Positions 1 through 55,619 of a stretch of 55,619 nucleotides of DNA are shown here, one piece after another; the first letter of the stretch is position 1, and every line of letters starts with the position of its first letter. The stretch is from a virus. Under the pieces are notes generated by a model that saw nothing but the letters and a program-made list of their open reading frames with translations, had not been told where the DNA came from and did not search any database. A program made the position numbers and the translations under genes. The stretch spans positions 1-55,619 of IMG/VR virus record IMGVR_UViG_3300042305_001248; one strand, 5' to 3'.

Positions 1-26
1 CCGCCTTCGCCACCGCCGCATCCCGC
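1..26. repeat. Left copy of 26-bp terminal direct repeat
   Basis: The first 26 bases are identical to the last 26 (55594-55619). An open reading frame continues uninterrupted across the join. This is what an assembler leaves at the ends of a circular or circularly permuted molecule, so the unique length is about 55,593 bp. A true short packaging repeat is less likely because the join lies inside a gene. Confidence 0.9.
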
Positions 27-583
27 TCTGCTACGCGAGCGCGTACTGCGTGATGCGCCGTATCGGGATCTTCGTTTCCACAAGCCTGCGCGATTAGGAT
101 GAAGTGAGCTTTCAGCCGCTCGACCTCAGCCCGCGCCTCGTCGCGCTCGCGCTCGGCGTGTGCGAGCGCCTTCTGCGCCGTCTCAAGTAGCGCCTCGTGT
201 TCCCGTTCACGGCGGGCAACCTCGGCCCGCGCCTCGTCGCGCTCGGTATGCAGCCGCTCGACCTCGGCCCGTAATCCTTCGATTTCGTCCCTGAGATTCT
301 GAATCTCGGCGGCGCTTCGCTCGGCGACTGAGTCTACATCCGCAGGTCCGTGCGCGCCGACCTCTGCGATGAGCACCTGACAAGCTCGACGGGCGCGATG
401 CCGAGCCTCGTCGCGCTCGCCCCGCAGCCGCTCGACCTCGGCTCTCGCCTCGTCGCGCTCCTCCAGCGTCCGCAGTACGTCAGCGAGCCCGCAGACATGT
501 TCCTGACCGCGCGCGTGCCGCTGCCGCATGGCCTCGACCCAGCGGGCCTCGGCCTCCTTGTGGTGGTCGTAGGGCGTCACCAT
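1..583 (-). CDS. Coiled-coil protein, N-terminal part (gene crosses the origin)
   Basis: This is the 5' portion of a 424-aa protein that starts at ATG 583 and continues, after the 26-bp terminal overlap, to a TGA at 54902. I read the frame from 583 to base 1 and found no stop. A purine-rich GGAGGGCGAGGG precedes the ATG; a GTG at 580 overlapping the upstream stop is the alternative start. The protein is dominated by charged heptads with a repeated ERDEARAEVERL unit (around 120-160, 220-250, 260-290 and 420-470, plus one copy near 55490). A long dimeric coiled coil is therefore expected. The function is unknown. It is the last gene of the left operon and lies immediately upstream of the ParB-methyltransferase gene. 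Confidence 0.75.
   Translation of the reverse strand, partial: MVTPYDHHKEAEARWVEAMRQRHARGQEHVCGLADVLRTLEERDEARAEVERLRGERDEARHRARRACQVLIAEVGAHGPADVDSVAERSAAEIQNLRDEIEGLRAEVERLHTERDEARAEVARREREHEALLETAQKALAHAERERDEARAEVERLKAHFILIAQACGNEDPDTAHHAVRARVAERDAAVAKA
119..470 (-). repeat. Degenerate ~30-bp coding repeats (ERDEARAEVERL)
   Basis: The core ctcgacctcggcccgcgcct, followed by cgtcgcgctc, recurs in slightly altered form near 120, 221, 258 and 428, and once more near 55485 across the join. On the minus strand each copy encodes ERDEARAEVERL or a close variant. The copies are in frame, so they are protein-level heptad expansions rather than a regulatory repeat. Confidence 0.7.
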
Positions 584-813
584 TCCCTCGCCCTCCACGC
601 GCTCCAGTCGGCTCCGCGTCCCTCGCCGTCGTCGTCCTCGTCGCCGTAGTAGTCGGGCTCGCTCGGTTCGCTGCGCGAGCGTCCCGATCCGCCGCACGAA
701 CGGCAAACCATCGGCGGATCGCCGCCGCCAGAACCGCCGCACGACGCGCAGTCGTCGTAGGCGCAGTCGTCGTCCTCGGTCTCCTCGACCTCCTCGAAGT
801 CGTCGGGGCTCAC
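577..813 (-). CDS. Small DnaJ-type zinc-finger-like protein
   Basis: The product is 78 aa. Two CxxCGGSG motifs (Cys22/25 and Cys37/40) match the CxxCxGxG zinc-binding repeat of DnaJ-type cysteine-rich domains, here as a single two-motif knuckle without a J-domain. The flanks are strongly acidic (EEVEETEDDD near the N-terminus, DEDDDGEG near residue 60). It starts with GTG at 813 in a GTGA overlap with the upstream stop, so translation is probably coupled. It may bind another protein as a zinc scaffold. The partner and role are unknown. Confidence 0.65.
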   Translation of the reverse strand: MSPDDFEEVEETEDDDCAYDDCASCGGSGGGDPPMVCRSCGGSGRSRSEPSEPDYYGDEDDDGEGRGADWSAWRAREW

Positions 814-989
814 GATCGGCCCTCCAGTCGGCGAGCGAGGCGCACCGCGTCCTCGTAGGTCCAGACGTAGGCGAGGACGCCGTAGCGCCCAGGCTCGCCC
901 GTAGGGCCGGTGACGTAGGCTCCCCGCGTCGTGCCGAACCGCTGCCCCTCGACGGCGACGTAGCGCCCGATCCTCTCGATCCGTCCCAT
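810..989 (-). CDS. Small hypothetical protein
   Basis: The product is about 59 aa and starts MGRIERIG. I chose ATG 989 over an upstream in-frame start at 1028 because an AAGGAG Shine-Dalgarno lies just before it, preceded by the GACGCC-GAAG-GGCGTC leader hairpin (1007-1022) that would otherwise be coding. The sequence suggests a small beta-rich domain followed by an amphipathic helix. I do not recognise the family. It overlaps the next gene by a GTGA junction. Confidence 0.6.
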   Translation of the reverse strand: MGRIERIGRYVAVEGQRFGTTRGAYVTGPTGEPGRYGVLAYVWTYEDAVRLARRLEGRS

Positions 990-1006
990 GCTCTCCTTGC
1001 CTCTCT

Positions 1007-1022
1007 GACGCCCTTCGGCGTC
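1007..1022 (-). promoter_or_regulatory. Leader stem-loop before the Shine-Dalgarno (family member)
   Basis: The stem GACGCC/GGCGTC (6 bp) with a GAAG loop ends about 8 nt before GGCAAGGAGAGC and ATG 989. It is one of nine similarly placed leader hairpins in the replication region. Confidence 0.6.
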
Positions 1023-1024
1023 GG

Positions 1025-1357
1025 TCACTCTTCGTCCGCTGCCAGCTCTCGGAGGACGCGACGACCTCGGCGAACCGCGTCGTCGAGCCTCTGCTCGTCG
1101 TCGTCCTCGACCGCGTCGAGGATCTCCGCGAGAGCCAGGACGGGATCCGTCTCAGGCTCCAGAGCGAGGCGGTAGTAGCCGAGGACGCGCACCGCTGCCT
1201 CCAGGGCCTTCGCCTCGCTGATGTCGAACGAGCGCACGCGCTCGTTCCGCGGCTCCTTGATCCGCTCTCGGAGGTGCTCCAGGCGGCGCTCCAGGTTCGC
1301 GATGTGCGCCCCGACGCGCTCGATCCTCGGGGCCGACTCTGCGGTGCTGACGGTCAT
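1025..1357 (-). CDS. Hypothetical helical protein
   Basis: The product is 110 aa, starting MTVSTAES at ATG 1357, which overlaps the upstream stop as ATGA. An upstream in-frame extension to 1483 is arginine-rich shadow sequence and was dropped. Residues 12-35 (ANLERRLEHLRERIKE) look like a coiled coil, and the remainder is charged and helical with an acidic stretch (EDDDEQ). No family was recognised. It sits in a run of small translationally coupled genes. Confidence 0.65.
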   Translation of the reverse strand: MTVSTAESAPRIERVGAHIANLERRLEHLRERIKEPRNERVRSFDISEAKALEAAVRVLGYYRLALEPETDPVLALAEILDAVEDDDEQRLDDAVRRGRRVLRELAADEE

Positions 1358-1683
1358 CGTCGCTCGTCCTCGTCTGCCCTCTCGGGCCTCGGCGCAGCGT
1401 AGCACGCTCGGAGCTGCTGGACCGCCTGGAAGAGCCCCGCGTAGGCGGGACCGACGCCCTCGATCGCTGCCGCAGCCGACCACGGCTCCTGGCTCTCCCG
1501 GTAGCGGGCGAACGCCTCGACGACCTCTCGGGCTCGGTCGAGCAGCTCCGCGTCCGCGAGGGTCATCGTCGAGCCGAAGCGACCGCTCCGGAGCAGCTCC
1601 GCGAGCGACTCGTGCGAGAGCGCGACCGTCAGCCGCGGACCCGCCGAGGTCTGCTCCGCACCCACCAGCGTAACGCGGATCAT
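1354..1683 (-). CDS. Hypothetical protein
   Basis: The product is 109 aa, starting MIRVTLVGAEQ at ATG 1683 in an ATGA overlap with the preceding gene. The N-terminus looks like a short beta segment, followed by helices and an acidic, arginine-rich C-terminus (PERADEDERR). The longer frame to 1818 is Arg/Gly-rich and overlaps a better gene, so it was rejected. The function is unknown. Confidence 0.65.
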   Translation of the reverse strand: MIRVTLVGAEQTSAGPRLTVALSHESLAELLRSGRFGSTMTLADAELLDRAREVVEAFARYRESQEPWSAAAAIEGVGPAYAGLFQAVQQLRACYAAPRPERADEDERR

Positions 1684-1925
1684 TCGCCGTGCTCCTCTCG
1701 CTCTTCGCCCGCGGCCTTCGCCGCTCGACGCAGAGCGGTCGCGAGCGCGAGCGCGTCCTCCGGATCGAGGTCCAGACGCTTCGTCACGCGGTCGCCGCCG
1801 TTCGGACCGACCTCCCAAAGCTCCAGGACGACCTCGACGAGCGCGAGCCGCGTCGAGGGCGCGACGGTGATCGACGCGCAGGCGTCCGAGTCGATGACCT
1901 CGACCAGCCTCCGAGCGACGCTCAC
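1680..1925 (-). CDS. Small hypothetical protein
   Basis: The product is 81 aa, starting with GTG 1925 in a GTGA overlap with the HNH gene. The predicted pattern is two or three beta strands (SITVAPSTRLALVEVVLELWEV) followed by a helix (PEDALALATALRRAAKA). The long in-frame extension to 2342 is Arg/Pro-rich and overlaps the HNH gene, so it is not credible. No family was recognised. Confidence 0.6.
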   Translation of the reverse strand: MSVARRLVEVIDSDACASITVAPSTRLALVEVVLELWEVGPNGGDRVTKRLDLDPEDALALATALRRAAKAAGEEREEHGE

Positions 1926-2227
1926 GACGACGCCTCCAGGGCTTCGATCAGGAGGTCCACCTGAGCGCGGAGGAACAGCTCGATCGTCTCCGAGCGAGGA
2001 AACGGAGAGCACGAGCCCTGCGAGTGCCATCGTTGGTGGCAGAGGCGGCAGAGCGGGACCGTCTGGTAGTCGTCGCATTTCTGCCCGACCCCTCGGCGAC
2101 CGAAGTGGTGCGCCTCGCTCGGAGGCGGCGCGTAGCAGACGCAGCACGCCTTCTCGCGCACCCTCCGGAGGTGCTCGGGCCTCTGCTCCGGGGCCTTCGG
2201 CTTCGGGACTGCTCGTAGATGACTCAC
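1922..2227 (-). CDS. Ref-like HNH/zinc nuclease domain protein
   Basis: The product is 101 aa. Cys28/Cys31, the SEAHH motif at 37-41, and PLCRLCHQRWH at 58-68 (Cys60, Cys63, His64, His68) form the treble-clef HNH pattern of phage recombination-enhancement (Ref-like) nucleases. In that family the central histidine cuts DNA and the Cys/His set binds zinc. It lies two genes downstream of RusA, which fits a role in recombination or branch processing. GTG 2227 overlaps the upstream stop as GTGA. A specific Ref assignment is tentative; an HNH endonuclease is safer. Confidence 0.75.
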   Translation of the reverse strand: MSHLRAVPKPKAPEQRPEHLRRVREKACCVCYAPPPSEAHHFGRRGVGQKCDDYQTVPLCRLCHQRWHSQGSCSPFPRSETIELFLRAQVDLLIEALEASS

Positions 2228-2535
2228 GCTTCCTCGTCCTCTCTGGCGTACTCGATCGCCTGATCGACCATCTCGTGATCCGTGCCTTCGGCGACATGCA
2301 TCCGGCGATGGACCGCCGTGATGCCCGCGGCTCGGGCCTCATCCATCACCGTCGCGAGGACCTCGACGTCGCGCTCCAGGTCGGCGTGGAACCGCTCCAG
2401 GGCCAGTTCCTGCTCCTCGGTCCTCGACGAGAAGAGGTCCCGGCCTCCGACTCGGGACAGGACGCGGAGGTAGATGTGTCTCGTGATTCTGTAGAGCGTC
2501 GCCTCGCGGCGGGCTCGGGGCGAGAGCGGCTGCAT
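2224..2535 (-). CDS. Hypothetical helical protein overlapping RusA
   Basis: The product is 103 aa, starting with ATG 2535 (MQPLSPRARREATL). It is charged and helical throughout (EEQELALERFHADLERDVEV, HEMVDQAIEYAREDEEA). Its first 197 nt lie inside the RusA reading frame in another phase, an unusually long overlap. An internal ATG at MDEARAAG would shorten the overlap, but the N-terminal sequence looks like genuine coding. No family was recognised. Confidence 0.6.
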   Translation of the reverse strand: MQPLSPRARREATLYRITRHIYLRVLSRVGGRDLFSSRTEEQELALERFHADLERDVEVLATVMDEARAAGITAVHRRMHVAEGTDHEMVDQAIEYAREDEEA

Positions 2536-2914
2536 GGAGTACCTCTACGGCTACCTCGACCCGCGGGCGAGCGCGGTCGAGCTGCGTCCTCGTGATCGCG
2601 AGCGACCATACCTGCGAGTCGTCGTCCCACGCGATGCCGTTCAGCGCATCGCTGACGGTCTTCGCGACGTTGTCGAGGTCGAAGCGCCTCGCGGAGCCGG
2701 GGACGATCAGCAGCTCCAGGAGGAAGCGCCCGCTCGTCCTCGGCCAGCCATGGTGCCCGTATCCCGCTCGACCGAGAGCCGCGATCGCTTCCCAGCGCAC
2801 GCGCTTCTCGTAGGAGCTGGTGGGCTCGGGCGTGTAGAATCTCCCGCCCGCGCCTCGACGAGCCCGCTGCTTCGGCTGCGGGTGCCCAGCGACGATCCAG
2901 GAGATCCTGCTCAC
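2339..2914 (-). CDS. rusA: RusA-like Holliday junction resolvase
   Basis: This is a Mg-dependent resolvase of four-way junctions, acting as a dimer. From GTG 2914 (GTGA overlap with the upstream stop) the product is about 191 aa. The RusA signature is complete: RFDLDN at 77-82 with Asp79/Asp81, Lys85, SDALNG at 88-93 with Asp89, then WDDDSQV near 96-102. The family usually ends around 120-150 aa. The last ~60 residues here are Pro/Arg/Gly-rich and overlap the next gene, so they may be a read-through tail or follow an indel. It fits with the Cas4-like nuclease, the Sak4-like ATPase and the SSB in a recombination set. Confidence 0.88.
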   Translation of the reverse strand: MSRISWIVAGHPQPKQRARRGAGGRFYTPEPTSSYEKRVRWEAIAALGRAGYGHHGWPRTSGRFLLELLIVPGSARRFDLDNVAKTVSDALNGIAWDDDSQVWSLAITRTQLDRARPRVEVAVEVLHAAALAPSPPRGDALQNHETHLPPRPVPSRRPGPLLVEDRGAGTGPGAVPRRPGARRRGPRDGDG

Positions 2915-3555
2915 CACTCGCGCTCCGGAGGCAGCCGAGCGTCGGCCGCGATCGCCTCGCCGAGAGAGACGGGACCGCTCTCGCGGCTCGGAGCCGCCCT
3001 GCGTCCCGAGCGCGGGAGGACGTCGAGCTTCGCGAGCCGCGCCGCGAACTCTCGGCGCTCGACGTAGCCCTGCGGGGCCGGGACGTTGCAGCCCCACTCG
3101 TCGGACAGGAACGCGAGGACCTCGTCGCGCAGGGCCTCGACGCGAGCGTCGCCGCCGACCGCGTCGAGGATGCGCTGGTAGTCGTCCACGACCGAGAGCA
3201 GGACGAGGACGCGCACCGCTCCCTCGCTCTCGGCGAGCCACACGGCGTAGCGCCAGCTCCCGAAGCTCGACGCGAGCTGCCGGTCCTCCTCGGAGGCGCG
3301 GTTGCGCCGCGCCCAGCGGAGCGCGGAGATCAGCTCGTCGTCGCTCGCCGGGAACTCGGGCGGGCGCTCGGGGACCTCGGGCCGACACCACGATCTGTGC
3401 ATCCCGAGGCGCACCGCCTCGGCGCTCGCGAAGCGGACCATCTGCGCCTCGTCGGGCTTGAGGTCGCCGTTCATCAGCCGCTGCATGTCGCGGATCAGCG
3501 CCTGCTCACGAGCCCTTGCCGGTGCGGAGGGCTCGAAGGATCCGGTTGTATTCAC
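2911..3555 (-). CDS. Hypothetical protein
   Basis: The product is 214 aa from GTG 3555. The start is supported by AAAGGAAGG about 10 nt upstream, even though it overlaps the previous gene by 50 nt. The sequence is mostly helical with two tryptophan-containing segments (SWCRP near 55, FGSWRYAVWLAE near 100) and an Arg/Pro-rich C-terminus. No family was recognised. It sits between the replisome-organiser-like gene and RusA, so a replication or recombination role is possible. Confidence 0.6.
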   Translation of the reverse strand: MNTTGSFEPSAPARAREQALIRDMQRLMNGDLKPDEAQMVRFASAEAVRLGMHRSWCRPEVPERPPEFPASDDELISALRWARRNRASEEDRQLASSFGSWRYAVWLAESEGAVRVLVLLSVVDDYQRILDAVGGDARVEALRDEVLAFLSDEWGCNVPAPQGYVERREFAARLAKLDVLPRSGRRAAPSRESGPVSLGEAIAADARLPPEREW

Positions 3556-4081
3556 TTGTGTTGCCTTCCTTTAGGTGTCGTTCTGCCTGCGCTCGAAGAG
3601 CGCGCTGTCGTTCGTCGGCCTGCTCGGCAGGCGTACTCGCGGGCGTCGGTCGCGCTCCTCCAGCGAGGGCCGCGAACCGCTCGACGCGGCTGCCGGTGCG
3701 ACAGATCATTTCGAGGTCATCGTAGACCGTGCCCGCGTCGTTCTGGCCCGAGTGGAACTCCGAGCCCAGGCAGCCGTCGATCGCGGCGCGGATCTCCGCC
3801 TCCGAGTAGCCCTGCCGCAGACGCGCCAGGACGCGAGACGCACGCTCTGGAGTCAGTCGCGCCTTCGGCTTCGAGGCCCTGCGCTGCCAGTAGTCGAAGA
3901 TCCGCTGGACGACCTCGCGATGCCCCTCGACGGGAGCCTCCGCGGGCTCGGAGACGAGCGCGAGCTGCGCGCCTCCCTGGAGGCGAGCGACGAAGGCCGA
4001 GAGGTCGGCGAGGACGTCCTCTCCGCGGGCGTACCGCGCCGCGATCGTGAGCAGCTCTGCGAGGGTCTCCGAGCGGTCCAT
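3506..4081 (-). CDS. Replisome-organiser-like protein (phage C-terminal replication domain)
   Basis: The product is 191 aa from ATG 4081. Residues 57-138 (REVVQRIFDYWQRR, then RLTPERASRVLARLRQGYSE, then YDDLEMICRTGSRVERF) match the layout of the conserved C-terminal domain of phage replication proteins of the TIGR02220/Phg_2220_C type. Those proteins act as origin binders or helicase loaders. The usual N-terminal winged-helix domain is not obvious. The region upstream to 4291 is Arg-rich and excluded. A leader hairpin at 4095-4110 lies just before the start. This is the closest thing to a replication initiator in the genome. Confidence 0.6.
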   Translation of the reverse strand: MDRSETLAELLTIAARYARGEDVLADLSAFVARLQGGAQLALVSEPAEAPVEGHREVVQRIFDYWQRRASKPKARLTPERASRVLARLRQGYSEAEIRAAIDGCLGSEFHSGQNDAGTVYDDLEMICRTGSRVERFAALAGGARPTPASTPAEQADERQRALRAQAERHLKEGNTSEYNRILRALRTGKGS

Positions 4082-4094
4082 GTGCCTCCGAGGG

Positions 4095-4110
4095 GCTCGT
4101 CTCTCCGAGC
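4095..4110 (-). promoter_or_regulatory. Leader stem-loop GCTCG-n6-CGAGC
   Basis: A 5-bp stem with a GAGAGA loop lies 13 nt before ATG 4081. The same loop with a swapped closing pair (CCTCG/CGAGG) recurs at 39376-39391 before the scaffold gene. Confidence 0.5.
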
Positions 4111-4146
4111 TGCCACGCCTAGCAGGACCGGCGTTCGTCGATGGGA

Positions 4147-4677
4147 TCAGAACGGGATGTCGTCGTCGTCGCGCTGCTGGCTCGTCCCGCGCTTCTGCGG
4201 CTTCGCGTCGCCCATCGCCTCGGCCTCCTGCTGGTCGAGCACCCAGGCGTCCATCGTCCGCCGCTCCGCGGGCGAGACCTGGGCGAAGCACCGCTCCAGG
4301 TCCGTGTTCGTGTAGCCGTTCGACTCGCGGACCGAGACCTTCGCCTTGAACGGCTTTCCGAGGAAGGCTCGACGCACCGCCTCGTCGCTGTTGAGGTCGA
4401 AGGGCCGATCCTGCCCGATCGCGGCGCAGTAGACCGAGAGGCGACCGGCGACACCCGCCTTCGAGACGTCGAGCGAGACGTTCGCGAAGAACGTCTGCCC
4501 GCTCCTCGGACCGTGGATCACCTCGTACTTGGCGCGGAGGTAGGCCGCGCCGCTCTTCGCCGTGCGGCGCTCGAACCAGCGCATCGCGAGGAGGTACTCG
4601 CCCGCGGGGATGCCGCCGCCGTCATCGCGGCGGTCGCCGCTTCCGTTGCCGTGCTTGCTGGGATCGAACAGGGACAT
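4147..4677 (-). CDS. ssDNA-binding (DUF669-like) protein
   Basis: The product is 176 aa. Residues 20-130 follow the DUF669 pattern (PAGEYLLAMRWFERRTAKSG, then a beta-rich stretch around GQTFFANVSLD). The C-terminus ends DDDDIPF, the acidic tip by which bacterial SSBs recruit partners. It probably coats recombination intermediates. It starts 3 nt after the Sak4-like ATPase gene, the usual pairing of annealase and SSB in phages. The SSB role is inferred from tail and context; the fold was not tested. Confidence 0.75.
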   Translation of the reverse strand: MSLFDPSKHGNGSGDRRDDGGGIPAGEYLLAMRWFERRTAKSGAAYLRAKYEVIHGPRSGQTFFANVSLDVSKAGVAGRLSVYCAAIGQDRPFDLNSDEAVRRAFLGKPFKAKVSVRESNGYTNTDLERCFAQVSPAERRTMDAWVLDQQEAEAMGDAKPQKRGTSQQRDDDDIPF

Positions 4678-4680
4678 GGA

Positions 4681-5541
4681 TCACTTGCCTTCCTGCGCCG
4701 TCGAGGCGCTCTTCTTCGGGGTGCTGGTGGGACTGGTGGAACCGGAGTGCGCCTCGCGGACGCGACGCACCCAGGAAGCGAAGTCGGGCTCCTCCAGATC
4801 GCGGAGCGGCCGGTAGGGCTTGAGCATGTAGTGCGAGGCCGCGACGGTGCGGACCTCGTAGGCGACCTGCCGCTGCCCGTCCTCGCCGCGGTCCTCGATG
4901 CGGCGCGAGGTGATGCCCACCACGTTGACGCAGCTCGCGAGGAACGAGGGGAGCGCCCGCATCGGGAGCGCGGGCTGGACGACGCGGCTCGCCTCGTCGC
5001 CCTCGCCGACGACGCGATCGTCCTGGAGCGAGAGGAAAACCACGTGCGTCGGGACGTCGCGGAAGGCGCGGATCAGCTTCTCGCTCCGGTCGCGCAGCGC
5101 GGCCCAATGCCGCTCGGTCCAGCGTTCCAGCCCGTCCTTCGCCTTCTCGGGAGGGGCCTCGCGGCGGACCTCGTTCTCCACCAGCTCGCAGGCGTCGGTC
5201 AGCGAGTCGATCACGACCGTCTCGGGCCACGCGCCCTCGTAGACGGTCGCGCTCTCGGAGCCGCGCTTCGCGGTGATCCGGAACGGCTGCGTGCGCGGCC
5301 CGTGGAGGGCCCGCACGACGTCGCGGTAGTCCTCCAGCGTCTCCATGTAGAGCGTCGGCGGGAGCGGCACGCCGCGGCGCACGGAGGCGCTGCGGACGGT
5401 CGCGAGACCCTGCCGCTCCGAGAGGAGGATCAGCGGCTTCGGGGCGCTGACGCCGATGTCCGTCTTTCCGGTTCCGGGTGGGCCGTAGATCGCGGCCTTG
5501 AGATAGCTCTCCGAGTCCGTGTCCGAGTCGATGCGCTTCAC
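4681..5541 (-). CDS. Sak4-like RecA-fold ATPase (AAA_24 type)
   Basis: The product is 286 aa from GTG 5541. Walker A is GPPGTGKT at 20-27 and Walker B is VVID at 109-112 (TVVIDSLTD). The arrangement matches the phage nucleotide-binding/AAA_24 proteins that include Sak4 single-strand-annealing recombinases. The neighbouring SSB-like and Cas4-like nuclease genes support recombination. The C-terminus is Ser/Thr/Lys-rich and probably disordered. It is preceded by a 7-bp leader hairpin and a candidate promoter (5585-5615). An alternative is a helicase-loader ATPase. Confidence 0.75.
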   Translation of the reverse strand: MKRIDSDTDSESYLKAAIYGPPGTGKTDIGVSAPKPLILLSERQGLATVRSASVRRGVPLPPTLYMETLEDYRDVVRALHGPRTQPFRITAKRGSESATVYEGAWPETVVIDSLTDACELVENEVRREAPPEKAKDGLERWTERHWAALRDRSEKLIRAFRDVPTHVVFLSLQDDRVVGEGDEASRVVQPALPMRALPSFLASCVNVVGITSRRIEDRGEDGQRQVAYEVRTVAASHYMLKPYRPLRDLEEPDFASWVRRVREAHSGSTSPTSTPKKSASTAQEGK

Positions 5542-5557
5542 GTTGTCTCTCCTTGCT

Positions 5558-5574
5558 GGTCGGCCTCGCCGACC
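5558..5574 (-). promoter_or_regulatory. Leader stem-loop before the Shine-Dalgarno (7-bp stem)
   Basis: The stem GGTCGGC/GCCGACC with a GAG loop is followed directly by AGCAAGGAGAG and GTG 5541. The stem sequence differs from the GCCGC/GCGGC members but stays fully paired, which argues for a selected RNA structure. Confidence 0.65.
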
Positions 5575-5584
5575 TTGGGCTGCG

Positions 5585-5615
5585 CCCTCGCCGAGTCTAC
5601 CACGACCGGCGAGGG
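5585..5615 (-). promoter_or_regulatory. Candidate promoter inside an inverted repeat
   Basis: An extended -10 TGGTAGACT (-10 hexamer at 5599-5594) lies between perfect 9-bp arms CCCTCGCCG (5585-5593) and CGGCGAGGG (5607-5615). The -35 at 16 nt spacing is poor (CTCGCT). It may be a repressor-controlled promoter for the ATPase/SSB genes. The inverted repeat is visible; promoter function is inferred. Confidence 0.4.
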
Positions 5616-5625
5616 AGCGAGCCGA

Positions 5626-5868
5626 TCATCTATCGATCGAGCGCCGCCACGCCTCGGCGTAGCTGACTCGGACTGCGCGGTCGTACTGACGCGCGAGCGA
5701 GGGTCCGAGGCGCTCCGGGACGAGCCCGTGCAGCCTCCAGGCGACCTCGGCCGGGGAAAGCTCCAGGACGTCCGCGTCGGCGTCCTGGAGGGCCTCCAGG
5801 GAGCAGCGCGACCGCTCCTCGCGGCAGAGCTGCTCCCCCAGGGCTCGGGCGACGGCGAGCCTCATCAC
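5626..5868 (-). CDS. Small hypothetical protein
   Basis: The product is 80 aa, starting GTG-ATG at 5868/5865 and overlapping the upstream stop. It is helical and charged; residues 35-75 (SPAEVAWRLHG, then DRAVRVSYAEAWRR) resemble the tail of the 174-aa protein at 6885-7409 (DEVLRAYAAAWREA). That may indicate a shared short helical motif. No family was recognised. Confidence 0.55.
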   Translation of the reverse strand: MMRLAVARALGEQLCREERSRCSLEALQDADADVLELSPAEVAWRLHGLVPERLGPSLARQYDRAVRVSYAEAWRRSIDR

Positions 5869-6794
5869 TCGCCCAGGATCGCGAGCCGCAGGGCGTCGCG
5901 GGCCTGCCCGATGGACGCGATCAGCTCGTCCCGCTTCGCCCCGAGGACGTCGGCGTAGGTCTCGACCTGGGCCGCGAGCTGCTCGTACCGCTCGCGGCGG
6001 ATCCCGATCGAGGCGTCGAGCTGCGCCTGCGTCTGCGCGTCCTCCGAGCCCGCCTCGGCCCGAGTCTTCGCCGCGAAGACCTCGACCTCGCGCCGCAGCG
6101 TGTCGAGCCGCGCCGAGAACGCCGTCGTCGCCGCCCTCGCGGCCTGCGCGAGGTGCTGGTGCGAGCCGGTCACCTGCCAGACCGAGAACTCGCTCTCGCC
6201 CTGCTCGCCCACCCAGCTCGCGAGCGTCTGGAGCTGCGCGAGCTTCTCTGCGGGGACGAAGTAGACGCCGCCCGCCTCGCCGCGCAGGTTCGTCGCGCAG
6301 AGGAGCGAGTCGGTACCCTTACCGTGCATCGCCCGCGAGAGGCACGCCGAGAGGTCCTCGGTGCCCGCGTAGGTCAGGATCTCCCCATACGCCTCCGCGA
6401 CCGCGAGGAGCGTCCCGTCGAGCTGATCCTCCAGCTCCAGAGCGCCGGTAGCCTTGCCGACCGCGATCCGGACCCGCTGGTCGTAGCGCACCGTTGCCGC
6501 GGTCTCGTCCTTCGTGCGGTCCGAGACCGCGTAGGTGACGCGCTCGGGCGTCTCGGAGACCTTGTCGAAGACGATCCCCGGCTTGCCGCGCCTGACGCGC
6601 TCGCACGCCCGCGTGAGGCACGCCGCGTAGCTCGGGTCGCGGGGCACCGCGTCGCCGAGCCCCATCGACTTGAACGCGGCGCGGAGCCCGTCGCGGGCGA
6701 CGAAGACGTCGCGAAGGGACCACATCGCGAGCGCGCCGACGATGTGCTCGCCATGTCCGCGTAGGACGGTCTGGATCTCCTGAGTCGGGGTCAT
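5865..6794 (-). CDS. Hypothetical protein with C-terminal coiled coil
   Basis: The product is 309 aa from ATG 6794. The N-terminal ~195 residues look globular (RDVFVARDGLRAAFKSMGLG near 30, GVYFVPAEKLAQLQTLASWV near 180). Residues 205-305 are a long charged coiled coil. It resembles uncharacterised phage proteins of the DUF6744 kind, but that assignment is from memory and weak. Its leader carries the GCCGC/GCGGC hairpin and AGCAAGGAGAG. No enzymatic motif was seen. Confidence 0.6.
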   Translation of the reverse strand: MTPTQEIQTVLRGHGEHIVGALAMWSLRDVFVARDGLRAAFKSMGLGDAVPRDPSYAACLTRACERVRRGKPGIVFDKVSETPERVTYAVSDRTKDETAATVRYDQRVRIAVGKATGALELEDQLDGTLLAVAEAYGEILTYAGTEDLSACLSRAMHGKGTDSLLCATNLRGEAGGVYFVPAEKLAQLQTLASWVGEQGESEFSVWQVTGSHQHLAQAARAATTAFSARLDTLRREVEVFAAKTRAEAGSEDAQTQAQLDASIGIRRERYEQLAAQVETYADVLGAKRDELIASIGQARDALRLAILGE

Positions 6795-6811
6795 TCTGCT
6801 CTCTCCTTGCT

Positions 6812-6827
6812 GCCGCCCTATCGCGGC
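6812..6827 (-). promoter_or_regulatory. Leader stem-loop GCCGC-n6-GCGGC
   Basis: A 5-bp stem is followed by AGCAAGGAGAGAGC and ATG 6794. It is a member of the leader-hairpin family. Confidence 0.6.
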
Positions 6828-6884
6828 GAAGAGCGCGCCGAGGTCGCGAGCCTCGGTGCCGGCTGTCCGGTCGCGCTGGGGGCG

Positions 6885-7409
6885 TCAGTCGGCGTCGGCG
6901 GCGTCGTCGTCGTCGGCCGCGACGGCGTCGGCCGCGACGGCCTCGCGCCACGCGGCGGCATAGGCGCGCAGAACCTCGTCGCGCCGCACCCCGTAGCGGA
7001 CGAGGTGCGCCGCTCCGATGCGCTCCGCGACCTCCTCAATCGCGGCGTAGTCCCAGCCGCTCCCGTCGCCCGCCGAGGGGTCGTCCAGCACCTCGGGCGT
7101 GCAGTCGCCCGATGTGCGGTCGGCCGCGACCATGCGCTCGGCGATCCAGCGGATCGCGTGCTCGTCGGCCTCGTCGGCCTCGCCCTCGTCCTCGCCCTCG
7201 TCCTCGCCGTCGCCCTCGGCGACCGGCTCGACGATCAGGTCGCCGCGAAGCGCCTCGACGGTGGAGCCGAGCGCCTCGGCCGCGTCCCGCGAGGAGCGAT
7301 AGCCCGCGGCGCGGTCCATCGCCTCGACGGCGTCGTCAGGAGTCTCGCCCCAATAGAGTCCGAGGCTCAGGCCCGAGGTGCGGTTCGCGATGCGGTAATA
7401 GATGGTCAT
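6885..7409 (-). CDS. Acidic hypothetical protein, first gene after promoter C
   Basis: The product is 174 aa from ATG 7409. The N-terminal ~45 residues (YYRIANRTSGLSLGLYWGET, then DDAVEAMDRAAGY) form a compact unit of a type seen in small phage and bacterial proteins that is not assigned a function. A Gly/Glu/Asp linker (DGEDEGEDEGEADEADE, ~67-83) and an acidic tail (DDDDAADAD) follow. Very low pI is expected, so a DNA-mimic or inhibitor role is conceivable but unproven. Confidence 0.6.
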   Translation of the reverse strand: MTIYYRIANRTSGLSLGLYWGETPDDAVEAMDRAAGYRSSRDAAEALGSTVEALRGDLIVEPVAEGDGEDEGEDEGEADEADEHAIRWIAERMVAADRTSGDCTPEVLDDPSAGDGSGWDYAAIEEVAERIGAAHLVRYGVRRDEVLRAYAAAWREAVAADAVAADDDDAADAD

Positions 7410-7429
7410 CTGCGTCTCTCCTTGCTGCT

Positions 7430-7444
7430 GCCGCCCTGTGCGGC
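7430..7444 (-). promoter_or_regulatory. Leader stem-loop GCCGC-n5-GCGGC
   Basis: The 5-bp stem with ACAGG loop is followed by AGCAGCAAGGAGAG and ATG 7409. It lies downstream of promoter C in the same leader. Confidence 0.6.
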
Positions 7445-7458
7445 GCGTCGATGGGATT

Positions 7459-7486
7459 ATCTTAGGACGCTTTTAAGCGTTGTCCA
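7459..7486 (-). promoter_or_regulatory. Promoter C with palindromic operator
   Basis: The -35 is TGGACA (7486-7481) and the -10 is TAAGAT (7464-7459), separated by 16 nt. The spacer contains the perfect palindrome ACGCTTTTAAGCGT (7467-7480). The region upstream is unusually AT-rich (GTAAAATACTTCG), like an UP element. The layout is the same as promoters A and B, so a shared regulator is likely. Confidence 0.75.
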
Positions 7487-7523
7487 GTCTTTCGACGAAG
7501 TATTTTACAACCTCGCGAGATTG

Positions 7524-7742
7524 CTACGGAATCCGCCGCTCTTTTCTCTCCTCCGCCGCCTTTCGACGCTCGATCTCAGCCCGATACCGACGGAGGGCTC
7601 GACGGGCCCGCGCCAGCTCGTAGCGGCGCATCGGAGCGCCCTCGGGCTCCCTCCTCCGCTCGCAGGGGTCCGAGGCTCCGGGCCAGTCGCGACCCATCCC
7701 GCAGGCGCTACAGCGCCCCGAGGAGGCCCATCGGTGGCTCAC
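7524..7742 (-). CDS. Small basic zinc-finger-like protein
   Basis: The product is 72 aa from GTG 7742 (GTGA overlap with the methyltransferase stop). Cys11/Cys14 and Cys27 (CSACG...DPC) suggest a small metal-binding knuckle. The C-terminal half is an Arg/Lys/Glu-rich helix (ELARARRALRRYRAEIERR) that could bind nucleic acid. It ends just before the promoter C intergenic gap. The long extension to 8216 is a shadow of the methyltransferase. Confidence 0.55.
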   Translation of the reverse strand: MSHRWASSGRCSACGMGRDWPGASDPCERRREPEGAPMRRYELARARRALRRYRAEIERRKAAEERKERRIP

Positions 7743-8479
7743 GGCTCCTCGGGCCAGGGCAGGGCGAGCGTGCCGCGCCTCGGGGCCGCAGGCAGGTCGC
7801 GCAGCCGCTCGCGCGCCAGCTCGACGTGTGTCTCGTCCAGGTCGCCGCCGATCCATCGGCGGCCGAGGAGCTTTGCCGCCAGGAGCGTGGTCCCGGCGCC
7901 GCAGCACGGATCGCATACCAGATCGCCGGGGCGGGTGTAGTCCTCGACGAGACGCTCCATGAGCCACAGTGGCTTTCCGCCGATGACCCCAGAACGCCCC
8001 TGCTTGTTGCCTCGCCACCCGTACTCCGGCGGGACCACGTACGCTCCGGGCAGCGCCCCCCATTGCTGGGCGGCACGCGTGCGCGGCCGAGCCGCCACGG
8101 CCCAGACCGACCACTGCGACGGGCCATCGCCAGACAGCCGAACGCGTGATCCTGGCTCCACGCACGCGAGCGGGGCAAAGGTGTATCTCTCGGCCGCGGC
8201 TAACGATGCCTCCCACGCCTTCGCAAGCACATGGTCAGTTAGCGACACGATCCACCCGCGAGTTAGCGGGGCCCAGGTGTAAACGAACTCCGCCACATCG
8301 GCCGCAGACCAGGACGCGTATACCAACGAGCCGCGCCCAACTTCCTCCATGTCGCGATACGCCGAGTGCGTGCGCTCGCTGTACGGCGCATCGACGATCA
8401 GCGTGTCCACATGCCCCACCGTCTCGCGGACGAGCTGGGCGAGGTCGCGCCAATGCAGGTGACCGACCGTCCCGATCAC
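7739..8479 (-). CDS. DNA N6-adenine/N4-cytosine methyltransferase (beta class)
   Basis: The product is 246 aa from GTG 8479 (GTGA overlap). Catalytic motif IV is DAPYS at 30-34, a D-A-P-Y variant of D/N-P-P-Y. The AdoMet motif I is CDPCCGAGTT at 189-198, followed by GRRWIGGDLDE. Motif IV preceding motif I defines the beta permutation. It modifies adenine-N6 or cytosine-N4 in DNA. No cognate restriction enzyme is adjacent, so self-protection against host restriction is the likely role. The specificity is unknown. Confidence 0.85.
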   Translation of the reverse strand: MIGTVGHLHWRDLAQLVRETVGHVDTLIVDAPYSERTHSAYRDMEEVGRGSLVYASWSAADVAEFVYTWAPLTRGWIVSLTDHVLAKAWEASLAAAERYTFAPLACVEPGSRVRLSGDGPSQWSVWAVAARPRTRAAQQWGALPGAYVVPPEYGWRGNKQGRSGVIGGKPLWLMERLVEDYTRPGDLVCDPCCGAGTTLLAAKLLGRRWIGGDLDETHVELARERLRDLPAAPRRGTLALPWPEEP

Positions 8480-8862
8480 TCGTCGCCCTCGGCGAAAAGC
8501 GAGAGCTGGTGGATGTTCTCCATCGCCTCGCGGAGCCGCGTCTCGGCCGCGCTGACGTCCTCCTTCGCGCTCTTGATCGCGTCGGCGCGAGCCTGCTTCG
8601 CCTCCTCCAGCGTCTGCCACGCATCCTCGATCCGGTGGAGCTTCGCCAGGGCTCGGGCAGGCTCGCCGACCGGGATCCCCTCCTCCATCGAGGCGCGGAG
8701 GCCTGCGAGCGCGACCGCCATGAATCCGGCGTGCTCCTTTCGCAGCTCCTGGAGCTGCTCCTTCGTCGCCTCCCACGCGAGGAAGCGGCGGCTGATCTGC
8801 TGCTCGCGCTCGGTCGGGAGCGCCTCCTGTCCGGTCATCGTCGTCGGTGCCTTCTTCGTCAT
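8476..8862 (-). CDS. Coiled-coil protein with C-terminal sliding-clamp motif
   Basis: The product is 128 aa from ATG 8862. Residues 15-115 are helical and charged (EATKEQLQELRKEHAGF, ARADAIKSAKEDVSAAETRL). The C-terminus carries QLSLF at 119-123, a match to the bacterial beta-clamp-binding pentapeptide QL[S/D]LF, exposed five residues from the end. It may tether a recombination or replication factor to the host clamp. It sits between the Cas4-like nuclease and a methyltransferase. Apart from this motif the family is unknown. Confidence 0.65.
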   Translation of the reverse strand: MTKKAPTTMTGQEALPTEREQQISRRFLAWEATKEQLQELRKEHAGFMAVALAGLRASMEEGIPVGEPARALAKLHRIEDAWQTLEEAKQARADAIKSAKEDVSAAETRLREAMENIHQLSLFAEGDE

Positions 8863-8872
8863 TGTCGTCTCC

Positions 8873-10057
8873 TCAGAATGGGGGCTCGGGTGCGGTCATC
8901 GCCGCGGTGATCTCCTCGTGCGTCTCGACCGCGACGCGGAACGACTCGCGCAGCTCGGGCGCGGACGGATCGAGGCAGACGCTCCGGTAGACGCAGGGCA
9001 TCGACCACGCGCTCGTGCAATTGCCGGGGTTCCTGGTCACGAGCCCGCCGTCGAGACGCGCCTCCCGCATCCGAGAGCCGTCGAGGAACGCCTCCCTCCG
9101 CCAGCGATCCAGCTCGGCATCGCTGCGGTAGAACTCCCGCCGCGAGAGGAACGTGTCGCCCTTCGCGATGAGCCTCGCGAGGAGGTCAGCCTGGGCCTCC
9201 GTGCGCTGGTAGCCTCGCTCCTCCTGCTGCTCCAGAGCGCGGGCGTAGATGCTCGGGAGCGTGTCGATCGCCGAGACCGAGACCATGCCCCGCTGCGTGA
9301 TCTCCGGGGTCCGCGGAGCCCGCTTGCGGAGGACGTTGTACGCGATCCTCCCGGTCGGGACCTCGCCGCGCTCGATACGCGCCCCGAGGTCGCGCAGGCT
9401 CGGAGGCACCGAGAGAAGCGAGAGGATCCGCCCCTGCCGGATGTACTCGCGCACGGCCCATAGATAGCCCGCCATCTGCGGGTCCATCTCGACGCGCCGA
9501 TCGATGGTCGAGACCTCCGCGCTCGTTGTCTTGTGATCGACCACGACGAGGTCCTGCGCCTCGGTGTCGTAGGCGATCAGGTCGATCACCCCGGCAAGCT
9601 GGAGGTGCGCGATCCGCCGCCCCATCGAGTCGATCAGCGGCGTCTGGAACGGGACCTCGACCCCGAGCGGGACGAGCGTCCGGAGGTCGCGCTCGTGCGT
9701 CTGCCAGTAGTGGCGGATCATCCAGAGCGCGGTCTCGAACGCCTTCGCTCCCTCCTCCTCGGACTGCTCCGAGGACGGCTCCCACGCCTCGCGGTAGCGC
9801 CTCGTCGCGCCCTCCGCGGCGTCGAGGACCTCGGGCAGCGCGGCCTCGCTGGCTCGCATCCGAGCCGCAGCGATCGCGAGATAGCCCGCGGCGAGACCAG
9901 CGTGGATCGCCGACCCGAACGAGAGCGGCGGAGCGACTGTCTTCGGGCGCAGACGCTCGACGTAAGCGAACGACCACTTCTGGCCGCAGTCGCGGAACGT
10001 CTGCACCTCCGAGTTGCTGATCACGGTGAGCTGCGGCTTCGAGCGGCGCTGCTTCAC
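8873..10057 (-). CDS. Cas4/RecB-like PD-(D/E)XK nuclease
   Basis: The product is 394 aa from GTG 10057 (GTGA overlap). The nuclease core is Glu134, GVIDL with Asp159, then VVVDHKTT with Asp174/Lys176. Cys24 near the N-terminus (FRDCGQKW) plus Cys347, Cys355 and Cys361 near the C-terminus form the split four-cysteine pattern of the iron-sulfur cluster in AddB/Cas4-type nucleases. It probably resects DNA ends for the Sak4-like annealase. The upstream extension to 10180 is Arg-rich and excluded. Confidence 0.85.
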   Translation of the reverse strand: MKQRRSKPQLTVISNSEVQTFRDCGQKWSFAYVERLRPKTVAPPLSFGSAIHAGLAAGYLAIAAARMRASEAALPEVLDAAEGATRRYREAWEPSSEQSEEEGAKAFETALWMIRHYWQTHERDLRTLVPLGVEVPFQTPLIDSMGRRIAHLQLAGVIDLIAYDTEAQDLVVVDHKTTSAEVSTIDRRVEMDPQMAGYLWAVREYIRQGRILSLLSVPPSLRDLGARIERGEVPTGRIAYNVLRKRAPRTPEITQRGMVSVSAIDTLPSIYARALEQQEERGYQRTEAQADLLARLIAKGDTFLSRREFYRSDAELDRWRREAFLDGSRMREARLDGGLVTRNPGNCTSAWSMPCVYRSVCLDPSAPELRESFRVAVETHEEITAAMTAPEPPF

Positions 10058-10278
10058 GACGGCACCTCCGCGAGAGCCGCCGCGACGAGCCCGCCGAGGG
10101 TCTCGGCGCGGTACGTCTGGAGCGAGAGCCTGGGGAGCCCGTGTGCGGACCGCCGCTCGACGGTCGCCTCCGCGCACCACTCGCCCCGGTGGAGCCAGAC
10201 CCGGATCTGCGCTGGACCCCTCTCGCGGAGCTGGGCCTCCAGCTCGCGGACCGTCATGTCGTCGTATCGCTTCGTCAT
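10054..10278 (-). CDS. Small hypothetical protein
   Basis: The product is 74 aa from ATG 10278. It begins MTKRYDDMTVRELEAQLRER and continues with a beta-rich region including RVWLHRGEWCAEATVERR. It has its own leader hairpin (10294-10307) and Shine-Dalgarno (GAGAGGACGAG), and its stop overlaps the nuclease start. It could be a small partner of that nuclease, on position alone. Confidence 0.6.
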   Translation of the reverse strand: MTKRYDDMTVRELEAQLRERGPAQIRVWLHRGEWCAEATVERRSAHGLPRLSLQTYRAETLGGLVAAALAEVPS

Positions 10279-10293
10279 CGTCTCGTCCTCTCT

Positions 10294-10307
10294 GCGGCCT
10301 TCGCCGC
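10294..10307 (-). promoter_or_regulatory. Leader stem-loop GCGGC-GAAG-GCCGC
   Basis: The 5-bp stem has its arms swapped relative to the GCCGC/GCGGC members and a GAAG tetraloop. It lies 15 nt before ATG 10278 and immediately after the stop of the VWA gene. Confidence 0.6.
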
Positions 10308-11777
10308 TCACATCGAAAACACGCCGTCGAGCTTCGCGCTCGCGCCGTCCAGGTCTCCCGGCGCGAGCGCGATCGCCTGCGTCGCTCGGTCGCTGATCCA
10401 GGCCGGGACCGCGCTCGCGATCCCGACCGCGAAGAGCGCCGCGCCGTGCGCTCGGAGCCCGTCGAGCTGCCGGAGCTGCCCGTCGCGGTCGTGATCGACG
10501 CCGTCCGTGATCAGGACGACGTCGGCCCGAGCGAAGGCCCGCTGCTCCGCCGCGTCGCGGAGGAGCCGGTTCGCCTCGCCGAGCGCGCTCGCGATCGAGG
10601 TCCCGCCCCCGGAGAAGGACGAGACGCAGGCGAGGAGCGCGTCGAGGCCGACCGCCTTCGGCTGCGCGAAGCGATCGACGCTGGTCACCGCGCCGTCGAA
10701 ATGCACGACCGAGAAGGCGCGGTTCTGACGCGCCGCGACCTCCATCATCGCGAGCGCGACCGCCTTCGCCCACTCGTCGCGAGCGCCGCGCATCGAGCCG
10801 CTCTCGTCGAGGCAGAGGACGATCGGGCCCTCGGCGCGATGGTCCTGCCCGCGGAGCTGGTACTGGAGCGCCGACCGCTCCAGGAGGCGACGGTAGAGGA
10901 GCGCCTCCAGGTCCTCGTCGGCGAGGAGGACCGACTCGCTCGGGAGGAGCCGCCCGAGGTCGTCGCCAGCCTCGACGTCGCACAGCTCTTCGCGACCGTG
11001 CGCGGCCTTCGTGTTCTGCTTCTGGATCGCCTGCGCTCGGAGGCGACCGGCGAGCTTCGCGATCCTCCGCAGCCGCTCGTCGGAGCGGAGCCGCTGGACG
11101 ACCTCCGAGCGCGGACCCTGGATCCTCCCCGGCGAGCCCGCCTCGGAGCCGCAGCCGAGACCCGTCGCCGCCTCCTCCAGCTCCCCGAGCTGCGCGTCCG
11201 CCTTGGACGCAGCCGTCCGGAGCGCCCTGCGGACGCGGGAGACCGCCTCGCGGGCCCGCTGCGCTGCGGCCTCGTCCGCCGCCTCCGCGGCCTCTGCGCG
11301 GGCCTCCAGGCCGGGGAGACGGCCCGAGCGCGGGTTCGCCTCGCGGACCGACTCCGCGGCCTCTCGGGCCTGCTGCGCGTCCTCCTCGGGAGGCTGGACG
11401 ACCGGAGCGAGCGCGTCGAGCGCCTGCGCCGCCGCGAGCCCCGAGGCCCAAGCGTCGCCCTCGGCGCGAGCCTGGAGCGCCCGCCACTCGGGGAGGCTCT
11501 CCGCCTGCGAGAGCAGATCGCGGACCCACGCCGCGCCCTTCGGCTCGCCCTCGACGGGCTCGCAGCCGAGCCCGTAGAGCGACCCGTAGACCTCGCGGGC
11601 GAGCGAGCCCCAGGGCCCGCCGTGCGCCCCGAGGACGCGACCGAACTCGCCCTCCGCCTTCGCCTCGTCCACGGCGAGGGAGCGGACCCACCCGCCGACC
11701 GCCAGCGCAGCGTCCGCGCCCGTCTCTAGCGAGACCATCGCGGCCTCGCGGTTCGCCTGTCGCCTGTCCTGCTCCAT
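10308..11777 (-). CDS. VWA-domain protein (ViaA/CoxE-like), partner of the MoxR ATPase
   Basis: The product is 489 aa from ATG 11777, which has GAGGAGAG upstream; the frame continues to 11825 but that leader contains promoter B and a hairpin. The C-terminal 166 residues are a von Willebrand factor A domain with a complete metal-binding MIDAS: DESGS at 324-328, Thr393 (GGGT) and Asp425 (TDG). The first ~300 residues are helical and charged. The architecture (long helical N-terminus, C-terminal VWA) and the adjacent MoxR gene match the RavA-ViaA type of AAA+/VWA pair. The role in the phage is unknown. Confidence 0.8.
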   Translation of the reverse strand: MEQDRRQANREAAMVSLETGADAALAVGGWVRSLAVDEAKAEGEFGRVLGAHGGPWGSLAREVYGSLYGLGCEPVEGEPKGAAWVRDLLSQAESLPEWRALQARAEGDAWASGLAAAQALDALAPVVQPPEEDAQQAREAAESVREANPRSGRLPGLEARAEAAEAADEAAAQRAREAVSRVRRALRTAASKADAQLGELEEAATGLGCGSEAGSPGRIQGPRSEVVQRLRSDERLRRIAKLAGRLRAQAIQKQNTKAAHGREELCDVEAGDDLGRLLPSESVLLADEDLEALLYRRLLERSALQYQLRGQDHRAEGPIVLCLDESGSMRGARDEWAKAVALAMMEVAARQNRAFSVVHFDGAVTSVDRFAQPKAVGLDALLACVSSFSGGGTSIASALGEANRLLRDAAEQRAFARADVVLITDGVDHDRDGQLRQLDGLRAHGAALFAVGIASAVPAWISDRATQAIALAPGDLDGASAKLDGVFSM

Positions 11778-11792
11778 CGCTCTCTCCTCGCT

Positions 11793-11809
11793 GTCAGCCC
11801 TGCGCCGAC
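11793..11809 (-). promoter_or_regulatory. Leader stem-loop GTCGGC-n5-GCTGAC
   Basis: The 6-bp stem includes one G-U pair and a GCAGG loop identical to that at 13356-13370. It is followed by AGCGAGGAGAGAGC and ATG 11777. Confidence 0.6.
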
Positions 11810-11815
11810 GAGTGC

Positions 11816-11843
11816 ATCCTAGCACGCTTCCGAGCGTCGTCTA
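11816..11843 (-). promoter_or_regulatory. Promoter B with palindromic operator
   Basis: The -35 is TAGACG (11843-11838) and the -10 is TAGGAT (11821-11816) with upstream TGC, giving an extended -10. The 16-nt spacer contains ACGCT-n4-AGCGT (11824-11837). It lies between the MoxR and VWA genes, so the VWA gene can be transcribed independently. Confidence 0.7.
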
Positions 11844-11850
11844 CTTTTCG

Positions 11851-12978
11851 TCAGAGGTCCAGCATCCGAGCGACCGCTTCGCGCAGCTCCGCGGAGCGGG
11901 CCTCCAGCTCGCCGACGAGGGCCCCGATCTTCCTCGCGCTCGCGGGGCTCGCCTGCGCCTGGAGGGCGCGGAGCTTCGCGACGCCCTTCCCCAGCTCGCG
12001 TCGGGTCGAGGGAGCCTTCGCCTCGAAGGCGGGGTCCGTCGGGGGCGGGAGCTTCGCGATGACCTCAACGAGCCCGTCGAAGGCCCGCTGCGCGTCGGCC
12101 AGCTCTGCGGAGGCGAAGCGGGCGCAGGCAGCGGCGACCTTCGGGGCCTGCTCGGGCACGTTCCAGAGCACGCTCGCGAGGACCGCGAGGTGCTCGGGAG
12201 AGACCTCCGAGAGACCGTCGAGCCACGCAGCGGCGCGGAGGAGCGCCGCGCACTTCCTCCAGCGTCGATCCGAGGCGACGATGCCCTCGCGGGCCAGCTC
12301 GGAGCGGAGCTGCCAGAGCGCCGAGACGACCGCCTTCGGGAGCGCGACCTGGGCGACCTCGGCCCGAGCCGCCTCCCACTCGTCGAGCGTGATCGTCGCC
12401 GTCGAGCGGAGGCTCGTCGTGCCCGTGATGATCGCCTCGAACGAGTCGGGCGCGTGGACGTACTCGACCCAATGCCGCAGGAGGAAGCGGTCCCAAAGCG
12501 CTCCCAGCTCGGCCGACTCGGGCAGCTCGTTCGACGCGCCGACGCAAGTCAGGAGCGGGACCGCCTGCGGCGTCGGACCGTTGTGGAACGTCCGCTCGTT
12601 GATCACGGCGAGAAGCGCGTTGAGGACCGCGCTGTTCGCCTTGAAAATCTCGTCCAAGAACGCGATGTGCGCCTCCGGGAGCTTGCCCGTCGTGACGCGG
12701 GTGAAGCGGTCGGCCTTGAGGGCCGAGAGCGAGACCGGCCCGAACAGCTCCTCGGGCGTCGAGAACTTCGAGAGGAGCCACTCGAAGTGACTCGCGCCCT
12801 GGATCGCGCCCGCGAACGCTCGGGCAAGCTCGGACTTCGCGGTGCCCGGAGGGCCGAGGAGGAGGATGTGCTCGCGGGCGAGCGCCGCGATCAGGAGGGA
12901 GTCGATCTCGCGGTCGCGCTCGACGAACGCGGACTGGAGCGAGGAGCGGATAGACTGGATCTTCGAGAGCGTCGTCAT
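11851..12978 (-). CDS. MoxR/RavA-like AAA+ ATPase
   Basis: The product is 375 aa from ATG 12978. Walker A is GPPGTAKS at 42-49, Walker B is IAFLDE at 105-110, sensor 1 lies near GASNE (147-151), and Arg164 in WDRFLLR is the likely arginine finger. The GxAKSE variant and the FGPVSL segment are typical of the RavA branch of MoxR AAA+ chaperones. Host RavA proteins are longer (~500 aa); this one has a short C-terminal helical region ending in a coiled coil. Its substrate is unknown. It pairs with the VWA gene downstream. Confidence 0.85.
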   Translation of the reverse strand: MTTLSKIQSIRSSLQSAFVERDREIDSLLIAALAREHILLLGPPGTAKSELARAFAGAIQGASHFEWLLSKFSTPEELFGPVSLSALKADRFTRVTTGKLPEAHIAFLDEIFKANSAVLNALLAVINERTFHNGPTPQAVPLLTCVGASNELPESAELGALWDRFLLRHWVEYVHAPDSFEAIITGTTSLRSTATITLDEWEAARAEVAQVALPKAVVSALWQLRSELAREGIVASDRRWRKCAALLRAAAWLDGLSEVSPEHLAVLASVLWNVPEQAPKVAAACARFASAELADAQRAFDGLVEVIAKLPPPTDPAFEAKAPSTRRELGKGVAKLRALQAQASPASARKIGALVGELEARSAELREAVARMLDL

Positions 12979-12994
12979 GGTGCCTTCCCTTGCT

Positions 12995-13009
12995 GCCGCT
13001 TCGTGCGGC
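12995..13009 (-). promoter_or_regulatory. Leader stem-loop GCCGC-n5-GCGGC
   Basis: The 5-bp stem with ACGAA loop is followed by AGCAAGGGAAGG and ATG 12978. Confidence 0.6.
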
Positions 13010-13063
13010 GATGCGCCCTGCCGGTAGCGAGCCGGTCCCGATCCTCTCGGGGCGCTGCGGGGC

Positions 13064-13339
13064 TCAGGCAGCGAGCCCGCGAGCGAACCTCTTTGCCGCC
13101 GCGAGAGCAGCCCTCGGCGAGCCCGCCGCGGGGAAGGACGCGAGCACCTCGCCCTCGCTGCCGCAGACGTCGTAGCCGCCGACGATGTAGCGGCGCGACA
13201 TGCCCGACCAGAGCGTCTCGTGGATGACCTGGATCTCGCCGATCTCCTCGCCGTCGCGCTGCACCGAGATAGAGCCGCCGTTGCCGGGGCCCGCGCTGTC
13301 GATCCGTCCGAAGGTCACCTTGTTCTGCGTCGGGGTCAT
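13064..13339 (-). CDS. Small hypothetical protein, first gene of the left operon
   Basis: The product is 91 aa from ATG 13339. It has a beta-rich appearance (GGSISVQRDGEEIGEIQVIH, SRRYIVGGYDVCG) and a C-terminal helix. It is the promoter-proximal gene after promoter A, which in phages is often a regulator or early host-takeover protein. Nothing in the sequence proves that here. Confidence 0.6.
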   Translation of the reverse strand: MTPTQNKVTFGRIDSAGPGNGGSISVQRDGEEIGEIQVIHETLWSGMSRRYIVGGYDVCGSEGEVLASFPAAGSPRAALAAAKRFARGLAA

Positions 13340-13355
13340 CGTGCTCTCCTTGCTG

Positions 13356-13370
13356 CCGCCCTGCGCGGCG
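13356..13370 (-). promoter_or_regulatory. Leader stem-loop GCCGC-n5-GCGGC
   Basis: The 5-bp stem with GCAGG loop is followed by AGCAAGGAGAGC and ATG 13339. It is located between promoter A and the gene. Confidence 0.65.
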
Positions 13371-13381
13371 TCGATGGGGAG

Positions 13382-13409
13382 ACTCTACCACGCTTCGGAG
13401 CGTCGTCTA
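13382..13409 (-). promoter_or_regulatory. Promoter A with palindromic operator
   Basis: The -35 is TAGACG (13409-13404) and the extended -10 is TGGTAGAGT (hexamer at 13387-13382), with a 16-nt spacer. The spacer contains ACGCT-n4-AGCGT (13390-13403). The upstream side is A-rich (GACGAAAAAAAG), like an UP element. It probably drives the whole leftward replication operon. Confidence 0.72.
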
Positions 13410-13442
13410 GTCTTTTTTTCGTCTACCCGAATTTCGTCCCGC

Positions 13443-13471
13443 TGGACTCCGTCCGGGCTCCGCGTTACAGT
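13443..13471 (+). promoter_or_regulatory. Candidate rightward promoter for the HNH/methyltransferase island
   Basis: The -35 is TGGACT (13443-13448) and the -10 is TACAGT (13466-13471), with a 17-nt spacer; each matches the sigma70 consensus at 4 of 6 positions. The small inverted repeat follows directly at the expected transcript start. This was found by eye in GC-rich DNA, so confidence is moderate. Confidence 0.45.
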
Positions 13472-13478
13472 CAGAGGG

Positions 13479-13496
13479 TCAGACGTCCAGGTCTGA
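13479..13496. promoter_or_regulatory. Small inverted repeat TCAGAC-n6-GTCTGA
   Basis: Perfect 6-bp arms flank GTCCAG, starting about 8 nt after the candidate rightward -10. This is a plausible operator or 5'-end hairpin. Confidence 0.45.
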
Positions 13497-13533
13497 TGGG
13501 CGACGGCGTGCCGAGCGACGGGCAGACGGGAGA

Positions 13534-13628
13534 CCGGAGCCCAGAGCGAGGTCCCGGAGTCCCCGACCCACCCCAAGACGGACCGGGGGGTGGGGTTGGG
13601 GCTCCTGCGGCCTCACTCTGGGCTCCGG
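13534..13628. other. Very long rod-like hairpin (structured RNA or cruciform)
   Basis: The outer arms CCGGAGCCCAGAG (13534-13546) and CTCTGGGCTCCGG (13616-13628) are perfect 13-bp complements. Pairing then continues inward: one mismatch; GAGG with CCTC; GGAG with CTCC; and the C-rich arm 13561-13574 with the G-rich arm 13587-13601 with one bulge. About 12 nt are left as a loop. Most of the 95 nt can pair. It ends 24 nt before the HNH start codon. There is no U-run, so it is not a classical terminator. Confidence 0.75.
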
Positions 13629-13651
13629 GAGGTAGAGAAGAGGCAGAGAAG

Positions 13652-14170
13652 ATGATCCGATCCTTGGAAGATCTCAGGTCGAGGACCACCCCTCTAGACG
13701 AGTGCTGGATCTGGTCCGGCGGACTCACCCAAAAAGGGTACGGCTTCTTCATCCGAGGAAGGAAGAAGCTCCGCGTCCACCGTCTAGCCCTGGAGCTGAC
13801 GGGGGTCCGCGTCACCTCCGAGGATCTCGTGCTGCACTCGTGCGATAGGCCAGCGTGCTGCAACCCCGCCCACCTGCGCGTGGGGACGCACGAGGACAAC
13901 GTCCGCGACGCGATGGATAGAAACCGCGTGGCGTGCGGCACTCGAAAGAAAAACGCGAAGCTCACCGACGAGCGAGTTCGCGTAGCGAGAGCCGACTACT
14001 CGCACGGTGCCACGGTCTCATCCCTGGCAAAAAGGTTCTCGGTGGACTACCGAACCATGAAAGACGTCGTCCTGGGACGCGCCTGGAAACACGTGAACGC
14101 CGAAGGGCTCAGCCCCTCGCGGGGTGAGCCCTTCTTGGCGGCTGCCGTCGATTCCAGCGACAGTAGCTAG
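13652..14170 (+). CDS. HNH homing-type endonuclease with C-terminal HTH
   Basis: The product is 172 aa from ATG 13652. The HNH core runs from KLRVHRLALEL (about 39-49) through VLHSCDRPAC (60-69) to CNPAHLRVGTHEDN (70-83), with the catalytic histidine in LHSCD and zinc cysteines around it. Residues 105-143 (DERVRVARADYSHGATVSSL, AKRFSVDYRTMKDVV) form a helix-turn-helix like that of free-standing phage homing endonucleases. It is on the opposite strand to nearly all other genes, which suggests insertion of a selfish element. Weak Shine-Dalgarno. Confidence 0.85.
   Translation: MIRSLEDLRSRTTPLDECWIWSGGLTQKGYGFFIRGRKKLRVHRLALELTGVRVTSEDLVLHSCDRPACCNPAHLRVGTHEDNVRDAMDRNRVACGTRKKNAKLTDERVRVARADYSHGATVSSLAKRFSVDYRTMKDVVLGRAWKHVNAEGLSPSRGEPFLAAAVDSSDSS
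14102..14134 (+). terminator. Strong hairpin near the end of the HNH gene
   Basis: Nine-base arms GAAGGGCTC (14102-14110) and GAGCCCTTC (14126-14134) pair, followed by A-T and four C-G pairs with one bulged G and a TCGC loop. It lies inside the last 25 codons of the HNH gene and is followed by only a weak T-rich tail (TTGG). It may limit transcription into the next gene or protect the mRNA 3' end. Confidence 0.45.
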
Positions 14171-14185
14171 ACATGATCCTGCACT

Positions 14186-14201
14186 ACCAGCGATCGCTGG
14201 T
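14186..14201. promoter_or_regulatory. 16-bp perfect palindrome ACCAGCGATCGCTGGT
   Basis: An uninterrupted 16-bp palindrome lies in the short gap between the HNH and methyltransferase-like genes. It contains GCGATCGC and a central GATC. It may be a dimer-binding site, a protein target or a methylation hotspot. Confidence 0.5.
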
Positions 14202-14271
14202 CAAGCAAGCCTCCCTCCCCTCTGGGCGAAGGGAAGAAACAGGCTACGAGGTAGCCAGCGAGGACGAGATA

Positions 14272-14849
14272 ATGATCGCAGCTCTCTACGTTGAGCGAGG
14301 AGGGGCCTACTACGACCTCCCCGAGATCGACCCCTGGGACGAGGCACGAGACGCTAGACGCTACGAGGGGCCGCATCCGGTCATCGCGCACCCTCCGTGC
14401 TCGACATGGTGCCGCCTCGCCGCGGTGAACGAGGCGCGATGGGGGCACCCAATCGGGAGCGACGGAGGCTGTTTCGAGGCGGCACTCTCGTCGGTGCGCC
14501 GCTGGGGCGGCGTCCTGGAGCATCCCGCGTACACCTACGCCTGGGGAGCCTTCGGCCTGCCGCGACCCGTGCGCGACGGCTGGCAGCAGCTCCTCGGCGA
14601 GCGAGCCTGGGTCACCGAGGTCTCCCAAAGCGCCTACGGACACGACGCGAGGAAGCGGACGTGGCTCCTCTACGTCGGAGAGCGGCCTCCGGAGTTGCTC
14701 GACTGGAGCGACCCGGAGGGCACCGCCTGGGTCGGGAACGACGGCTCTGCCGGCGCGAAGCGGCAGCTATCGAAGGCCGAAGCGAAGCGGACCCCCCCCC
14801 CTTCCGCGACCTCCTGGTCCGTCTCGCGAAGGGCGCTAGGCCCCGCTAG
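14272..14849 (+). CDS. Cytosine-5 DNA methyltransferase-like gene, frame broken at a C10 run
   Basis: The gene starts at ATG 14272 with GAGGACGA upstream. HPPCSTWC (40-47) resembles catalytic motif IV with Cys43, LEHPA (82-86) resembles motif VI (ENV-type), and YGHDARKRTWLLYVG (122-136) resembles motif VIII. A standard N-terminal motif I is not evident, so the enzyme may be degenerate. At 14792-14801 ten C residues occur; continuing in the same frame gives Pro/Arg-rich nonsense. A -1 shift gives PPPFRDLLVRLAKGARPR and a stop at 14847-14849, a family-like C-terminus. The intact product would be about 192 aa. A sequencing or replication indel and programmed slippage are both possible. Confidence 0.6.
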
Positions 14850-15204
14850 GACGGATCGAGGCGACCGCGTCCCTCCAGCGGTCCAGCTCCCGCTGCATCG
14901 AGGACATGCGCTCGTCGCAGTCCCGGCCCTGAGCCTCTAGCTCCCCTCGGAGCGACTCGACCCGCTGGAGGCAGTCGCGCTCGCGCTCGTCGGAGGCCGA
15001 GTAGAGCCGCTTGGCTTCGTCCAGGTCGCGTCGGGCGTGCGCGTAGGCGTCGAGGACCGTCTGGCTCCTATGAGCCTCCTGCTCGGCCGCTATACGCGCC
15101 GCGTCGGCCCTGCTCTTCGCCGTGGTGCGGATCGCGAAGCCAATCGCTCCTCCGAGCCCTCCGGAGGCGATGGTCGCGAGGATCAGGTCTACGGCTGCGC
15201 CCAT
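14836..15204 (-). CDS. i-spanin (Rz)-like membrane protein
   Basis: The product is 122 aa from ATG 15204. Residues 4-25 (AVDLILATIASGGLGGAIGF) form one N-terminal membrane helix. A long charged coiled coil follows (AHARRDLDEAKRLYSASDER; VESLRGELEAQGRDCDERMS). This is the topology of inner-membrane spanins, which act in fusion of the two membranes in Gram-negative hosts. It is the last lysis-region gene and converges with the plus-strand island (14-nt overlap). No embedded o-spanin was identified. Confidence 0.6.
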   Translation of the reverse strand: MGAAVDLILATIASGGLGGAIGFAIRTTAKSRADAARIAAEQEAHRSQTVLDAYAHARRDLDEAKRLYSASDERERDCLQRVESLRGELEAQGRDCDERMSSMQRELDRWRDAVASIRPSGA

Positions 15205-15211
15205 AGGGGTC

Positions 15212-15838
15212 TCACTCCGGGGTGACGTCGGCGTTCTCGACGTCGGCGAGAGGTTCAAGCTGGCTCGGTCGGGCGTAGAAGTCGTTCGACGTCCCACCGC
15301 AGTCTACGTCGAGGAGGCCGAGGCGCGTCGCTCGGGCGCGGTCCATGGTCCCGCCCCAGTCGTGGACCGGACCGTCGCAGAGGCCCCACTCGTCTACGTC
15401 GTCCAGGCGCCAGGAGACGACCTCGCGGGCGCGTTCGAGGACGGCGAGCCAGCGGGCGCGGTAGGAGACCCACGGAGGATGCGGCTCGACGCGAACGAGC
15501 CCGCCTCGGCCTGGGCGCGTGATCACGCGAGGCCACGAGTACGGCTCGCCGCCGTCCGCTCGGAGTCCTGCGACCCAGGGGCGCAGGCGCGAGGGCTCCA
15601 TGCCGGTCGCTCTCGGCGAGTAGCTCCGGGCGAAGGTCTCGTAGCGCATCGCGTGGCGCTCCGCTCCTCGGAGGAGGACCTCGTGGATCGCGTAGCCGTC
15701 GCCGGTATCCCAGCACTCCCAACCGGCCTCGGAGACGCAGATGCGGGCGAGGAGGAGCGCGTCGGTCGCGAGGTCGGCGCGAGCGGAGGAGGCCCAGGCG
15801 AGGAGCAGGGCGAGGAGGAGGGGAGCGAGTCGGGTCAT
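15212..15838 (-). CDS. Secreted cell-wall-hydrolase-like protein
   Basis: The product is 208 aa from ATG 15838 (ATGA overlap with the amidase stop). It has a clear Sec signal peptide (MTRLAPLLLALLLAWASSARA, cleavage after ARA). The mature start, LLLARICVSEAGWECWDTGD, resembles the catalytic-glutamate region of SleB/Hydrolase_2 enzymes (acidic residue in a small helix after L-A-R). Four cysteines could form disulfides in the periplasm. It may be a second lysin or accessory lysis factor. The family assignment is tentative. Confidence 0.55.
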   Translation of the reverse strand: MTRLAPLLLALLLAWASSARADLATDALLLARICVSEAGWECWDTGDGYAIHEVLLRGAERHAMRYETFARSYSPRATGMEPSRLRPWVAGLRADGGEPYSWPRVITRPGRGGLVRVEPHPPWVSYRARWLAVLERAREVVSWRLDDVDEWGLCDGPVHDWGGTMDRARATRLGLLDVDCGGTSNDFYARPSQLEPLADVENADVTPE

Positions 15839-16494
15839 AGCTGGACCCGATCGTAGCCCGCCGAGAGTAGGTGGCGCACGAGCTGGGTCCCCGCGTCCAC
15901 CTTCGTCGAGGAAGCGTTGAGGTGCTCGACGACGCCGCGGAAAGCCTTGAGCTTCGCGTCGGGGATTCGCGTCTCGACGGGACCGGAGAGGGTCGTCGGG
16001 ACTGCGCGAGGCATCCCGAGCGCGGCCTGGACCGCGTCGCAGAGCCAGAGCCACGAGTCGAGCTGCGCCTGCGTGAACGCGAGCTGCCGGATCATGCGTC
16101 CGTGGACGCGGTGCGAGACCTCTTCGCGCTCGCGGCCCTGGTCGGGCGGCAGGCCGCGGTTGACGACCTCTACGCCCCACGAGAAGTCGTTGACGGCTCC
16201 AGCGTGGAGGCACGTGACGGCGACGGGATCGGCGTACTGCCAGATCGCGCCGTCGTATCCGATCGTGAAGTGAACCGATAGGTTGCGCGAGACGAGGACG
16301 TCGTAGACGCGCTTTCCGTCGTCCGCGGCGCTCTTGATCCCGGCCTCGCCCCCGGTCCAATGGCCGACGCCGAGCGTGCATGGCTGACGTCTCACGCGGC
16401 AGCCCTTGTATGGCGGCGCGAAGGCGAGGCTGGTCGCGGTCCAGTCGAACACGCGCTCGGTACCTCGGATCGGCTTCCCGGCGACGATCAGCAT
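15835..16494 (-). CDS. N-acetylmuramoyl-L-alanine amidase (Amidase_2), endolysin
   Basis: The product is 219 aa from ATG 16494 (TGATG overlap). It would hydrolyse the bond between N-acetylmuramic acid and L-alanine in peptidoglycan. GVGHWTGGE has His45, SVHFTIGYDGAIWQY has His75, and CLHAGAVNDFSWGVEVVNRG carries His97 and the family strand. No signal peptide is present, so release would need a holin or the adjacent secreted protein. The long upstream extension to 17112 overlaps the tail gene and is rejected. Confidence 0.85.
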   Translation of the reverse strand: MLIVAGKPIRGTERVFDWTATSLAFAPPYKGCRVRRQPCTLGVGHWTGGEAGIKSAADDGKRVYDVLVSRNLSVHFTIGYDGAIWQYADPVAVTCLHAGAVNDFSWGVEVVNRGLPPDQGREREEVSHRVHGRMIRQLAFTQAQLDSWLWLCDAVQAALGMPRAVPTTLSGPVETRIPDAKLKAFRGVVEHLNASSTKVDAGTQLVRHLLSAGYDRVQL

Positions 16495-17939
16495 CAGCTC
16501 CTCCAGCCGATCAGCGAGGTCGTCAGGTCGATGTCGGCGACCGCGCCGGGATCGTTGATGACCTGGGCGCTCACCGTGACGAGGTCGCCGAGCTTCGCGA
16601 CGGGCCACTCGACGTCTACGGTGCCCGACATGGCGAGCGCCGCGAGCGTCTGGTTCTGCGTCGGGCCTGCGCCGGTCGCGCGAGCCTGGAAGCGGTAGAG
16701 GTTCACGAACGGAGGGGCGATGAAGACGTTCGAGGAGGCGACCTCGCAGCGGAGGATCGCCGTCGTCGCGTGCCGCGGGACGAACGTCGCGAGGTTGATG
16801 TTCCGCGTGATCACCGACGCGGCGAGGACGGAGCCCGAGTCGATGACGATCGAGAAGCCGCCCGCCAGCTCCAGCGGGGAGACGCCGCATCGGTCCGACT
16901 CGTCGGTCGCGATCCATCCGGTGTTCGCTGCGTTGCGTCGAAGGGCTCCGATGCAGATCGCGTTCGTCGTCGCGAGAGCGAACGGCGCGGGAGGCGTGAT
17001 CGCTGCCGAGGGAGTCGCGGTCCCGAGGACGGGAGGCGTCGCCGAGACGACGACGACGCCGCGCATCGAGAAGCCCTGGGCGCCCTGCGGAGCGAGCGCG
17101 AGGGCGCTCCACTCGGCGAGGTACAGGTAGTACCAGGAGCTGCCCGCGAAGACCGTCCCCGGCTCGATCACGACGCCCGAGGTCGCGTCGAAGACGCCCG
17201 TCGAGCCTCCGAGTCGAGCGCGGTCGTTGCTCGCCTCGGCGACGATGGAGACGTCATTCGAGACCACCGAAGGCGTCGAGGAGGTGAGGACCCGCTGCTG
17301 CTCGACCGTCGCCGTCGCAGGGAGCCCTCCCTCGACGACGTCGGGGAGCTGGCGGAGGTCCACGATGTTCAGCGGAGCGCCTCCGCCCGCGGGCCACTCG
17401 ACGCCAGCGAGCGGCACCCAATCGCCGCCGCTCGGAGCCGGGAGGTTCGCGCCGAGGCCCGCGACGAGCTGGAACGTGATCGACTGGAGCGTGATCTTCG
17501 TGACCAGCGTCGGAACGAAGACCTGGGTCGTCGGGTTGTAGACGTCTCGCACCTGGGTCGAGGCGACGAGCGGGACCATCTGCGCTTCGAGGAGGAACCA
17601 AGTGTTCGCGCCCGGAGTCGGGCCCGTGATCGTCGTCGCCGTGTCGAGCCGAGCGAGGCGGTAGGTCGAGTCGAGAGCGCCGGGGACGGGCGGCAGAGTC
17701 GCGCTCTGCTGCGCGAGCACGCCGAGGCCGACGACGACGTCCGCGCCGCTCGGGGTCACGCCGAGGCCCATGCAGATCGACCGCGTCGCGTCCGAGAACG
17801 GCTGCCCGAGCACGCGCCGCGAGAAGGTCCGCCGGAACAGCTCCGCGAGGACGCGAGCCTCCAGGCTCTGGAGGTCGTTGATGTCGCCGCTCGTCGCCCG
17901 TTCGAGCGTGTTCATCAGGAGGTTGTCGTTGCCGCTCAT
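16494..17939 (-). CDS. Terminal baseplate/tail-fibre-type virion protein
   Basis: The product is 481 aa from ATG 17939. It is Ala/Val/Thr-rich and beta-rich with no catalytic motif. The N-terminus (residues 1-60) is helical (LERATSGDINDLQSLEARVL) and may attach to the baseplate; the rest looks like repetitive beta structure. Its position directly after two baseplate J-like genes suggests a tail-fibre or baseplate-rim protein. No family was recognised. Confidence 0.6.
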   Translation of the reverse strand: MSGNDNLLMNTLERATSGDINDLQSLEARVLAELFRRTFSRRVLGQPFSDATRSICMGLGVTPSGADVVVGLGVLAQQSATLPPVPGALDSTYRLARLDTATTITGPTPGANTWFLLEAQMVPLVASTQVRDVYNPTTQVFVPTLVTKITLQSITFQLVAGLGANLPAPSGGDWVPLAGVEWPAGGGAPLNIVDLRQLPDVVEGGLPATATVEQQRVLTSSTPSVVSNDVSIVAEASNDRARLGGSTGVFDATSGVVIEPGTVFAGSSWYYLYLAEWSALALAPQGAQGFSMRGVVVVSATPPVLGTATPSAAITPPAPFALATTNAICIGALRRNAANTGWIATDESDRCGVSPLELAGGFSIVIDSGSVLAASVITRNINLATFVPRHATTAILRCEVASSNVFIAPPFVNLYRFQARATGAGPTQNQTLAALAMSGTVDVEWPVAKLGDLVTVSAQVINDPGAVADIDLTTSLIGWRS

Positions 17940-17954
17940 GTCGTCCTCAGAGTG

Positions 17955-19244
17955 TCAGAGGGTAGGGTCGCGCACCAGGAGCCAACCGATGCCCGCCGCT
18001 CGCGCAGCCTCGATCGCAGCGTAGAGCGGAGCGAGCCCCGCGTAGTAGGTCACCGGGAAGCCGTCGTAGGCGTTCAGCGCATCGCTCGCGTCGTAGGCGT
18101 TCTCGGGATACGGCGCGTCATAGGCGAAGCCGAACTCGCCCGCGTTCCCGAAGCTCACGAAGAGCACGAAGAACGTCGTCTCGGTCCCGTCGCCGACGTA
18201 GACGGGCGCTCCGGGCGAGAAGAGGTCGAAGGCGTCGTAGGGGTCGAAGTCGTAGACGAAGCCGCGCAGGCCCGAGAGGCAGTCTCGCGTCTCCGCGAAG
18301 CGAAAGCGGATCCCGAGCGGAGTCAGGATCCGGCTCGCGATGCGGAGGATCGCTCCGGGGCTCACGACGTCGTCGAGGTAGGAGAGCCGCAAACGAAGCG
18401 CGGCGTCGGTCTCCCCAGGCTGCCTGCCCGAGCGCCGCTCGTCCGCGATCGCGTCGAGCCAGCCGTGCCGCCCGCCCGAGAGCGCCGAGGGCTGCTCGAC
18501 CGTCAGCCCGAGGTCGGCGAACTCCTCGACCTCCGCCGTCAGCGAGTCGGGGAAGACGAGCGGAGCGCCGTCGAGGACCGCATAGCTCGTCGGCGAGCCC
18601 TGCGTCACCGAGAGGATGCGCCTCGGGACCGTGCCCCCGTTGATGCCGCCGACCAAGCGGACGTACTGGCCGATCATCGCCTCCGTGAGCCGGTCGGGCG
18701 TGCCCGAGTCCCGGAGCACGTTCCCGCCCTCGATCGTCGCCGTCACCGTCGCTCGTCCACGCGCCGCGAAGCGCGTCACGGTCTCGGGGAGGAGGTTTCC
18801 CTGGTAGCCCGCTCGGACGGCCTCCACGGGCACGGTAGCGGCTCCCAGGGCCCCTGCCGGGATGGTGACGTCCGCCGTCGAGCGGAGGCGGATCCCATCC
18901 GAGACGAGCCCGCCCGGAGAGACGACGTCGGCGACCCACTCCGTGCCCTGGGCGAGCGTGATCGAGCCCGTCGCCGGGGCCGCTCGCGTGACGAGGAGCG
19001 TGCCCGTCGCCCGTCGCTCCCCGGCCGACTCGGGAGCCGTCTGTGTCGAGTGCGGTCGCAGGTAGTACGCCTGCGTCGTGATGTTCGCCGCCGTCGCTAC
19101 TCGGGCGAGCTGCTCCGCCTGCTGGGCGACCGCGTCGAGACCCTGCCCGTCGCCCTCGGTCTCGATCGGCGCGGTGTATGCGCGAGGAAAGAGCGTGCGC
19201 CAGAGCGCGAGAAGCTCGTCCTTGGAGATGGGCTCGAACGCCAT
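17955..19244 (-). CDS. Baseplate J-like protein (second copy)
   Basis: The product is 429 aa from ATG 19244. Residues 60-300 follow the baseplate-J pattern: an AAGTLLVTRAAPATGSITLA-like repeat region, PVEAVRAGYQGNLLPETVTR near 145-165, and a charged acceptor loop near 280-300 (GETDAALRLRLSYLDDVVSP). A Tyr/Asp-rich C-terminal segment (YDFDPYDAFDLF; YPENAYDASDALNAYDGF) is unusual. With the paralogue upstream it should form part of the wedge around the central spike. Confidence 0.75.
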   Translation of the reverse strand: MAFEPISKDELLALWRTLFPRAYTAPIETEGDGQGLDAVAQQAEQLARVATAANITTQAYYLRPHSTQTAPESAGERRATGTLLVTRAAPATGSITLAQGTEWVADVVSPGGLVSDGIRLRSTADVTIPAGALGAATVPVEAVRAGYQGNLLPETVTRFAARGRATVTATIEGGNVLRDSGTPDRLTEAMIGQYVRLVGGINGGTVPRRILSVTQGSPTSYAVLDGAPLVFPDSLTAEVEEFADLGLTVEQPSALSGGRHGWLDAIADERRSGRQPGETDAALRLRLSYLDDVVSPGAILRIASRILTPLGIRFRFAETRDCLSGLRGFVYDFDPYDAFDLFSPGAPVYVGDGTETTFFVLFVSFGNAGEFGFAYDAPYPENAYDASDALNAYDGFPVTYYAGLAPLYAAIEAARAAGIGWLLVRDPTL

Positions 19245-19247
19245 GGA

Positions 19248-20372
19248 TCAGACCGCCGTCACGAGGTCCGTCCGCGTCCGCAGGATCTGCCCCGCGCTCG
19301 GGACGAGGTCGCCGATCGGGGTCACTACCGCGTCGTCGAGCACGATCACCCCAGGGACCGAGCGAGCGACCGAGAAGAGCAGGCTCACCGGCAGCGTCGC
19401 GTTCGGCGGGAGCGCGTTCACCGCCGAGACCGTCGCCGCCTGGACGCGAGCGAAGGCCGCGGTCGTATCGACGCCAGCGGCGAAGCGGAGGAGATACTGG
19501 ATCGGGACGAAGAGCGGGATCGAGCTGCTGACGTCCACGTAGACGCCCGCGGCGCGGTACTCCAGGAGCGCGGACTGGACCGCGAGGACGAGCGCGGCGT
19601 TCGCCTGCCCGAGCGCGTCCGCGACGTAGAGCGAGACGCGGCCGGTCGGGATGCCGAGCGAGTCTACCTCCTCGACCGCCGTCGCCTGCCGAACGCCAGG
19701 GACTGTCAGCGCGCCGAACTCAATCGCCGCGATCGTCCCTCGCCGAGCCTGCCGGAAGAAGTCCCGCGCCCGCGCTCGGAGCCTCGCGTCGGTCTCGACC
19801 TCGTCCCCGCCTGCGGTCGGCTCCGCGTTGAGCACGAGGAGGTTCGGGTCGCTCGGAGGATTGACGAAGGCGTTGATCGCCGCGGGCGCGACGTTGCCCG
19901 CGAGGCCCGCCTGCCGAGCGCGGATCGGGACCGAGACGGGTCCCGTCGAGCCAGCGAGGACCGTCGCGACGACGGTCGTCTCGAACTGAACGCCGCTGCC
20001 GGTCGTGAGCTGCGTCCCGATCGGGAGCGTGACGAGAGGCAGAGCGCCCGCGACTCGCGTGAGCTGCACCGTGCCGAGCGCAGGCGTCGCGCTCTTCCGG
20101 ACGATCGTCGGCGAGAAGCGGTCGCCCACGAGGCGATCGAGGTCCTCGCCCGTCGCGCCGTCGAGGAAGAGCGCGTTGATCCGGAGCGCGAGCTGCCGCG
20201 TGACCTCCTCGGCCATCGCCGAGGCCGAGGCGACGAGGACGTTGATGTCGCTCCCGTCCGTGTAGACCTGCGCCGCGTCGATGCGCTGCGCGGGAGGACG
20301 GGTCTCGGACCGCAGGAGGACCTCGTCCGCGCCGAGGCGGAAGAGGTCGGCTCTCGTAGGCAGATCGGGCAT
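19248..20372 (-). CDS. Baseplate J-like protein (gpJ/gp6/gp47 family)
   Basis: The product is 374 aa from ATG 20372. It contains the typical J-family run: GTVQLTRVAGALPLVTLPIG (about 100-119), PIRARQAGLAGNVAPAAINA (about 148-167), then GGDEVETDARLRARARDFF (about 188-206) and a C-terminal dimerisation-like domain. In contractile tails this protein forms the wedge that transmits the signal for sheath contraction. It is adjacent to the gp25-like gene, as in most myophages. Confidence 0.85.
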   Translation of the reverse strand: MPDLPTRADLFRLGADEVLLRSETRPPAQRIDAAQVYTDGSDINVLVASASAMAEEVTRQLALRINALFLDGATGEDLDRLVGDRFSPTIVRKSATPALGTVQLTRVAGALPLVTLPIGTQLTTGSGVQFETTVVATVLAGSTGPVSVPIRARQAGLAGNVAPAAINAFVNPPSDPNLLVLNAEPTAGGDEVETDARLRARARDFFRQARRGTIAAIEFGALTVPGVRQATAVEEVDSLGIPTGRVSLYVADALGQANAALVLAVQSALLEYRAAGVYVDVSSSIPLFVPIQYLLRFAAGVDTTAAFARVQAATVSAVNALPPNATLPVSLLFSVARSVPGVIVLDDAVVTPIGDLVPSAGQILRTRTDLVTAV

Positions 20373-20373
20373 G

Positions 20374-21228
20374 TCAGCCGCTCCTCACTCGCACGGGCAC
20401 CGTCAGCTCCTCCGTGAGCCCGTAGCGGTCCGTGACCTTCATCGTCAGGACGATCGTGTCGGTCGTACCGGCCGCGAGCTGCGCCGTGACGAGCGCCGTC
20501 GCGACGTCGGGCTCGCGGAGGATCTGCGCCTGCGCCTCGGCCTGGAGACGACGCAGAACGTCCGGACGGATCGTGCCCTTGAGCGTCAGGCCGAAGCCAT
20601 AGCTGGGCAAGTGGAAGAACTCGCCCTGCATCGTCGTCGCCCTGCGGAGGATCCGCTTCCGCAGGTAGCTCTCGCCGCGCTCTAGAGCGTAGTCGCCCTC
20701 GGGCGTGACCTGGAGCGTGCCGAGCGGCGTCGGGCGCACGCCCTGGGCGTCTTTGAGGAGCCAAGGGTTGTTGAGGTCCGCGGGCGTCTGCGCTGCGGGC
20801 GCGAAGGGCGAAGCGACTCGCGTCGGCGGGAACGTCTCGAAGACCGCGCCCGCGCAGAGGCTCACGATCGGGAGGCCGGTCAGGTCCTCGATCGTCGGGC
20901 TCGCGTGGATCTCGTACCGCGCAGGAGCCGAGAGCGGACCGTCGAAGAGCACGCGCACGGTCAGCGCATCGACGCGCTCGGTCCATTGCGCGAGGCGGAC
21001 CTCCGCGTCGTAGGGCTCCAGCACCGAGAGCGTCCAGTTTGCGGGGTTCCTCGCGTCGTAGACCGAGCCGGGGTCGAACATCCTCGGAGGCGCGGAGAAC
21101 GTCACCAGGACGGCGTTTAGCGCCTCCTGGACCGCCGAGACGACCGCGAGCGACGAGCCCGAGCCGAAGGGCGTCGAGCCGACGCCTCCCGATCCGAACG
21201 CGCCGCCGCATGTCGCGAAGGAGGTCAC
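20374..21228 (-). CDS. Baseplate wedge protein with C-terminal gp25/gpW-like domain
   Basis: The product is 284 aa from GTG 21228 (GTGA overlap). The first ~130 residues look like an Ig-like/beta domain (VQEALNAVLVTFSAPPRMFD). The C-terminal ~90 residues (EFFHLPSYGFGLTLKGTIRP, then LQAEAQAQILREPDVATA) match GPW/gp25-type wedge proteins, with the usual Glu-Pro near the end of the helix. A gp25-like domain fused behind an extra beta domain is longer than the ~110-150 aa family norm. Confidence 0.7.
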   Translation of the reverse strand: MTSFATCGGAFGSGGVGSTPFGSGSSLAVVSAVQEALNAVLVTFSAPPRMFDPGSVYDARNPANWTLSVLEPYDAEVRLAQWTERVDALTVRVLFDGPLSAPARYEIHASPTIEDLTGLPIVSLCAGAVFETFPPTRVASPFAPAAQTPADLNNPWLLKDAQGVRPTPLGTLQVTPEGDYALERGESYLRKRILRRATTMQGEFFHLPSYGFGLTLKGTIRPDVLRRLQAEAQAQILREPDVATALVTAQLAAGTTDTIVLTMKVTDRYGLTEELTVPVRVRSG

Positions 21229-22703
21229 CGGACGTAGACGACGCCGGTGACGTTGCCCGCGCCCGCGCCGATGCTCGCTTCGCAGGTGACGTCGGTCGCG
21301 TTCTTGTTCACGGCAGCGAGGTTCCCGGCGGCGACGTTGTCGCTCTCCAGGATCGCGACGTACCCGTTCGGCGAGTAGAGGTCGAAGCCGAAGACGAGCA
21401 GAGCGCCCGCAGGCGGAGGGCCCGGAGGCAGCGCGACCGTGGGCAACGGGAACGAGCGCGGGGCGATCGCGCCCGACGCGGGTCCTCCGCTCGTCGCGAA
21501 CGGGACCGGGAGACCGCCGCGGAAGGTCGAGCTGCGGGCGTCCATGTCGATCCCCGCCCTCGCGTCCGCGAGCAGCGAGACCGAGCAGCCGCGGAGGAGG
21601 ATCACCTGACGGTTCGCGGCTGGAGCCTTGACCTCCGCAGCGATCGTGCCGATCGCCACGCCTGCGAAGTCGAAGAGCATGTTGAAAGGCGAGTCGGGGA
21701 TCTGGTTGATCGTGAGGTCGATCGACGTCGCGCTGCCTCCGATCATGCGGATCTGCGGGAACTGGAGCGCCGCCACGAGCAGCTTGTCGTCGCGCATCGC
21801 CGTCTGGATCGTGCAGTCGATCCAGGTGCTCCGCGTCTGCCCGCTCACCTTCGCGATGTCGCGCACCGTACACCGCTCGTAGGTCGAGCCGAGGCATCCG
21901 GTCGGAGGCGCTCCGGGAGAGGCGAAGTCAAGGTTGTCGATCACGTTGCTGATCGTGACGTCCCGGATCTGCGCCTCCGCGCAGTTGACGATCGACAGCT
22001 CCAGAGCGTCCGCGACGTCGCGCTCGACGATGCGCTCCACGCGGAGCAGCCCGCAGGAGCGGAACGCGAGAGCGCCTCCAGGGACGGTCGTCGTGACGTC
22101 GAGGTCGAAGAAGCAGGCACCGAAGCGGTTGTCCGTGCCTGGAGTCGGGAACCACAACGGAGCGTTCGTCCCGTCGAGCACGATCGGGTTCGTGCCGTCT
22201 CCCCGAACGGTCATCGACGCGAGGACGAACTGCTCCCATTCGACGAGGTTCGGAGCGGGCGTCCCGTAGACGAGCGAGAACGCGGGACCGCTCGCAGCCG
22301 TCACGAACGTCGTCTTCGGGCCACGCCCGATGATCGAGATGTCCTTCAACGTCGGGTTGGAGAGGTACATCGTCCCAGGGCCGACGAAGTAGCCCGCGCC
22401 GAGGAGGATGACGTCCGTGTCGAGCGCCGAGGAGAGCGCCGCCGCGATGGTCGCGAACGGCTTCGTCGAGTCGCCTCGCGCACCCGTCGCGTCGTTGCCG
22501 CCGTTCGCTGCGGTCTCGACGTAGAGCACGTTCGCAGCGGTGATCCCGCTGCCGCCGCCGCCCCCGCCGATCGGGCCGACCGTCGCGCCCGCCGCGTCGA
22601 TGATGTAGAGCTGCTGGTCGCTATCGTCGAAGTAGAGGATCCCCTCGCCTGCGGAGGGAGCGGGAGGCGTGCCCTCCCCGAGTCGGATGTGCGCTGCTGT
22701 CAT
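21225..22703 (-). CDS. Right-handed beta-helix tail protein (receptor-binding/depolymerase-like)
   Basis: The product is 492 aa from ATG 22703. The N-terminus (GILYFDDSDQQLYIIDAAGA) is typical of phage fibre attachment domains, followed by a Gly-rich hinge (GPIGGGGGGSG). Residues 60-380 have pectate-lyase-like beta-helix periodicity (NVLYVETAANGGNDATG, PFATIAAALSSAL, LKDISIIGRG, CTVRDIAKVSG). It probably binds or degrades a surface polysaccharide. No catalytic residues can be assigned. Confidence 0.7.
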   Translation of the reverse strand: MTAAHIRLGEGTPPAPSAGEGILYFDDSDQQLYIIDAAGATVGPIGGGGGGSGITAANVLYVETAANGGNDATGARGDSTKPFATIAAALSSALDTDVILLGAGYFVGPGTMYLSNPTLKDISIIGRGPKTTFVTAASGPAFSLVYGTPAPNLVEWEQFVLASMTVRGDGTNPIVLDGTNAPLWFPTPGTDNRFGACFFDLDVTTTVPGGALAFRSCGLLRVERIVERDVADALELSIVNCAEAQIRDVTISNVIDNLDFASPGAPPTGCLGSTYERCTVRDIAKVSGQTRSTWIDCTIQTAMRDDKLLVAALQFPQIRMIGGSATSIDLTINQIPDSPFNMLFDFAGVAIGTIAAEVKAPAANRQVILLRGCSVSLLADARAGIDMDARSSTFRGGLPVPFATSGGPASGAIAPRSFPLPTVALPPGPPPAGALLVFGFDLYSPNGYVAILESDNVAAGNLAAVNKNATDVTCEASIGAGAGNVTGVVYVR

Positions 22704-22716
22704 GCTCTGGCTCCTA

Positions 22717-23361
22717 TCAGGGGAGGACGACGATCTGCCCGCCCGGAAGCGCGACGAGCGACGCTCCAGGGTCGATGATGAGAGGGGCTTTCACGAGATA
22801 CTGGTAGTTGGGCTGCACCGTGACGTTGACGCCCGAGACGAGCCGATACCGGATCCCCGTGCTCGAAGCGTCGGCCTGGAGCACGAGGTCGCGGAGGGCC
22901 TTCCACCAGCCGAAGGCGGAGCCGGTCCCGAAGGGCGCGAAAGGCTCGTTGTTCTCGCTCCTCGCGATGACGTTCGCGCCCGCGTTCAGCCTCGACGCGC
23001 TCGGGTCGGCGGTCTCGTTCGCGGCCGGGATCAGGAGCCCCGAGGACGGCAGACGCACGCCGAAGATCCGCACCTGTCGCGACTCGGTCGGCAGCCCCTC
23101 GTCCACGATCAGCTCGATCCGGTACGAGCCCCAGCATCCAGCCTGCGGCGAGAACGTCCAGCTCGTCGGCCCTGCCGCGACGAGGCTCGGGATCGCCGTG
23201 AGGTCCTCGGGCGGGACCCAAAGGAGGCGGACCTTCGTCGAGCTGCCGCCGCCGACGTTCGTCACGGTCACGAGCGCGCCCGTGTCGAGCCCGTCCGTGC
23301 GTGCGATGCCGGGGGTCCCGAGGGGCAGACCGGCCTGATCGATCCTCATCTGCGCGGGCAT
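22717..23361 (-). CDS. Tail/baseplate accessory protein with Ig-like region
   Basis: The product is 214 aa from ATG 23361. It is beta-rich, with an Ig-like stretch near 30-110 (LVTVTNVGGGSSTKVRLLWV; WTFSPQAGCWGSYRIELIVD). There is no obvious Shine-Dalgarno. Instead a TGCTACGCT element ends 7 nt before the ATG, one of the leaderless-type signals shared with several virion genes. No family was recognised. Confidence 0.6.
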   Translation of the reverse strand: MPAQMRIDQAGLPLGTPGIARTDGLDTGALVTVTNVGGGSSTKVRLLWVPPEDLTAIPSLVAAGPTSWTFSPQAGCWGSYRIELIVDEGLPTESRQVRIFGVRLPSSGLLIPAANETADPSASRLNAGANVIARSENNEPFAPFGTGSAFGWWKALRDLVLQADASSTGIRYRLVSGVNVTVQPNYQYLVKAPLIIDPGASLVALPGGQIVVLP

Positions 23362-23368
23362 GGCGCGG

Positions 23369-23377
23369 AGCGTAGCA
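23369..23377 (-). promoter_or_regulatory. Extended -10-like element 7 nt before ATG 23361
   Basis: TGCTACGCT fits TGnTAnnnT and is followed by CCGCGCC then ATG. It fills the 16-nt gap between two tail genes. It is a possible leaderless late promoter. Confidence 0.4.
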
Positions 23378-24127
23378 CTACTCGCCCCGGATCCGGCTCG
23401 ACAGGGCGCTCTGGAGGGCCGTCTTCGCCGCGATCAGGGCAGGGGCGAGGGAAGCATAGGCTGCGGCCACGGAGGCCACCGTGAGCGCCCCGTTGGGCGG
23501 CGCAGGGGTCGCGGTAGCTAGGGCCTGCGCGAATGCATCGAGGGCGTCGATCAGGTCGTCGAGCGCGTCGAGCTGGTCGTCGCCTCGGACGTAGCTCTGG
23601 CCCGCGCTGTCGTCGGCGAGGGTCACGGTCTGCGCGAGGAGCTTCGCGTCGTCTTCCGCCGAGACTCGCCAGAGCGAGCCGACCTGGGCCTCGTAGTCGT
23701 GCGGCGTCACGAGGAAGTGGGTGGTCTCCGCGAACGCCTCGTCGATCGTCTGCCCGTTGACCTCCTCGGGCACGGGGCGCTCGGTCGTCGGGACCAGCGC
23801 AACGATCGTCGGCGTCCCGTTGAGGTCCGCCTCGGGGAGCAGGCAGGCCGCGAGGACGCCGCGCTCGATGGGCGAGGACGAGCCCGCGCCGTCGCCCGCG
23901 TAGGGCCAGCCGACGCGGCAGGGGATGGGCCCCTCGCCGTCCAGGGGCCCGCCGACGACGGTGACGTCCACGATCCAGCCGAGCCCCTCCTCCCAGCGGA
24001 TCGCGTCGTCGTCGTCGTCCACGCGCCCGTAGAAGAGCCACGTGCGCGTATCGGAGCCGGGGCCCTTGATCAGCTCTCGGAGCCGACCGGCGTCGAAGCG
24101 AGTCCGGATGCGCGAGCGGACCGTCAC
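23378..24127 (-). CDS. Baseplate spike/hub-associated protein (OB-fold candidate)
   Basis: The product is 249 aa from GTG 24127 (GTGA overlap with the hub gene). Residues 25-120 contain VTVVGGPLDGEGPIPCRVGW and VLAACLLPEADLNGTPTIVA, reminiscent of the OB-fold N-terminal domain of gpV/gp45-type central spikes. The last 80 residues are helical and Ala-rich (LDALDDLIDALDAFAQALAT). The position right after the hub gene supports the spike role; sequence evidence alone is weak. Confidence 0.5.
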   Translation of the reverse strand: MTVRSRIRTRFDAGRLRELIKGPGSDTRTWLFYGRVDDDDDAIRWEEGLGWIVDVTVVGGPLDGEGPIPCRVGWPYAGDGAGSSSPIERGVLAACLLPEADLNGTPTIVALVPTTERPVPEEVNGQTIDEAFAETTHFLVTPHDYEAQVGSLWRVSAEDDAKLLAQTVTLADDSAGQSYVRGDDQLDALDDLIDALDAFAQALATATPAPPNGALTVASVAAAYASLAPALIAAKTALQSALSSRIRGE

Positions 24128-26196
24128 GGTAGCGTCCCTCCTCCCGTCCTCACTGCCTCGACCGCCTCGGGCGTCGCCTCGTCGAGCGCCGCGGAGCGGT
24201 CGGCGTATTCGTCGGGGCTCACCGAGCCACCCTCGACCGCGTCGCCGAGGAGGTCGCTCTCGCGGTAGACGCGGGCGACGTCCGCTGCCAGCTCCGGAGG
24301 CGCTCGCTCGACGTCCTCGGCGACGTCCGGAGGCAGGGCCGAGTCGTCGGAGATCGAGCCCGCGCTGATCGTGCCTGCGTCGTCCACGAGCGGGACCGCG
24401 TCTCGCTCCTCGCGAGCGGTGATGAAATTGATAAAGTCCACGACCGCGTTGAAGCCCTGCTCCGCGTCCCATTGCAGTCGGATGTTCTGGGCGCGGAAGA
24501 TCGTCTGGTTCGCCGTCGCGTCCTGGAGCGCCGCGAACCGCTCCGCGGTCGCCGAGGGCCAGCCGAGGGCGCGGTAGTAGTCGGTCCGAGCCTCGCGAGT
24601 CAGGGCCGCGATCTGCGCCGCCGTCATCCCGGTACCGCCCTCGACGTCCTGGCTCGCCGAGACGAGCAGCTCGACGCCGTCGCCGTTGTCGAGGTTGAGG
24701 AGGTCCGCAGGGTCGTCGCTCTCGACCGAGGCGACGTCGTCCGTCTCCAGGTTGCCCTCGATCTCCTGTCTGCCGGTCTGCTCGAAGATGTTCCTCGCGA
24801 CGCCGAGGAGGGTCTCCCCGTCCTCGACGCCGCGGACGACGTAGGTCTGGATCCGCTCGCTCGGATCATGCCCCGAAACCCCAGGCGTGTTCGGCCTCGT
24901 GGGCGTTCGCGGAGGATCGTTGATCCCGAGCGTGCCGTAGCGCGGCGAGCCCTCGGGGCAGGGCCAGCGAGCCCAGGCGGTGCGACCCGAGGACGGCTGG
25001 AAGCAGCGCACCTCGATCGTCGGGACGCGGTTCCCGCCGAGCTTCCGCGTGAATTCTAAGTGTTTGAGGTTGCGCCCGTAGACCATGCGCCGCGGGACGT
25101 CCTCGCCGACGTAGAAGGTCCTCGGCTCGCATATGTGCAGCTCGTAGTCGTAGATGATCGGGACGAGCCCGACGCGGGCGCACGCCTCGGTGATGTGGTC
25201 CCATATCGTCTGCTGCTGGTCGCCGCTCCTCCGCTGCCTGAGAGCGCGACCTCGCCGAGCCCTCGTCGTCGTCGGGGCCGAGTCCGCGGGCGTCGGAGCG
25301 ATGCCGGGGTTCGTCGATCCAGGCCGACCGTAGACGACGCGGATCCCTCGCGTCGGCGCGTAGTCGTCGCAGAAGGCGCGGACGCCCTCGTCGATCGGCA
25401 CGGTGAGGTCGATCCCCGATCCAGTCGCGAGCGGCGTGTCGAAGAAGATCGCGGAGAGGTCGCGGCACTCCAGCGTGATCGTGTCGCCCTCGTCCTGGTC
25501 GAACGCGATCTGCCACGTATCGACCCACCCGACGAAGCGCGTCGTCTGCGCGGCGCGAGACTCCGGACCCGCGAGCGTCGTCGAGCGCGGCACCAGCGAG
25601 CGGAGCGAGCCGTCCTCTCGACGCTCTCCGCGCATCCCCGCCTCGTAGTCCTCCGCCGAGACGACGCCGAGCGTGATCTCTATCGCCGCCGCTCTCACGA
25701 GCCGCGGGTCGAACGGCGCGTCCGCGTAGTTGATCGTGACGCTCGCGGTGTCGGCGGTCCGGATCCCGTTGCGCTCGATCTGGACGTTCATCGGCACGAT
25801 CGACCCGAAGACCTGACGGTCGTCGGGCGAGGGACCGTCGATCACCGGAGGCGCGTCCGCGGGAGTCGCCGCGGCCGAGCCGACGCCGAGCTGCGCGAGG
25901 AGCGACTCCCGCTGCGTCCGCAGCCGCACGAGCGCCGCCTCCGGATCCCCGGTCGTCACGGAGTCCGGGTCCGTCTCGATGGTCGCGATCGACGACTCGA
26001 CCTCGGCCAGCTCCGACTCCAGCCGCTCTCGCGTCGCAGGGCTCGCCGCGTCGGTCGAGGGAGCCGACGCGGCCTCGGTCTCGGTCTCAGGCAGGCCCGC
26101 CTCGTCGCGGAGGCGAGAGACGAGCGCACCATCGTCGGCGAACTCCTCGACGCGGATCGCGAGCTGGACGCGGGCGCTCGGGTAGAAGACGGTCAT
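24124..26196 (-). CDS. Baseplate hub protein (gpD/gp27-type, inferred)
   Basis: The product is 690 aa from ATG 26196. Residues 45-90 form a charged coiled-coil segment. Residues 115-320 show the beta-barrel-type hub pattern (TRFVGWVDTWQIAFDQDEGD, TITLECRDLSAIFFDTPLAT). Residues 350-460 (IWDHITEACARVGLVPIIYD) are the part that in gpD-like proteins follows the barrels. A later region (TLLGVARNIFEQTGRQEIEG) and the acidic C-terminus are unassigned. It lies between the LysM and spike-like genes, as expected for the hub. Confidence 0.65.
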   Translation of the reverse strand: MTVFYPSARVQLAIRVEEFADDGALVSRLRDEAGLPETETEAASAPSTDAASPATRERLESELAEVESSIATIETDPDSVTTGDPEAALVRLRTQRESLLAQLGVGSAAATPADAPPVIDGPSPDDRQVFGSIVPMNVQIERNGIRTADTASVTINYADAPFDPRLVRAAAIEITLGVVSAEDYEAGMRGERREDGSLRSLVPRSTTLAGPESRAAQTTRFVGWVDTWQIAFDQDEGDTITLECRDLSAIFFDTPLATGSGIDLTVPIDEGVRAFCDDYAPTRGIRVVYGRPGSTNPGIAPTPADSAPTTTRARRGRALRQRRSGDQQQTIWDHITEACARVGLVPIIYDYELHICEPRTFYVGEDVPRRMVYGRNLKHLEFTRKLGGNRVPTIEVRCFQPSSGRTAWARWPCPEGSPRYGTLGINDPPRTPTRPNTPGVSGHDPSERIQTYVVRGVEDGETLLGVARNIFEQTGRQEIEGNLETDDVASVESDDPADLLNLDNGDGVELLVSASQDVEGGTGMTAAQIAALTREARTDYYRALGWPSATAERFAALQDATANQTIFRAQNIRLQWDAEQGFNAVVDFINFITAREERDAVPLVDDAGTISAGSISDDSALPPDVAEDVERAPPELAADVARVYRESDLLGDAVEGGSVSPDEYADRSAALDEATPEAVEAVRTGGGTLP

Positions 26197-27263
26197 CGTC
26201 GAGGCGGGATGTAGACGGTCGTCCCGGCGAGCACGAGCGAGTCAACGAGACCGTTCGCGTCCGCGATCCGCTGCCAGTCGTCCGAGGAGCCGTAGTAGCG
26301 CAGCGCGAGGCCGCGAAGGGTCGTATCGCCAGGGACGACGACGGTCTGCCCTCGCGGAGCGACGTCGCGCTCCAGCTCTCGACGGGCGACCCGAGTCGCC
26401 TCCGCCGCGAGGACGTCCTGCGTCCGAGAGACCGTCCTGCGCCACGACTCGATGGAGAGCACGCCGAGGACCGAGTCGCTCGTGATCGCCTCGGTGTAGG
26501 GGAGGTCCGAGAGGAGGACCGCCGCGCCCTCGACCTCGGAGCGGATCGTCGAGGCCGACGACGCGACGAGGTTGACCGGCTCCGTGATGCTCGCTCCGGG
26601 AGCCGTGAGCGTGATCGCGTTGAGCCCCGAGAAGACCTGGGCGAGCTGGACGCGCTCGCTCCGGAGCGCCGCCGAGAGCGCCGCTCGATAGGCAGGGAGC
26701 GCAGCGCGTCCACGGGTGCTCCGGACCGCCTCGTCGTTCGCGTCCATCGACGAGCGAAGCGCGGGCTTCGGCTCCGCGACCTCCTCGGCCGCACGAGGAG
26801 CCGAGAGAGCCTCCTGGAACCAGACGAACTCGGCCTCCCACTCGACGTCTTGCGGGCGGATCCACGACGGCGTGAAGCGCGAAAGGATGCCCTCGCGGAC
26901 GACCGAGTACCATTGAACGCGGAGCCGCTGGCCCGAGCGCCGCAGCGCCTCGAACGCCTGGACGACGCGCTCCGCCGTCGCGGTATCGCCAGGAGAGAGC
27001 CCATCGAAGCCGACCGCCTCGACCTGTCCAGGGAGGAAGCGGTCCTTCCAGGTGCCCTGGATGACCGTAGGCTCCAGCGTCGAGGCGAGAACCTGCATCG
27101 TGCCCGAGGGGTTGCCTGGGTAGAACGTGAGCTTGTGGTTCGTCGAGCCGCCGAACGCGACGCGCTGATAGGGCAGGGCGCGACCGAGCAGCTCGACCTC
27201 GCGGAGCTGTCCGGTCAGCTCGACGATCGAGAATCGGCCAGCGAGAGACAGCGGCTCGGTCAC
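26193..27263 (-). CDS. LysM-domain baseplate/tail protein
   Basis: The product is 356 aa from ATG 27263. The C-terminal ~55 residues form a LysM domain (VVVPGDTTLRGLALRYYGSS, DDWQRIADANGLVDSLVLAG, then a TVYIPP ending). In XkdP/gp53-type proteins this sits between tail tube and hub and may contact peptidoglycan. The N-terminal half (FSIVELTGQLREVELLGRAL) is beta-rich. It starts one base after the tape-measure stop region, consistent with the standard myophage order. Confidence 0.8.
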   Translation of the reverse strand: MTEPLSLAGRFSIVELTGQLREVELLGRALPYQRVAFGGSTNHKLTFYPGNPSGTMQVLASTLEPTVIQGTWKDRFLPGQVEAVGFDGLSPGDTATAERVVQAFEALRRSGQRLRVQWYSVVREGILSRFTPSWIRPQDVEWEAEFVWFQEALSAPRAAEEVAEPKPALRSSMDANDEAVRSTRGRAALPAYRAALSAALRSERVQLAQVFSGLNAITLTAPGASITEPVNLVASSASTIRSEVEGAAVLLSDLPYTEAITSDSVLGVLSIESWRRTVSRTQDVLAAEATRVARRELERDVAPRGQTVVVPGDTTLRGLALRYYGSSDDWQRIADANGLVDSLVLAGTTVYIPPRR

Positions 27264-29120
27264 TCAGTACCTCGTCAACGCGGGCACGAAATTGGAGGTG
27301 ATCCGCGACTCGGCCTGCCGGTTGATGTCCTCGATCATGTACATCAGGACGCGGTCGGGGTCGCTCTGCCGGAATTCCTGGTTGACCGTGATCCGAGAGC
27401 CGCGGAAGTCGTTGACGGTCGTCGCTCGCTCGGTCGGCGTCGTCCCTCCCATGCCGGTCGGAGCCTCGACCTGTCGAGCGCCCTGCGAGATAGCCCGGAC
27501 GGTCTCCGAAACTGCGCCCGTCGTCGGCGCCGTCGTCGCGAGGCCGAAGATCCCGAGGAGCCGAGACAGCTCGACGCCCAGCTCCAGGATGAAGTCTCGG
27601 AACGGATCGACGAGATAGACCCGGACCGCCTCTGCCATGGCGGACATCTGCGTCAGCACGCCGCGAAGGGCGAAGACAAAGATCCGGACGCTGCTGATCC
27701 CCTGGAGGAGCGCCGGGATCAGGATCGCGGAGAGCACGGTCCCGAGCAGCTCCAGCATCGGGACGAGGACGTCGCCGCCGTAGACGCCGATCATCGCGAG
27801 GTCGGCCCCGATCTGCTCCAGCACGGGCAACACGAACGAGAACATCTTCTGGAAGGCGTCGAACCGCTGGTAGACGACGAGCGCGACGCCAGCGACCGCA
27901 GCGAAGACAGCCGCGACCGCCGCGAGAGGCGCTGCGAGGCCCGACATGGCAGCCGCGAACGCGCCGACGCCTCCTCCCGCCCCTCCAGCCGAGAGGAGCA
28001 GCGTGCCCAGCTCTGCGAGCGCGGAGAGCCCGTTGATCGCAGTCGCGATCCCGCCGAGGCCCGTCGCGAGAACCGCACGAGCCGCGGAGAACGCGAGGAA
28101 GGTCTGCCCCGCTCGGATCAGACCGGGGAGCACTTCGCGGAGGTGGCGCACCATGTCGCGCCCCGCCTCCATCATCTCGCCCCAATGGCTCGCGAGGTAA
28201 TCCATCGCCCGATCGAGCGCAGCGAAGACGCGCCCGAGGTGCTCCCCGAGCTGCGCCCCCGCAGCCTGGAGCGTCTGCCGCATCGAGTCGCGGTTCTCCA
28301 GGAGCCGATCGTTGAGCGACCCGAGCCAAGTCGTCAGCCGCCCGAACGCGGGCCCGAAGAGCGCCCCCGTGAGGTTCTCGACGATGTCGCGGAAGGTCGA
28401 GGTGACGCCCGCGAAGCTCTGCCCGTATGCCTCCGACGCCTCGGAGAAGCTTCCGAGCGCCCGCGTCATTATCGCGATCCGCTCGGGCTGCGATAGCGCG
28501 TTGAACGCCTGCGCGTCCTCCGCGATCGCGCCCGTCGCCCGAAGCATCGAGAACAGGCGGACGTCCATGCCCGCAGCGCCGCGAGCCATCGCCTGAATGT
28601 CCCGGCTCGCTTGCGGGAGGTCGATGTTCAGCGCCGTCGCCGCGCTGACCGTGTCGAGCATGACGTCGCGGATCTCGGTCGTCGCGAGACCCGCGCCTCG
28701 GAGCGGGCCGTAGATGCCTTGGAAAATGTCGAACAGCTCTCGCGACGTCGCGACCGAGCGGAGCGCGTCGGTCTGGATCTGCTCGAAAAGCGCCGCGCTC
28801 TCCCGCTGCGCCTCGGAGAACGGGATGTGCTCGACCGCCGACATGACAGCCGCGAGACCGATCCGCGTCCCTTCGAGACCCTGCTGGTACTCGACCGCGT
28901 TCGAGACGAGCGCCCGCATACCGCCGACGACGGCGTTGATCCCGACGTAGGCAGCCCCGAAGCCCATCAGCGAGCGCACGAGCCCGCCCGCGAGACTCTG
29001 CGAGCCAGCGAGACCCGAGCGCAGGCTCTCCAGACGACCGGCGAGAGACTGGAGCGAGCGGATCCCGGCCTGGGCCCGGATCACCAGCTCGCCTTCTACG
29101 CGGTACTCCTCGCCTGCCAC
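27264..29120 (-). CDS. Tail tape measure protein
   Basis: The product is 618 aa from GTG 29120 with GGAGG nine bases upstream. The N-terminal ~110 residues show SLQSLAGRLESLRSGLAGSQ and a hydrophobic helix (VGINAVVGGMRALVSNAVEY). Ala/Gly-rich hydrophobic segments (ALAELGTLLLSAGGAGGGVG; PLAAVAAVFAAVAGVALVVY) follow near 370-420. This composition, the gene after the two frameshifted chaperones and before the LysM protein, identifies it. At roughly 0.15 nm per residue the tail would be about 90 nm long. Confidence 0.88.
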   Translation of the reverse strand: MAGEEYRVEGELVIRAQAGIRSLQSLAGRLESLRSGLAGSQSLAGGLVRSLMGFGAAYVGINAVVGGMRALVSNAVEYQQGLEGTRIGLAAVMSAVEHIPFSEAQRESAALFEQIQTDALRSVATSRELFDIFQGIYGPLRGAGLATTEIRDVMLDTVSAATALNIDLPQASRDIQAMARGAAGMDVRLFSMLRATGAIAEDAQAFNALSQPERIAIMTRALGSFSEASEAYGQSFAGVTSTFRDIVENLTGALFGPAFGRLTTWLGSLNDRLLENRDSMRQTLQAAGAQLGEHLGRVFAALDRAMDYLASHWGEMMEAGRDMVRHLREVLPGLIRAGQTFLAFSAARAVLATGLGGIATAINGLSALAELGTLLLSAGGAGGGVGAFAAAMSGLAAPLAAVAAVFAAVAGVALVVYQRFDAFQKMFSFVLPVLEQIGADLAMIGVYGGDVLVPMLELLGTVLSAILIPALLQGISSVRIFVFALRGVLTQMSAMAEAVRVYLVDPFRDFILELGVELSRLLGIFGLATTAPTTGAVSETVRAISQGARQVEAPTGMGGTTPTERATTVNDFRGSRITVNQEFRQSDPDRVLMYMIEDINRQAESRITSNFVPALTRY

Positions 29121-29135
29121 GACGCCTCCAGCGTA

Positions 29136-29797
29136 TCAGCCTCCGGGCCTATGCGCCGCGTTCTCCTCGCGCACGATCTCCGCCACGCAGTCCGCGAAGA
29201 GCCCGAGCCAGTAGACGTCACACGAAAGCGCCTCGGCGAGCGTGATCGAGGTGTACCGCGTCACAAACGCAAGCCGCTTCGTCACGACCTTTTCGTGATG
29301 CTCGACCTCGTGGCGCGACCAGTACGCGAGCCACGCCCAATAGGCGATCGTCCCCTCCGTCAGCCGATCCGGAGAGACGCCTGCGCTTTTCCCATCGCGT
29401 CCTCCCCAGGCGTGCCGACCCACGCGAACATCGCCGTCGCGAGCTGCCGCCCGCCCGAGCCGAGGTGCTCCCAGAGCCACTCGTCCATGCCTCGGCCTCG
29501 GTCGATCACCTCGCCGTTCAGCGAGTGCAGAGACCGGCGAGCCATGGCCTGAGCCATGGACATGACGTCGCCCTTGCTCTCGCGAGCCGCAGCCAGCTCG
29601 TCCGCAGGCGAGAGCGCGAACAGAGTCAGCTCGAAGTCCTCGCCGAAGACGCCAGGGGCGCAGACCGAGTGATCGACGACGAACGTCACGCTCCGACGAG
29701 GGACCTCGGGACGACGTCCGCCCTCCAGGCCCTTCGTCGTCCGCTCGAACGCATCCAACAACAGCCGCCCGTTGCGGGGCTTCTCTCCGCTCGTCAT
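29136..29797 (-). CDS. Tail assembly chaperone, -1 frameshift fusion (gpGT-like)
   Basis: Ribosomes slipping back one base at GGGAAAA (29393-29387) join the first 137 codons of the gpG-like gene to the downstream open frame, giving a 220-aa product. The downstream part (SAGVSPDRLTEGTIAYWAWL, then YWSRHEVEHHEKVVTKRLAF) has no good start of its own (only a CTG overlapping the upstream stop), which supports the fusion. In lambda and P2 the rare fusion recruits the tape measure to tube subunits. Confidence 0.8.
29360..29797 (-). CDS. Tail assembly chaperone (gpG-like), unshifted product
   Basis: The product is 145 aa from ATG 29797, preceded by GCGAGGAGAG. It is helical in the second half (SKGDVMSMAQAMARRSLHSL, EWLWEHLGSGGRQLATAMFA). 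It lies between tube and tape measure genes, the universal chaperone position. The slippery GGGAAAA occurs in the zero frame as ATG-GGA-AAA eight codons before the stop. Confidence 0.75.
   Translation of the reverse strand: MTSGEKPRNGRLLLDAFERTTKGLEGGRRPEVPRRSVTFVVDHSVCAPGVFGEDFELTLFALSPADELAAARESKGDVMSMAQAMARRSLHSLNGEVIDRGRGMDEWLWEHLGSGGRQLATAMFAWVGTPGEDAMGKAQASLRIG
29387..29393 (-). promoter_or_regulatory. Slippery heptamer G-GGA-AAA
   Basis: The minus-strand sequence GGGAAAA is in the X-XXY-YYZ register of the gpG frame. The lambda gpG-GT site is GGGAAAG. The -1 phase is exactly that of the downstream open frame ending at 29136. Confidence 0.85.
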
Positions 29798-29830
29798 GTC
29801 TCTCCTCGCCTCGCCGCCTTCTTGGAGGAC

Positions 29831-29865
29831 GCGGCGGGCTCGGAGAAGGCGACCGAGCCCGCCGC
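29831..29865 (-). terminator. 13-bp perfect hairpin after the tail tube gene
   Basis: The arms GCGGCGGGCTCGG (29831-29843) and CCGAGCCCGCCGC (29853-29865) are perfect complements with a 9-nt loop. It sits 5 nt after the tube stop and about 30 nt before the chaperone start, with no U-run. It probably attenuates transcription or stabilises the tube mRNA, so that tube exceeds chaperone and tape measure. Confidence 0.65.
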
Positions 29866-29870
29866 ACCAA

Positions 29871-30311
29871 TCAGAAGAGGAACCGGCCCTGCGAGCACTC
29901 GAACTCGACGGTCGCCGAGACGTACTCGTCGCGACCGCCCACGTTCACCGGCAAGGGGCCGAAGAAGACGTCCTCCAGGAGCACGCGAGGGCGCTCGCCG
30001 TTCGGGAAGCTCATCGCGACGAGAACGTTGAACCGAGCGCCCGCGGGGCTCCGACGCTGCGAGCGGTCGGTCACCTGCTGGACGAAGCGGAAGTACGCCT
30101 GCCGGTCGAGGTGAAACTCCATCCGGCCCGATACGCCCTTGAAAATGTCGTCCTTCCGCTCCGTGGTCTCGCCCAGGTAGCCCTCGGACAAGATCTCGGT
30201 CTTGAACTCCAGCTCGAAGGAGCTGACGCCTCCGGAGCCGATCGCCTCGACGTTGCCCGTGGGGGCGACCATCGTGACGCGGACCTCCTGGCCTTTGATG
30301 CGCTGCGACAT
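29871..30311 (-). CDS. Tail tube protein
   Basis: The product is 146 aa from ATG 30311. Beta-rich throughout (QRIKGQEVRVTMVAPTG; SSFELEFKTEILSEGYLGET; EYVSATVEFECSQGRFLF). Length and position immediately after the sheath match the gp19/XkdM-type tube proteins that form the inner conduit. The long loop GYLGETTERKDDIFKGVSG resembles the inter-ring contact hairpin of this fold. Confidence 0.8.
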   Translation of the reverse strand: MSQRIKGQEVRVTMVAPTGNVEAIGSGGVSSFELEFKTEILSEGYLGETTERKDDIFKGVSGRMEFHLDRQAYFRFVQQVTDRSQRRSPAGARFNVLVAMSFPNGERPRVLLEDVFFGPLPVNVGGRDEYVSATVEFECSQGRFLF

Positions 30312-30331
30312 AGTGCGGGTCTCCTACTCGA

Positions 30332-32575
30332 TCAGGACAGGTCGGCCACGGTGACGACGCCCTCGCCGATCTCGGTCTGGAGCACGATCGCATCCAGGCT
30401 GGAGAGGGTCCGGACCTTGACGATGAACACGAAGATGCCGCGAGCGGTCAGCTCGGGCGTCTGCCCGCTCGTCTCGTCCACGAGGAACGAGTCGATGCGC
30501 GCCGTCTCGGGCGCGTTGATGCTCTGCAGCTCCGCGAGGAACTGCTCGATCACCGAGCGGATCGAGTCGCGCCGAGCAGGCGTCGCGAGCCGCTTCGAGA
30601 ACGGCACCAGAGCCCGAGCGAGCGAGTCCTGGATGAAGTCGGCCATCTTCCGCCGCGCCTGCGTCGTCTTCCCCGCGGTGAGGTCGGTCGTGATGCCGCT
30701 CTGGTAGACGCTGCCGCTCGTCGGGTCGCGCCGAGGAGCGCAGATCCCGTTCGCCTTGAACGCGATGTACGAGTCGATCCCGAGCGCGACCGTCGAGCCG
30801 CTCTCCACGACGGGCTCGACCGCGAAGAAGTTCTCGATCAGGCCGGTCGCCTGCCCAGGGTTCTCCTCGGGCGGGAGCTGGCAGTCGATGGTCGCGAGAG
30901 GCGCGTCGCCGCGCATCGTGATCACGCCGTCCTCGGTGAAGCCGAGCCCGCCAGCGGTGCCACGAGCCGCGATCTCCGGGACGCGGACCTTCCACCCAGG
31001 GTAGGTGTAGAAGACCCGATCCCGCCGATACTGCGCGACGTCCGCGATCGCCTGCGCCCGCGTGAAGCCGAGCGGAGCGCCCGTGATGTACTTGCGCCCG
31101 TACATGCCGCCCGCCGAGGCATCGACGGCGTTCTCGCGACCCTTGCGGATCACCGCGTCGCTCCGCCGAGCCGCGATCGAGAAGTTGACCTCGCGGACGA
31201 CGTTCGCGAGGTCGATCGTCCGGTCGAACGCCGCCTCGTAGGCGACGTCCATTTGCGGCTCCGTGAGCGCAGCCCCGAGCGCGTTCGGGTTCGTGACGTC
31301 CATGTCGGCGAAGGACGGGAGGTCCACGAGGACGCTCACCGTGCCCGCGCCAGTCCCGAGCGCCGTTCCGTCGTCGAGTGCGGGGCGCACCTTGACGATG
31401 TGCGGGCCGACGTTCGGCGACGTCGCCGTGCCCGCCGCGATGGTCAGCGTCTGCATCGTGACCCACTCCGCGCCGCCCGCCGTCCGCACCCGAGTCCCCG
31501 CCGCGATGACGCCACCGGAATGCTCGCCCGCCGTGATCGTCGTCGCCAGAGGCGAGAGGCCGAGCGTCACGGACATGGAGGTCGAGGCGACGCTGATCGT
31601 CCCAGGCCCGCCCGAGCGGTAGAGCCGGATCCGACCCTGCGAGTCCACCCGAGCCGCCGCGTTGATCGCGAGCAGAGCGAGCGTCGCGTTGACGATGGTC
31701 GCGACCTCCGCGGGAGTCACCGAGAGGATGTTCGCGACGTTGCCCGTGCCCGCCGTCGAGCCCGCGACATGACCGATCGACGCCAGAGCGCCCGCCGTGC
31801 CGTCCGCGAGTACGACACTCCCGCTCGTGCCCGCGACGATGCCGTCGAGCTGCACCGCGCCGCCGACGACGCTCGCCGCCGCGTAGCCGAGCACGAGATT
31901 GATCTTCGCCGCGACCTGAGCGGGAGTCTGATCGCCCGCCGCGAAGGTCACGCGAACGGTCGGCCCGCCGTCGATCGTGAAGTCGATCGCCTCTCCGCCG
32001 ACGTAGCCCGAGGCCACGAAGACCGCGCCGGTCACCGTCGCGACCGCAGCCGCGAGAGCCGTCGAGGAGGCAGGACCGCCGACGTCGGTCGTCATCGTCA
32101 GGACGTCGCCCACCGTCAGCGCGAAGGGGCCCGACCGGCCGATGATCGCCGCCAGAGGCGAGAACGCGACCGAGCCCACCGACGTATCGACGCGGGCGAC
32201 GATCAGACGACGAGGGCGACAGAACTTGAGCTTGAGGAAGCCGTTCCCGTTCCACAGCTCGAAGAGATGCCGCCGCGCCGAGGGGTTGTTGCTCGGGACG
32301 CTCCCGTAGGTGTAGCCGAAGCCGCCGAAGCGGTTCACGAGGTCCTCCGAGCCGAAGACCTCCTGGACGCCGGAGACGCCCGCTCCGACGTACTCCGGAG
32401 CATCGCCGCCCGCTGCGAAGGAGCCGTCCTCGAACTCGCCGACGCAGAGAAGCGTTCCGCTCCCGGTGCCCGTCGTCGGGCTCTGCGGCGGGAGGTCGAT
32501 GATGTCGACCGCCTCGATCTCCGCCAGCGTCTCGATCGTGGGCTGGCTCTCGAACCGTCGGATGAAACCGGCCAT
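30332..32575 (-). CDS. Contractile tail sheath protein with inserted domain
   Basis: The product is 747 aa from ATG 32575. The C-terminal 300 residues carry sheath landmarks (DVAQYRRDRVFYTYPGWKVR, GIDSYIAFKANGICAPRRDP, ARALVPFSKRLATPARRDSI, then the final beta strands). The N-terminal strand and helix are also sheath-like. Residues ~145-290 contain an insertion with IDGGPTVRVTFAAGDQTPAQ and VAAKIN, also found in the head-module protein at 40082-40813 and reminiscent of flagellin IN-motif units. The insertion probably decorates the tail surface. Confidence 0.85.
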   Translation of the reverse strand: MAGFIRRFESQPTIETLAEIEAVDIIDLPPQSPTTGTGSGTLLCVGEFEDGSFAAGGDAPEYVGAGVSGVQEVFGSEDLVNRFGGFGYTYGSVPSNNPSARRHLFELWNGNGFLKLKFCRPRRLIVARVDTSVGSVAFSPLAAIIGRSGPFALTVGDVLTMTTDVGGPASSTALAAAVATVTGAVFVASGYVGGEAIDFTIDGGPTVRVTFAAGDQTPAQVAAKINLVLGYAAASVVGGAVQLDGIVAGTSGSVVLADGTAGALASIGHVAGSTAGTGNVANILSVTPAEVATIVNATLALLAINAAARVDSQGRIRLYRSGGPGTISVASTSMSVTLGLSPLATTITAGEHSGGVIAAGTRVRTAGGAEWVTMQTLTIAAGTATSPNVGPHIVKVRPALDDGTALGTGAGTVSVLVDLPSFADMDVTNPNALGAALTEPQMDVAYEAAFDRTIDLANVVREVNFSIAARRSDAVIRKGRENAVDASAGGMYGRKYITGAPLGFTRAQAIADVAQYRRDRVFYTYPGWKVRVPEIAARGTAGGLGFTEDGVITMRGDAPLATIDCQLPPEENPGQATGLIENFFAVEPVVESGSTVALGIDSYIAFKANGICAPRRDPTSGSVYQSGITTDLTAGKTTQARRKMADFIQDSLARALVPFSKRLATPARRDSIRSVIEQFLAELQSINAPETARIDSFLVDETSGQTPELTARGIFVFIVKVRTLSSLDAIVLQTEIGEGVVTVADLS

Positions 32576-32581
32576 GTCTCG

Positions 32582-33295
32582 TCACTCCTCGCAGGGAAGG
32601 TCGCACGGAGAAGGCGTGCGGCCGATCTGAACCGTCTCGCCGACGCCGCACTCCGGGAGCACGACGCGGATCGCCGCGAGCGTAGCACGCCGAAGGTGGA
32701 CCTCGTCCACCTCCGCTCGGATCCGAGCCATGAGCCGACGCTCGCGGACGTAGACCGAGCCCGCCGCGTCCATGCGCTGCATCGAGAGCAGGCTAAGGCG
32801 CACGCGCCGCCCGAAGTACGTCGGCGGGCCCTGGACGACCACGCCCCAGGAGTCCTCGCCCGGAGCGAAGAGCCGAGGGAGCGACGCCGCGACGGCCTCC
32901 CGCGTAGGGTCGTCCTCGCACCAGAAGTCGACCTGGAAGCTCGTCGCGACCTCCGCCGTCTTCCACAGGACCGTGCCCTCGCCGAACTGCCCGAAGGTCT
33001 CGTCGAGGGGCGCAGGGACGAGCGAGAAGGCCTCCTGCGGTACGTCCTGCGCGTCGAGGACGGAGGCCGAGGGGTAGTCGAGAGCTTGCGACGGCTCGGG
33101 CCACTGCCGGTAGACGCGGAGGAGGCGGAAGACGATGTCCTCGCCCGCTCCGGGTCCGCCCCAGCGGACGAACTCCGCGCAGCGGAGGTACTCGATCAGC
33201 GCCTCGCTCGCAGCCGAGCGGGAGTCGATCTGCGGAGCCCGAACGACGGGCTGATAGGGCTGCGGAAGCAGCACCGAGCCCGTCGCCGCGGTCAC
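32582..33295 (-). CDS. Neck/tail-completion protein (terminator-like)
   Basis: The product is 237 aa from GTG 33295. It is a mixed alpha/beta protein (EALIEYLRCAEFVRWGGPG; SFQVDFWCEDDPTREAVAAS; GPPTYFGRRVRLSLLSMQRM). The position between gp10-like and sheath genes is that of the tail terminator in myophages. No motif proves the role. An internal TGCTACGCT near 32676 lies in coding sequence and may be coincidental. Confidence 0.55.
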   Translation of the reverse strand: MTAATGSVLLPQPYQPVVRAPQIDSRSAASEALIEYLRCAEFVRWGGPGAGEDIVFRLLRVYRQWPEPSQALDYPSASVLDAQDVPQEAFSLVPAPLDETFGQFGEGTVLWKTAEVATSFQVDFWCEDDPTREAVAASLPRLFAPGEDSWGVVVQGPPTYFGRRVRLSLLSMQRMDAAGSVYVRERRLMARIRAEVDEVHLRRATLAAIRVVLPECGVGETVQIGRTPSPCDLPCEE

Positions 33296-33453
33296 TTCGC
33301 GAGACCCTTCAGACGCTTCCCTGCCTTCTTTGCGGCCTCTCGTGCGGTGCTGAGAGCGATCGCGATCGCCTGCTTAGGCGGTCGTCCCGCAGCGCGCTCC
33401 GCCGAGATGTTCTCGCCGATCGTCGCTCTGCTGTATCCCTTTTTCAGCGGCAT
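33292..33453 (-). CDS. Small basic protein (DUF6496-like)
   Basis: The product is 53 aa from ATG 33453: PLKKGYSRATIGENISAERA, then a GRPPKQAIAIALSTAREA segment and a Lys/Arg-rich tail. This closely follows the short phage proteins with PLKKGxS...NI...GxPxKQAxAIAL that are widespread near head-neck genes. The function is unknown; nucleic-acid binding is likely from charge. It was recovered by trimming a longer Arg-rich frame. Confidence 0.7.
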   Translation of the reverse strand: MPLKKGYSRATIGENISAERAAGRPPKQAIAIALSTAREAAKKAGKRLKGLAK

Positions 33454-33461
33454 CGTCGCTC

Positions 33462-33947
33462 CTACCGGGCCGGGCGAATCTTCGCCAGCTCGCGAACGAT
33501 ATCCGAAGGCAGCTCTCGCCGCATCCGTTCCCAGGCCTTCGAGAAGAATCGACGAGGCTCGATCCCTCGCTGGGAGATCGCCTTCGCGACGGCGAACGCG
33601 ACGCCCTTCGCCTCCTCCTCCGTCGTCGCGAAGCCCTTTCGCTTCGCCCACTCGACGAGAGGAGCGACCGGAGGGAAGAACGGGCGCGTCCCGTATTCGA
33701 TCATGGGAGCGTGCGGAGCGTCGACGCTCACGATCGCTCCGCCCGAGACGAACTCGGTCGAGACGCTCCCGCGGAGGGCCCTCGTGTCGACCGCAGGATG
33801 GGGCTCCGCAGAGTCGATCTCCTCGACCGCGTACCGCTCCAGACGCAGAGCGGCTCGACGGAATCCCGCGACGTAGGCACGCTCCAGATCCGGAGCGAAC
33901 CGCAGGACGCGAGCCTCGAACGCGGAGAGGCTGATCCTCCGAGTCAT
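33462..33947 (-). CDS. HK97 gp10-like neck/minor tail protein
   Basis: The product is 161 aa from ATG 33947 (ATGA overlap). Residues 45-110 (YAVEEIDSAEPHPAVDTRAL, then SVSTEFVSGGAIVSVDAPHA, then MIEYGTRPFFPPVAPLVEWA) match the HK97-gp10/tail-component pattern with its YGTRP and F-P-P turns. It links connector and tail. The neighbours are a head-tail connector upstream and the tail-completion protein downstream. Confidence 0.75.
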   Translation of the reverse strand: MTRRISLSAFEARVLRFAPDLERAYVAGFRRAALRLERYAVEEIDSAEPHPAVDTRALRGSVSTEFVSGGAIVSVDAPHAPMIEYGTRPFFPPVAPLVEWAKRKGFATTEEEAKGVAFAVAKAISQRGIEPRRFFSKAWERMRRELPSDIVRELAKIRPAR

Positions 33948-34558
33948 CGCGGGCCCGCAGGGAGGCCCGAGCGCGTCCGATCCTCGTCCTGCCGGAGCAG
34001 GGTCGCTCGCCATTGAAAGCCGTCGGCGTCGCGGAACGGGATCCCGCGGACGATGAACCGGCGCCGCTCCGTCGAGCCGTCCCGAGCGTCGATCCGGACC
34101 TCGATGAAGCCCTGCCGCCCGGGAGGCAGCGGGAGCGCGAAGAACAGAACGCGGACCTGATCCTCGGTGTAGCGCGGACTGATCTGCTCCAGGCGCACAG
34201 AGCCACGCTCGACGAGGCCCGCGCTCCGAAGCTCGCCCGCGACGCCCGAGGTATCGACGACCCTCGGAGTCGGGAGAAGCTCCTCGTCGGAGATCACTCG
34301 CGGGAGACCTCGCCCGACGTCGCCGCCGCTCCATTCGTAGACGACGGAGTGGACGCGATACGGGCGCAGGCCGAAGTCGGTGTAGAGCTGCCGCAGAGAG
34401 TCGACCGTCTCGCCGAGAGACTCGACGAGCGAGAGGCAGGGATCCGCGAGCGGCCTCGCTCCCGAGTCGTCTCCCGGCTGACCGGGCAGGAAGAGCCGGG
34501 AGCCGCACGAGGAGCAGCCCGAGGCGGTGCCGCCACCTCCGCAGGCTCCGCAGCTCAC
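33944..34558 (-). CDS. Head-tail connector protein with N-terminal zinc-ribbon-like motif
   Basis: The product is 204 aa from GTG 34558 (GTGA overlap). Cys3/Cys6 and Cys15/Cys18 (CGAC and CSSC) form a four-cysteine knuckle within the first 20 residues. The remainder is beta-rich (YRVHSVVYEWSGGDVGRGLP; RVLFFALPLPPGRQGFIEVR). It lies in the neck cluster. The role is inferred from order; the zinc site is a direct reading. Confidence 0.6.
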   Translation of the reverse strand: MSCGACGGGGTASGCSSCGSRLFLPGQPGDDSGARPLADPCLSLVESLGETVDSLRQLYTDFGLRPYRVHSVVYEWSGGDVGRGLPRVISDEELLPTPRVVDTSGVAGELRSAGLVERGSVRLEQISPRYTEDQVRVLFFALPLPPGRQGFIEVRIDARDGSTERRRFIVRGIPFRDADGFQWRATLLRQDEDRTRSGLPAGPR

Positions 34559-34797
34559 GAGCGGCTCCTGGCCCGCGCACGGAGCGCACGAGCGGCCTTC
34601 CGGTTGAGGACGCCGCAGACGGGATCCCCAGGCTCCCGAGAGACTGCCGCGACGGGCTCGCCGACGCCGTTCAGCACGACGCGCATCGGGCGCCCGTGCT
34701 TGGCCTCGGCCTCGTCGAGGAGTCGCTCGACGGTCTCGGCGAGACCGATCGGTCGCTCTCGCGAGTCGAGACCTCGCCGGTAGATGTCGAAGCTCAC
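34555..34797 (-). CDS. Small neck-region hypothetical protein
   Basis: The product is 80 aa from GTG 34797 in a GTGA overlap. A helical middle part (LAETVERLLDEAEAKHGRPM) is followed by a beta turn and a basic tail (RKAARALRARARSRS). It is part of a tightly coupled run of neck genes. No family was recognised. Confidence 0.55.
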   Translation of the reverse strand: MSFDIYRRGLDSRERPIGLAETVERLLDEAEAKHGRPMRVVLNGVGEPVAAVSREPGDPVCGVLNRKAARALRARARSRS

Positions 34798-35207
34798 GAG
34801 CTGCTCCGCCCGCTCACGCCGCCCATCGCGAGGATCCCCTGGTACATCATCTGCGAGTAGGGGTTCGAGACGACGCCCAGGCTGTCGGCGAGCCGCGTCA
34901 TCCAGTAGAGCAGCTCGCGTCGGAGCATCTTCGTCTCGTGCGGGTTGAGGTGCAGCTCGCCGAGCTTCGTCGCCTTGAACCGGCTCCGAGCGTCCGAGAG
35001 CTGCTTCTCGATCGACTCGCACTCGCAGAGGGCTCGGCGGACCGAGAACTCGCCCTGCGGCGTGATCCGCTTGAACGAGTCGTCCACCAGGAAAAGCGGC
35101 TGCGAGGCCGCGGGGTAGCCGAGCTGGAAGCTCTGCGCGAGAGCGAGGAAGTCAGGGTAGCTCAGGAAATATTTGATCCGCGTCTGCTCGTCGGCGGTGA
35201 AGGCCAT
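34794..35207 (-). CDS. Head-tail adaptor/neck protein
   Basis: The product is 137 aa from ATG 35207. The start (TADEQTRIKYFLSYPDFLAL) and helical bundle with MLRRELLYWMTRLADSLGVV and a C-terminal NPYSQMMYQG segment resemble phage head-completion/adaptor proteins. It lies where such genes usually lie, between capsid-linked and connector genes. The assignment is from order and helical content. Confidence 0.55.
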   Translation of the reverse strand: MAFTADEQTRIKYFLSYPDFLALAQSFQLGYPAASQPLFLVDDSFKRITPQGEFSVRRALCECESIEKQLSDARSRFKATKLGELHLNPHETKMLRRELLYWMTRLADSLGVVSNPYSQMMYQGILAMGGVSGRSSS

Positions 35208-35209
35208 CG

Positions 35210-35461
35210 TCAGCCTCCCTTCTTGGTCGGGACCATGATCGGACGCTTGCCGATGCGGCGCGTGTCCCGCTCCGCTTCTCGCTTGCGTCGCAGCGCCGAG
35301 CGTACCTCCGAGGAGGTCATCGACGCAGCGCGAGCCGCAGGGACGCACTTCGGGTAGGAGCCCTTCGAGGCGTCGCTCCGGCCGCAGTCCTCGTAGCCGC
35401 CGCCCTTCTTCGGGCGCCCGAGGTCGACCCACCGCTCGCCGAACCACCTAGTCAGGCTCAT
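35210..35461 (-). CDS. DUF5872-like small basic protein
   Basis: The product is 83 aa from ATG 35461 (ATGA overlap). WVDLGRPKKGGGYEDCGRSD, then KGSYPKCVPAARAA and a RRKREAERDTRR tail match the DUF5872-type signature (WVD...G..CGR.D...YPKC.P...RRKR). Two invariant-looking cysteines are present. It is paired with the 55-aa gene upstream. The function is unknown. High Lys/Arg content suggests a DNA-associated virion protein. Confidence 0.75.
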   Translation of the reverse strand: MSLTRWFGERWVDLGRPKKGGGYEDCGRSDASKGSYPKCVPAARAASMTSSEVRSALRRKREAERDTRRIGKRPIMVPTKKGG

Positions 35462-35625
35462 CGGCTCGCCTTCGGAGAGGCCTCGACGCGGTACTTCCCG
35501 CCGCGCTTTTTGTACTCCTGGACGAGCCACGCGTTGGCGTAGGCCGACGGGTAGACGTCGAACTTGCGCTGCGCTTCCGCCTTCACGCGAGCGTAGAGGT
35601 CCGCGTTCGTCGGGACGTTCCGCAC
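35458..35625 (-). CDS. Small basic protein (55 aa), DUF5872 partner
   Basis: I read this frame directly: GTG 35625 to TGA 35458, with ATGA overlap into the next gene. The product begins MRNVPTNADLYARVKAEAQR, continues KFDVYPSAYANAWLVQEYKK and ends RGGKYRVEASPKASR. The segment KFDVYPSAYANAW...YKKRGGKY is a conserved-looking module often found next to DUF5872-type genes. It fills an otherwise empty 166-bp gap. The function is unknown. Confidence 0.75.
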   Translation of the reverse strand: MRNVPTNADLYARVKAEAQRKFDVYPSAYANAWLVQEYKKRGGKYRVEASPKASR

Positions 35626-35627
35626 CG

Positions 35628-35954
35628 TCAGCTCCGCTTCGTCCTCGCGTACCGCTCCAGGAGGCTCTCGCCCTTCGCCGCGAGGCGACGAACCGCAGCC
35701 TGCGAGGTAGGCACCGGCTCTCCCCAGGCCCGAGCCTGGAGAGCGTGCCGCGTCGGCTCGCCCGAGGGCTTCTCCAAAGGCTTCGCGGGGCCCGCGTAGT
35801 GCCTCCGGAGGAACGAGCCCTTCCGCCGCATCTTCTCCGGAGTATCGGCCGCGCCCTTCACTCCGGGCTTGAGGTTCGCGCCCTCGGTCCGAGCGTAGTG
35901 TGCTCGACCCGCAGCGGTCAGGCCGCCCTCGGGGTCTTTGAGCGGCTTCCTCAT
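35628..35954 (-). CDS. DUF6321-like basic protein
   Basis: The product is 108 aa from ATG 35954. The pattern GGLTAAGRAHYARTEGANLK, PGVKGAADTPEKMRRKGSFL and PTRHALQARAWGEPVPTSQA matches DUF6321-type phage proteins nearly end to end. Very basic. It belongs with the neighbouring small basic genes between capsid and neck genes. The family has no assigned function; DNA binding or condensation is inferred. Confidence 0.75.
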   Translation of the reverse strand: MRKPLKDPEGGLTAAGRAHYARTEGANLKPGVKGAADTPEKMRRKGSFLRRHYAGPAKPLEKPSGEPTRHALQARAWGEPVPTSQAAVRRLAAKGESLLERYARTKRS

Positions 35955-36136
35955 TCGGAGCCCTTGATCCCGGAGAGGCGAGAGAGGAGCGAGCGAGCCA
36001 CGAGCTTGCCCTTAGAGCCTCGCAGAGCGCGCAGGCGGACCTTTCCCGCTCCGGGCTCCTCGGGAGCCGCCTCGGGCTTGCCTGGGGGCACGGACGGGCC
36101 TCCGGGCGCGTCGTTCGGCTTCGCCTTGCCCCTCAC
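35951..36136 (-). CDS. Small basic Pro/Gly-rich protein
   Basis: The product is 61 aa from GTG 36136 (GTGA overlap). The N-terminal half is Pro/Gly/Glu-rich and probably disordered; the C-terminal half is basic (KVRLRALRGSKGKLVARSLL). No family was recognised. Context and charge suggest another minor virion or DNA-associated protein. Confidence 0.55.
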   Translation of the reverse strand: MRGKAKPNDAPGGPSVPPGKPEAAPEEPGAGKVRLRALRGSKGKLVARSLLSRLSGIKGSE

Positions 36137-36480
36137 GGCCTCTCCCCATAGGCGTCGAGCGGGCGCTGGATCCGATCGCAGGGCTCCATCGCCACGCCTG
36201 CGGCTCGGAGCGCCTCCAGGTCGTGCGTCGCCTCCGAGACGAGAGATCCGGGAGCGAGGACAGCGACGCAGCCGTCGACGAAGACGCGACCGGGAGAGAG
36301 CGTGCGGAACCACTCGTGGTGGGGGACGACCGGAGGAGCCTCGGGAGGAGCCTCGGGAGGAGCCTCGGGAGCGACCGGCATCGACGGCGCCGCGCCTGCC
36401 GGGACGAGGCTCTCTGCGTCGTCGTAGGTCGCCGGAGGCACCTCGACGACGACCGGCTTCTCTGCTCGCTTCTTTGCCAT
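36133..36480 (-). CDS. Hypothetical protein with PPEA repeats
   Basis: The product is 115 aa from ATG 36480. A Lys-rich start (MAKKRAEKPVVVEVPPATYD), a Pro-rich linker with repeated EAPPEAPPEAPP near 39-50, then a compact domain (FRTLSPGRVFVDGCVAVLAP; LEALRAAGVAMEPCDRIQRP). The middle resembles short phage protein domains of unknown role. The start has no Shine-Dalgarno but TGGTATCCT ends 6 nt before it. Confidence 0.55.
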   Translation of the reverse strand: MAKKRAEKPVVVEVPPATYDDAESLVPAGAAPSMPVAPEAPPEAPPEAPPVVPHHEWFRTLSPGRVFVDGCVAVLAPGSLVSEATHDLEALRAAGVAMEPCDRIQRPLDAYGERP

Positions 36481-36486
36481 GCGCGG

Positions 36487-36495
36487 AGGATACCA
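36487..36495 (-). promoter_or_regulatory. Extended -10-like element 6 nt before ATG 36480
   Basis: TGGTATCCT is followed by CCGCGC and ATG. The downstream CTCCGCGC is shared with the elements at 41094 and 23369. It is a possible leaderless late promoter after the capsid terminator. Confidence 0.4.
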
Positions 36496-36526
36496 GCCTC
36501 GCCGCGCTCGCGCACGATGCGCGAAA

Positions 36527-36569
36527 GCGACGAGGCCGGAGCCCCCAGGAGGAGCGCCGGCCTCGTCGC
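36527..36569 (-). terminator. Terminator-like hairpin after the capsid gene
   Basis: The perfect 13-bp arms GCGACGAGGCCGG (36527-36539) and CCGGCCTCGTCGC (36557-36569) flank a 17-nt loop, 17 nt after the capsid stop. On the minus strand it is followed by TTTC, a minimal U tract. It probably ends or stabilises the abundant capsid transcript; the next gene has its own -10-like element. Confidence 0.7.
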
Positions 36570-36585
36570 GTGTCGCCGCCTCGAC

Positions 36586-37968
36586 TCAGGCGTGCTCGAT
36601 GATCGCCGCCCGCTTGAACCGGGCGCTGTTCCCGACGAGCCCGTCACTCGGGACGGGGAAGTCGCCCGACCACGACCAGCTCTGCGAGACGATCTGCTGG
36701 AGGCGATCCAGCGGAGCGCGGAGGATGTACCGGATGCGCTCGGTCATGACCGCGACGCCGCCGTTCATCACCGAGAACTCGCCGATCTTGCCGGTCACGC
36801 CCGCGTCGGTGAGGAACTGGCTCTCGTCGATGTACTTCTCGTAGATCGCGCCGCCGCCGAGGACGATCTCCCGCTTGATCGAGATCCCGCTCTGGTTGGT
36901 GACCTCGCCGCCGATCTCGGGGCTCTCACGAGCGAAGCCCGCTCCACCCGAGGTGTCGACGAGCGCACCGCTGTTCGTGTCGTCCGGGTTCTCCACGTTG
37001 CGGTAGAAGCGGCAGCCGACGAGCTGACCGATGCCGAGGTCGCGGTACACCGCGTTTTCGGGAAGGCTCTGGAAGAGACGCTGGAAGGCGTTGTCCTGGA
37101 AGAGCTGCGCCTCGCCCTCGGGCGTCACGTGCACGTGGTAGAAGCCGTCCGCGGTCGGCGGGACGTTCTGCGAGCGCATCCGGGCCACGGTGTTGATGAC
37201 GTCCTGGAGGGTCAGGACGTTCGCGACGACGATGCCGTCGACGGTCGCCGCTCCGCCGACGCGGGTGATCCGCGAGCGGGTCTGCGCCCGGACGCCCGCA
37301 CGCAGAGCGAGCGGAGCCGAGAGCGGAGCGCCGAGCGTGATCACGCCCGGGCCCAGCGGGTCGGCCGGGACGAGCGGCGCCGCGCCGATGACGCTGTTCG
37401 CCGCGGGCCCCGCGGAGAACGTGATCGGGAGCGGGTTCGCAGGCGAGACCGGCAGGAGGCGCCCGCTCACGAGCACCTCGTTGAATCCGTTCAGCGAGGC
37501 GACGACGATCGAGGTCGCGCCAGCGAGAGCCGCCGCGATCGAGACGGTCTCACCGCCGAGGTAGGCGCGGAAGAGCCGGTCGCGGACGAGCCGGTTCATC
37601 GTCTGGCCCGCGTTGAGACCGAGCTGCACGGTGTCGCGCAGGAACGTCGGCGCGAGCGCGACGTAGGAGGTCGGCATGTGGGTGTCGAGGCTCTTCCCGT
37701 ACTGCGCGCACTCCGCCTCCCACTGCTCGATGGCGTAGGTCGCGGGCGTCGGGTCCGAGCCCGGGGTGAGCGGCGTGGTGTCGACGCTCACGAGGCCGGT
37801 GCGGGTGTACACCTGCCGCTGGCCGATGTTGGCGTCCCACTTCTCCGCCATCGCTTCCGAGCGGTAGAGCAGGCGAGGGAAGAGCGCGTCGTGGAAGACG
37901 CGCTCCAGGGTGCGGTCCTGGATCAAATTGACGATCGACGGGTTGAGTCCGAGCTGTGCGATGCTCAC
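36586..37968 (-). CDS. Major capsid protein (N4 gp56-like)
   Basis: The product is 460 aa from GTG 37968 with GGAGG upstream. The N-terminal region (NLIQDRTLERVFHDALFPRL, then QRQVYTRTGLVSVDTTPLTP) and the FYHVHVTPEGEAQLFQDNAF, PENAVYRDLGIGQLVGCRFY run resemble N4-gp56-type HK97-fold capsid proteins, which have a Y-Y/F-x-V-H-V/I-P strand in the A-domain. It sits after scaffold and before neck genes and is followed by a strong hairpin. A likely translation-control stem surrounds its start. Confidence 0.8.
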   Translation of the reverse strand: MSIAQLGLNPSIVNLIQDRTLERVFHDALFPRLLYRSEAMAEKWDANIGQRQVYTRTGLVSVDTTPLTPGSDPTPATYAIEQWEAECAQYGKSLDTHMPTSYVALAPTFLRDTVQLGLNAGQTMNRLVRDRLFRAYLGGETVSIAAALAGATSIVVASLNGFNEVLVSGRLLPVSPANPLPITFSAGPAANSVIGAAPLVPADPLGPGVITLGAPLSAPLALRAGVRAQTRSRITRVGGAATVDGIVVANVLTLQDVINTVARMRSQNVPPTADGFYHVHVTPEGEAQLFQDNAFQRLFQSLPENAVYRDLGIGQLVGCRFYRNVENPDDTNSGALVDTSGGAGFARESPEIGGEVTNQSGISIKREIVLGGGAIYEKYIDESQFLTDAGVTGKIGEFSVMNGGVAVMTERIRYILRAPLDRLQQIVSQSWSWSGDFPVPSDGLVGNSARFKRAAIIEHA

Positions 37969-38007
37969 GAGAGCCTCCGTTCAAGGGGTCTTTGGGGTCG
38001 TCTCGTG
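37966..38007 (-). promoter_or_regulatory. Inverted repeat enclosing the capsid ribosome-binding site
   Basis: The 7-base arms CACGAGA (37966-37972) and TCTCGTG (38001-38007) can pair; on the mRNA the lower arm contains the GTG start codon and the 28-nt loop contains GGAGG. A fold would partly mask initiation. The arms are short, so this is tentative. Confidence 0.35.
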
Positions 38008-38104
38008 GCTCCCGAATCCCGACCGTCTGCCGCCGTCGTCCGCGTGGGAGAGCCTCTGTGACGAGAGAAGCGTGCAACGCGCCGATGCGCGCTGCAATAG
38101 GGGG
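37969..38104 (-). other. Capsid leader / intergenic gap
   Basis: This 136-bp gap contains the inverted repeat above, the direct repeat ggggtctttggggtc near 37985, and no convincing gene. No strong -10 was found, so capsid mRNA probably comes from an upstream promoter. Confidence 0.5.
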
Positions 38105-38272
38105 TCAGTCCTCTCCGGTCGTCGGCGAGCGCAGGAAGCCCGCGAGGCCGGTCAGGAGCGCGACGAGAGGAGCCCGCAGCTCCTCGGGCGCGTAGAGGAC
38201 GATCGAGACGGCGCCGCCGATCAGGGCGACGAGCACCGCAGCCTGCGGCCAGTTGATCTTCGGGATCTTCAC
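38105..38272 (-). CDS. Small membrane protein (holin-like topology)
   Basis: I read this 55-aa frame directly from GTG 38272 to TGA 38105. It begins MKIPKINWPQAAVLVALIGG, then AVSIVLYAPEELRAPLVALL and TGLAGFLRSPTTGED. One clear membrane helix (12-28) and a second hydrophobic stretch (35-47) are present. GTGA-coupled to the gene upstream. It could be a holin, an antiholin or an exclusion protein. It is separated from the lysis genes by the whole tail module. Confidence 0.65.
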   Translation of the reverse strand: MKIPKINWPQAAVLVALIGGAVSIVLYAPEELRAPLVALLTGLAGFLRSPTTGED

Positions 38273-38442
38273 GAGCCTGCTCCGTGCTTCTTTGCGAGGT
38301 CCGCGTTCGTCCTCGACCTCGCCGCAGCGAGCGTCGCGTCGAGCGCCGCGAGGACGGCGTCGCGCTGCCCCAGGCCCTCGGCGAGCGAGATGATCGTCTG
38401 GATCCCCAGGACGGCGAGGCGGATCACTTCCTCGGGCTTCAC
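38269..38442 (-). CDS. Small helical protein
   Basis: I read this 57-aa frame directly from GTG 38442 to TGA 38269. It starts MKPEEVIRLAVLGIQTIISL, with helices through DAVLAALDATLAAARSR and a Lys/His C-terminus. GTGA overlaps on both sides tie it to the lipoprotein-like and membrane-protein genes. No family was recognised. Confidence 0.6.
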   Translation of the reverse strand: MKPEEVIRLAVLGIQTIISLAEGLGQRDAVLAALDATLAAARSRTNADLAKKHGAGS

Positions 38443-38663
38443 GGCGCTCCTCCGATTGCTGCGAGCGCAGCGTCGCAGCGAGCCCGCTCCGCTGCGAGGT
38501 CGGCGAGGTCCTGCTCCCGCGTCGTCCCCTCGCGGTCGACGATCGCTCGCTCGTTCGCGACGCAGAGCGCGACCTCTGCCGCGTAGGCGACGCGGAGCTG
38601 CTCCGAGGCGCCGCAGGAGACGCCCATCGAGAGCAGAGCGAGCGCGACGAGAGCGGGCCTCAC
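38439..38663 (-). CDS. Putative small lipoprotein/secreted protein
   Basis: The product is 74 aa from GTG 38663 (GTGA overlap). The N-terminus MRPALVALALLSMGVSCGAS is a signal peptide; the cysteine after GVS is a weak lipobox (Leu/Val is expected at -3). The mature part is a charged helix (CVANERAIVDREGTTREQDL) with two more cysteines. It may be an o-spanin-like or surface-exclusion lipoprotein. Its place inside the head module is unusual. Confidence 0.55.
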   Translation of the reverse strand: MRPALVALALLSMGVSCGASEQLRVAYAAEVALCVANERAIVDREGTTREQDLADLAAERARCDAALAAIGGAP

Positions 38664-39325
38664 GGGATCCCCAGCTCCGCCTTGCGCCGCGTCCACTCGC
38701 TCGCGTTGAGGTCGTAGGCGCTCTTCGGGACCTGGACCGGGTTCGACGGCGGAGGCTTCGGAGCGCCCGCGGTCGAGGCAGTCGTCGTCGGCGGGACCTC
38801 GACCTTGCGAGGCTCAGGCTCGGGAGCCTCGACGCCGAGAGCGACGCGCTCCCGCTGGTCGGCGAGTAGCTCGCGGAGGTAGGCCTCTTCGTCCAGCTCC
38901 TCCGAGTCGGGGATCTGGTTCAGCTTGTCCATGATCCGCCACGTGGCGTAGTCCGGATTCCGGACACCGTGGCGAGCGAAGAGCTTGGTGAGGTGCAGAT
39001 CGACCCGGGCCTGCTCCGCCGCAGCCGAAGCGGCCTCGGCTGCCTTGCGAGCCTCCGCAAGCTCCGCCTGGAGCTTCTCCTGCTCCGACATCGCAGCCTT
39101 GCGGCGCTCTTCTTCGGCCCGCTCCAGGTCGGCGAGCTTGCCTCTCGCAGCCTTGATCTCGTCCGCGCTCTCGGCGCCCAGCTCCCGCTTGAGGAACGAT
39201 CGGACGGCTCGCTCCATGCGCTCGTTGAGCTGCTTCGTCGTCAGCGTGACCGTGTCCTCCGCGGGCTCGGGAGCCGTCGCTGGAGGCGCTGCCGGGGGCG
39301 CTGCCTGGGTCTTCTCGTCGCTCAT
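38660..39325 (-). CDS. Capsid scaffolding protein
   Basis: The product is 221 aa from ATG 39325 with GAGGAGAGG directly upstream. A disordered Pro/Ala-rich start is followed by a long coiled coil at ~45-115 (AEEERRKAAMSEQEKLQAEL; AEARKAAEAASAAAEQARVD) and a C-terminal helix (KSAYDLNASEWTRRKAELGI) that probably binds capsid protein. Composition and position between virion proteins and the capsid gene are typical of scaffolds. A longer frame to 39397 would include leader sequence. Confidence 0.75.
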   Translation of the reverse strand: MSDEKTQAAPPAAPPATAPEPAEDTVTLTTKQLNERMERAVRSFLKRELGAESADEIKAARGKLADLERAEEERRKAAMSEQEKLQAELAEARKAAEAASAAAEQARVDLHLTKLFARHGVRNPDYATWRIMDKLNQIPDSEELDEEAYLRELLADQRERVALGVEAPEPEPRKVEVPPTTTASTAGAPKPPPSNPVQVPKSAYDLNASEWTRRKAELGIP

Positions 39326-39375
39326 CCTCTCCTCGTCCTTCTCCGCCGTTTCCGCCGACGTAGCGTGGTTGGGGT

Positions 39376-39391
39376 CCTCGTCTCTCCGAGG
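39376..39391 (-). promoter_or_regulatory. Leader stem-loop CCTCG-n6-CGAGG before the scaffold gene
   Basis: The same GAGAGA loop as at 4095-4110, with the closing pair changed from G-C to C-G. It is in the 100-bp gap between decoration-like and scaffold genes, together with a small GGCG-TGA-CGCC hairpin. Confidence 0.4.
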
Positions 39392-39425
39392 CGTCACGCC
39401 TGCGACGCGGGCGTTCGCGAACGAC

Positions 39426-40064
39426 TCAGAAGTCCGCCTGCTCCGCGAGGCGCGAGGTCAGCGAGGAGGTCCCGCCCGAGCCGGGGGTGACGACGTAGGT
39501 CAGCTCACAGGAGCCCGCGACGACGTCCGCCGCGTTGAACGCGATCGCGGTCCCGGCCGCGTTGATCGCCGCCTCGCCCGCCGCCGGAGCGCCGCCGCGA
39601 GCGACGACGGTCTTCGCGCCGGGGATGATGCCCGAGACGACCGAGGCCGAGAGCAGGAGGACCGCCTTCCGGCCGCTCGGGAGCGCCGCCGAGGACGCAG
39701 CGACGAAGACCGACTCGGTGATGACCTCGCCCTCGATCGGGAGGTAGAGCACCTCCGCACGGGTCACGGCGTCGGCCGCGGCGAAGACGATGTCCCCGCT
39801 CGCCGAGACCGAGAACTCCCCCGCGACGGGAGCGCCGCCCGCGACGTAGGCGAGCGGGCCGGTCGCGCCGCCCGCCGAGGCGAAGGCCGCGAGGCCGAGA
39901 GCCGCCTTCGCGGCGCTCGGGAGAGCGATCGCGTTCGCGGTCACGCCCGCGTCGATGAACGCGGGCTCCAGCGAGAGCGCGGAGCCGAGCTTCGCGATCT
40001 GCGCCCCGCTCGGGAGCTTGTTGGGGTTCGCCTCGTCGAGAACGTCCTTGATCGTCCGTGCCAT
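39426..40064 (-). CDS. Head decoration/head-fibre-type protein
   Basis: The product is 212 aa from ATG 40064, with GAGGAG upstream. It is Ala/Gly/Val-rich and beta-rich (YVAGGAPVAGEFSVSASGDI, LYLPIEGEVITESVFVAASS, VVARGGAPAAGEAAINAAGT). Two related GGAPxAGE units suggest an internal duplication of a small beta domain. The position before the scaffold suggests decoration. The long frame to 40709 is a shadow of the next gene. Confidence 0.6.
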   Translation of the reverse strand: MARTIKDVLDEANPNKLPSGAQIAKLGSALSLEPAFIDAGVTANAIALPSAAKAALGLAAFASAGGATGPLAYVAGGAPVAGEFSVSASGDIVFAAADAVTRAEVLYLPIEGEVITESVFVAASSAALPSGRKAVLLLSASVVSGIIPGAKTVVARGGAPAAGEAAINAAGTAIAFNAADVVAGSCELTYVVTPGSGGTSSLTSRLAEQADF

Positions 40065-40081
40065 GTCTCTGTCTCCTCGTC

Positions 40082-40813
40082 TCAGGTAGTGCGGCCAGCG
40101 GCCACGATGGTCAGGTTCGCGGTCCCGCTGAACTGGACCCGCTCCGGAGGCGCAGGGAGAGACCCAGCGACGCCGAACTCGCAGAGGAAGGTGCCCCACA
40201 CCGGGACGTCCGAGCCCTCGCCCTGATCGCTCGGGAGAGCGCCGAAGCCGAGCGTCGCAGCGCCGGTCCCGCCCGTCACCGAGAGGGTCGAGGAAGCGCC
40301 CGTTCCGAGGCCAGCGATCACGAGCTGGCCCGAAGTCGCGACCGAGACGCGAGGCGTCGGTAGGCCCGCGAGAGCGCACGCCGCGTTGATCCGCGCCGCG
40401 ACCTGGGCCGAGGTCTGATCGCCCACGAGGAAGGCCGTCGTTACCGTCGTCCCGTCGAAGTCGATCAAAAGAGTCTCGCCGCCCGCGAAGAGCGTCGGGA
40501 AGATCCCGCCCGAGCCCGTCAGCTCGGGCTCCGCCGCGCCGATGCGGAGGACGATCGGCTGGTCGCTCTTGCAGTAGAGCAGCTCGATCGCCGTCAGGTC
40601 GCCGAGGAGCGATAGGTCCGCGAACGAGGAGCCGACCGCGCCGGGAGTCGAGATCCGGATCGTCTCCGCCGTCGCGACCGCCGACTGGAACTGCTGCCCC
40701 GTCGCGCATCGAAGCGCGATCGGGTAGGTCGCACGCGCAGCGACGCCGCAGGCCGAGACGCAGGTGCCCGCGCCGACCTCTAGGACGCCCTTGAGGCTCA
40801 GAGAGTCCGCCAC
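40082..40813 (-). CDS. Virion protein with sheath-insert-like domain
   Basis: The product is 243 aa from GTG 40813. Residues 114-190 (IDFDGTTVTTAFLVGDQTSA, QVAARINAACALAGLPTPRV) strongly resemble the insertion in the tail sheath at 30332-32575 (IDGGPTVRVTFAAGDQTPAQ, VAAKIN). The flanking parts are beta-rich. It may form head spikes or a decoration layer using the same module as the tail. No other family was recognised. Confidence 0.65.
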   Translation of the reverse strand: MADSLSLKGVLEVGAGTCVSACGVAARATYPIALRCATGQQFQSAVATAETIRISTPGAVGSSFADLSLLGDLTAIELLYCKSDQPIVLRIGAAEPELTGSGGIFPTLFAGGETLLIDFDGTTVTTAFLVGDQTSAQVAARINAACALAGLPTPRVSVATSGQLVIAGLGTGASSTLSVTGGTGAATLGFGALPSDQGEGSDVPVWGTFLCEFGVAGSLPAPPERVQFSGTANLTIVAAGRTT

Positions 40814-40817
40814 GCGC

Positions 40818-41087
40818 TCACCGCTTCGGGGGCATGGGGAAGCCCGTCGAGGACCCCGGCTCGGGCAGCGGAGCCGTCGCGTCGGTCGGGCGGAAGCCCG
40901 AGGTCGTCATCGGCATACCCGCGCCCGAGTGCGACTGGATCGGCAGCTCCGCCTCGGTGAAGAACCGGCCCGCGGGCGCTCCGCCCTGCGTCGCGTTCGG
41001 ATTCTGGTAGGGGCCCTGCCGGGTGTCGCCTCCCATCGGAGAGACGGCGCCGGGCTGATCGAGGAACGCGGGACGATTGTCGGCCAT
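40818..41087 (-). CDS. Small Pro/Gly-rich hypothetical protein
   Basis: The product is 89 aa from ATG 41087. It appears largely disordered (Pro, Gly, Gln-rich), with FTEAELPIQSHSGAGMPMTT in the middle. The gene lacks a Shine-Dalgarno; TGCGACGCT ends 6 nt before the ATG. No family was recognised. It may be a minor virion protein. Confidence 0.55.
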   Translation of the reverse strand: MADNRPAFLDQPGAVSPMGGDTRQGPYQNPNATQGGAPAGRFFTEAELPIQSHSGAGMPMTTSGFRPTDATAPLPEPGSSTGFPMPPKR

Positions 41088-41093
41088 GCGCGG

Positions 41094-41102
41094 AGCGTCG
41101 CA
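41094..41102 (-). promoter_or_regulatory. Extended -10-like element 6 nt before ATG 41087
   Basis: TGCGACGCT then CCGCGC and ATG. It shares CGCTCCGCGC with the element at 23369-23377 but deviates from TAnnnT at one base. Confidence 0.3.
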
Positions 41103-41125
41103 CCGCGCATCGCCGAACGCAAGCG

Positions 41126-41317
41126 TCAGCGGAGGCGGAAGGGTTTGTAGTCCTCGGGCCCGACGGGACGGATCGGCAGCTCGCGGAGCGGGCTGTCCTG
41201 GAGCCCGCCGCTGCGCTTGCGCTCGACGTCCTGGTGGCTCGGCCGAGGCTGACCGAACCGCTCGGCCTCGGGGACGTCGGCGGGGAAGGGACCGTAGGTA
41301 TCGGCGGGGTAGCCCAT
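41126..41317 (-). CDS. Small hypothetical protein
   Basis: The product is 63 aa from ATG 41317 (MGYPADTYGPFPADVPEAER). Pro-rich, with a C-terminal PLRELPIRPVGPEDYKPFRL segment. It appears disordered and may be a peptide tether. The start is preceded by GGCTACCAT 6 nt upstream rather than a Shine-Dalgarno. No family was recognised. Confidence 0.55.
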   Translation of the reverse strand: MGYPADTYGPFPADVPEAERFGQPRPSHQDVERKRSGGLQDSPLRELPIRPVGPEDYKPFRLR

Positions 41318-41323
41318 GCGTCG

Positions 41324-41332
41324 ATGGTAGCC
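41324..41332 (-). promoter_or_regulatory. -10-like element 6 nt before ATG 41317
   Basis: GGCTACCAT is followed by CGACGC and ATG. TACCAT fits TAnnnT; the extended TG is not present at the exact position. It is the weakest of the leaderless-type set. Confidence 0.3.
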
Positions 41333-41337
41333 GAGTG

Positions 41338-42423
41338 TCAGGACGACCGCACGACGCCTCGCTGCGCCCTCGACGTAGCCCTCGCCGCTGCGAGCCGCGA
41401 CGCTTGGTGCTCCGGATCGATCCCTGCGCCGTCGCGCCTCCGAGCTGCCTCGATGCGACTCGGCGAGAGCGGTCGGGAGATCGGAGTCTCCTCCCACTCC
41501 GGGAGCCACGGGATCACGACCTCGCGATCGTTCGGTCGCGCCGGAGGCTGCATATAGACGCGCCCTGCGCCGTCGACGAAGGGCTCTTCGAGGCGCCGGA
41601 TCTGCCCGTGGACCACGACCGAGTCGAACGCCGTGCGGTTGTCGAAGGTCGCGAGGATTTTTTTTCGGAGTTGCGGGAACGCCTGCCGCTGCTCGAAGAG
41701 GCCCTCCATCCTCGCGACCGAGTAGGCCCGAGCCGTCTCGGTCCGGACGATCCTCCAGGCCCAGGAGCGGTAGCGGACGAAGAGCCCCTCCGGGATCTCC
41801 TCCTCGACGAGGCGGACGACGCCGCTCAGAGTCTCTCTCGCCGCGAGCGAGACCGTCCCCGTCGGCCCGCCGTGCCCGCAAAGCTCGTCGACCATGTCCC
41901 GCTGGGAGATCCCGGCGATCAGGCCGCGCCGCATCCGGGTCTCGAACTCCGCGATCATCGCCTGCCCGTAGCGATCGACGCTCGTCGCCCTCTGCGCGAG
42001 GAGCGAGGAGTCGATCCTCAGCGTCCGCATCATCGTCGCCGCAGGACGAAGCGCCAGAGGCCTCGCGATGCCCCGAAACCGGGCGTCAAGCGTCGCGAGG
42101 AGGCGGAAGGTCTCGGAGTAGCCCTCCGCGCTCGACGCGCTCGTGGAGGCCTCCAGGAGCCCGGAGAGATTCCTCGCGACGCGACGACGGACGAGGTCGA
42201 TCTGCCGCTGGTAGGAGACCATCGACGCGGGCGTGAACCGCTCGTCCGAGTCGGCGTAGCGACGCAGGCGCCGCCGCAGGAGGCGGTCCGCCGCGTCGAG
42301 GTCTCGGAGCAGCTCCGCGTTCGCCGCTCGTCCCGCTCGGTTCGTCGCGGTGACAACGCGATCCGCTCGCCCGAGAGAAGCTCGAAGCGCCGCGTCGACC
42401 CTCGCCCGAGTCTCGGGATCCAC
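41338..42423 (-). CDS. Mu F-like minor head protein (SPP1 gp7 type)
   Basis: The product is 361 aa from GTG 42423. An N-terminal helical region (residues 1-150) is followed by the Mu F domain: RYRSWAWRIVRTETARAYSV near 217-236, then KKILATFDNRTAFDSVVVHG and EEPFVDGAGRVYMQPPARPN. These proteins bind the portal and are packaged with it, helping head assembly or DNA entry. The usual C-x-x-C-H sequence is replaced by the D-N-R-T-A-F-D-S-V-V-V-H-G version. Confidence 0.8.
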   Translation of the reverse strand: MDPETRARVDAALRASLGRADRVVTATNRAGRAANAELLRDLDAADRLLRRRLRRYADSDERFTPASMVSYQRQIDLVRRRVARNLSGLLEASTSASSAEGYSETFRLLATLDARFRGIARPLALRPAATMMRTLRIDSSLLAQRATSVDRYGQAMIAEFETRMRRGLIAGISQRDMVDELCGHGGPTGTVSLAARETLSGVVRLVEEEIPEGLFVRYRSWAWRIVRTETARAYSVARMEGLFEQRQAFPQLRKKILATFDNRTAFDSVVVHGQIRRLEEPFVDGAGRVYMQPPARPNDREVVIPWLPEWEETPISRPLSPSRIEAARRRDGAGIDPEHQASRLAAARATSRAQRGVVRSS

Positions 42424-42624
42424 TCAGGCCTCGCAGAGCGTCCAGGAGATAACGGGGTTCGCGACCGTGCCGTCGAGCGCCAGGAGGAGCGACCTCTGCC
42501 GGTCCTCCCACTTCTCCGCGCAGGCGACGGAGCAGACCGAGAGCGAGGGCCGAGGAATACGAAAGCAGGCCTCCAGCCGATGCGAGCCGAACCGCTCAGA
42601 GCAGAGCGCGCAGACCCGCCTCAC
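42424..42624 (-). CDS. Small zinc-finger-like protein between portal and Mu F
   Basis: The product is 66 aa from GTG 42624 (GTGA overlap with the portal stop). Cys5/Cys8, Cys20, Cys31 and Cys35 (CALC, EACF, CSVAC) are arranged as a possible zinc-binding domain. No family was recognised. It was recovered by trimming a long shadow frame. Confidence 0.6.
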   Translation of the reverse strand: MRRVCALCSERFGSHRLEACFRIPRPSLSVCSVACAEKWEDRQRSLLLALDGTVANPVISWTLCEA

Positions 42625-44288
42625 GACTCCGCCTCGACCTCGACCTCCGCCGTCTGCCCGCCAGGGCCCGGAGGGACGCTTTCGCGCTCCTCCTCCTCGT
42701 CCTCTTCCTCTTCCTCGTCCTCGGCTTCGTATTCCGGCTCCGGGCCGGGGCCCATCGCCTTCTGCGCGAGCTTCACCTCGTGCTCCGAGTCCTCGTGGAT
42801 CCGGTCCAGCTCCGCCGCGACGTCGTCGACTCCGAAGAGCGTCTGCACGCTCGCGACCGACGTCTGCTGAGAGATGACGGGCTTCCCGCCGTTGGCGAGC
42901 TTCGCCGCCTCCGCTGCGGTCTTGATGTCGCTCCAGGTCGGAGCGAAGTAGGGGTTCCAGTTGGCGACGATGTCCGAGGAGCGACCGGGGCTGCGCTCGG
43001 AGATCACGGTCCGCTCGCCCTCCTGCGAGACCTTCGGCGGGAGCTTGACCGGCTGCGTGACGACGACGCGCTCGCCTTCCTCGGTCGTCATCTCCTGCCG
43101 CGAGGCAGCGAGCGAGCGAGCCGCGGAGAGCATGTCTCGGAGGATCGGCAGGATCGCGAACTCGGTGTATTGCTCGCGCAGGAGGTCGCACTTCGCCAGC
43201 ATCGGAGCGTAGAGGATTCGGAGCGCCTGGGCGCTCTGCGCTGCGCCGGAGAGCTTCTCGGGGTCGGCGAGGACGACGCCGCAGGCATCGAGCGCGTAGG
43301 CTCGCAGGCGGTCGAGGAGCTGGAGCGCCGTCTGCGTCGAGCCTCCTCGAAGCTCCAGGTACTCCGCTCCGCCCTCGGACCAGATCACGTTATCCGAGCC
43401 GCGTCGGATCACGCCGTCGTTGTTCGCGGAGGACATCTTCACGACGAGCGTCGGGTCGACGTTGCTCTTCGTCCCCCGCGAGGTCGCCGAGAGAAGCTGG
43501 TTGATCTCGTCGAGCGTGTCGCAGAGCCCTTCGTAGTCGCTCTCGCCGTCCGGGTCCTGCGAGTCGGGGAGATTCTGGATCCAGTAGAAGGGCGCGAAGC
43601 CGAAGCCGTGCGCGATGGTCCGCGAGGGCGCGTTGCGCCACATCACCGAGGAGGCGACGTCCATCGGCATCGGCTCCCAGACGACCTCGACCTTCTCGTC
43701 CCAATAGCGGGCGAAGTAGAAGTCGCGGACGACGACCTTCCCGCGCTCGATCACCTGACGAGGGAAGCGGTAGGCCTGGATCGCAGCGCCGACGCGCATC
43801 TCCGAGCGGTCCGCCCAGCGGAGGACCGTGCAATGCTTCGCGTTCAGTACGTCAACCCGCGGACGGCCTCGCACGAAGCCCCAGGAGAGGCACACCGAGC
43901 CGCAGGCGCCTCCGAGAGAGCGGGCCTCGGCCATTCGCATCGGGAGCCGAGAGGCATCGCAGAGGGCGCGGACGTAGTCCTCCGCCTCGGCGTCTCCAGG
44001 GACGCGCAGCTCGGGGAATCGGTCCGAGCCGAAGAGGAGCGAGGTCAGCCGCGAGACGACGACCTTCGCGAGGTCGTAGCGCGACGAGGGCTTCCGCCGT
44101 TTGTACGGGACGAACCACCCGGGAGCGATGTCGGCTTCTGCCCCGTAGCCGAGGAACATCCCGTCCCAGTCGTATTGCTTGTGGTCGTCCTGCGTGCAGC
44201 GGTAGTAGCTCTCCTGCCGATCGATGGAGCGGAAGCGCCGAGTCTCGGCGAGGTCGAGGAGCCGCACGCCGTCGAGGACGTCTGCCAT
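42621..44288 (-). CDS. Portal protein
   Basis: The product is 555 aa from ATG 44288 (TGATG overlap). Portal features include RQESYYRCTQDDHKQYDWDG at the N-terminus, wing-type beta strands (RYDLAKVVVSRLTSLLFGSD), FGFAPFYWIQNLPDSQDPDG near 235-255, and the stem/crown helices around DTLDEINQLLSATSRGTKSN. The extreme C-terminus is a run of Glu/Asp (EDEEEEEDEEEE), presumably flexible. It forms the dodecameric DNA gate and docks the terminase. The long frame upstream to 45137 is a shadow. Confidence 0.85.
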   Translation of the reverse strand: MADVLDGVRLLDLAETRRFRSIDRQESYYRCTQDDHKQYDWDGMFLGYGAEADIAPGWFVPYKRRKPSSRYDLAKVVVSRLTSLLFGSDRFPELRVPGDAEAEDYVRALCDASRLPMRMAEARSLGGACGSVCLSWGFVRGRPRVDVLNAKHCTVLRWADRSEMRVGAAIQAYRFPRQVIERGKVVVRDFYFARYWDEKVEVVWEPMPMDVASSVMWRNAPSRTIAHGFGFAPFYWIQNLPDSQDPDGESDYEGLCDTLDEINQLLSATSRGTKSNVDPTLVVKMSSANNDGVIRRGSDNVIWSEGGAEYLELRGGSTQTALQLLDRLRAYALDACGVVLADPEKLSGAAQSAQALRILYAPMLAKCDLLREQYTEFAILPILRDMLSAARSLAASRQEMTTEEGERVVVTQPVKLPPKVSQEGERTVISERSPGRSSDIVANWNPYFAPTWSDIKTAAEAAKLANGGKPVISQQTSVASVQTLFGVDDVAAELDRIHEDSEHEVKLAQKAMGPGPEPEYEAEDEEEEEDEEEERESVPPGPGGQTAEVEVEAES

Positions 44289-44560
44289 CACGGGACCACT
44301 TGCGCGTCGACGAGCTGCGAGGAGCTGATCGTCCCGGTCCAGGGAGGCGAGGTCGAGCCCGAGGCGGGAGAGGGATCGAGGACGTTCACGGTCGAGTAGT
44401 AGCACCACCCTGCCGTGCCCGTGTCGAGCACCCGCTGGTAGTACCGGATGTTCGCCGCGACGGTGATCGATCCGACGCCGTAGTAGTCTGCGCTCGACGG
44501 GCTCTGCACCAGGAGGAGCTGCTCGCCGCCCGAGCGAAGGTCCGCGTTGAAGTCGGCCAC
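44288..44560 (-). CDS. Small virion-associated protein
   Basis: The product is 90 aa from GTG 44560. It is beta-rich (SADYYGVGSITVAANIRYYQ, TAGWCYYSTVNVLDPSPASG) with no known motif. It is TGATG-coupled to the portal gene. It looks like a small appendage or fibre-tip protein. Confidence 0.55.
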   Translation of the reverse strand: MADFNADLRSGGEQLLLVQSPSSADYYGVGSITVAANIRYYQRVLDTGTAGWCYYSTVNVLDPSPASGSTSPPWTGTISSSQLVDAQVVP

Positions 44561-44572
44561 GATGCCACCCCC

Positions 44573-45544
44573 TCAGACGAGCGGAACGACGCTCGTGACC
44601 CAGGGCAGAGCCACGCCCGCGACGCCCGCGAGCGTCCCGTAGGGAGTGATCTTCGGCGCGGCCGACGAGAGGTTGAACGTGTCCTGCGCGTTCTGCGCGG
44701 TCGCGAACCAGAGCGCCTCGGTCGAGTAGCCCTTCGGGTGAACGCTCGCGAGACCGAAGGCCGACGACCACATCGGGACCTTGCCCGTGTAGGGGTCGAG
44801 CGCCGCAGTACCGGGCGGCAGGACGTTGGTGTTGGACCCGCTGCTGTTGTTGTAGATCCAGCCGAGCGAGCCCCCGGTGCGGTACGTCGCGCCGCCGAGG
44901 CCGTAAGCCTCCCACCACTGCGTCGTGCCCGTGGGGCCGTAGAGGCTGTCCCGGTAGCGCACGCTCGGATCCTGATCCGTCGCCGCCGTCGAGCCGGGCG
45001 ATACCGCCTCGGTGCCGATCAGCCGAGGCGTCGCGCCGCCCGCGAGGTATCCGTACCACCACCAGCCGTAGACGCCGTTGACCGCGACGTCGCTCGCGAC
45101 GGCGTGGTAGTAGCCCGTCGCAGCGCCCGGGAGCCACGTTGTCTGCACCGGAGCCGCGTCGGTGCCCGTGCCGATCCAGACGACGCCGTCGCCGCCCGTC
45201 GTCGGCGCGACCGTCGCGGTGCCGCCCGTGCCGAAGCCCGTCGCTCGGCTGTACTTGATGATGACGTTGACCGAGCTGTCCGCGTTGCCGTTCTGGAGGA
45301 TGTACTCCCGGGAGCCCGCTCCTCCCGGCTCTCGGATGCGGACCCAGGCGCTCGCCCGAGCGAAACTGCCGATCGCAGTCCCGGTCCCGGTCGTGATCAG
45401 GTCGCTCGCCGAGGTCGTTCCGCTCGTGCCCGTCCCGCTCGCGAGGACGCTCCAGCCCGCGAGCTTGAGGGTCTCCTTGATCGTGAACAAAGCGAGGCCG
45501 CTCGTGTTGCTCGCGGGGACGTTCGTGGTTCCGACGTAGGCCAT
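44573..45544 (-). CDS. Appendage/head-fibre-type virion protein
   Basis: The product is 323 aa from ATG 45544. Gly/Thr/Ser/Tyr/Trp-rich beta protein (FTIKETLKLAGWSVLASGTG, GYYHAVASDVAVNGVYGWWW). The beginning, AYVGTTNVPASNTSGLALFT, looks like a virion attachment domain. It follows the giant adhesin gene and probably assembles with it. No enzymatic motif was seen. Confidence 0.6.
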   Translation of the reverse strand: MAYVGTTNVPASNTSGLALFTIKETLKLAGWSVLASGTGTSGTTSASDLITTGTGTAIGSFARASAWVRIREPGGAGSREYILQNGNADSSVNVIIKYSRATGFGTGGTATVAPTTGGDGVVWIGTGTDAAPVQTTWLPGAATGYYHAVASDVAVNGVYGWWWYGYLAGGATPRLIGTEAVSPGSTAATDQDPSVRYRDSLYGPTGTTQWWEAYGLGGATYRTGGSLGWIYNNSSGSNTNVLPPGTAALDPYTGKVPMWSSAFGLASVHPKGYSTEALWFATAQNAQDTFNLSSAAPKITPYGTLAGVAGVALPWVTSVVPLV

Positions 45545-45557
45545 GGAGAGACTCCGA

Positions 45558-48500
45558 TCAGACGAGGTAGAGGCCGCGGGCGAACGCCGTTCCGGACGCG
45601 CCAGGGGTCAGCACGATGTCGTACCAGCCCGCGACGAGCGAGCCGCCGCTCGTCAGGGCTTGGCTCCCGAGGAGGCCCGTTCGCGTCCAGGTCGCCGCAG
45701 CGGGGCCTCCTCCCGAGGGCACGAGCGTAAGCGAGGAGGTGTCGGTGATGAGCGAGCCGCCGAAGAAGCCGAGGCTCCCTGCGGTCAGCGTGCGCGCCTG
45801 CGGGACGTAGACGCTCCCGATGGTCGCAGGGGTCGAGAGGGTTGCCGTGCCGTCGAGCGCGACGTTCGAGGCGACGATCGTCAGGCTCGTCAGGGTCGCG
45901 CCGCCCGCGAGCGTCGAGCCGCCCTGGGGCTGCGAGTCGAGGCTCAGATTGACCGCCGCCGCAGCCGAGGCGTTGAGGCTGCCTCCGATGGTCGAGGAGG
46001 TCGCCGAGAGGCTCCCGCCGCTGACCGCGACGTTGCCGGTGACGCTCGTGTTCGAGAGCGCCGTCGTGCTGTTGGTCGAGGAGATCGAGAGGAACGAGGA
46101 CGCCGTCGCCGAGAAGCTCGTCGTGTTGTTGATCGTGGTCGAGCTGCTCGCCCGGGAGTAGTCGTAGACGACGCTGTTCGTCGGCCCGCCGTTGATCGTC
46201 GTCGCGCCGCCGAAGGTCGTATTCGTCGTGACGAAGGCCGTATTCGTCCCGTTGTTGTTGACCGTCGTCGCCGAGGTGACGAAGACCCTCGTGAGGTTCA
46301 CCGTCGCGCCGGGGCCTGCGGGCCTCGTCCCGGTCGTCGCGATCGTCGGCGTCGTCAGGGAGACGTTCTCCAGCGCCGTGCCCTCGCTCATCGTCACCCC
46401 TGCGGGAGCGACGATCGTTGTCTCGGGCGAGCCGACCACCGAGCGGTCCAGCGGGATCGCGAGCGGAGCTGCCTCGGTGAAGGTGCCCGGACCGACGCTC
46501 ACGACGGTCCCTGCTCCTGCCACCGCGAGCGCAGCCGAGATCGAGGCGAAGGGTGCGAGGATCGAGCCCGTCCCGGTGACGTCCGAGCCTCCCTGCGCCA
46601 CGTGGAAGGTCCCGTTCGGCGACGCGCTGACCGCGACCGAGACCGAGCCTGCGCCGTTCGCGATCGCGATGTTCGCGCCTGCCGTCAGCGTTGCGGGCGT
46701 GAAGCTGGTTCCGTTGCCGATCGGGATCTGCCCGTTGCTCGGAGCGGCCGCGAGGAGGCCCGTTGCCGCGACCTTGTCGAGCGCCGACTGCACCGTCACC
46801 GGGTCGGGGTCGAGCCAGTTAGCGCCCGTCGTCGGCGTGTACGCGAGGCTCCTGGCCTCGTCTTGGAAGTCGAACGCGACGAGCGCCGTGACCGTGTACG
46901 TGGTGCCCGCTGCCGGATTCGTTCCCCAGGCGGGAGAGACCGTGATCGCCGTCGCCGTGTTCGAGGAGATCGTTCTGCTCTGCCCCGAGCCCGTGCCGCC
47001 CGTGAGCGTGAGCGTGCCTCCGGCCCAGCGGTTCGTCGTCCAGGCCGCAGCCGAGTCCGTGAGCGTGGTCGCTCCGCCCGCCGTAGCCGTCCCCGAGGCG
47101 GTCGGGACGTTCAGCGTCCGAGCGGTCAGCACGCCCGTCGTCGAGCTGCGAGAGAAGGCGAGCGTCGTGTAGCTCGTGCTGTCGATCTTGTATCGCGTCC
47201 CGCTCAGAGCCGAGCCGAGCTGGTACTGCGAGGCCGGGATCCCCGTCCCCGAGTAGGTCCGGAACTGATTGACCACCGAGCCCAGGTAGGAGGAGGAGAT
47301 CGAGCCCGTAACGCCGCCGTTGTCGACGGTCCCGAGCATCGTCTGATCCAGGTCGTAGACGCGGCAGCCGTCCAGCTCTCCGAGCGTGACGCGAGGACCG
47401 ACCGACGCGCCGAGGGTCGTGTTGTGGACCTTCGCGGTGAGCGTGCCCTCGGCGACCTTGTTCGCGACGCCGACGAGCGAGTAGACGCTCGACGCCGCGA
47501 CCGGCGTGGTCCCCCAGGCCGCAGAGACCGTCAGCGCCGTCGCGGTGTTCGAGAGGACCGTGCGCGTCTGGCTCGCTCCCGTCCCCGCGGTGATCACGAC
47601 CGTCGCGCCTGCGTACTCGTTGACCGTCCACGCCTTCGTCGTGTCCTGCAACGTCGTGCTCGACTGCGCTCCCGTCGCAACGCCCGTGCCCTTGTTCCAG
47701 AGCGTGGGGTTAGCTGCGTAGGCGTAAGGGACCGCGCCGAAGTAGCTCCGCGACGAGATGGCCGACTCGCCGATCGTGCAGGAGTCGACCTCCAGGACCG
47801 ATGTGCAGAGGCCCCGCGTCGGCGTCGAGACGTAGCTGGTCGAATAGACCATGCCGCCGACGAGGTACGCCTTGTTCGCGTAGAAGTTGAACTGCCCGTA
47901 GTTGTTCTCCCAGGCGGTCCCCGAGGAGATCGTCCCGGGGACGGTGGGCTCGTCGAAGAGGAGCATCGACAGGCCCGTGACGACGAACGGATCGGCCGTC
48001 GTGTCGGCCTCTACTCCTCCGCCGCTGCTCCCGGTGATCTCGAACGTCGCGAGCGTGCCTGCTCCCGTGTAGGGCGCAGGGAAGCTCGCCTTGATCGACT
48101 CCATGTTCGCAGCCGGGAAGTCGGCGCGCAGAGCGCGCATCGTCACCGAGCCGAGGATCTGCACGCCGTTGCCGACGAGCTGCACGCGGCCTCGCCGGAA
48201 GCCGAGGACGACGTTCTCGCTGTAGCGCCCTGGGGCAAGCTGGAAAACGAGCTTCTCGGTGACGAACTGCCCGACCTGCGCGTTGTAGACCGTATTCGTG
48301 GGGTTCCCGAGCGACGGGACCTGCGAATAGGCGTAGTTGATCGTGCGGTAGGGAGCGCCGAGCGTGCCGCCACCGGGAGCGTCCAGCCCGTTCGTGGGGT
48401 CCACGTAGACCGTGAGCGAGCCCGCGAAGACTGCGCCGCCTCCGCCCGTCGCGTCGATCGTGATCGACCCAGCGCCGTTGGTGATCGAGACGCCAGAGCC

Positions 48501-49973
48501 AGCGGTGAGGGTCGCCTGCGCGTAGCCGGTGCCGTTGCCGATGAGGAGCTGACCGTTGCTCGGCGCAGTCGCGAGACCCGTTCCGCCGTTGCCTACCGGG
48601 AGCGTGCCGCTGATCTCGGTCGCGCCTGCGGTCAGGTCGACCGGGCTCGCGGGGCTCTGCACCACGCCGTTGATCACGTGGACGAGACCCGTCCCCGCGA
48701 TGCTCGGGAGCGTCGTGTGGAGGTGCGAGGGGCGGGCGTCGCCGAAGTCGAGCGTGATCGTGTGGTTGTTCGCCGTCGCCGTCGCCTCGATCGCGATGTA
48801 GATCCGATCGGTCGCGAGGATCGTCGTCTGCGGGAGCAGCGCGGACGCGATGTACTGGATCGGCTGCGAGGGGTCGTAGAGCGGAGCCGTCGAGCTGGTC
48901 GCGAGGAGCGTCGAGGTCGCGCCGTCCCACGTATAGATGCGGAGGCGGAATCGGACGACGTTCTCCGTCGCGCTCGGTCCGCTTGCGCTCGCCCAGACGT
49001 TGCAGTCCCAGAGCCCCGCGGGGATCGTCGTCAGGCCCGGAGCGCCCAGGTCGGTGACGAAGCCTGCGACGAGCGCGAACGTCGTCCCGTCGCTCGGCAG
49101 GATCGCAGAGGTGACGCTGGAGAGCGGAGTCTCGGCGACGAGGCCCAGCTCCTTCGTGCCAGCGACGGGAAGAGGCGCGTCGCCGCTCGTCCCGTTGTTG
49201 AAGAAGTAGATCTGACCGCCTCCGCCGCTGCCGCCCGACGCGGGAGCGCCCGGTACCCATGCGGAGCCGTTCCAGGTCAGCACCTGCCCGTCGCTCGGGA
49301 GGACCGAAGAAACCGGGTTGCCCTGGAGCGCAGACACGGTCGCCGCCTGCGATCCCGAGCCGGGGCCCGCGAGGACGTCTCCGGTCAGCTCCGTGATCCC
49401 GGTATCGGCCGGGAGCGTCGTCGGCGTCCACCACGTTCCGTCGTAGCCGAGCACCTGTCCGGGCGTCGGCGGGGTCGCGTCGACCGGGATCCCCTCGATG
49501 CCTGCGACGATCGCGTTCTGGAGCCCCGTCCCGGGCCCGGCGATGACGTCGCCTCCCAGCTCCGTGATCCCGGTGACAGCGGGCGCAGAGCCCGTCCAGG
49601 AGGCGCCGTTCCAGGTCAGGACGTCGCCTGCGGAGCTGCCCGCCGACAGAGAGATGTCGGGCGTCGCTCCTCCAGAGGAAGCGAGAGGGGCGCTCGCCGT
49701 GACGCTTGTGACGCCTCCGCCGCTGCCTCCGATTGCTCCCGCCGCGAGGAGTAGCGCCGTCAGGTCGCCGGAGTTGTCGGGGACCGCGGGGCGGCTCCCT
49801 CGCGCAGCGAGGAACGCGAGGCGCGATGCCTCCATCGTCGCGGGGTTGTAAAGGACCGCTGCGAGGCCTGCCGACTGGAGCTGCGCGATGTTGATCGAGG
49901 TCGAGTCGAGGAGCGATCCTGCGCTCGCCGAGACAGAACCGGCGACGAAGTCTTCGAGGACGAGGAAGATCAC
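45558..49973 (-). CDS. Giant adhesin/receptor-binding fibre protein
   Basis: The product is 1471 aa from ATG 49973. It carries repeated fibre modules: GDVLTWNGASW, GQVLGYDGTWW and GQVLTWNGSAW near 115-230, and paired APSNGQLLIGNG and APSNGQIPIGNG blocks near 485 and 1070. It also has twin TTLQDTTKAWTV and TTLTDSAAAWTT blocks near 790 and 1000, and beta-helix stretches (SLTVYVDPTNGLDAPGGGTL; LAPGRYSENVVLGFRRGRVQ; HVAQGGSDVTGTGSILAPFA). The C-terminal 300 residues are Ser/Thr/Asn-rich (TTINGGPTN). It is the longest gene and lies between terminase and portal. It may form head or neck whiskers, or tail fibres expressed early. Confidence 0.75.
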   Translation of the reverse strand: MIFLVLEDFVAGSVSASAGSLLDSTSINIAQLQSAGLAAVLYNPATMEASRLAFLAARGSRPAVPDNSGDLTALLLAAGAIGGSGGGVTSVTASAPLASSGGATPDISLSAGSSAGDVLTWNGASWTGSAPAVTGITELGGDVIAGPGTGLQNAIVAGIEGIPVDATPPTPGQVLGYDGTWWTPTTLPADTGITELTGDVLAGPGSGSQAATVSALQGNPVSSVLPSDGQVLTWNGSAWVPGAPASGGSGGGGQIYFFNNGTSGDAPLPVAGTKELGLVAETPLSSVTSAILPSDGTTFALVAGFVTDLGAPGLTTIPAGLWDCNVWASASGPSATENVVRFRLRIYTWDGATSTLLATSSTAPLYDPSQPIQYIASALLPQTTILATDRIYIAIEATATANNHTITLDFGDARPSHLHTTLPSIAGTGLVHVINGVVQSPASPVDLTAGATEISGTLPVGNGGTGLATAPSNGQLLIGNGTGYAQATLTAGSGVSITNGAGSITIDATGGGGAVFAGSLTVYVDPTNGLDAPGGGTLGAPYRTINYAYSQVPSLGNPTNTVYNAQVGQFVTEKLVFQLAPGRYSENVVLGFRRGRVQLVGNGVQILGSVTMRALRADFPAANMESIKASFPAPYTGAGTLATFEITGSSGGGVEADTTADPFVVTGLSMLLFDEPTVPGTISSGTAWENNYGQFNFYANKAYLVGGMVYSTSYVSTPTRGLCTSVLEVDSCTIGESAISSRSYFGAVPYAYAANPTLWNKGTGVATGAQSSTTLQDTTKAWTVNEYAGATVVITAGTGASQTRTVLSNTATALTVSAAWGTTPVAASSVYSLVGVANKVAEGTLTAKVHNTTLGASVGPRVTLGELDGCRVYDLDQTMLGTVDNGGVTGSISSSYLGSVVNQFRTYSGTGIPASQYQLGSALSGTRYKIDSTSYTTLAFSRSSTTGVLTARTLNVPTASGTATAGGATTLTDSAAAWTTNRWAGGTLTLTGGTGSGQSRTISSNTATAITVSPAWGTNPAAGTTYTVTALVAFDFQDEARSLAYTPTTGANWLDPDPVTVQSALDKVAATGLLAAAPSNGQIPIGNGTSFTPATLTAGANIAIANGAGSVSVAVSASPNGTFHVAQGGSDVTGTGSILAPFASISAALAVAGAGTVVSVGPGTFTEAAPLAIPLDRSVVGSPETTIVAPAGVTMSEGTALENVSLTTPTIATTGTRPAGPGATVNLTRVFVTSATTVNNNGTNTAFVTTNTTFGGATTINGGPTNSVVYDYSRASSSTTINNTTSFSATASSFLSISSTNSTTALSNTSVTGNVAVSGGSLSATSSTIGGSLNASAAAAVNLSLDSQPQGGSTLAGGATLTSLTIVASNVALDGTATLSTPATIGSVYVPQARTLTAGSLGFFGGSLITDTSSLTLVPSGGGPAAATWTRTGLLGSQALTSGGSLVAGWYDIVLTPGASGTAFARGLYLV

Positions 49974-49975
49974 GA

Positions 49976-50386
49976 TCAGCCTCCCGACCCGCGGACGATC
50001 CGCGTCTGCGTGAGCGTGTCAGCGGTGACGCGCAGGTAGAGCGTACCGAGAGCGAGCGGGACGTTGCTCGCGAGCCCGTACAGCTCGCCGCCCGTGAGCG
50101 TGATCGCGCTCTCCAGGAGGTAGAAGCGCCGCTCGGAGAGGCCCGCCGTCGGATCGTCCGCTCCGGGGTCGACGTCGCTCCCGTCGTCGAGGACCCAGGC
50201 GTCGAGCGTCACCGTCTCCGCCGCGGGCGCGTCGAGGACGAGCCACGCAGGGACGACGGTCGGCTGGCTCGCCGGGTACTGCCGACCGAAGCGAGCGAGG
50301 AGCGCGTCGGGGACGAGCCCCGGAGACGCAGCGGGATCGGGGCCCACGATCGCGGGCTCGACGGTAGCGGACGCGGGAAAGAGCAT
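49976..50386 (-). CDS. Beta-rich virion protein upstream of the giant adhesin
   Basis: The product is 136 aa from ATG 50386. The C-terminal half is beta-rich (ERRFYLLESAITLTGGELYG; LALGTLYLRVTADTLTQTRI). It ends 2 nt before the adhesin gene and is probably co-translated; it may be an adaptor that attaches the adhesin. No Shine-Dalgarno is present; TGCTACCCT ends 7 nt before the ATG. Confidence 0.55.
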   Translation of the reverse strand: MLFPASATVEPAIVGPDPAASPGLVPDALLARFGRQYPASQPTVVPAWLVLDAPAAETVTLDAWVLDDGSDVDPGADDPTAGLSERRFYLLESAITLTGGELYGLASNVPLALGTLYLRVTADTLTQTRIVRGSGG

Positions 50387-50393
50387 GGCCGCG

Positions 50394-50402
50394 AGGGTAG
50401 CA
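50394..50402 (-). promoter_or_regulatory. Extended -10-like element 7 nt before ATG 50386
   Basis: TGCTACCCT fits TGnTAnnnT and is followed by CGCGGCC and ATG. It lies in the short gap after the terminase gene and could start a separate late transcript for the head genes. Confidence 0.4.
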
Positions 50403-50428
50403 CCGGGAAGTGGGTCGAGGCTACGGGC

Positions 50429-51901
50429 TCACCGCGCCTGGAGGTTGTGCTGCCCGAAGACCGTCGGAGCGAAGCTCCGCGCTCCCTCGCGAGCGAACCA
50501 CGACGCCATGAGCCGATCGCCGGTATGCGCCTCGGGCGAGTAGAAGAGCATCTCGCGCATCCACTCCCGGGCCTCCTCGGGCACCTCGTCGCCCTTCGGG
50601 CCCGTCGGGACGATCCAGAGCCCTTGCCGCATCTCGATCGCGAGGCTCTCGACGCCGAAATGCTCGTCGTACTTGTTCCGGCCCGTGAAGAACGGGCGCA
50701 CGGGCAAGGCGCGGTCCGAGGCGAACTGCACGAGGAACCGCTGCGCGGCGTTGCTCTCGACGAGGATGTGGCTCTGGTAGCGGGCGTGGATGTCGAAGAG
50801 CCGCTGGAGGATCTCCGGAGCGGTCCAGCGCCCGCTCTGGATCTCCAGGACGACGCGACGACGACGACCGACGGGCTCCAGGCCGATCGTGAAGAGCACC
50901 GTCAGAGCGTCCGCCTCGCTCTCGCCGACGCCGAGGTCGACGCCCGTAAAGCAGGGCCAGACTCTCCCGTTCGTCGAGGGCGCTCGACGGTACGGGCCCC
51001 AGCCCTTGCCGCCGTCCACCATCGAGTCGAGCCACGCCTGCTGGAAGCGGCTCTGCGCGTCGGTGCGGACCGCGCAGAGGTACTTCCTCGCGAAGTTGAT
51101 CGGCGTCGTCGACTCGTAGACCGAGCGGAGGCGCTCGACGGGGAAGGCCTCGGGCCAGAGAGGGCGCCACTCGCTCTGCGGGTCCTCGGGATTCAGCACC
51201 GCCGAGTAGCGGGCGCTCGCCCAGCCTGCGCGCTTCGCGAGCCGATGCCCGAGGTCCTCCGTGCTCCAGGGCGTGTTGACGAAGTGGATGAAGCCGCCCT
51301 CTGTGAGCCGGGTCAAGATCGTCGAGTCGAACCACTCCTCCAGCTTGGCGAGCTGGTCGGCGGTCCGGGTGTTCTCGAAGTCGAGGACGTCGTCGAGGAC
51401 GACGCCGTCGAGACGCGAGCCGACGACCGGGCCTCCGACGCCTAGCGCCTGGACGCTCGGATCCTTCGCGATGGTCGGGCGGTCGACCGTGATCGCCGTC
51501 TGGTTCCAAGGGTCCTCTTCGTTCGGGCTCTGCCGAAGGTGCGGGAAGACCTCGTGGAGGCGCTCGTTCCGCTCGATGTGGGCTTTGATCGCAGCGATGA
51601 GCTTCTGCCCCTGCTGAGAGGTGTTCGAGACGAGAGCGAGCCGCAGCGTAGGGTCGCTCCCGAGGAGCCAGAGGACGCGCCCGATCGCTTGTTGGGTCTT
51701 CCCGTGCTCGACGGGAGCCCAGAGCACCGCTCGCTTGTTTGCGTCGAGGAAGGCCTGCCACTCGATGTGGTGCGCCGCGTTCCGGAGCCGCTTCCCGGTC
51801 TTCTCGTGCGCGATGACGTATTCGATGAACGCCGCAGCGGAGCGCCGGCAGCTCCGGAGGAGTAGCTCCTGCCGCGCCCTCGCCCGAGCCGCCCAGGTCA
51901 C
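50429..51901 (-). CDS. terL: Terminase large subunit
   Basis: The product is 490 aa from GTG 51901 (GTGA overlap). The ATPase has a variant Walker A, APVEHGKT at 62-69, and Walker B VVLDD at 167-171. The C-terminal nuclease has an RNase H-like first strand, FTGVDLGVGESEADALTVLF, near 320, and an acidic second site around HILVESNAAQRFLVQFASDR. It cuts concatemers and powers packaging into the portal. Phylogenetically, variants with this Walker A often use headful packaging, which agrees with the permuted ends, but this is inference. Confidence 0.9.
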   Translation of the reverse strand: MTWAARARARQELLLRSCRRSAAAFIEYVIAHEKTGKRLRNAAHHIEWQAFLDANKRAVLWAPVEHGKTQQAIGRVLWLLGSDPTLRLALVSNTSQQGQKLIAAIKAHIERNERLHEVFPHLRQSPNEEDPWNQTAITVDRPTIAKDPSVQALGVGGPVVGSRLDGVVLDDVLDFENTRTADQLAKLEEWFDSTILTRLTEGGFIHFVNTPWSTEDLGHRLAKRAGWASARYSAVLNPEDPQSEWRPLWPEAFPVERLRSVYESTTPINFARKYLCAVRTDAQSRFQQAWLDSMVDGGKGWGPYRRAPSTNGRVWPCFTGVDLGVGESEADALTVLFTIGLEPVGRRRRVVLEIQSGRWTAPEILQRLFDIHARYQSHILVESNAAQRFLVQFASDRALPVRPFFTGRNKYDEHFGVESLAIEMRQGLWIVPTGPKGDEVPEEAREWMREMLFYSPEAHTGDRLMASWFAREGARSFAPTVFGQHNLQAR

Positions 51902-52338
51902 CCGACGTCCTCAGGCCAGCGACCGTGCTCGACGAAGTGCCGGAGGTCGTCCTCCGACCTCGTCGCGAAGCCGTCCTGCGGCCCTGCGTGGCGAGTGACC
52001 GTCTCGGTCTTCTGGCTCCGGACGAGCCCGATCCGATCAAGGATGGAATCGGCCGCGGCGAGGCGGATCTTCGACTCGTGCTGCCCGACGATCGCCTGCC
52101 CGAGCGAGCCGATCGCCGCATCGGCGAGGAACTCCAGACGCGCCCGAGCCCGCGCTACGCGAGCCTCCCGCAGCTCCCGGAGCTTCGCCTGCGCGTCCTC
52201 GGTCCGGAGGTAGTCGTAGACCGTCCGCTCCGCCGTCTGGAGTCGCTCCCCGATCTGCCGGTTCGAGAGCCCGTCCGCCGCGAGCTGGAGCACCGCCTCG
52301 CGCTTCGAGCTGCCCATCTTCGTCCGAGGTCCGCTCAC
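51898..52338 (-). CDS. terS: Terminase small subunit-like DNA-binding protein
   Basis: The product is 146 aa from GTG 52338 (GTGA overlap with the preceding gene). Residues 8-45 form an HTH (SKREAVLQLAADGLSNRQIG, ERLQTAERTVYDYLRTEDAQ), followed by a helical oligomerisation region (ELREARVARARARLEFLADA). It directly precedes terL. It should recognise the packaging site. The long frame to 53100 is a shadow. Confidence 0.7.
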   Translation of the reverse strand: MSGPRTKMGSSKREAVLQLAADGLSNRQIGERLQTAERTVYDYLRTEDAQAKLRELREARVARARARLEFLADAAIGSLGQAIVGQHESKIRLAAADSILDRIGLVRSQKTETVTRHAGPQDGFATRSEDDLRHFVEHGRWPEDVG

Positions 52339-53036
52339 TTCGCCGCCTCCTGCCTCGCCCGCACCGCAGGATCGACCGCGGGGAGCATCTGGACCCGCAT
52401 CATCCACGCCCGAAGGTCGCGCTCTCGAAAGCGCACCGTCCGAGGGCCGAGGCGGACGAAGGGAACCTGCCCTCGATGGACGCGCACTCGCAGGCACCCG
52501 TTCGTCACGCCGAGGAGCTTCGCCGCCTCGTCGTAGGTCATCAGAGGCTCGTCCTGGATCGTCAGTACCACCTCCCGAGCTTGTAACGCAGCGAAACGAG
52601 GCGCAACGTCGAGCCCGAGCGTTTCCCGCAAAAAAGCCCGCGCTCTCTCGCGCACCCTCGGGCGGCAATAGCTCGGGCACCTCCCGCTCGGGAACGGGAT
52701 CGTCGCCGCTCGGACCTCTCGGCCTCCGACCTCGACCAGCCGCCACCGAAAGCGCCGACGCGGGTCGAGGCCGAACGCGAGCGCGACTCTGCCCCCGCAG
52801 AGGACCAGCGGGTGCGAGCCCGCCTTCTGCGCGAGGGCTGCCGCAGCCGCACGGAGGGCCCACCGCGGCTCCGCAGCGCGCTCGACGAGGTGAGCCCCCT
52901 CCGCCAGCTCGAAGAGGGCGCTGCGGCTCTCCAGGCCCGCCAGACGGGCCAGCCTCGTTCCGCTCGCTCCCTCCCACGGTCCCGCCCAGGGAGCGCCCGG
53001 AGGAGGATGCTCGCCGACGAAGACCGGCAGCGGCAC
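52335..53036 (-). CDS. Uracil-DNA-glycosylase-like domain fused to an excisionase-type HTH
   Basis: The product is 233 aa from GTG 53036. Residues 5-140 have a UDG-superfamily layout: VGEHPPPGAPWAGPWEGASG at the N-terminal loop, LVLCGGRVALAFGL at 77-90 (the core strand-helix) and IPFPSG at 113-118 in the position of the UDG motif HPSx(R). Residues 166-215 (TYDEAAKLLGVTNGCLRVRV, then GPRTVRFRERDLRAW) form a MerR/excisionase-type winged HTH. Catalytic histidine appears replaced by Phe (FPSG), so it may bind rather than excise uracil. It lies just upstream of terS. Confidence 0.6.
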   Translation of the reverse strand: MPLPVFVGEHPPPGAPWAGPWEGASGTRLARLAGLESRSALFELAEGAHLVERAAEPRWALRAAAAALAQKAGSHPLVLCGGRVALAFGLDPRRRFRWRLVEVGGREVRAATIPFPSGRCPSYCRPRVRERARAFLRETLGLDVAPRFAALQAREVVLTIQDEPLMTYDEAAKLLGVTNGCLRVRVHRGQVPFVRLGPRTVRFRERDLRAWMMRVQMLPAVDPAVRARQEAAK

Positions 53037-53038
53037 GA

Positions 53039-53392
53039 CTACGCCCGCTTTCCGCCGTGCCGGTAGGGCCGCGTCCGGTTGTACTGGTGCTTCCGCTCAA
53101 TCTCGGCCTCCAGGTCGATCCCGAGCGCGTCGGCGAGGTCGAGGATGCGGATCACGGCGTCGGCCAGCTCCACGCTGAAGCCCTCGGGCTTCCCGCCCTC
53201 GCCCGTCCACGGCTCCAGGCGTCCGCGCCGGTACTCCTCCAGAGCCTCCGAGACCTCGGCGTGGACGAGGCAGAGAGCCTCGGGGATGCGGCGCACGGGA
53301 TCGACGGGCTCGCCCGAGTCGGGGTCGCTCCACCAGCCCTTCTCGACTGCGAGCGCGTGGATCTCGGCCTGCCGATCACGGAGCGAGGTCAT
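53039..53392 (-). CDS. MazG-like nucleotide pyrophosphohydrolase
   Basis: The product is 117 aa from ATG 53392 with GAGGGAG upstream; a TTG at 53404 is the alternative. The all-alpha NTP-PPase pattern is present: AEVSEALEEYRRG (first EExxE-like metal motif) and SVELADAVIRILDLADALGI (second, ExxD). Such enzymes hydrolyse (d)NTPs or ppGpp-like alarmones and are common phage metabolic helpers. The C-terminus is basic (KHQYNRTRPYRHGGKR). Confidence 0.75.
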   Translation of the reverse strand: MTSLRDRQAEIHALAVEKGWWSDPDSGEPVDPVRRIPEALCLVHAEVSEALEEYRRGRLEPWTGEGGKPEGFSVELADAVIRILDLADALGIDLEAEIERKHQYNRTRPYRHGGKRA

Positions 53393-54899
53393 CGTCTCCC
53401 TCAAACTCTGCGATCCGAACCGGACCGCACGCTTCGGTCGCCTTCCCTGGGTCTCCCTTCACGAAGACGAGGACGTTCTGGTGAGTTTTTCCGACCTTCC
53501 TCCCGCTCTCAAAGAAGCGGCGAACTCGCATCGGCATCGAACCGGCTGGAATCAGAAGCACCATTTCGTTGTAGTAGCGAAGGCCCGCAGCCTCGCAGGC
53601 TCGGATCGTGTCCTGGACGAAGCCTCGATACGCTCCTCCGCCCTTCTTCTCTCGGACCTCGCCGACGACGATCGCGAAGAAGCGATCCGGAGCGAGGAGT
53701 GAAGCGGATCCCTCGATCGCTTTCGAGTAGGCTGACAGGAACTCGGGATAGTCCATCGTGGAGAGGTCTCTCGGGTCGTCGGAGTAGACCTCAAGGTCGG
53801 CGTAGGGAGGGCATGTCAGGACGAAGTCGTAGGGAGCGCCGTCAGCCGCGAGGGACCCTACGTCCTGAGCGTCGCCGACGATCCATGTCGGAGGGGATAC
53901 CTGCGCTCCGGAAACGCCAGCCGACCGCGCTCGCTCGGACGAGGAGAATATCCGCGCCGCCTGGGATCGGTTCTCCTCCACTTGCTCTTCTCGCAGATCG
54001 ACTCCGACGTAGGAACGACCGAGCCACCCGGAAACGACTCCTCGGACGGATCCTCCTGCGAACGGGTCGAGGACTCGACCTCCGACTGGAGAGAACCAAG
54101 TCACGAGCACCTCTGCGAGAACGGGATTGAATATGCTCGTGCCTAGCGTTCCATTGACCAAACTAAGCCTATCTCCGTGCAGCTCGACGACCTCCTCTTG
54201 CGATAGCTTCCTTCCGAGCTTCTGTTCGGACTCGTTCTTCAGTTTGTAGTAGTTGCCGAAAGAAGCAGAAGGTGAAAACCCGATCAAGTTGTCTCCTCTT
54301 CCGCTGTGCGAACGCAGGCCGAGAGCCATCCAGTTTGTCTTCCTCTCGTTCCACGCTCCCTGGCGAGCGTCGAGAACGGAGAACGGCGGGACAAGGAACT
54401 CCTCCGAGAGCTTGATCCCAGCCTCTCGGCTCTCCGCGTCTTTCGCCTCTCGCTCCGACTCCTTCTCGACCTGGAACTCGTCCGGATTCCAACCGAGGGC
54501 CGCGATCTCGGCCTCGCTCTCGGCGCACTCGCGCAGGGCCTGACGCAGCGCGTCGTCGTCCCACTCGGCCAGCTCCGCCGTCCGGTTGTCCCGGAGCGCG
54601 TAGCGGGTCGCCTCGACGTCTCCCTCCTCGACGACGACGACCGCGAGGCTCGACCAACCGAGCTGCTGCGCTGCCGCCAGCGTCCCGTTTCCCGCCCTGA
54701 CGATCAGCCGGTCGCCGACGCGCTGCGCCACGATCGGCTTCCGCTGCCCGTGCTCGTCCAGGCTCTGCGCGATCGCCTGGAGGTTCCGGTCGTCGTGCCG
54801 CCTCGCGTTCGTCGGATCCGGCACGAGCTGCTCAACCGACATCGCCAGCGATGCGAGCTGCGGGTGGATCTTCGCCTCGATCTGCTTCCTCTTCGCCAT
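53376..54899 (-). CDS. ParB-like nuclease domain / DNA methyltransferase fusion
   Basis: The product is 507 aa from ATG 54899. Residues 15-110 form a ParB/Srx-type domain (VEQLVPDPTNARRHDDRNLQ, then IVRAGNGTLAAAQQLGW with the GNGT catalytic-type loop). Residues 260-480 form a methyltransferase: DPFAGGSVRG at 278-287 (AdoMet motif I, GRSYVGVDL following) and TCPPY at 362-366 (catalytic motif IV), i.e. motif I before motif IV. ParB domains in such fusions can nick or bind DNA or hydrolyse NTPs. It is probably a DNA modification enzyme that helps evade restriction. The substrate base is uncertain. Confidence 0.85.
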   Translation of the reverse strand: MAKRKQIEAKIHPQLASLAMSVEQLVPDPTNARRHDDRNLQAIAQSLDEHGQRKPIVAQRVGDRLIVRAGNGTLAAAQQLGWSSLAVVVVEEGDVEATRYALRDNRTAELAEWDDDALRQALRECAESEAEIAALGWNPDEFQVEKESEREAKDAESREAGIKLSEEFLVPPFSVLDARQGAWNERKTNWMALGLRSHSGRGDNLIGFSPSASFGNYYKLKNESEQKLGRKLSQEEVVELHGDRLSLVNGTLGTSIFNPVLAEVLVTWFSPVGGRVLDPFAGGSVRGVVSGWLGRSYVGVDLREEQVEENRSQAARIFSSSERARSAGVSGAQVSPPTWIVGDAQDVGSLAADGAPYDFVLTCPPYADLEVYSDDPRDLSTMDYPEFLSAYSKAIEGSASLLAPDRFFAIVVGEVREKKGGGAYRGFVQDTIRACEAAGLRYYNEMVLLIPAGSMPMRVRRFFESGRKVGKTHQNVLVFVKGDPGKATEACGPVRIAEFEGDDDLAP

Positions 54900-54901
54900 G
54901 C

Positions 54902-55619
54902 TCACCTCGTCGGGACCCGGAGCGCCCACACCGGCTGCCGCCGCCTGTGCGAGCCCGAGGTCTCCCAGCCGATCTGCTGCCAGCCGCGACCGCGAAAGAC
55001 GCAGCCCATGAAGCGCCGATCGACCGCGTCGATCTCGTCACCCATCCCCTGATCCCGCATCGCCTGGAGGACGCCGCTCGACGTCACCCGACCGTGCTGG
55101 AGCGCGAGCGTCCGAGCCACGCCGCGGGCCAGCTCGATCACCTCGGCGCGGTGCTCCTCCAGAGCGTCCAGGGCCGCGTCCCGAGCCGCTGCCTGCGCCG
55201 AGACAGGGGCAGGAGGTCGAGGCGCAGGGACAGGCGCAGGAGGCGCTCTACGGGCCTCCTGTGGCCCGCCGAAGAGCGCGAGCTGCGACGGGCCCTCCGA
55301 CCTCGCGAGACGCTCTGCCTCGGCGAGCATCGGACGGGCGCGCTCCTCGACCAGCTCGCGCTCCGCGTACTCCGCTCGGGCTCGGAGACGAGCAACCTCG
55401 GCCCGGAGAGAGTCGCGCTCCGCCGTCGCAGCCGCGAGGGAGCGAGCGAGCCCGTCGCGATGCCGCTGCGCCGACTCGACCTCGGCCCTCGCCTCGTCGC
55501 GCTCGCGCTCGACGACGCGCACTCGCTCACGGAGCTTCGCGGTCGCCGTGCCGAACTCGCTCTTTGCATCGTACCAGTCGCGCTCATAGGCAGCCGCCTT
55601 CGCCACCGCCGCATCCCGC
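54902..55619 (-). CDS. Coiled-coil protein, C-terminal part (gene crosses the origin)
   Basis: This is the 3' portion of the 424-aa gene described at 1-583; the frame continues across the terminal overlap. A GTG at 55606 would give an artificial shorter start. More heptads follow (EFGTATAKLRERVRVVERER; DEARAEVESAQRHRDGLARS), then a QLALF motif near residue 300 (SEGPSQLALFGG), a match to the clamp-binding pattern QLxLF. A Pro-rich hinge (PPAPVPAPRPPAPVSA) follows. The last ~90 residues form a compact domain (RVTSSGVLQAMRDQGMGDEI; RFMGCVFRGRGWQQIGWETS) resembling a small DNA-binding fold. The function is unknown. Confidence 0.75.
   Translation of the reverse strand, partial: RDAAVAKAAAYERDWYDAKSEFGTATAKLRERVRVVERERDEARAEVESAQRHRDGLARSLAAATAERDSLRAEVARLRARAEYAERELVEERARPMLAEAERLARSEGPSQLALFGGPQEARRAPPAPVPAPRPPAPVSAQAAARDAALDALEEHRAEVIELARGVARTLALQHGRVTSSGVLQAMRDQGMGDEIDAVDRRFMGCVFRGRGWQQIGWETSGSHRRRQPVWALRVPTR
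55594..55619. repeat. Right copy of 26-bp terminal direct repeat
   Basis: Identical to bases 1-26. See the left copy: it marks circular closure of the assembly inside a coiled-coil gene. Confidence 0.9.

Follow-up and report, generated by a model that had tools for sequence, protein, structure and literature searches.

Short hairpins flush with the Shine-Dalgarno sequence in early-gene leaders of a phage lineage

The window analysed here is the whole 55,619-nucleotide stretch of IMG/VR virus record IMGVR_UViG_3300042305_001248. Most early genes of this GC-rich phage and its relatives carry a short hairpin just upstream of the Shine-Dalgarno (SD) sequence, and in the window promoter-like sites and possible Y-shaped elements lie among them (Table 1). 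The stems of the family are 5–7 bp and G+C-rich, the loops are 3–6 nt with no shared letters, and the stem letters vary too; the only near-constant features across leaders are a G-C closing pair and an AG directly 3′ of the stem, the latter present in 20/20 hairpin leaders versus 22 of 114 other leaders. In the hairpin leaders the mean pairing probability is 0.94, the 3′ arm ends 16.1±1.6 nt before the start codon, and the SD usually lies 3–4 nt downstream of that arm. The position of the hairpin is fixed relative to the SD, not to the 5′ end.

Table 1. Leader hairpins, promoter-like sites and Y-shaped elements in the window.
Feature	Coordinates	Strand	Gene or location	Remarks
Hairpin GACGCC gaag GGCGTC	1007..1022	−	59-aa gene, start 989	Spacer 35 nt, no promoter
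Candidate hairpin GCTCG gagaga CGAGC	4095..4110	−	Start 4081	Outside family
Hairpin GCGCC tcgac GGCGC	4695..4709	−	Before 4677, DUF669 gene	Then AGG AAGG
Hairpin GGTCGGC gag GCCGACC	5558..5574	−	Before 5541, Sak4-like AAA_24 gene	Shuffle p 0.002
Hairpin GCCGC gatagg GCGGC	6812..6827	−	Before 6794, DUF6744 gene	Shuffle p 0.22
Y-shaped (three-way junction) element, possible	6832..6877	−	Upstream of 6794 hairpin	Second loop CTCGCGA; by comparison
Hairpin GCCGC acagg GCGGC	7430..7444	−	Before 7409	Shuffle p 0.045
Promoter-like TGGACA-16 nt-TAAGAT	7459..7486	−		Spacer palindrome ACGCTTAAAAGCGT; from sequence
Hairpin GCGGC gaag GCCGC	10294..10307	−	Before 10278, 74-aa gene	Spacer 29 nt; shuffle p 0.035
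Hairpin GTCGGC gcagg GCTGAC	11793..11809	−	Before 11777, VWA gene	One G.U
Promoter-like TAGACG-16 nt-TAGGAT	11816..11843	−		Palindrome ACGCTCGGAAGCGT; from sequence
Hairpin GCCGC acgaa GCGGC	12995..13009	−	Before 12978, MoxR ATPase gene	Shuffle p 0.087
Y-shaped element	13013..13055	−	Upstream of 12978 hairpin	Loop CTCGCTA; in minimum-energy fold
Hairpin GCCGC gcagg GCGGC	13355..13369	−	Before 13339	Shuffle p 0.07
Promoter-like TAGACG-16 nt-TAGAGT	13382..13409	−		Palindrome ACGCTCCGAAGCGT; from sequence
Hairpin GGCTAC gag GTAGCC	14242..14256	+	Before plus-strand start 14272	Model R1 19.8 bits, outside training set

An earlier note on this DNA had listed nine starts with such a hairpin. All nine are on the minus strand, and eight of them hold; at the ninth, 4081, the best hairpin lies 5 nt before GGAGG, with the wrong spacing and flank and a shuffle p of 0.147. 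All of the stems listed there are present (GCCGC/GCGGC, GCGGC/GCCGC, GGTCGGC/GCCGACC, GACGCC/GGCGTC and GTCGGC/GCTGAC). The common sequence described as following the stem is exact at four starts (AGCAAGGAGAG at 5541, 6794, 7409 and 13339) and otherwise occurs as variants, with one mismatch at 989 and 11777, two at 12978, and AGAGAGGACGAG at 10278. Two to three leaders had been overlooked: 4677, whose hairpin lies within the end of the upstream gene, the plus-strand 14272, and 1357, with a weak hairpin (GCCC gaga GGGC). A covariance model of the leaders (R1) picks up 4677 (30.6 bits, E 3e-7) and 14272, both absent from its training set, and gives 1357 a score of 18.7 bits. Single leaders are often unremarkable by shuffle p (6794, 12978, 13339), and the evidence is collective. 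None of the Rfam 15 families matched the window at gathering score.

Several copies of the hairpin sit just downstream of a promoter-like site and others between operon genes. The exact promoter motif occurs three times in the window, every time at a hairpin leader (7409, 11777 and 13339), with the hairpin about 0–13 nt from the predicted transcript start; in IMG/VR the strict motif is found on one other contig only, L005. No promoter is visible at leaders 989, 6794, 10278 and 12978. The exact cassette pattern has three matches in IMG/VR, all on unrelated contigs, and these were judged to be due to chance.

Hairpins near ATG or GTG are common at 70% G+C. Because an unrestricted scan of every ATG and GTG gave little useful excess (84 hairpins on the coding strand versus 61.5 shuffled), the test was narrowed to called leaders from the window and its relatives, with genes called using pooled codon usage. 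Hairpins were scored if about five or more G-C pairs adjoined the SD, and the null was a set of dinucleotide shuffles (n = 400) with the hairpin search re-run on each. Sixteen of the 25 early-region leaders have a hairpin versus 1.9 expected (z 10.8; largest shuffle 7), as do 20 of all 47 leaders with a gap of at least 25 nt (3.4 expected) and 4/22 late leaders (1.5 expected). The excess is not a GC artefact; shuffled leaders of equal composition, which the note had named as a possible refutation, gave far fewer hairpins. An alignment of 15 leaders has 100% of cells paired and a covariation score of 0.644, as against 0.110 after shuffling and no more than 0.057 after sliding; these leaders were picked for pairing, and the unbiased test is the shuffle comparison.

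The claim of selection is carried by the comparison of orthologs; compensatory changes within one genome compare different genes and, taken alone, are weak evidence. For five genes the window hairpin is kept with other letters in L005, G006 or G001: 989 (G006 17806, GGCGCC ctct GGCGCC), 5541 (L005 5344, GCCCG atcac CGGGC), 6794 (L005 716, GCCTCC tcg GGAGGC; G001 3529, GCCCG atgga CGGGC), 11777 (G001 5782, GCGCC accga GGCGC) and 12978 (G001 4538, GCGCC acgca GGCGC). These leaders agree with the earlier observation that pairing persists while letters change and, by comparison among leaders and orthologs, the helix seems to be what is needed, its letters being interchangeable. We conclude that the hairpins are a selected RNA structure, as first proposed, because their excess beats re-searched shuffles, the covariance model finds leaders on which it was not trained, and orthologs keep the pairing. 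In G001 the orthologs of 5541, 4677 and 1357 all have leaders without the hairpin, so that it is dispensable over evolutionary time.

Unrelated phages mostly lack the leader hairpin. The 32 loci compared from other viral contigs (30 with a MoxR relative and two from G002) give 16/220 hairpins versus 6.7 expected, close to chance, and L010 alone gives four. A near-identity DNA search of named phages gave no match, and no host or prophage turned up when genome collections were searched with capsid and DUF6744 alignments. By capsid, the closest phages with a name are Streptomyces phage Kromp (35%) and Komagataeibacter phiKX1/2 (30%); they are too distant for leader comparison, and their covariance-model matches are weak.

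The best reading, to which we give a probability of about 0.5, is that these are cis-acting leader hairpins marking the early genes, those of the replication region, in an uncultured phage lineage and serving as a stabilising cap. Long stretches of mRNA gain stability from a hairpin, a ribosome-binding site or a bound protein located upstream of them at or close to the 5′ end, as in aprE, ompA and papA (PMC3997798). As in those leaders, a short hairpin has the ribosome-binding site just downstream, at 7409, 11777 and 13339 near a predicted 5′ end, and the helix counts more than its letters; unlike them, the element is repeated at many early genes, is flush with the SD and is found at internal genes too. 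The hairpin would act without a dedicated protein, capping the ribosome-binding site on its 5′ side. Where a promoter lies just upstream, its closeness to the predicted 5′ end (about 0–13 nt) may hinder 5′-end-dependent decay of the RppH/RNase E or RNase J type, and between genes it could give the same protection to a downstream message released by cleavage. Given its fixed seat, the 30S subunit may bind flush against it so that hairpin and ribosome guard the message jointly, as in the B. subtilis aprE leader, the hairpin being part of a putative promoter-hairpin-SD cassette for early genes. Variation of both loop and stem letters fits a mechanical role. Against a pure 5′-end protector, the hairpin is tied to the SD and is also present at the promoterless 989, 6794, 10278 and 12978. 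Of the functions suggested earlier, mRNA stabiliser remains the best; the element probably stabilises the mRNA or helps translation to start, and a regulator of a new kind is less likely.

That the hairpin is an initiation element acting on the ribosome itself we consider somewhat unlikely. It might stack on an extended SD/anti-SD helix, form a barrier holding 30S at the start, or block GC-rich upstream pairing with the start region. The tight spacing to SD and start codon, the AG directly after the stem and the presence at internal genes all suit such a role, and AGnAAGG could pair with the 16S tail if this ends in UCU; in G001, however, AG and AAGG are separated by one more nucleotide, so that the 16S register is lost. 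The hairpin is predicted to make the initiation region only slightly more open, to a degree that depends on the context folded (0.63 versus 0.62; p 0.003, 0.37 and 0.005 in three folding contexts), favouring the idea in two of the three, and predicted folds show no clear insulation of SD accessibility. A "physical barrier" effect of bulky 5′UTRs is known, but single hairpins alone gave no enhancement of translation (PMC11087576). Under the E. coli standby model (As = 15+P+D−H; PMC3936740), P of 3, H of about 7.5 and D of 0–13 give a hand-calculated penalty that runs from about 4.4 down to 0 kcal/mol, neutral to inhibitory.

It is unlikely that the hairpins are operators at which an RNA-binding regulator, from phage or host, would read the helix plus AG and switch early genes together. 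The hairpins are mainly confined to early genes and border the ribosome site, with closing pair and AG nearly constant, and there are phage precedents, among them the gp43 operator hairpin of T4 (PMC3014915). Known phage operators nevertheless conserve loop letters (UAAC/CAAC/UAAA for gp43), whereas the loops here have none in common, and no candidate regulator was identified; the regulator binding site of the earlier note accordingly found no positive support. Still more doubtful is that hairpin-AG-SD marks early genes throughout the lineage and is recognised by a phage factor or through a peculiarity of the host ribosome; if true, it would constitute one post-transcriptional switch between the early messages of these genomes, which have leaders, and their late messages, which are leaderless.

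Since letters vary, stems are short and no U-run follows, a processing site, a terminator and a sequence-specific regulator are all unlikely. The RNase-processing site suggested earlier fits poorly with unconserved 5–7 bp stems; an RNase III site needs about two helical turns of duplex. An intrinsic terminator does not fit either, as the stems run into an AG-purine SD sequence. The base composition and the unrestricted scan speak for protein-binding inverted repeats in DNA, decayed terminators or GC-rich palindromes of the ordinary sort, but these are very improbable given that shuffles preserving composition do not remove the excess, that early leaders show it most strongly, that no U-run follows the stems, that letters differ among copies of one genome, unlike a DNA operator, and that the single G.U of the 11777 stem is a standard pair on the mRNA strand only.

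This kind of hairpin is known; its systematic, covarying use throughout a phage lineage is new. T4 has small, stable CUUCGG intercistronic hairpins between its genes with a conserved UUCG loop, unlike the hairpins here, which have no conserved loop. Other T4 structures (genes 38 and 25; e, soc, 49 and I-TevI; the gp43 operator) are likewise phage RNA hairpins at initiation regions, with the structure between SD and AUG in 38 and 25 and the SD or AUG hidden in e, soc, 49 and I-TevI (PMC3014915); unlike the split sites of 38 and 25, the SD here is 3′ of the hairpin and left free. The SAS and ESAS of Cluster K mycobacteriophages are also repeated at non-structural gene starts and have inverted repeats before the SD, but are a conserved 13-bp sequence and a conserved 17-bp repeat for which RNA pairing found little support (PMC3203893), whereas here pairing is kept in 5–7 bp stems and letters vary. 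The 13-bp SAS (GGGATAGGAGCCC) has two matches with two mismatches in the window versus 2.03 expected, which is chance level.

GC-rich start-site hairpins are usually written off as composition noise, yet the present set outlasts composition-preserving shuffles. As pairing is moreover conserved between orthologous genes, the lineage appears to use a hairpin flush with the SD as a standard early-gene part, and its natural variants lend themselves to tests of what a helix beside the ribosome site does to mRNA life and initiation. As for the Y-shaped elements, their MAFFT alignment is structurally wrong, and the drawing for 6832..6877 differs from the minimum-energy fold of that copy.

Genes were called by codon usage with a home-made caller, for which miscalls are possible among small genes, and leaders were retained if the spacer was at least 25 nt and a Shine-Dalgarno (SD) sequence was present. 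Hairpins arise frequently in sequence of 70% G+C, so a leader-restricted shuffle test was used, scoring the best hairpin ending no more than 8 nt from the SD and rerunning the identical search on 400 dinucleotide shuffles per segment. Scores of at least 15 are found in 20 of the 47 qualifying leaders against 3.4 expected (shuffle maximum 11), in 16 of 25 early-region leaders (1.9 expected; shuffle maximum 7), and in 4 of 22 late-region leaders (1.5 expected); the excess is weaker at starts with a short spacer or none (11/66; 4.5 expected). An earlier note had proposed nine leader hairpins, named by start-codon position, and eight match its description while 4081 does not fit. We put the probability that a selected RNA hairpin exists at these leaders at about 0.9.

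The hairpins share a common anatomy. AG lies directly 3′ of the stem in 20/20 hairpin leaders versus 22/114 others, the helix closing pair is G-C in aligned leaders, and the loops (3–6 nt) lack conservation. The SD is usually 3–4 nt, and the start codon 13–20 nt (mean 16.1), beyond the 3′ arm. A sigma70-like promoter precedes the hairpin at 7409, 11777, 13339, three leaders of the related viral contig L005 and four of another, G001 (by eye), placing these hairpins ~0–13 nt from the predicted transcript start; other hairpin leaders are intergenic, often 3′ of a larger structure.

The window, an IMG/VR virus record (55.6 kb, 70% G+C), has nearly all of its genes on the minus strand. It encodes a phage major head protein together with a baseplate wedge and a tape measure, and the early region encodes a Sak4-like AAA_24 protein, DUF669, a PDDEXK nuclease, DUF6744, MoxR and VWA proteins. 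The MoxR AAA ATPase (bpMoxR) adjoins the VWA-domain protein, a pair kept in G001, and MoxR relatives are present in ~40 IMG/VR loci. No close relative was found among named phages, and no host in genome collections by capsid and DUF6744 alignments. The relatives are L005 (6.2 kb), with 80% identity in DUF6744, G001 (58.4 kb), with 75% in the head protein and 54% in MoxR, and G006 (19 kb), with 96% in the head protein; L005 and G006 have one common source metagenome and are possibly the same phage.

Leaders were paired as orthologs via protein comparison. The stems are GCCGC/GCGGC (window), GCCTCC/GGAGGC (L005) and GCCCG/CGGGC (G001) for DUF6744; GCCGC/GCGGC (window) and GCGCC/GGCGC (G001) for MoxR; GTCGGC/GCTGAC (window) and GCGCC/GGCGC (G001) for VWA; GGTCGGC/GCCGACC (window) and GCCCG/CGGGC (L005) for Sak4; and GACGCC/GGCGTC (window) and GGCGCC/GGCGCC (G006) for the 59-aa gene. 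In G001, the orthologs of Sak4, DUF669 and 1357 have leaders without the hairpin. Two-sided changes occur at four of the five pairs of the leader alignment, which describes the hairpin family rather than proving it, since its rows were chosen for pairing.

A covariance model was built from 15 leaders with SD and ATG included, so that weak matches at gene starts carry little weight. Outside the training set it matches window leaders 4677 (30.6 bits), 989 (24.8), 5541 (20.3) and plus-strand 14272 (19.8), G001 16155 (22.6) and L005 4868 (41 bits, untrained yet near-identical to a training leader). Start 14272 is the in-frame start, with a family-type hairpin leader, of an unknown gene in a small divergent plus-strand module of this otherwise minus-strand genome; the module also has a weak HNH endonuclease match under the Pfam cut-off. 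Among 34 other viral loci (509 kb; 31 with a MoxR relative and three pattern-search matches), L010 11708 (29.1 bits) is the sole strong match with a clear position at a gene start, and the next best, at 24 bits, is in L053, which itself entered via the pattern search. The leader test on other viral loci is near chance, with the exception of L010 (4/9).

Constant geometry with variable letters points to a mechanical role. The combination of a 5′ stabilising hairpin and a ribosome binding site is well documented (PMC3997798), and the promoter-proximal copies fit such a role. The fixed hairpin-SD distance and the internal copies between genes are a better fit to a role in initiation. The gains predicted for accessibility are slight and inconsistent, the standby model (PMC3936740) predicts a neutral to negative effect, and a single hairpin alone was without effect in a barrier study (PMC11087576). 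We therefore favour, at even odds, a hairpin that would protect the ribosome site on its 5′ side. A gp43-type operator was rejected by loop conservation, and a T4-type split ribosome binding site or sequestering hairpin, a terminator and, on comparison, the SAS/ESAS of Cluster K mycobacteriophages were likewise rejected; the leader hairpins match no Rfam family in a search of the window.

Coordinates of other features (strand in parentheses)
Feature	Window	Other contigs
Y-shaped intergenic elements, directly 3′ of stop codons	6832-6877 (-), 13013-13055 (-)	L005 about 625-675, 1655-1705, 2340-2375
Early promoters with palindrome between -35 and -10	7463-7480, 11820-11837, 13386-13403 (-)	L005 52-69 (-), 1761-1778 (+)
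Very strong intergenic hairpins		G001 5684-5735 and 10553-10622 (+), approximate
Leaderless-type starts	23361, 36480, 41317, 50386 (-)	G001 23103, 34847, 38942, 44587, 50370; G002 six starts
MoxR-VWA pair	10308-12978 (-)	
Plus-strand module	~13634-14940 (+)	
Fusion of ParB-like and DNA methyltransferase domains	53376-54929 (-)	
tRNA-Arg	41996-42075 (-)	

Each Y-shaped element comprises two hairpins inside an outer stem, with differing stems and 7-nt YTNRSKA loops closed by G-C (CTCGCGA, TTCGCGA, CTTACGA, CTAAGGA, CTCGCTA, TTCGCTA). On the coding strands of the window and L005, 7/7 hairpins with such loops are intergenic, the pattern having been derived from these same hairpins; folding of the elements gives modest z-scores, from -1.9 to 0.1. 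The early promoters carry exact copies of ACGCTNNNNAGCGT, three in the window and two in L005, and the strict promoter pattern, searched in all IMG/VR, matches only L005 besides the window; the palindrome is likely the operator of a regulator. In G001, a hairpin with a long, nearly perfect stem follows the MoxR gene and two long tandem hairpins precede 10657 (folding z -4.3 and -6.3), with no U-runs at either site.

At 17 SD-less starts TANNNT sits 5–8 nt upstream of the start codon, frequently in the form GTGNTANNNT; it precedes 0.6% of internal ATG/GTG. Leaderless messages seem to be used by some late genes and hairpin leaders by early genes. The window also encodes a DNA methyltransferase domain fused to a ParB-like domain and, within the structural gene region, a predicted tRNA-Arg (gcg anticodon).
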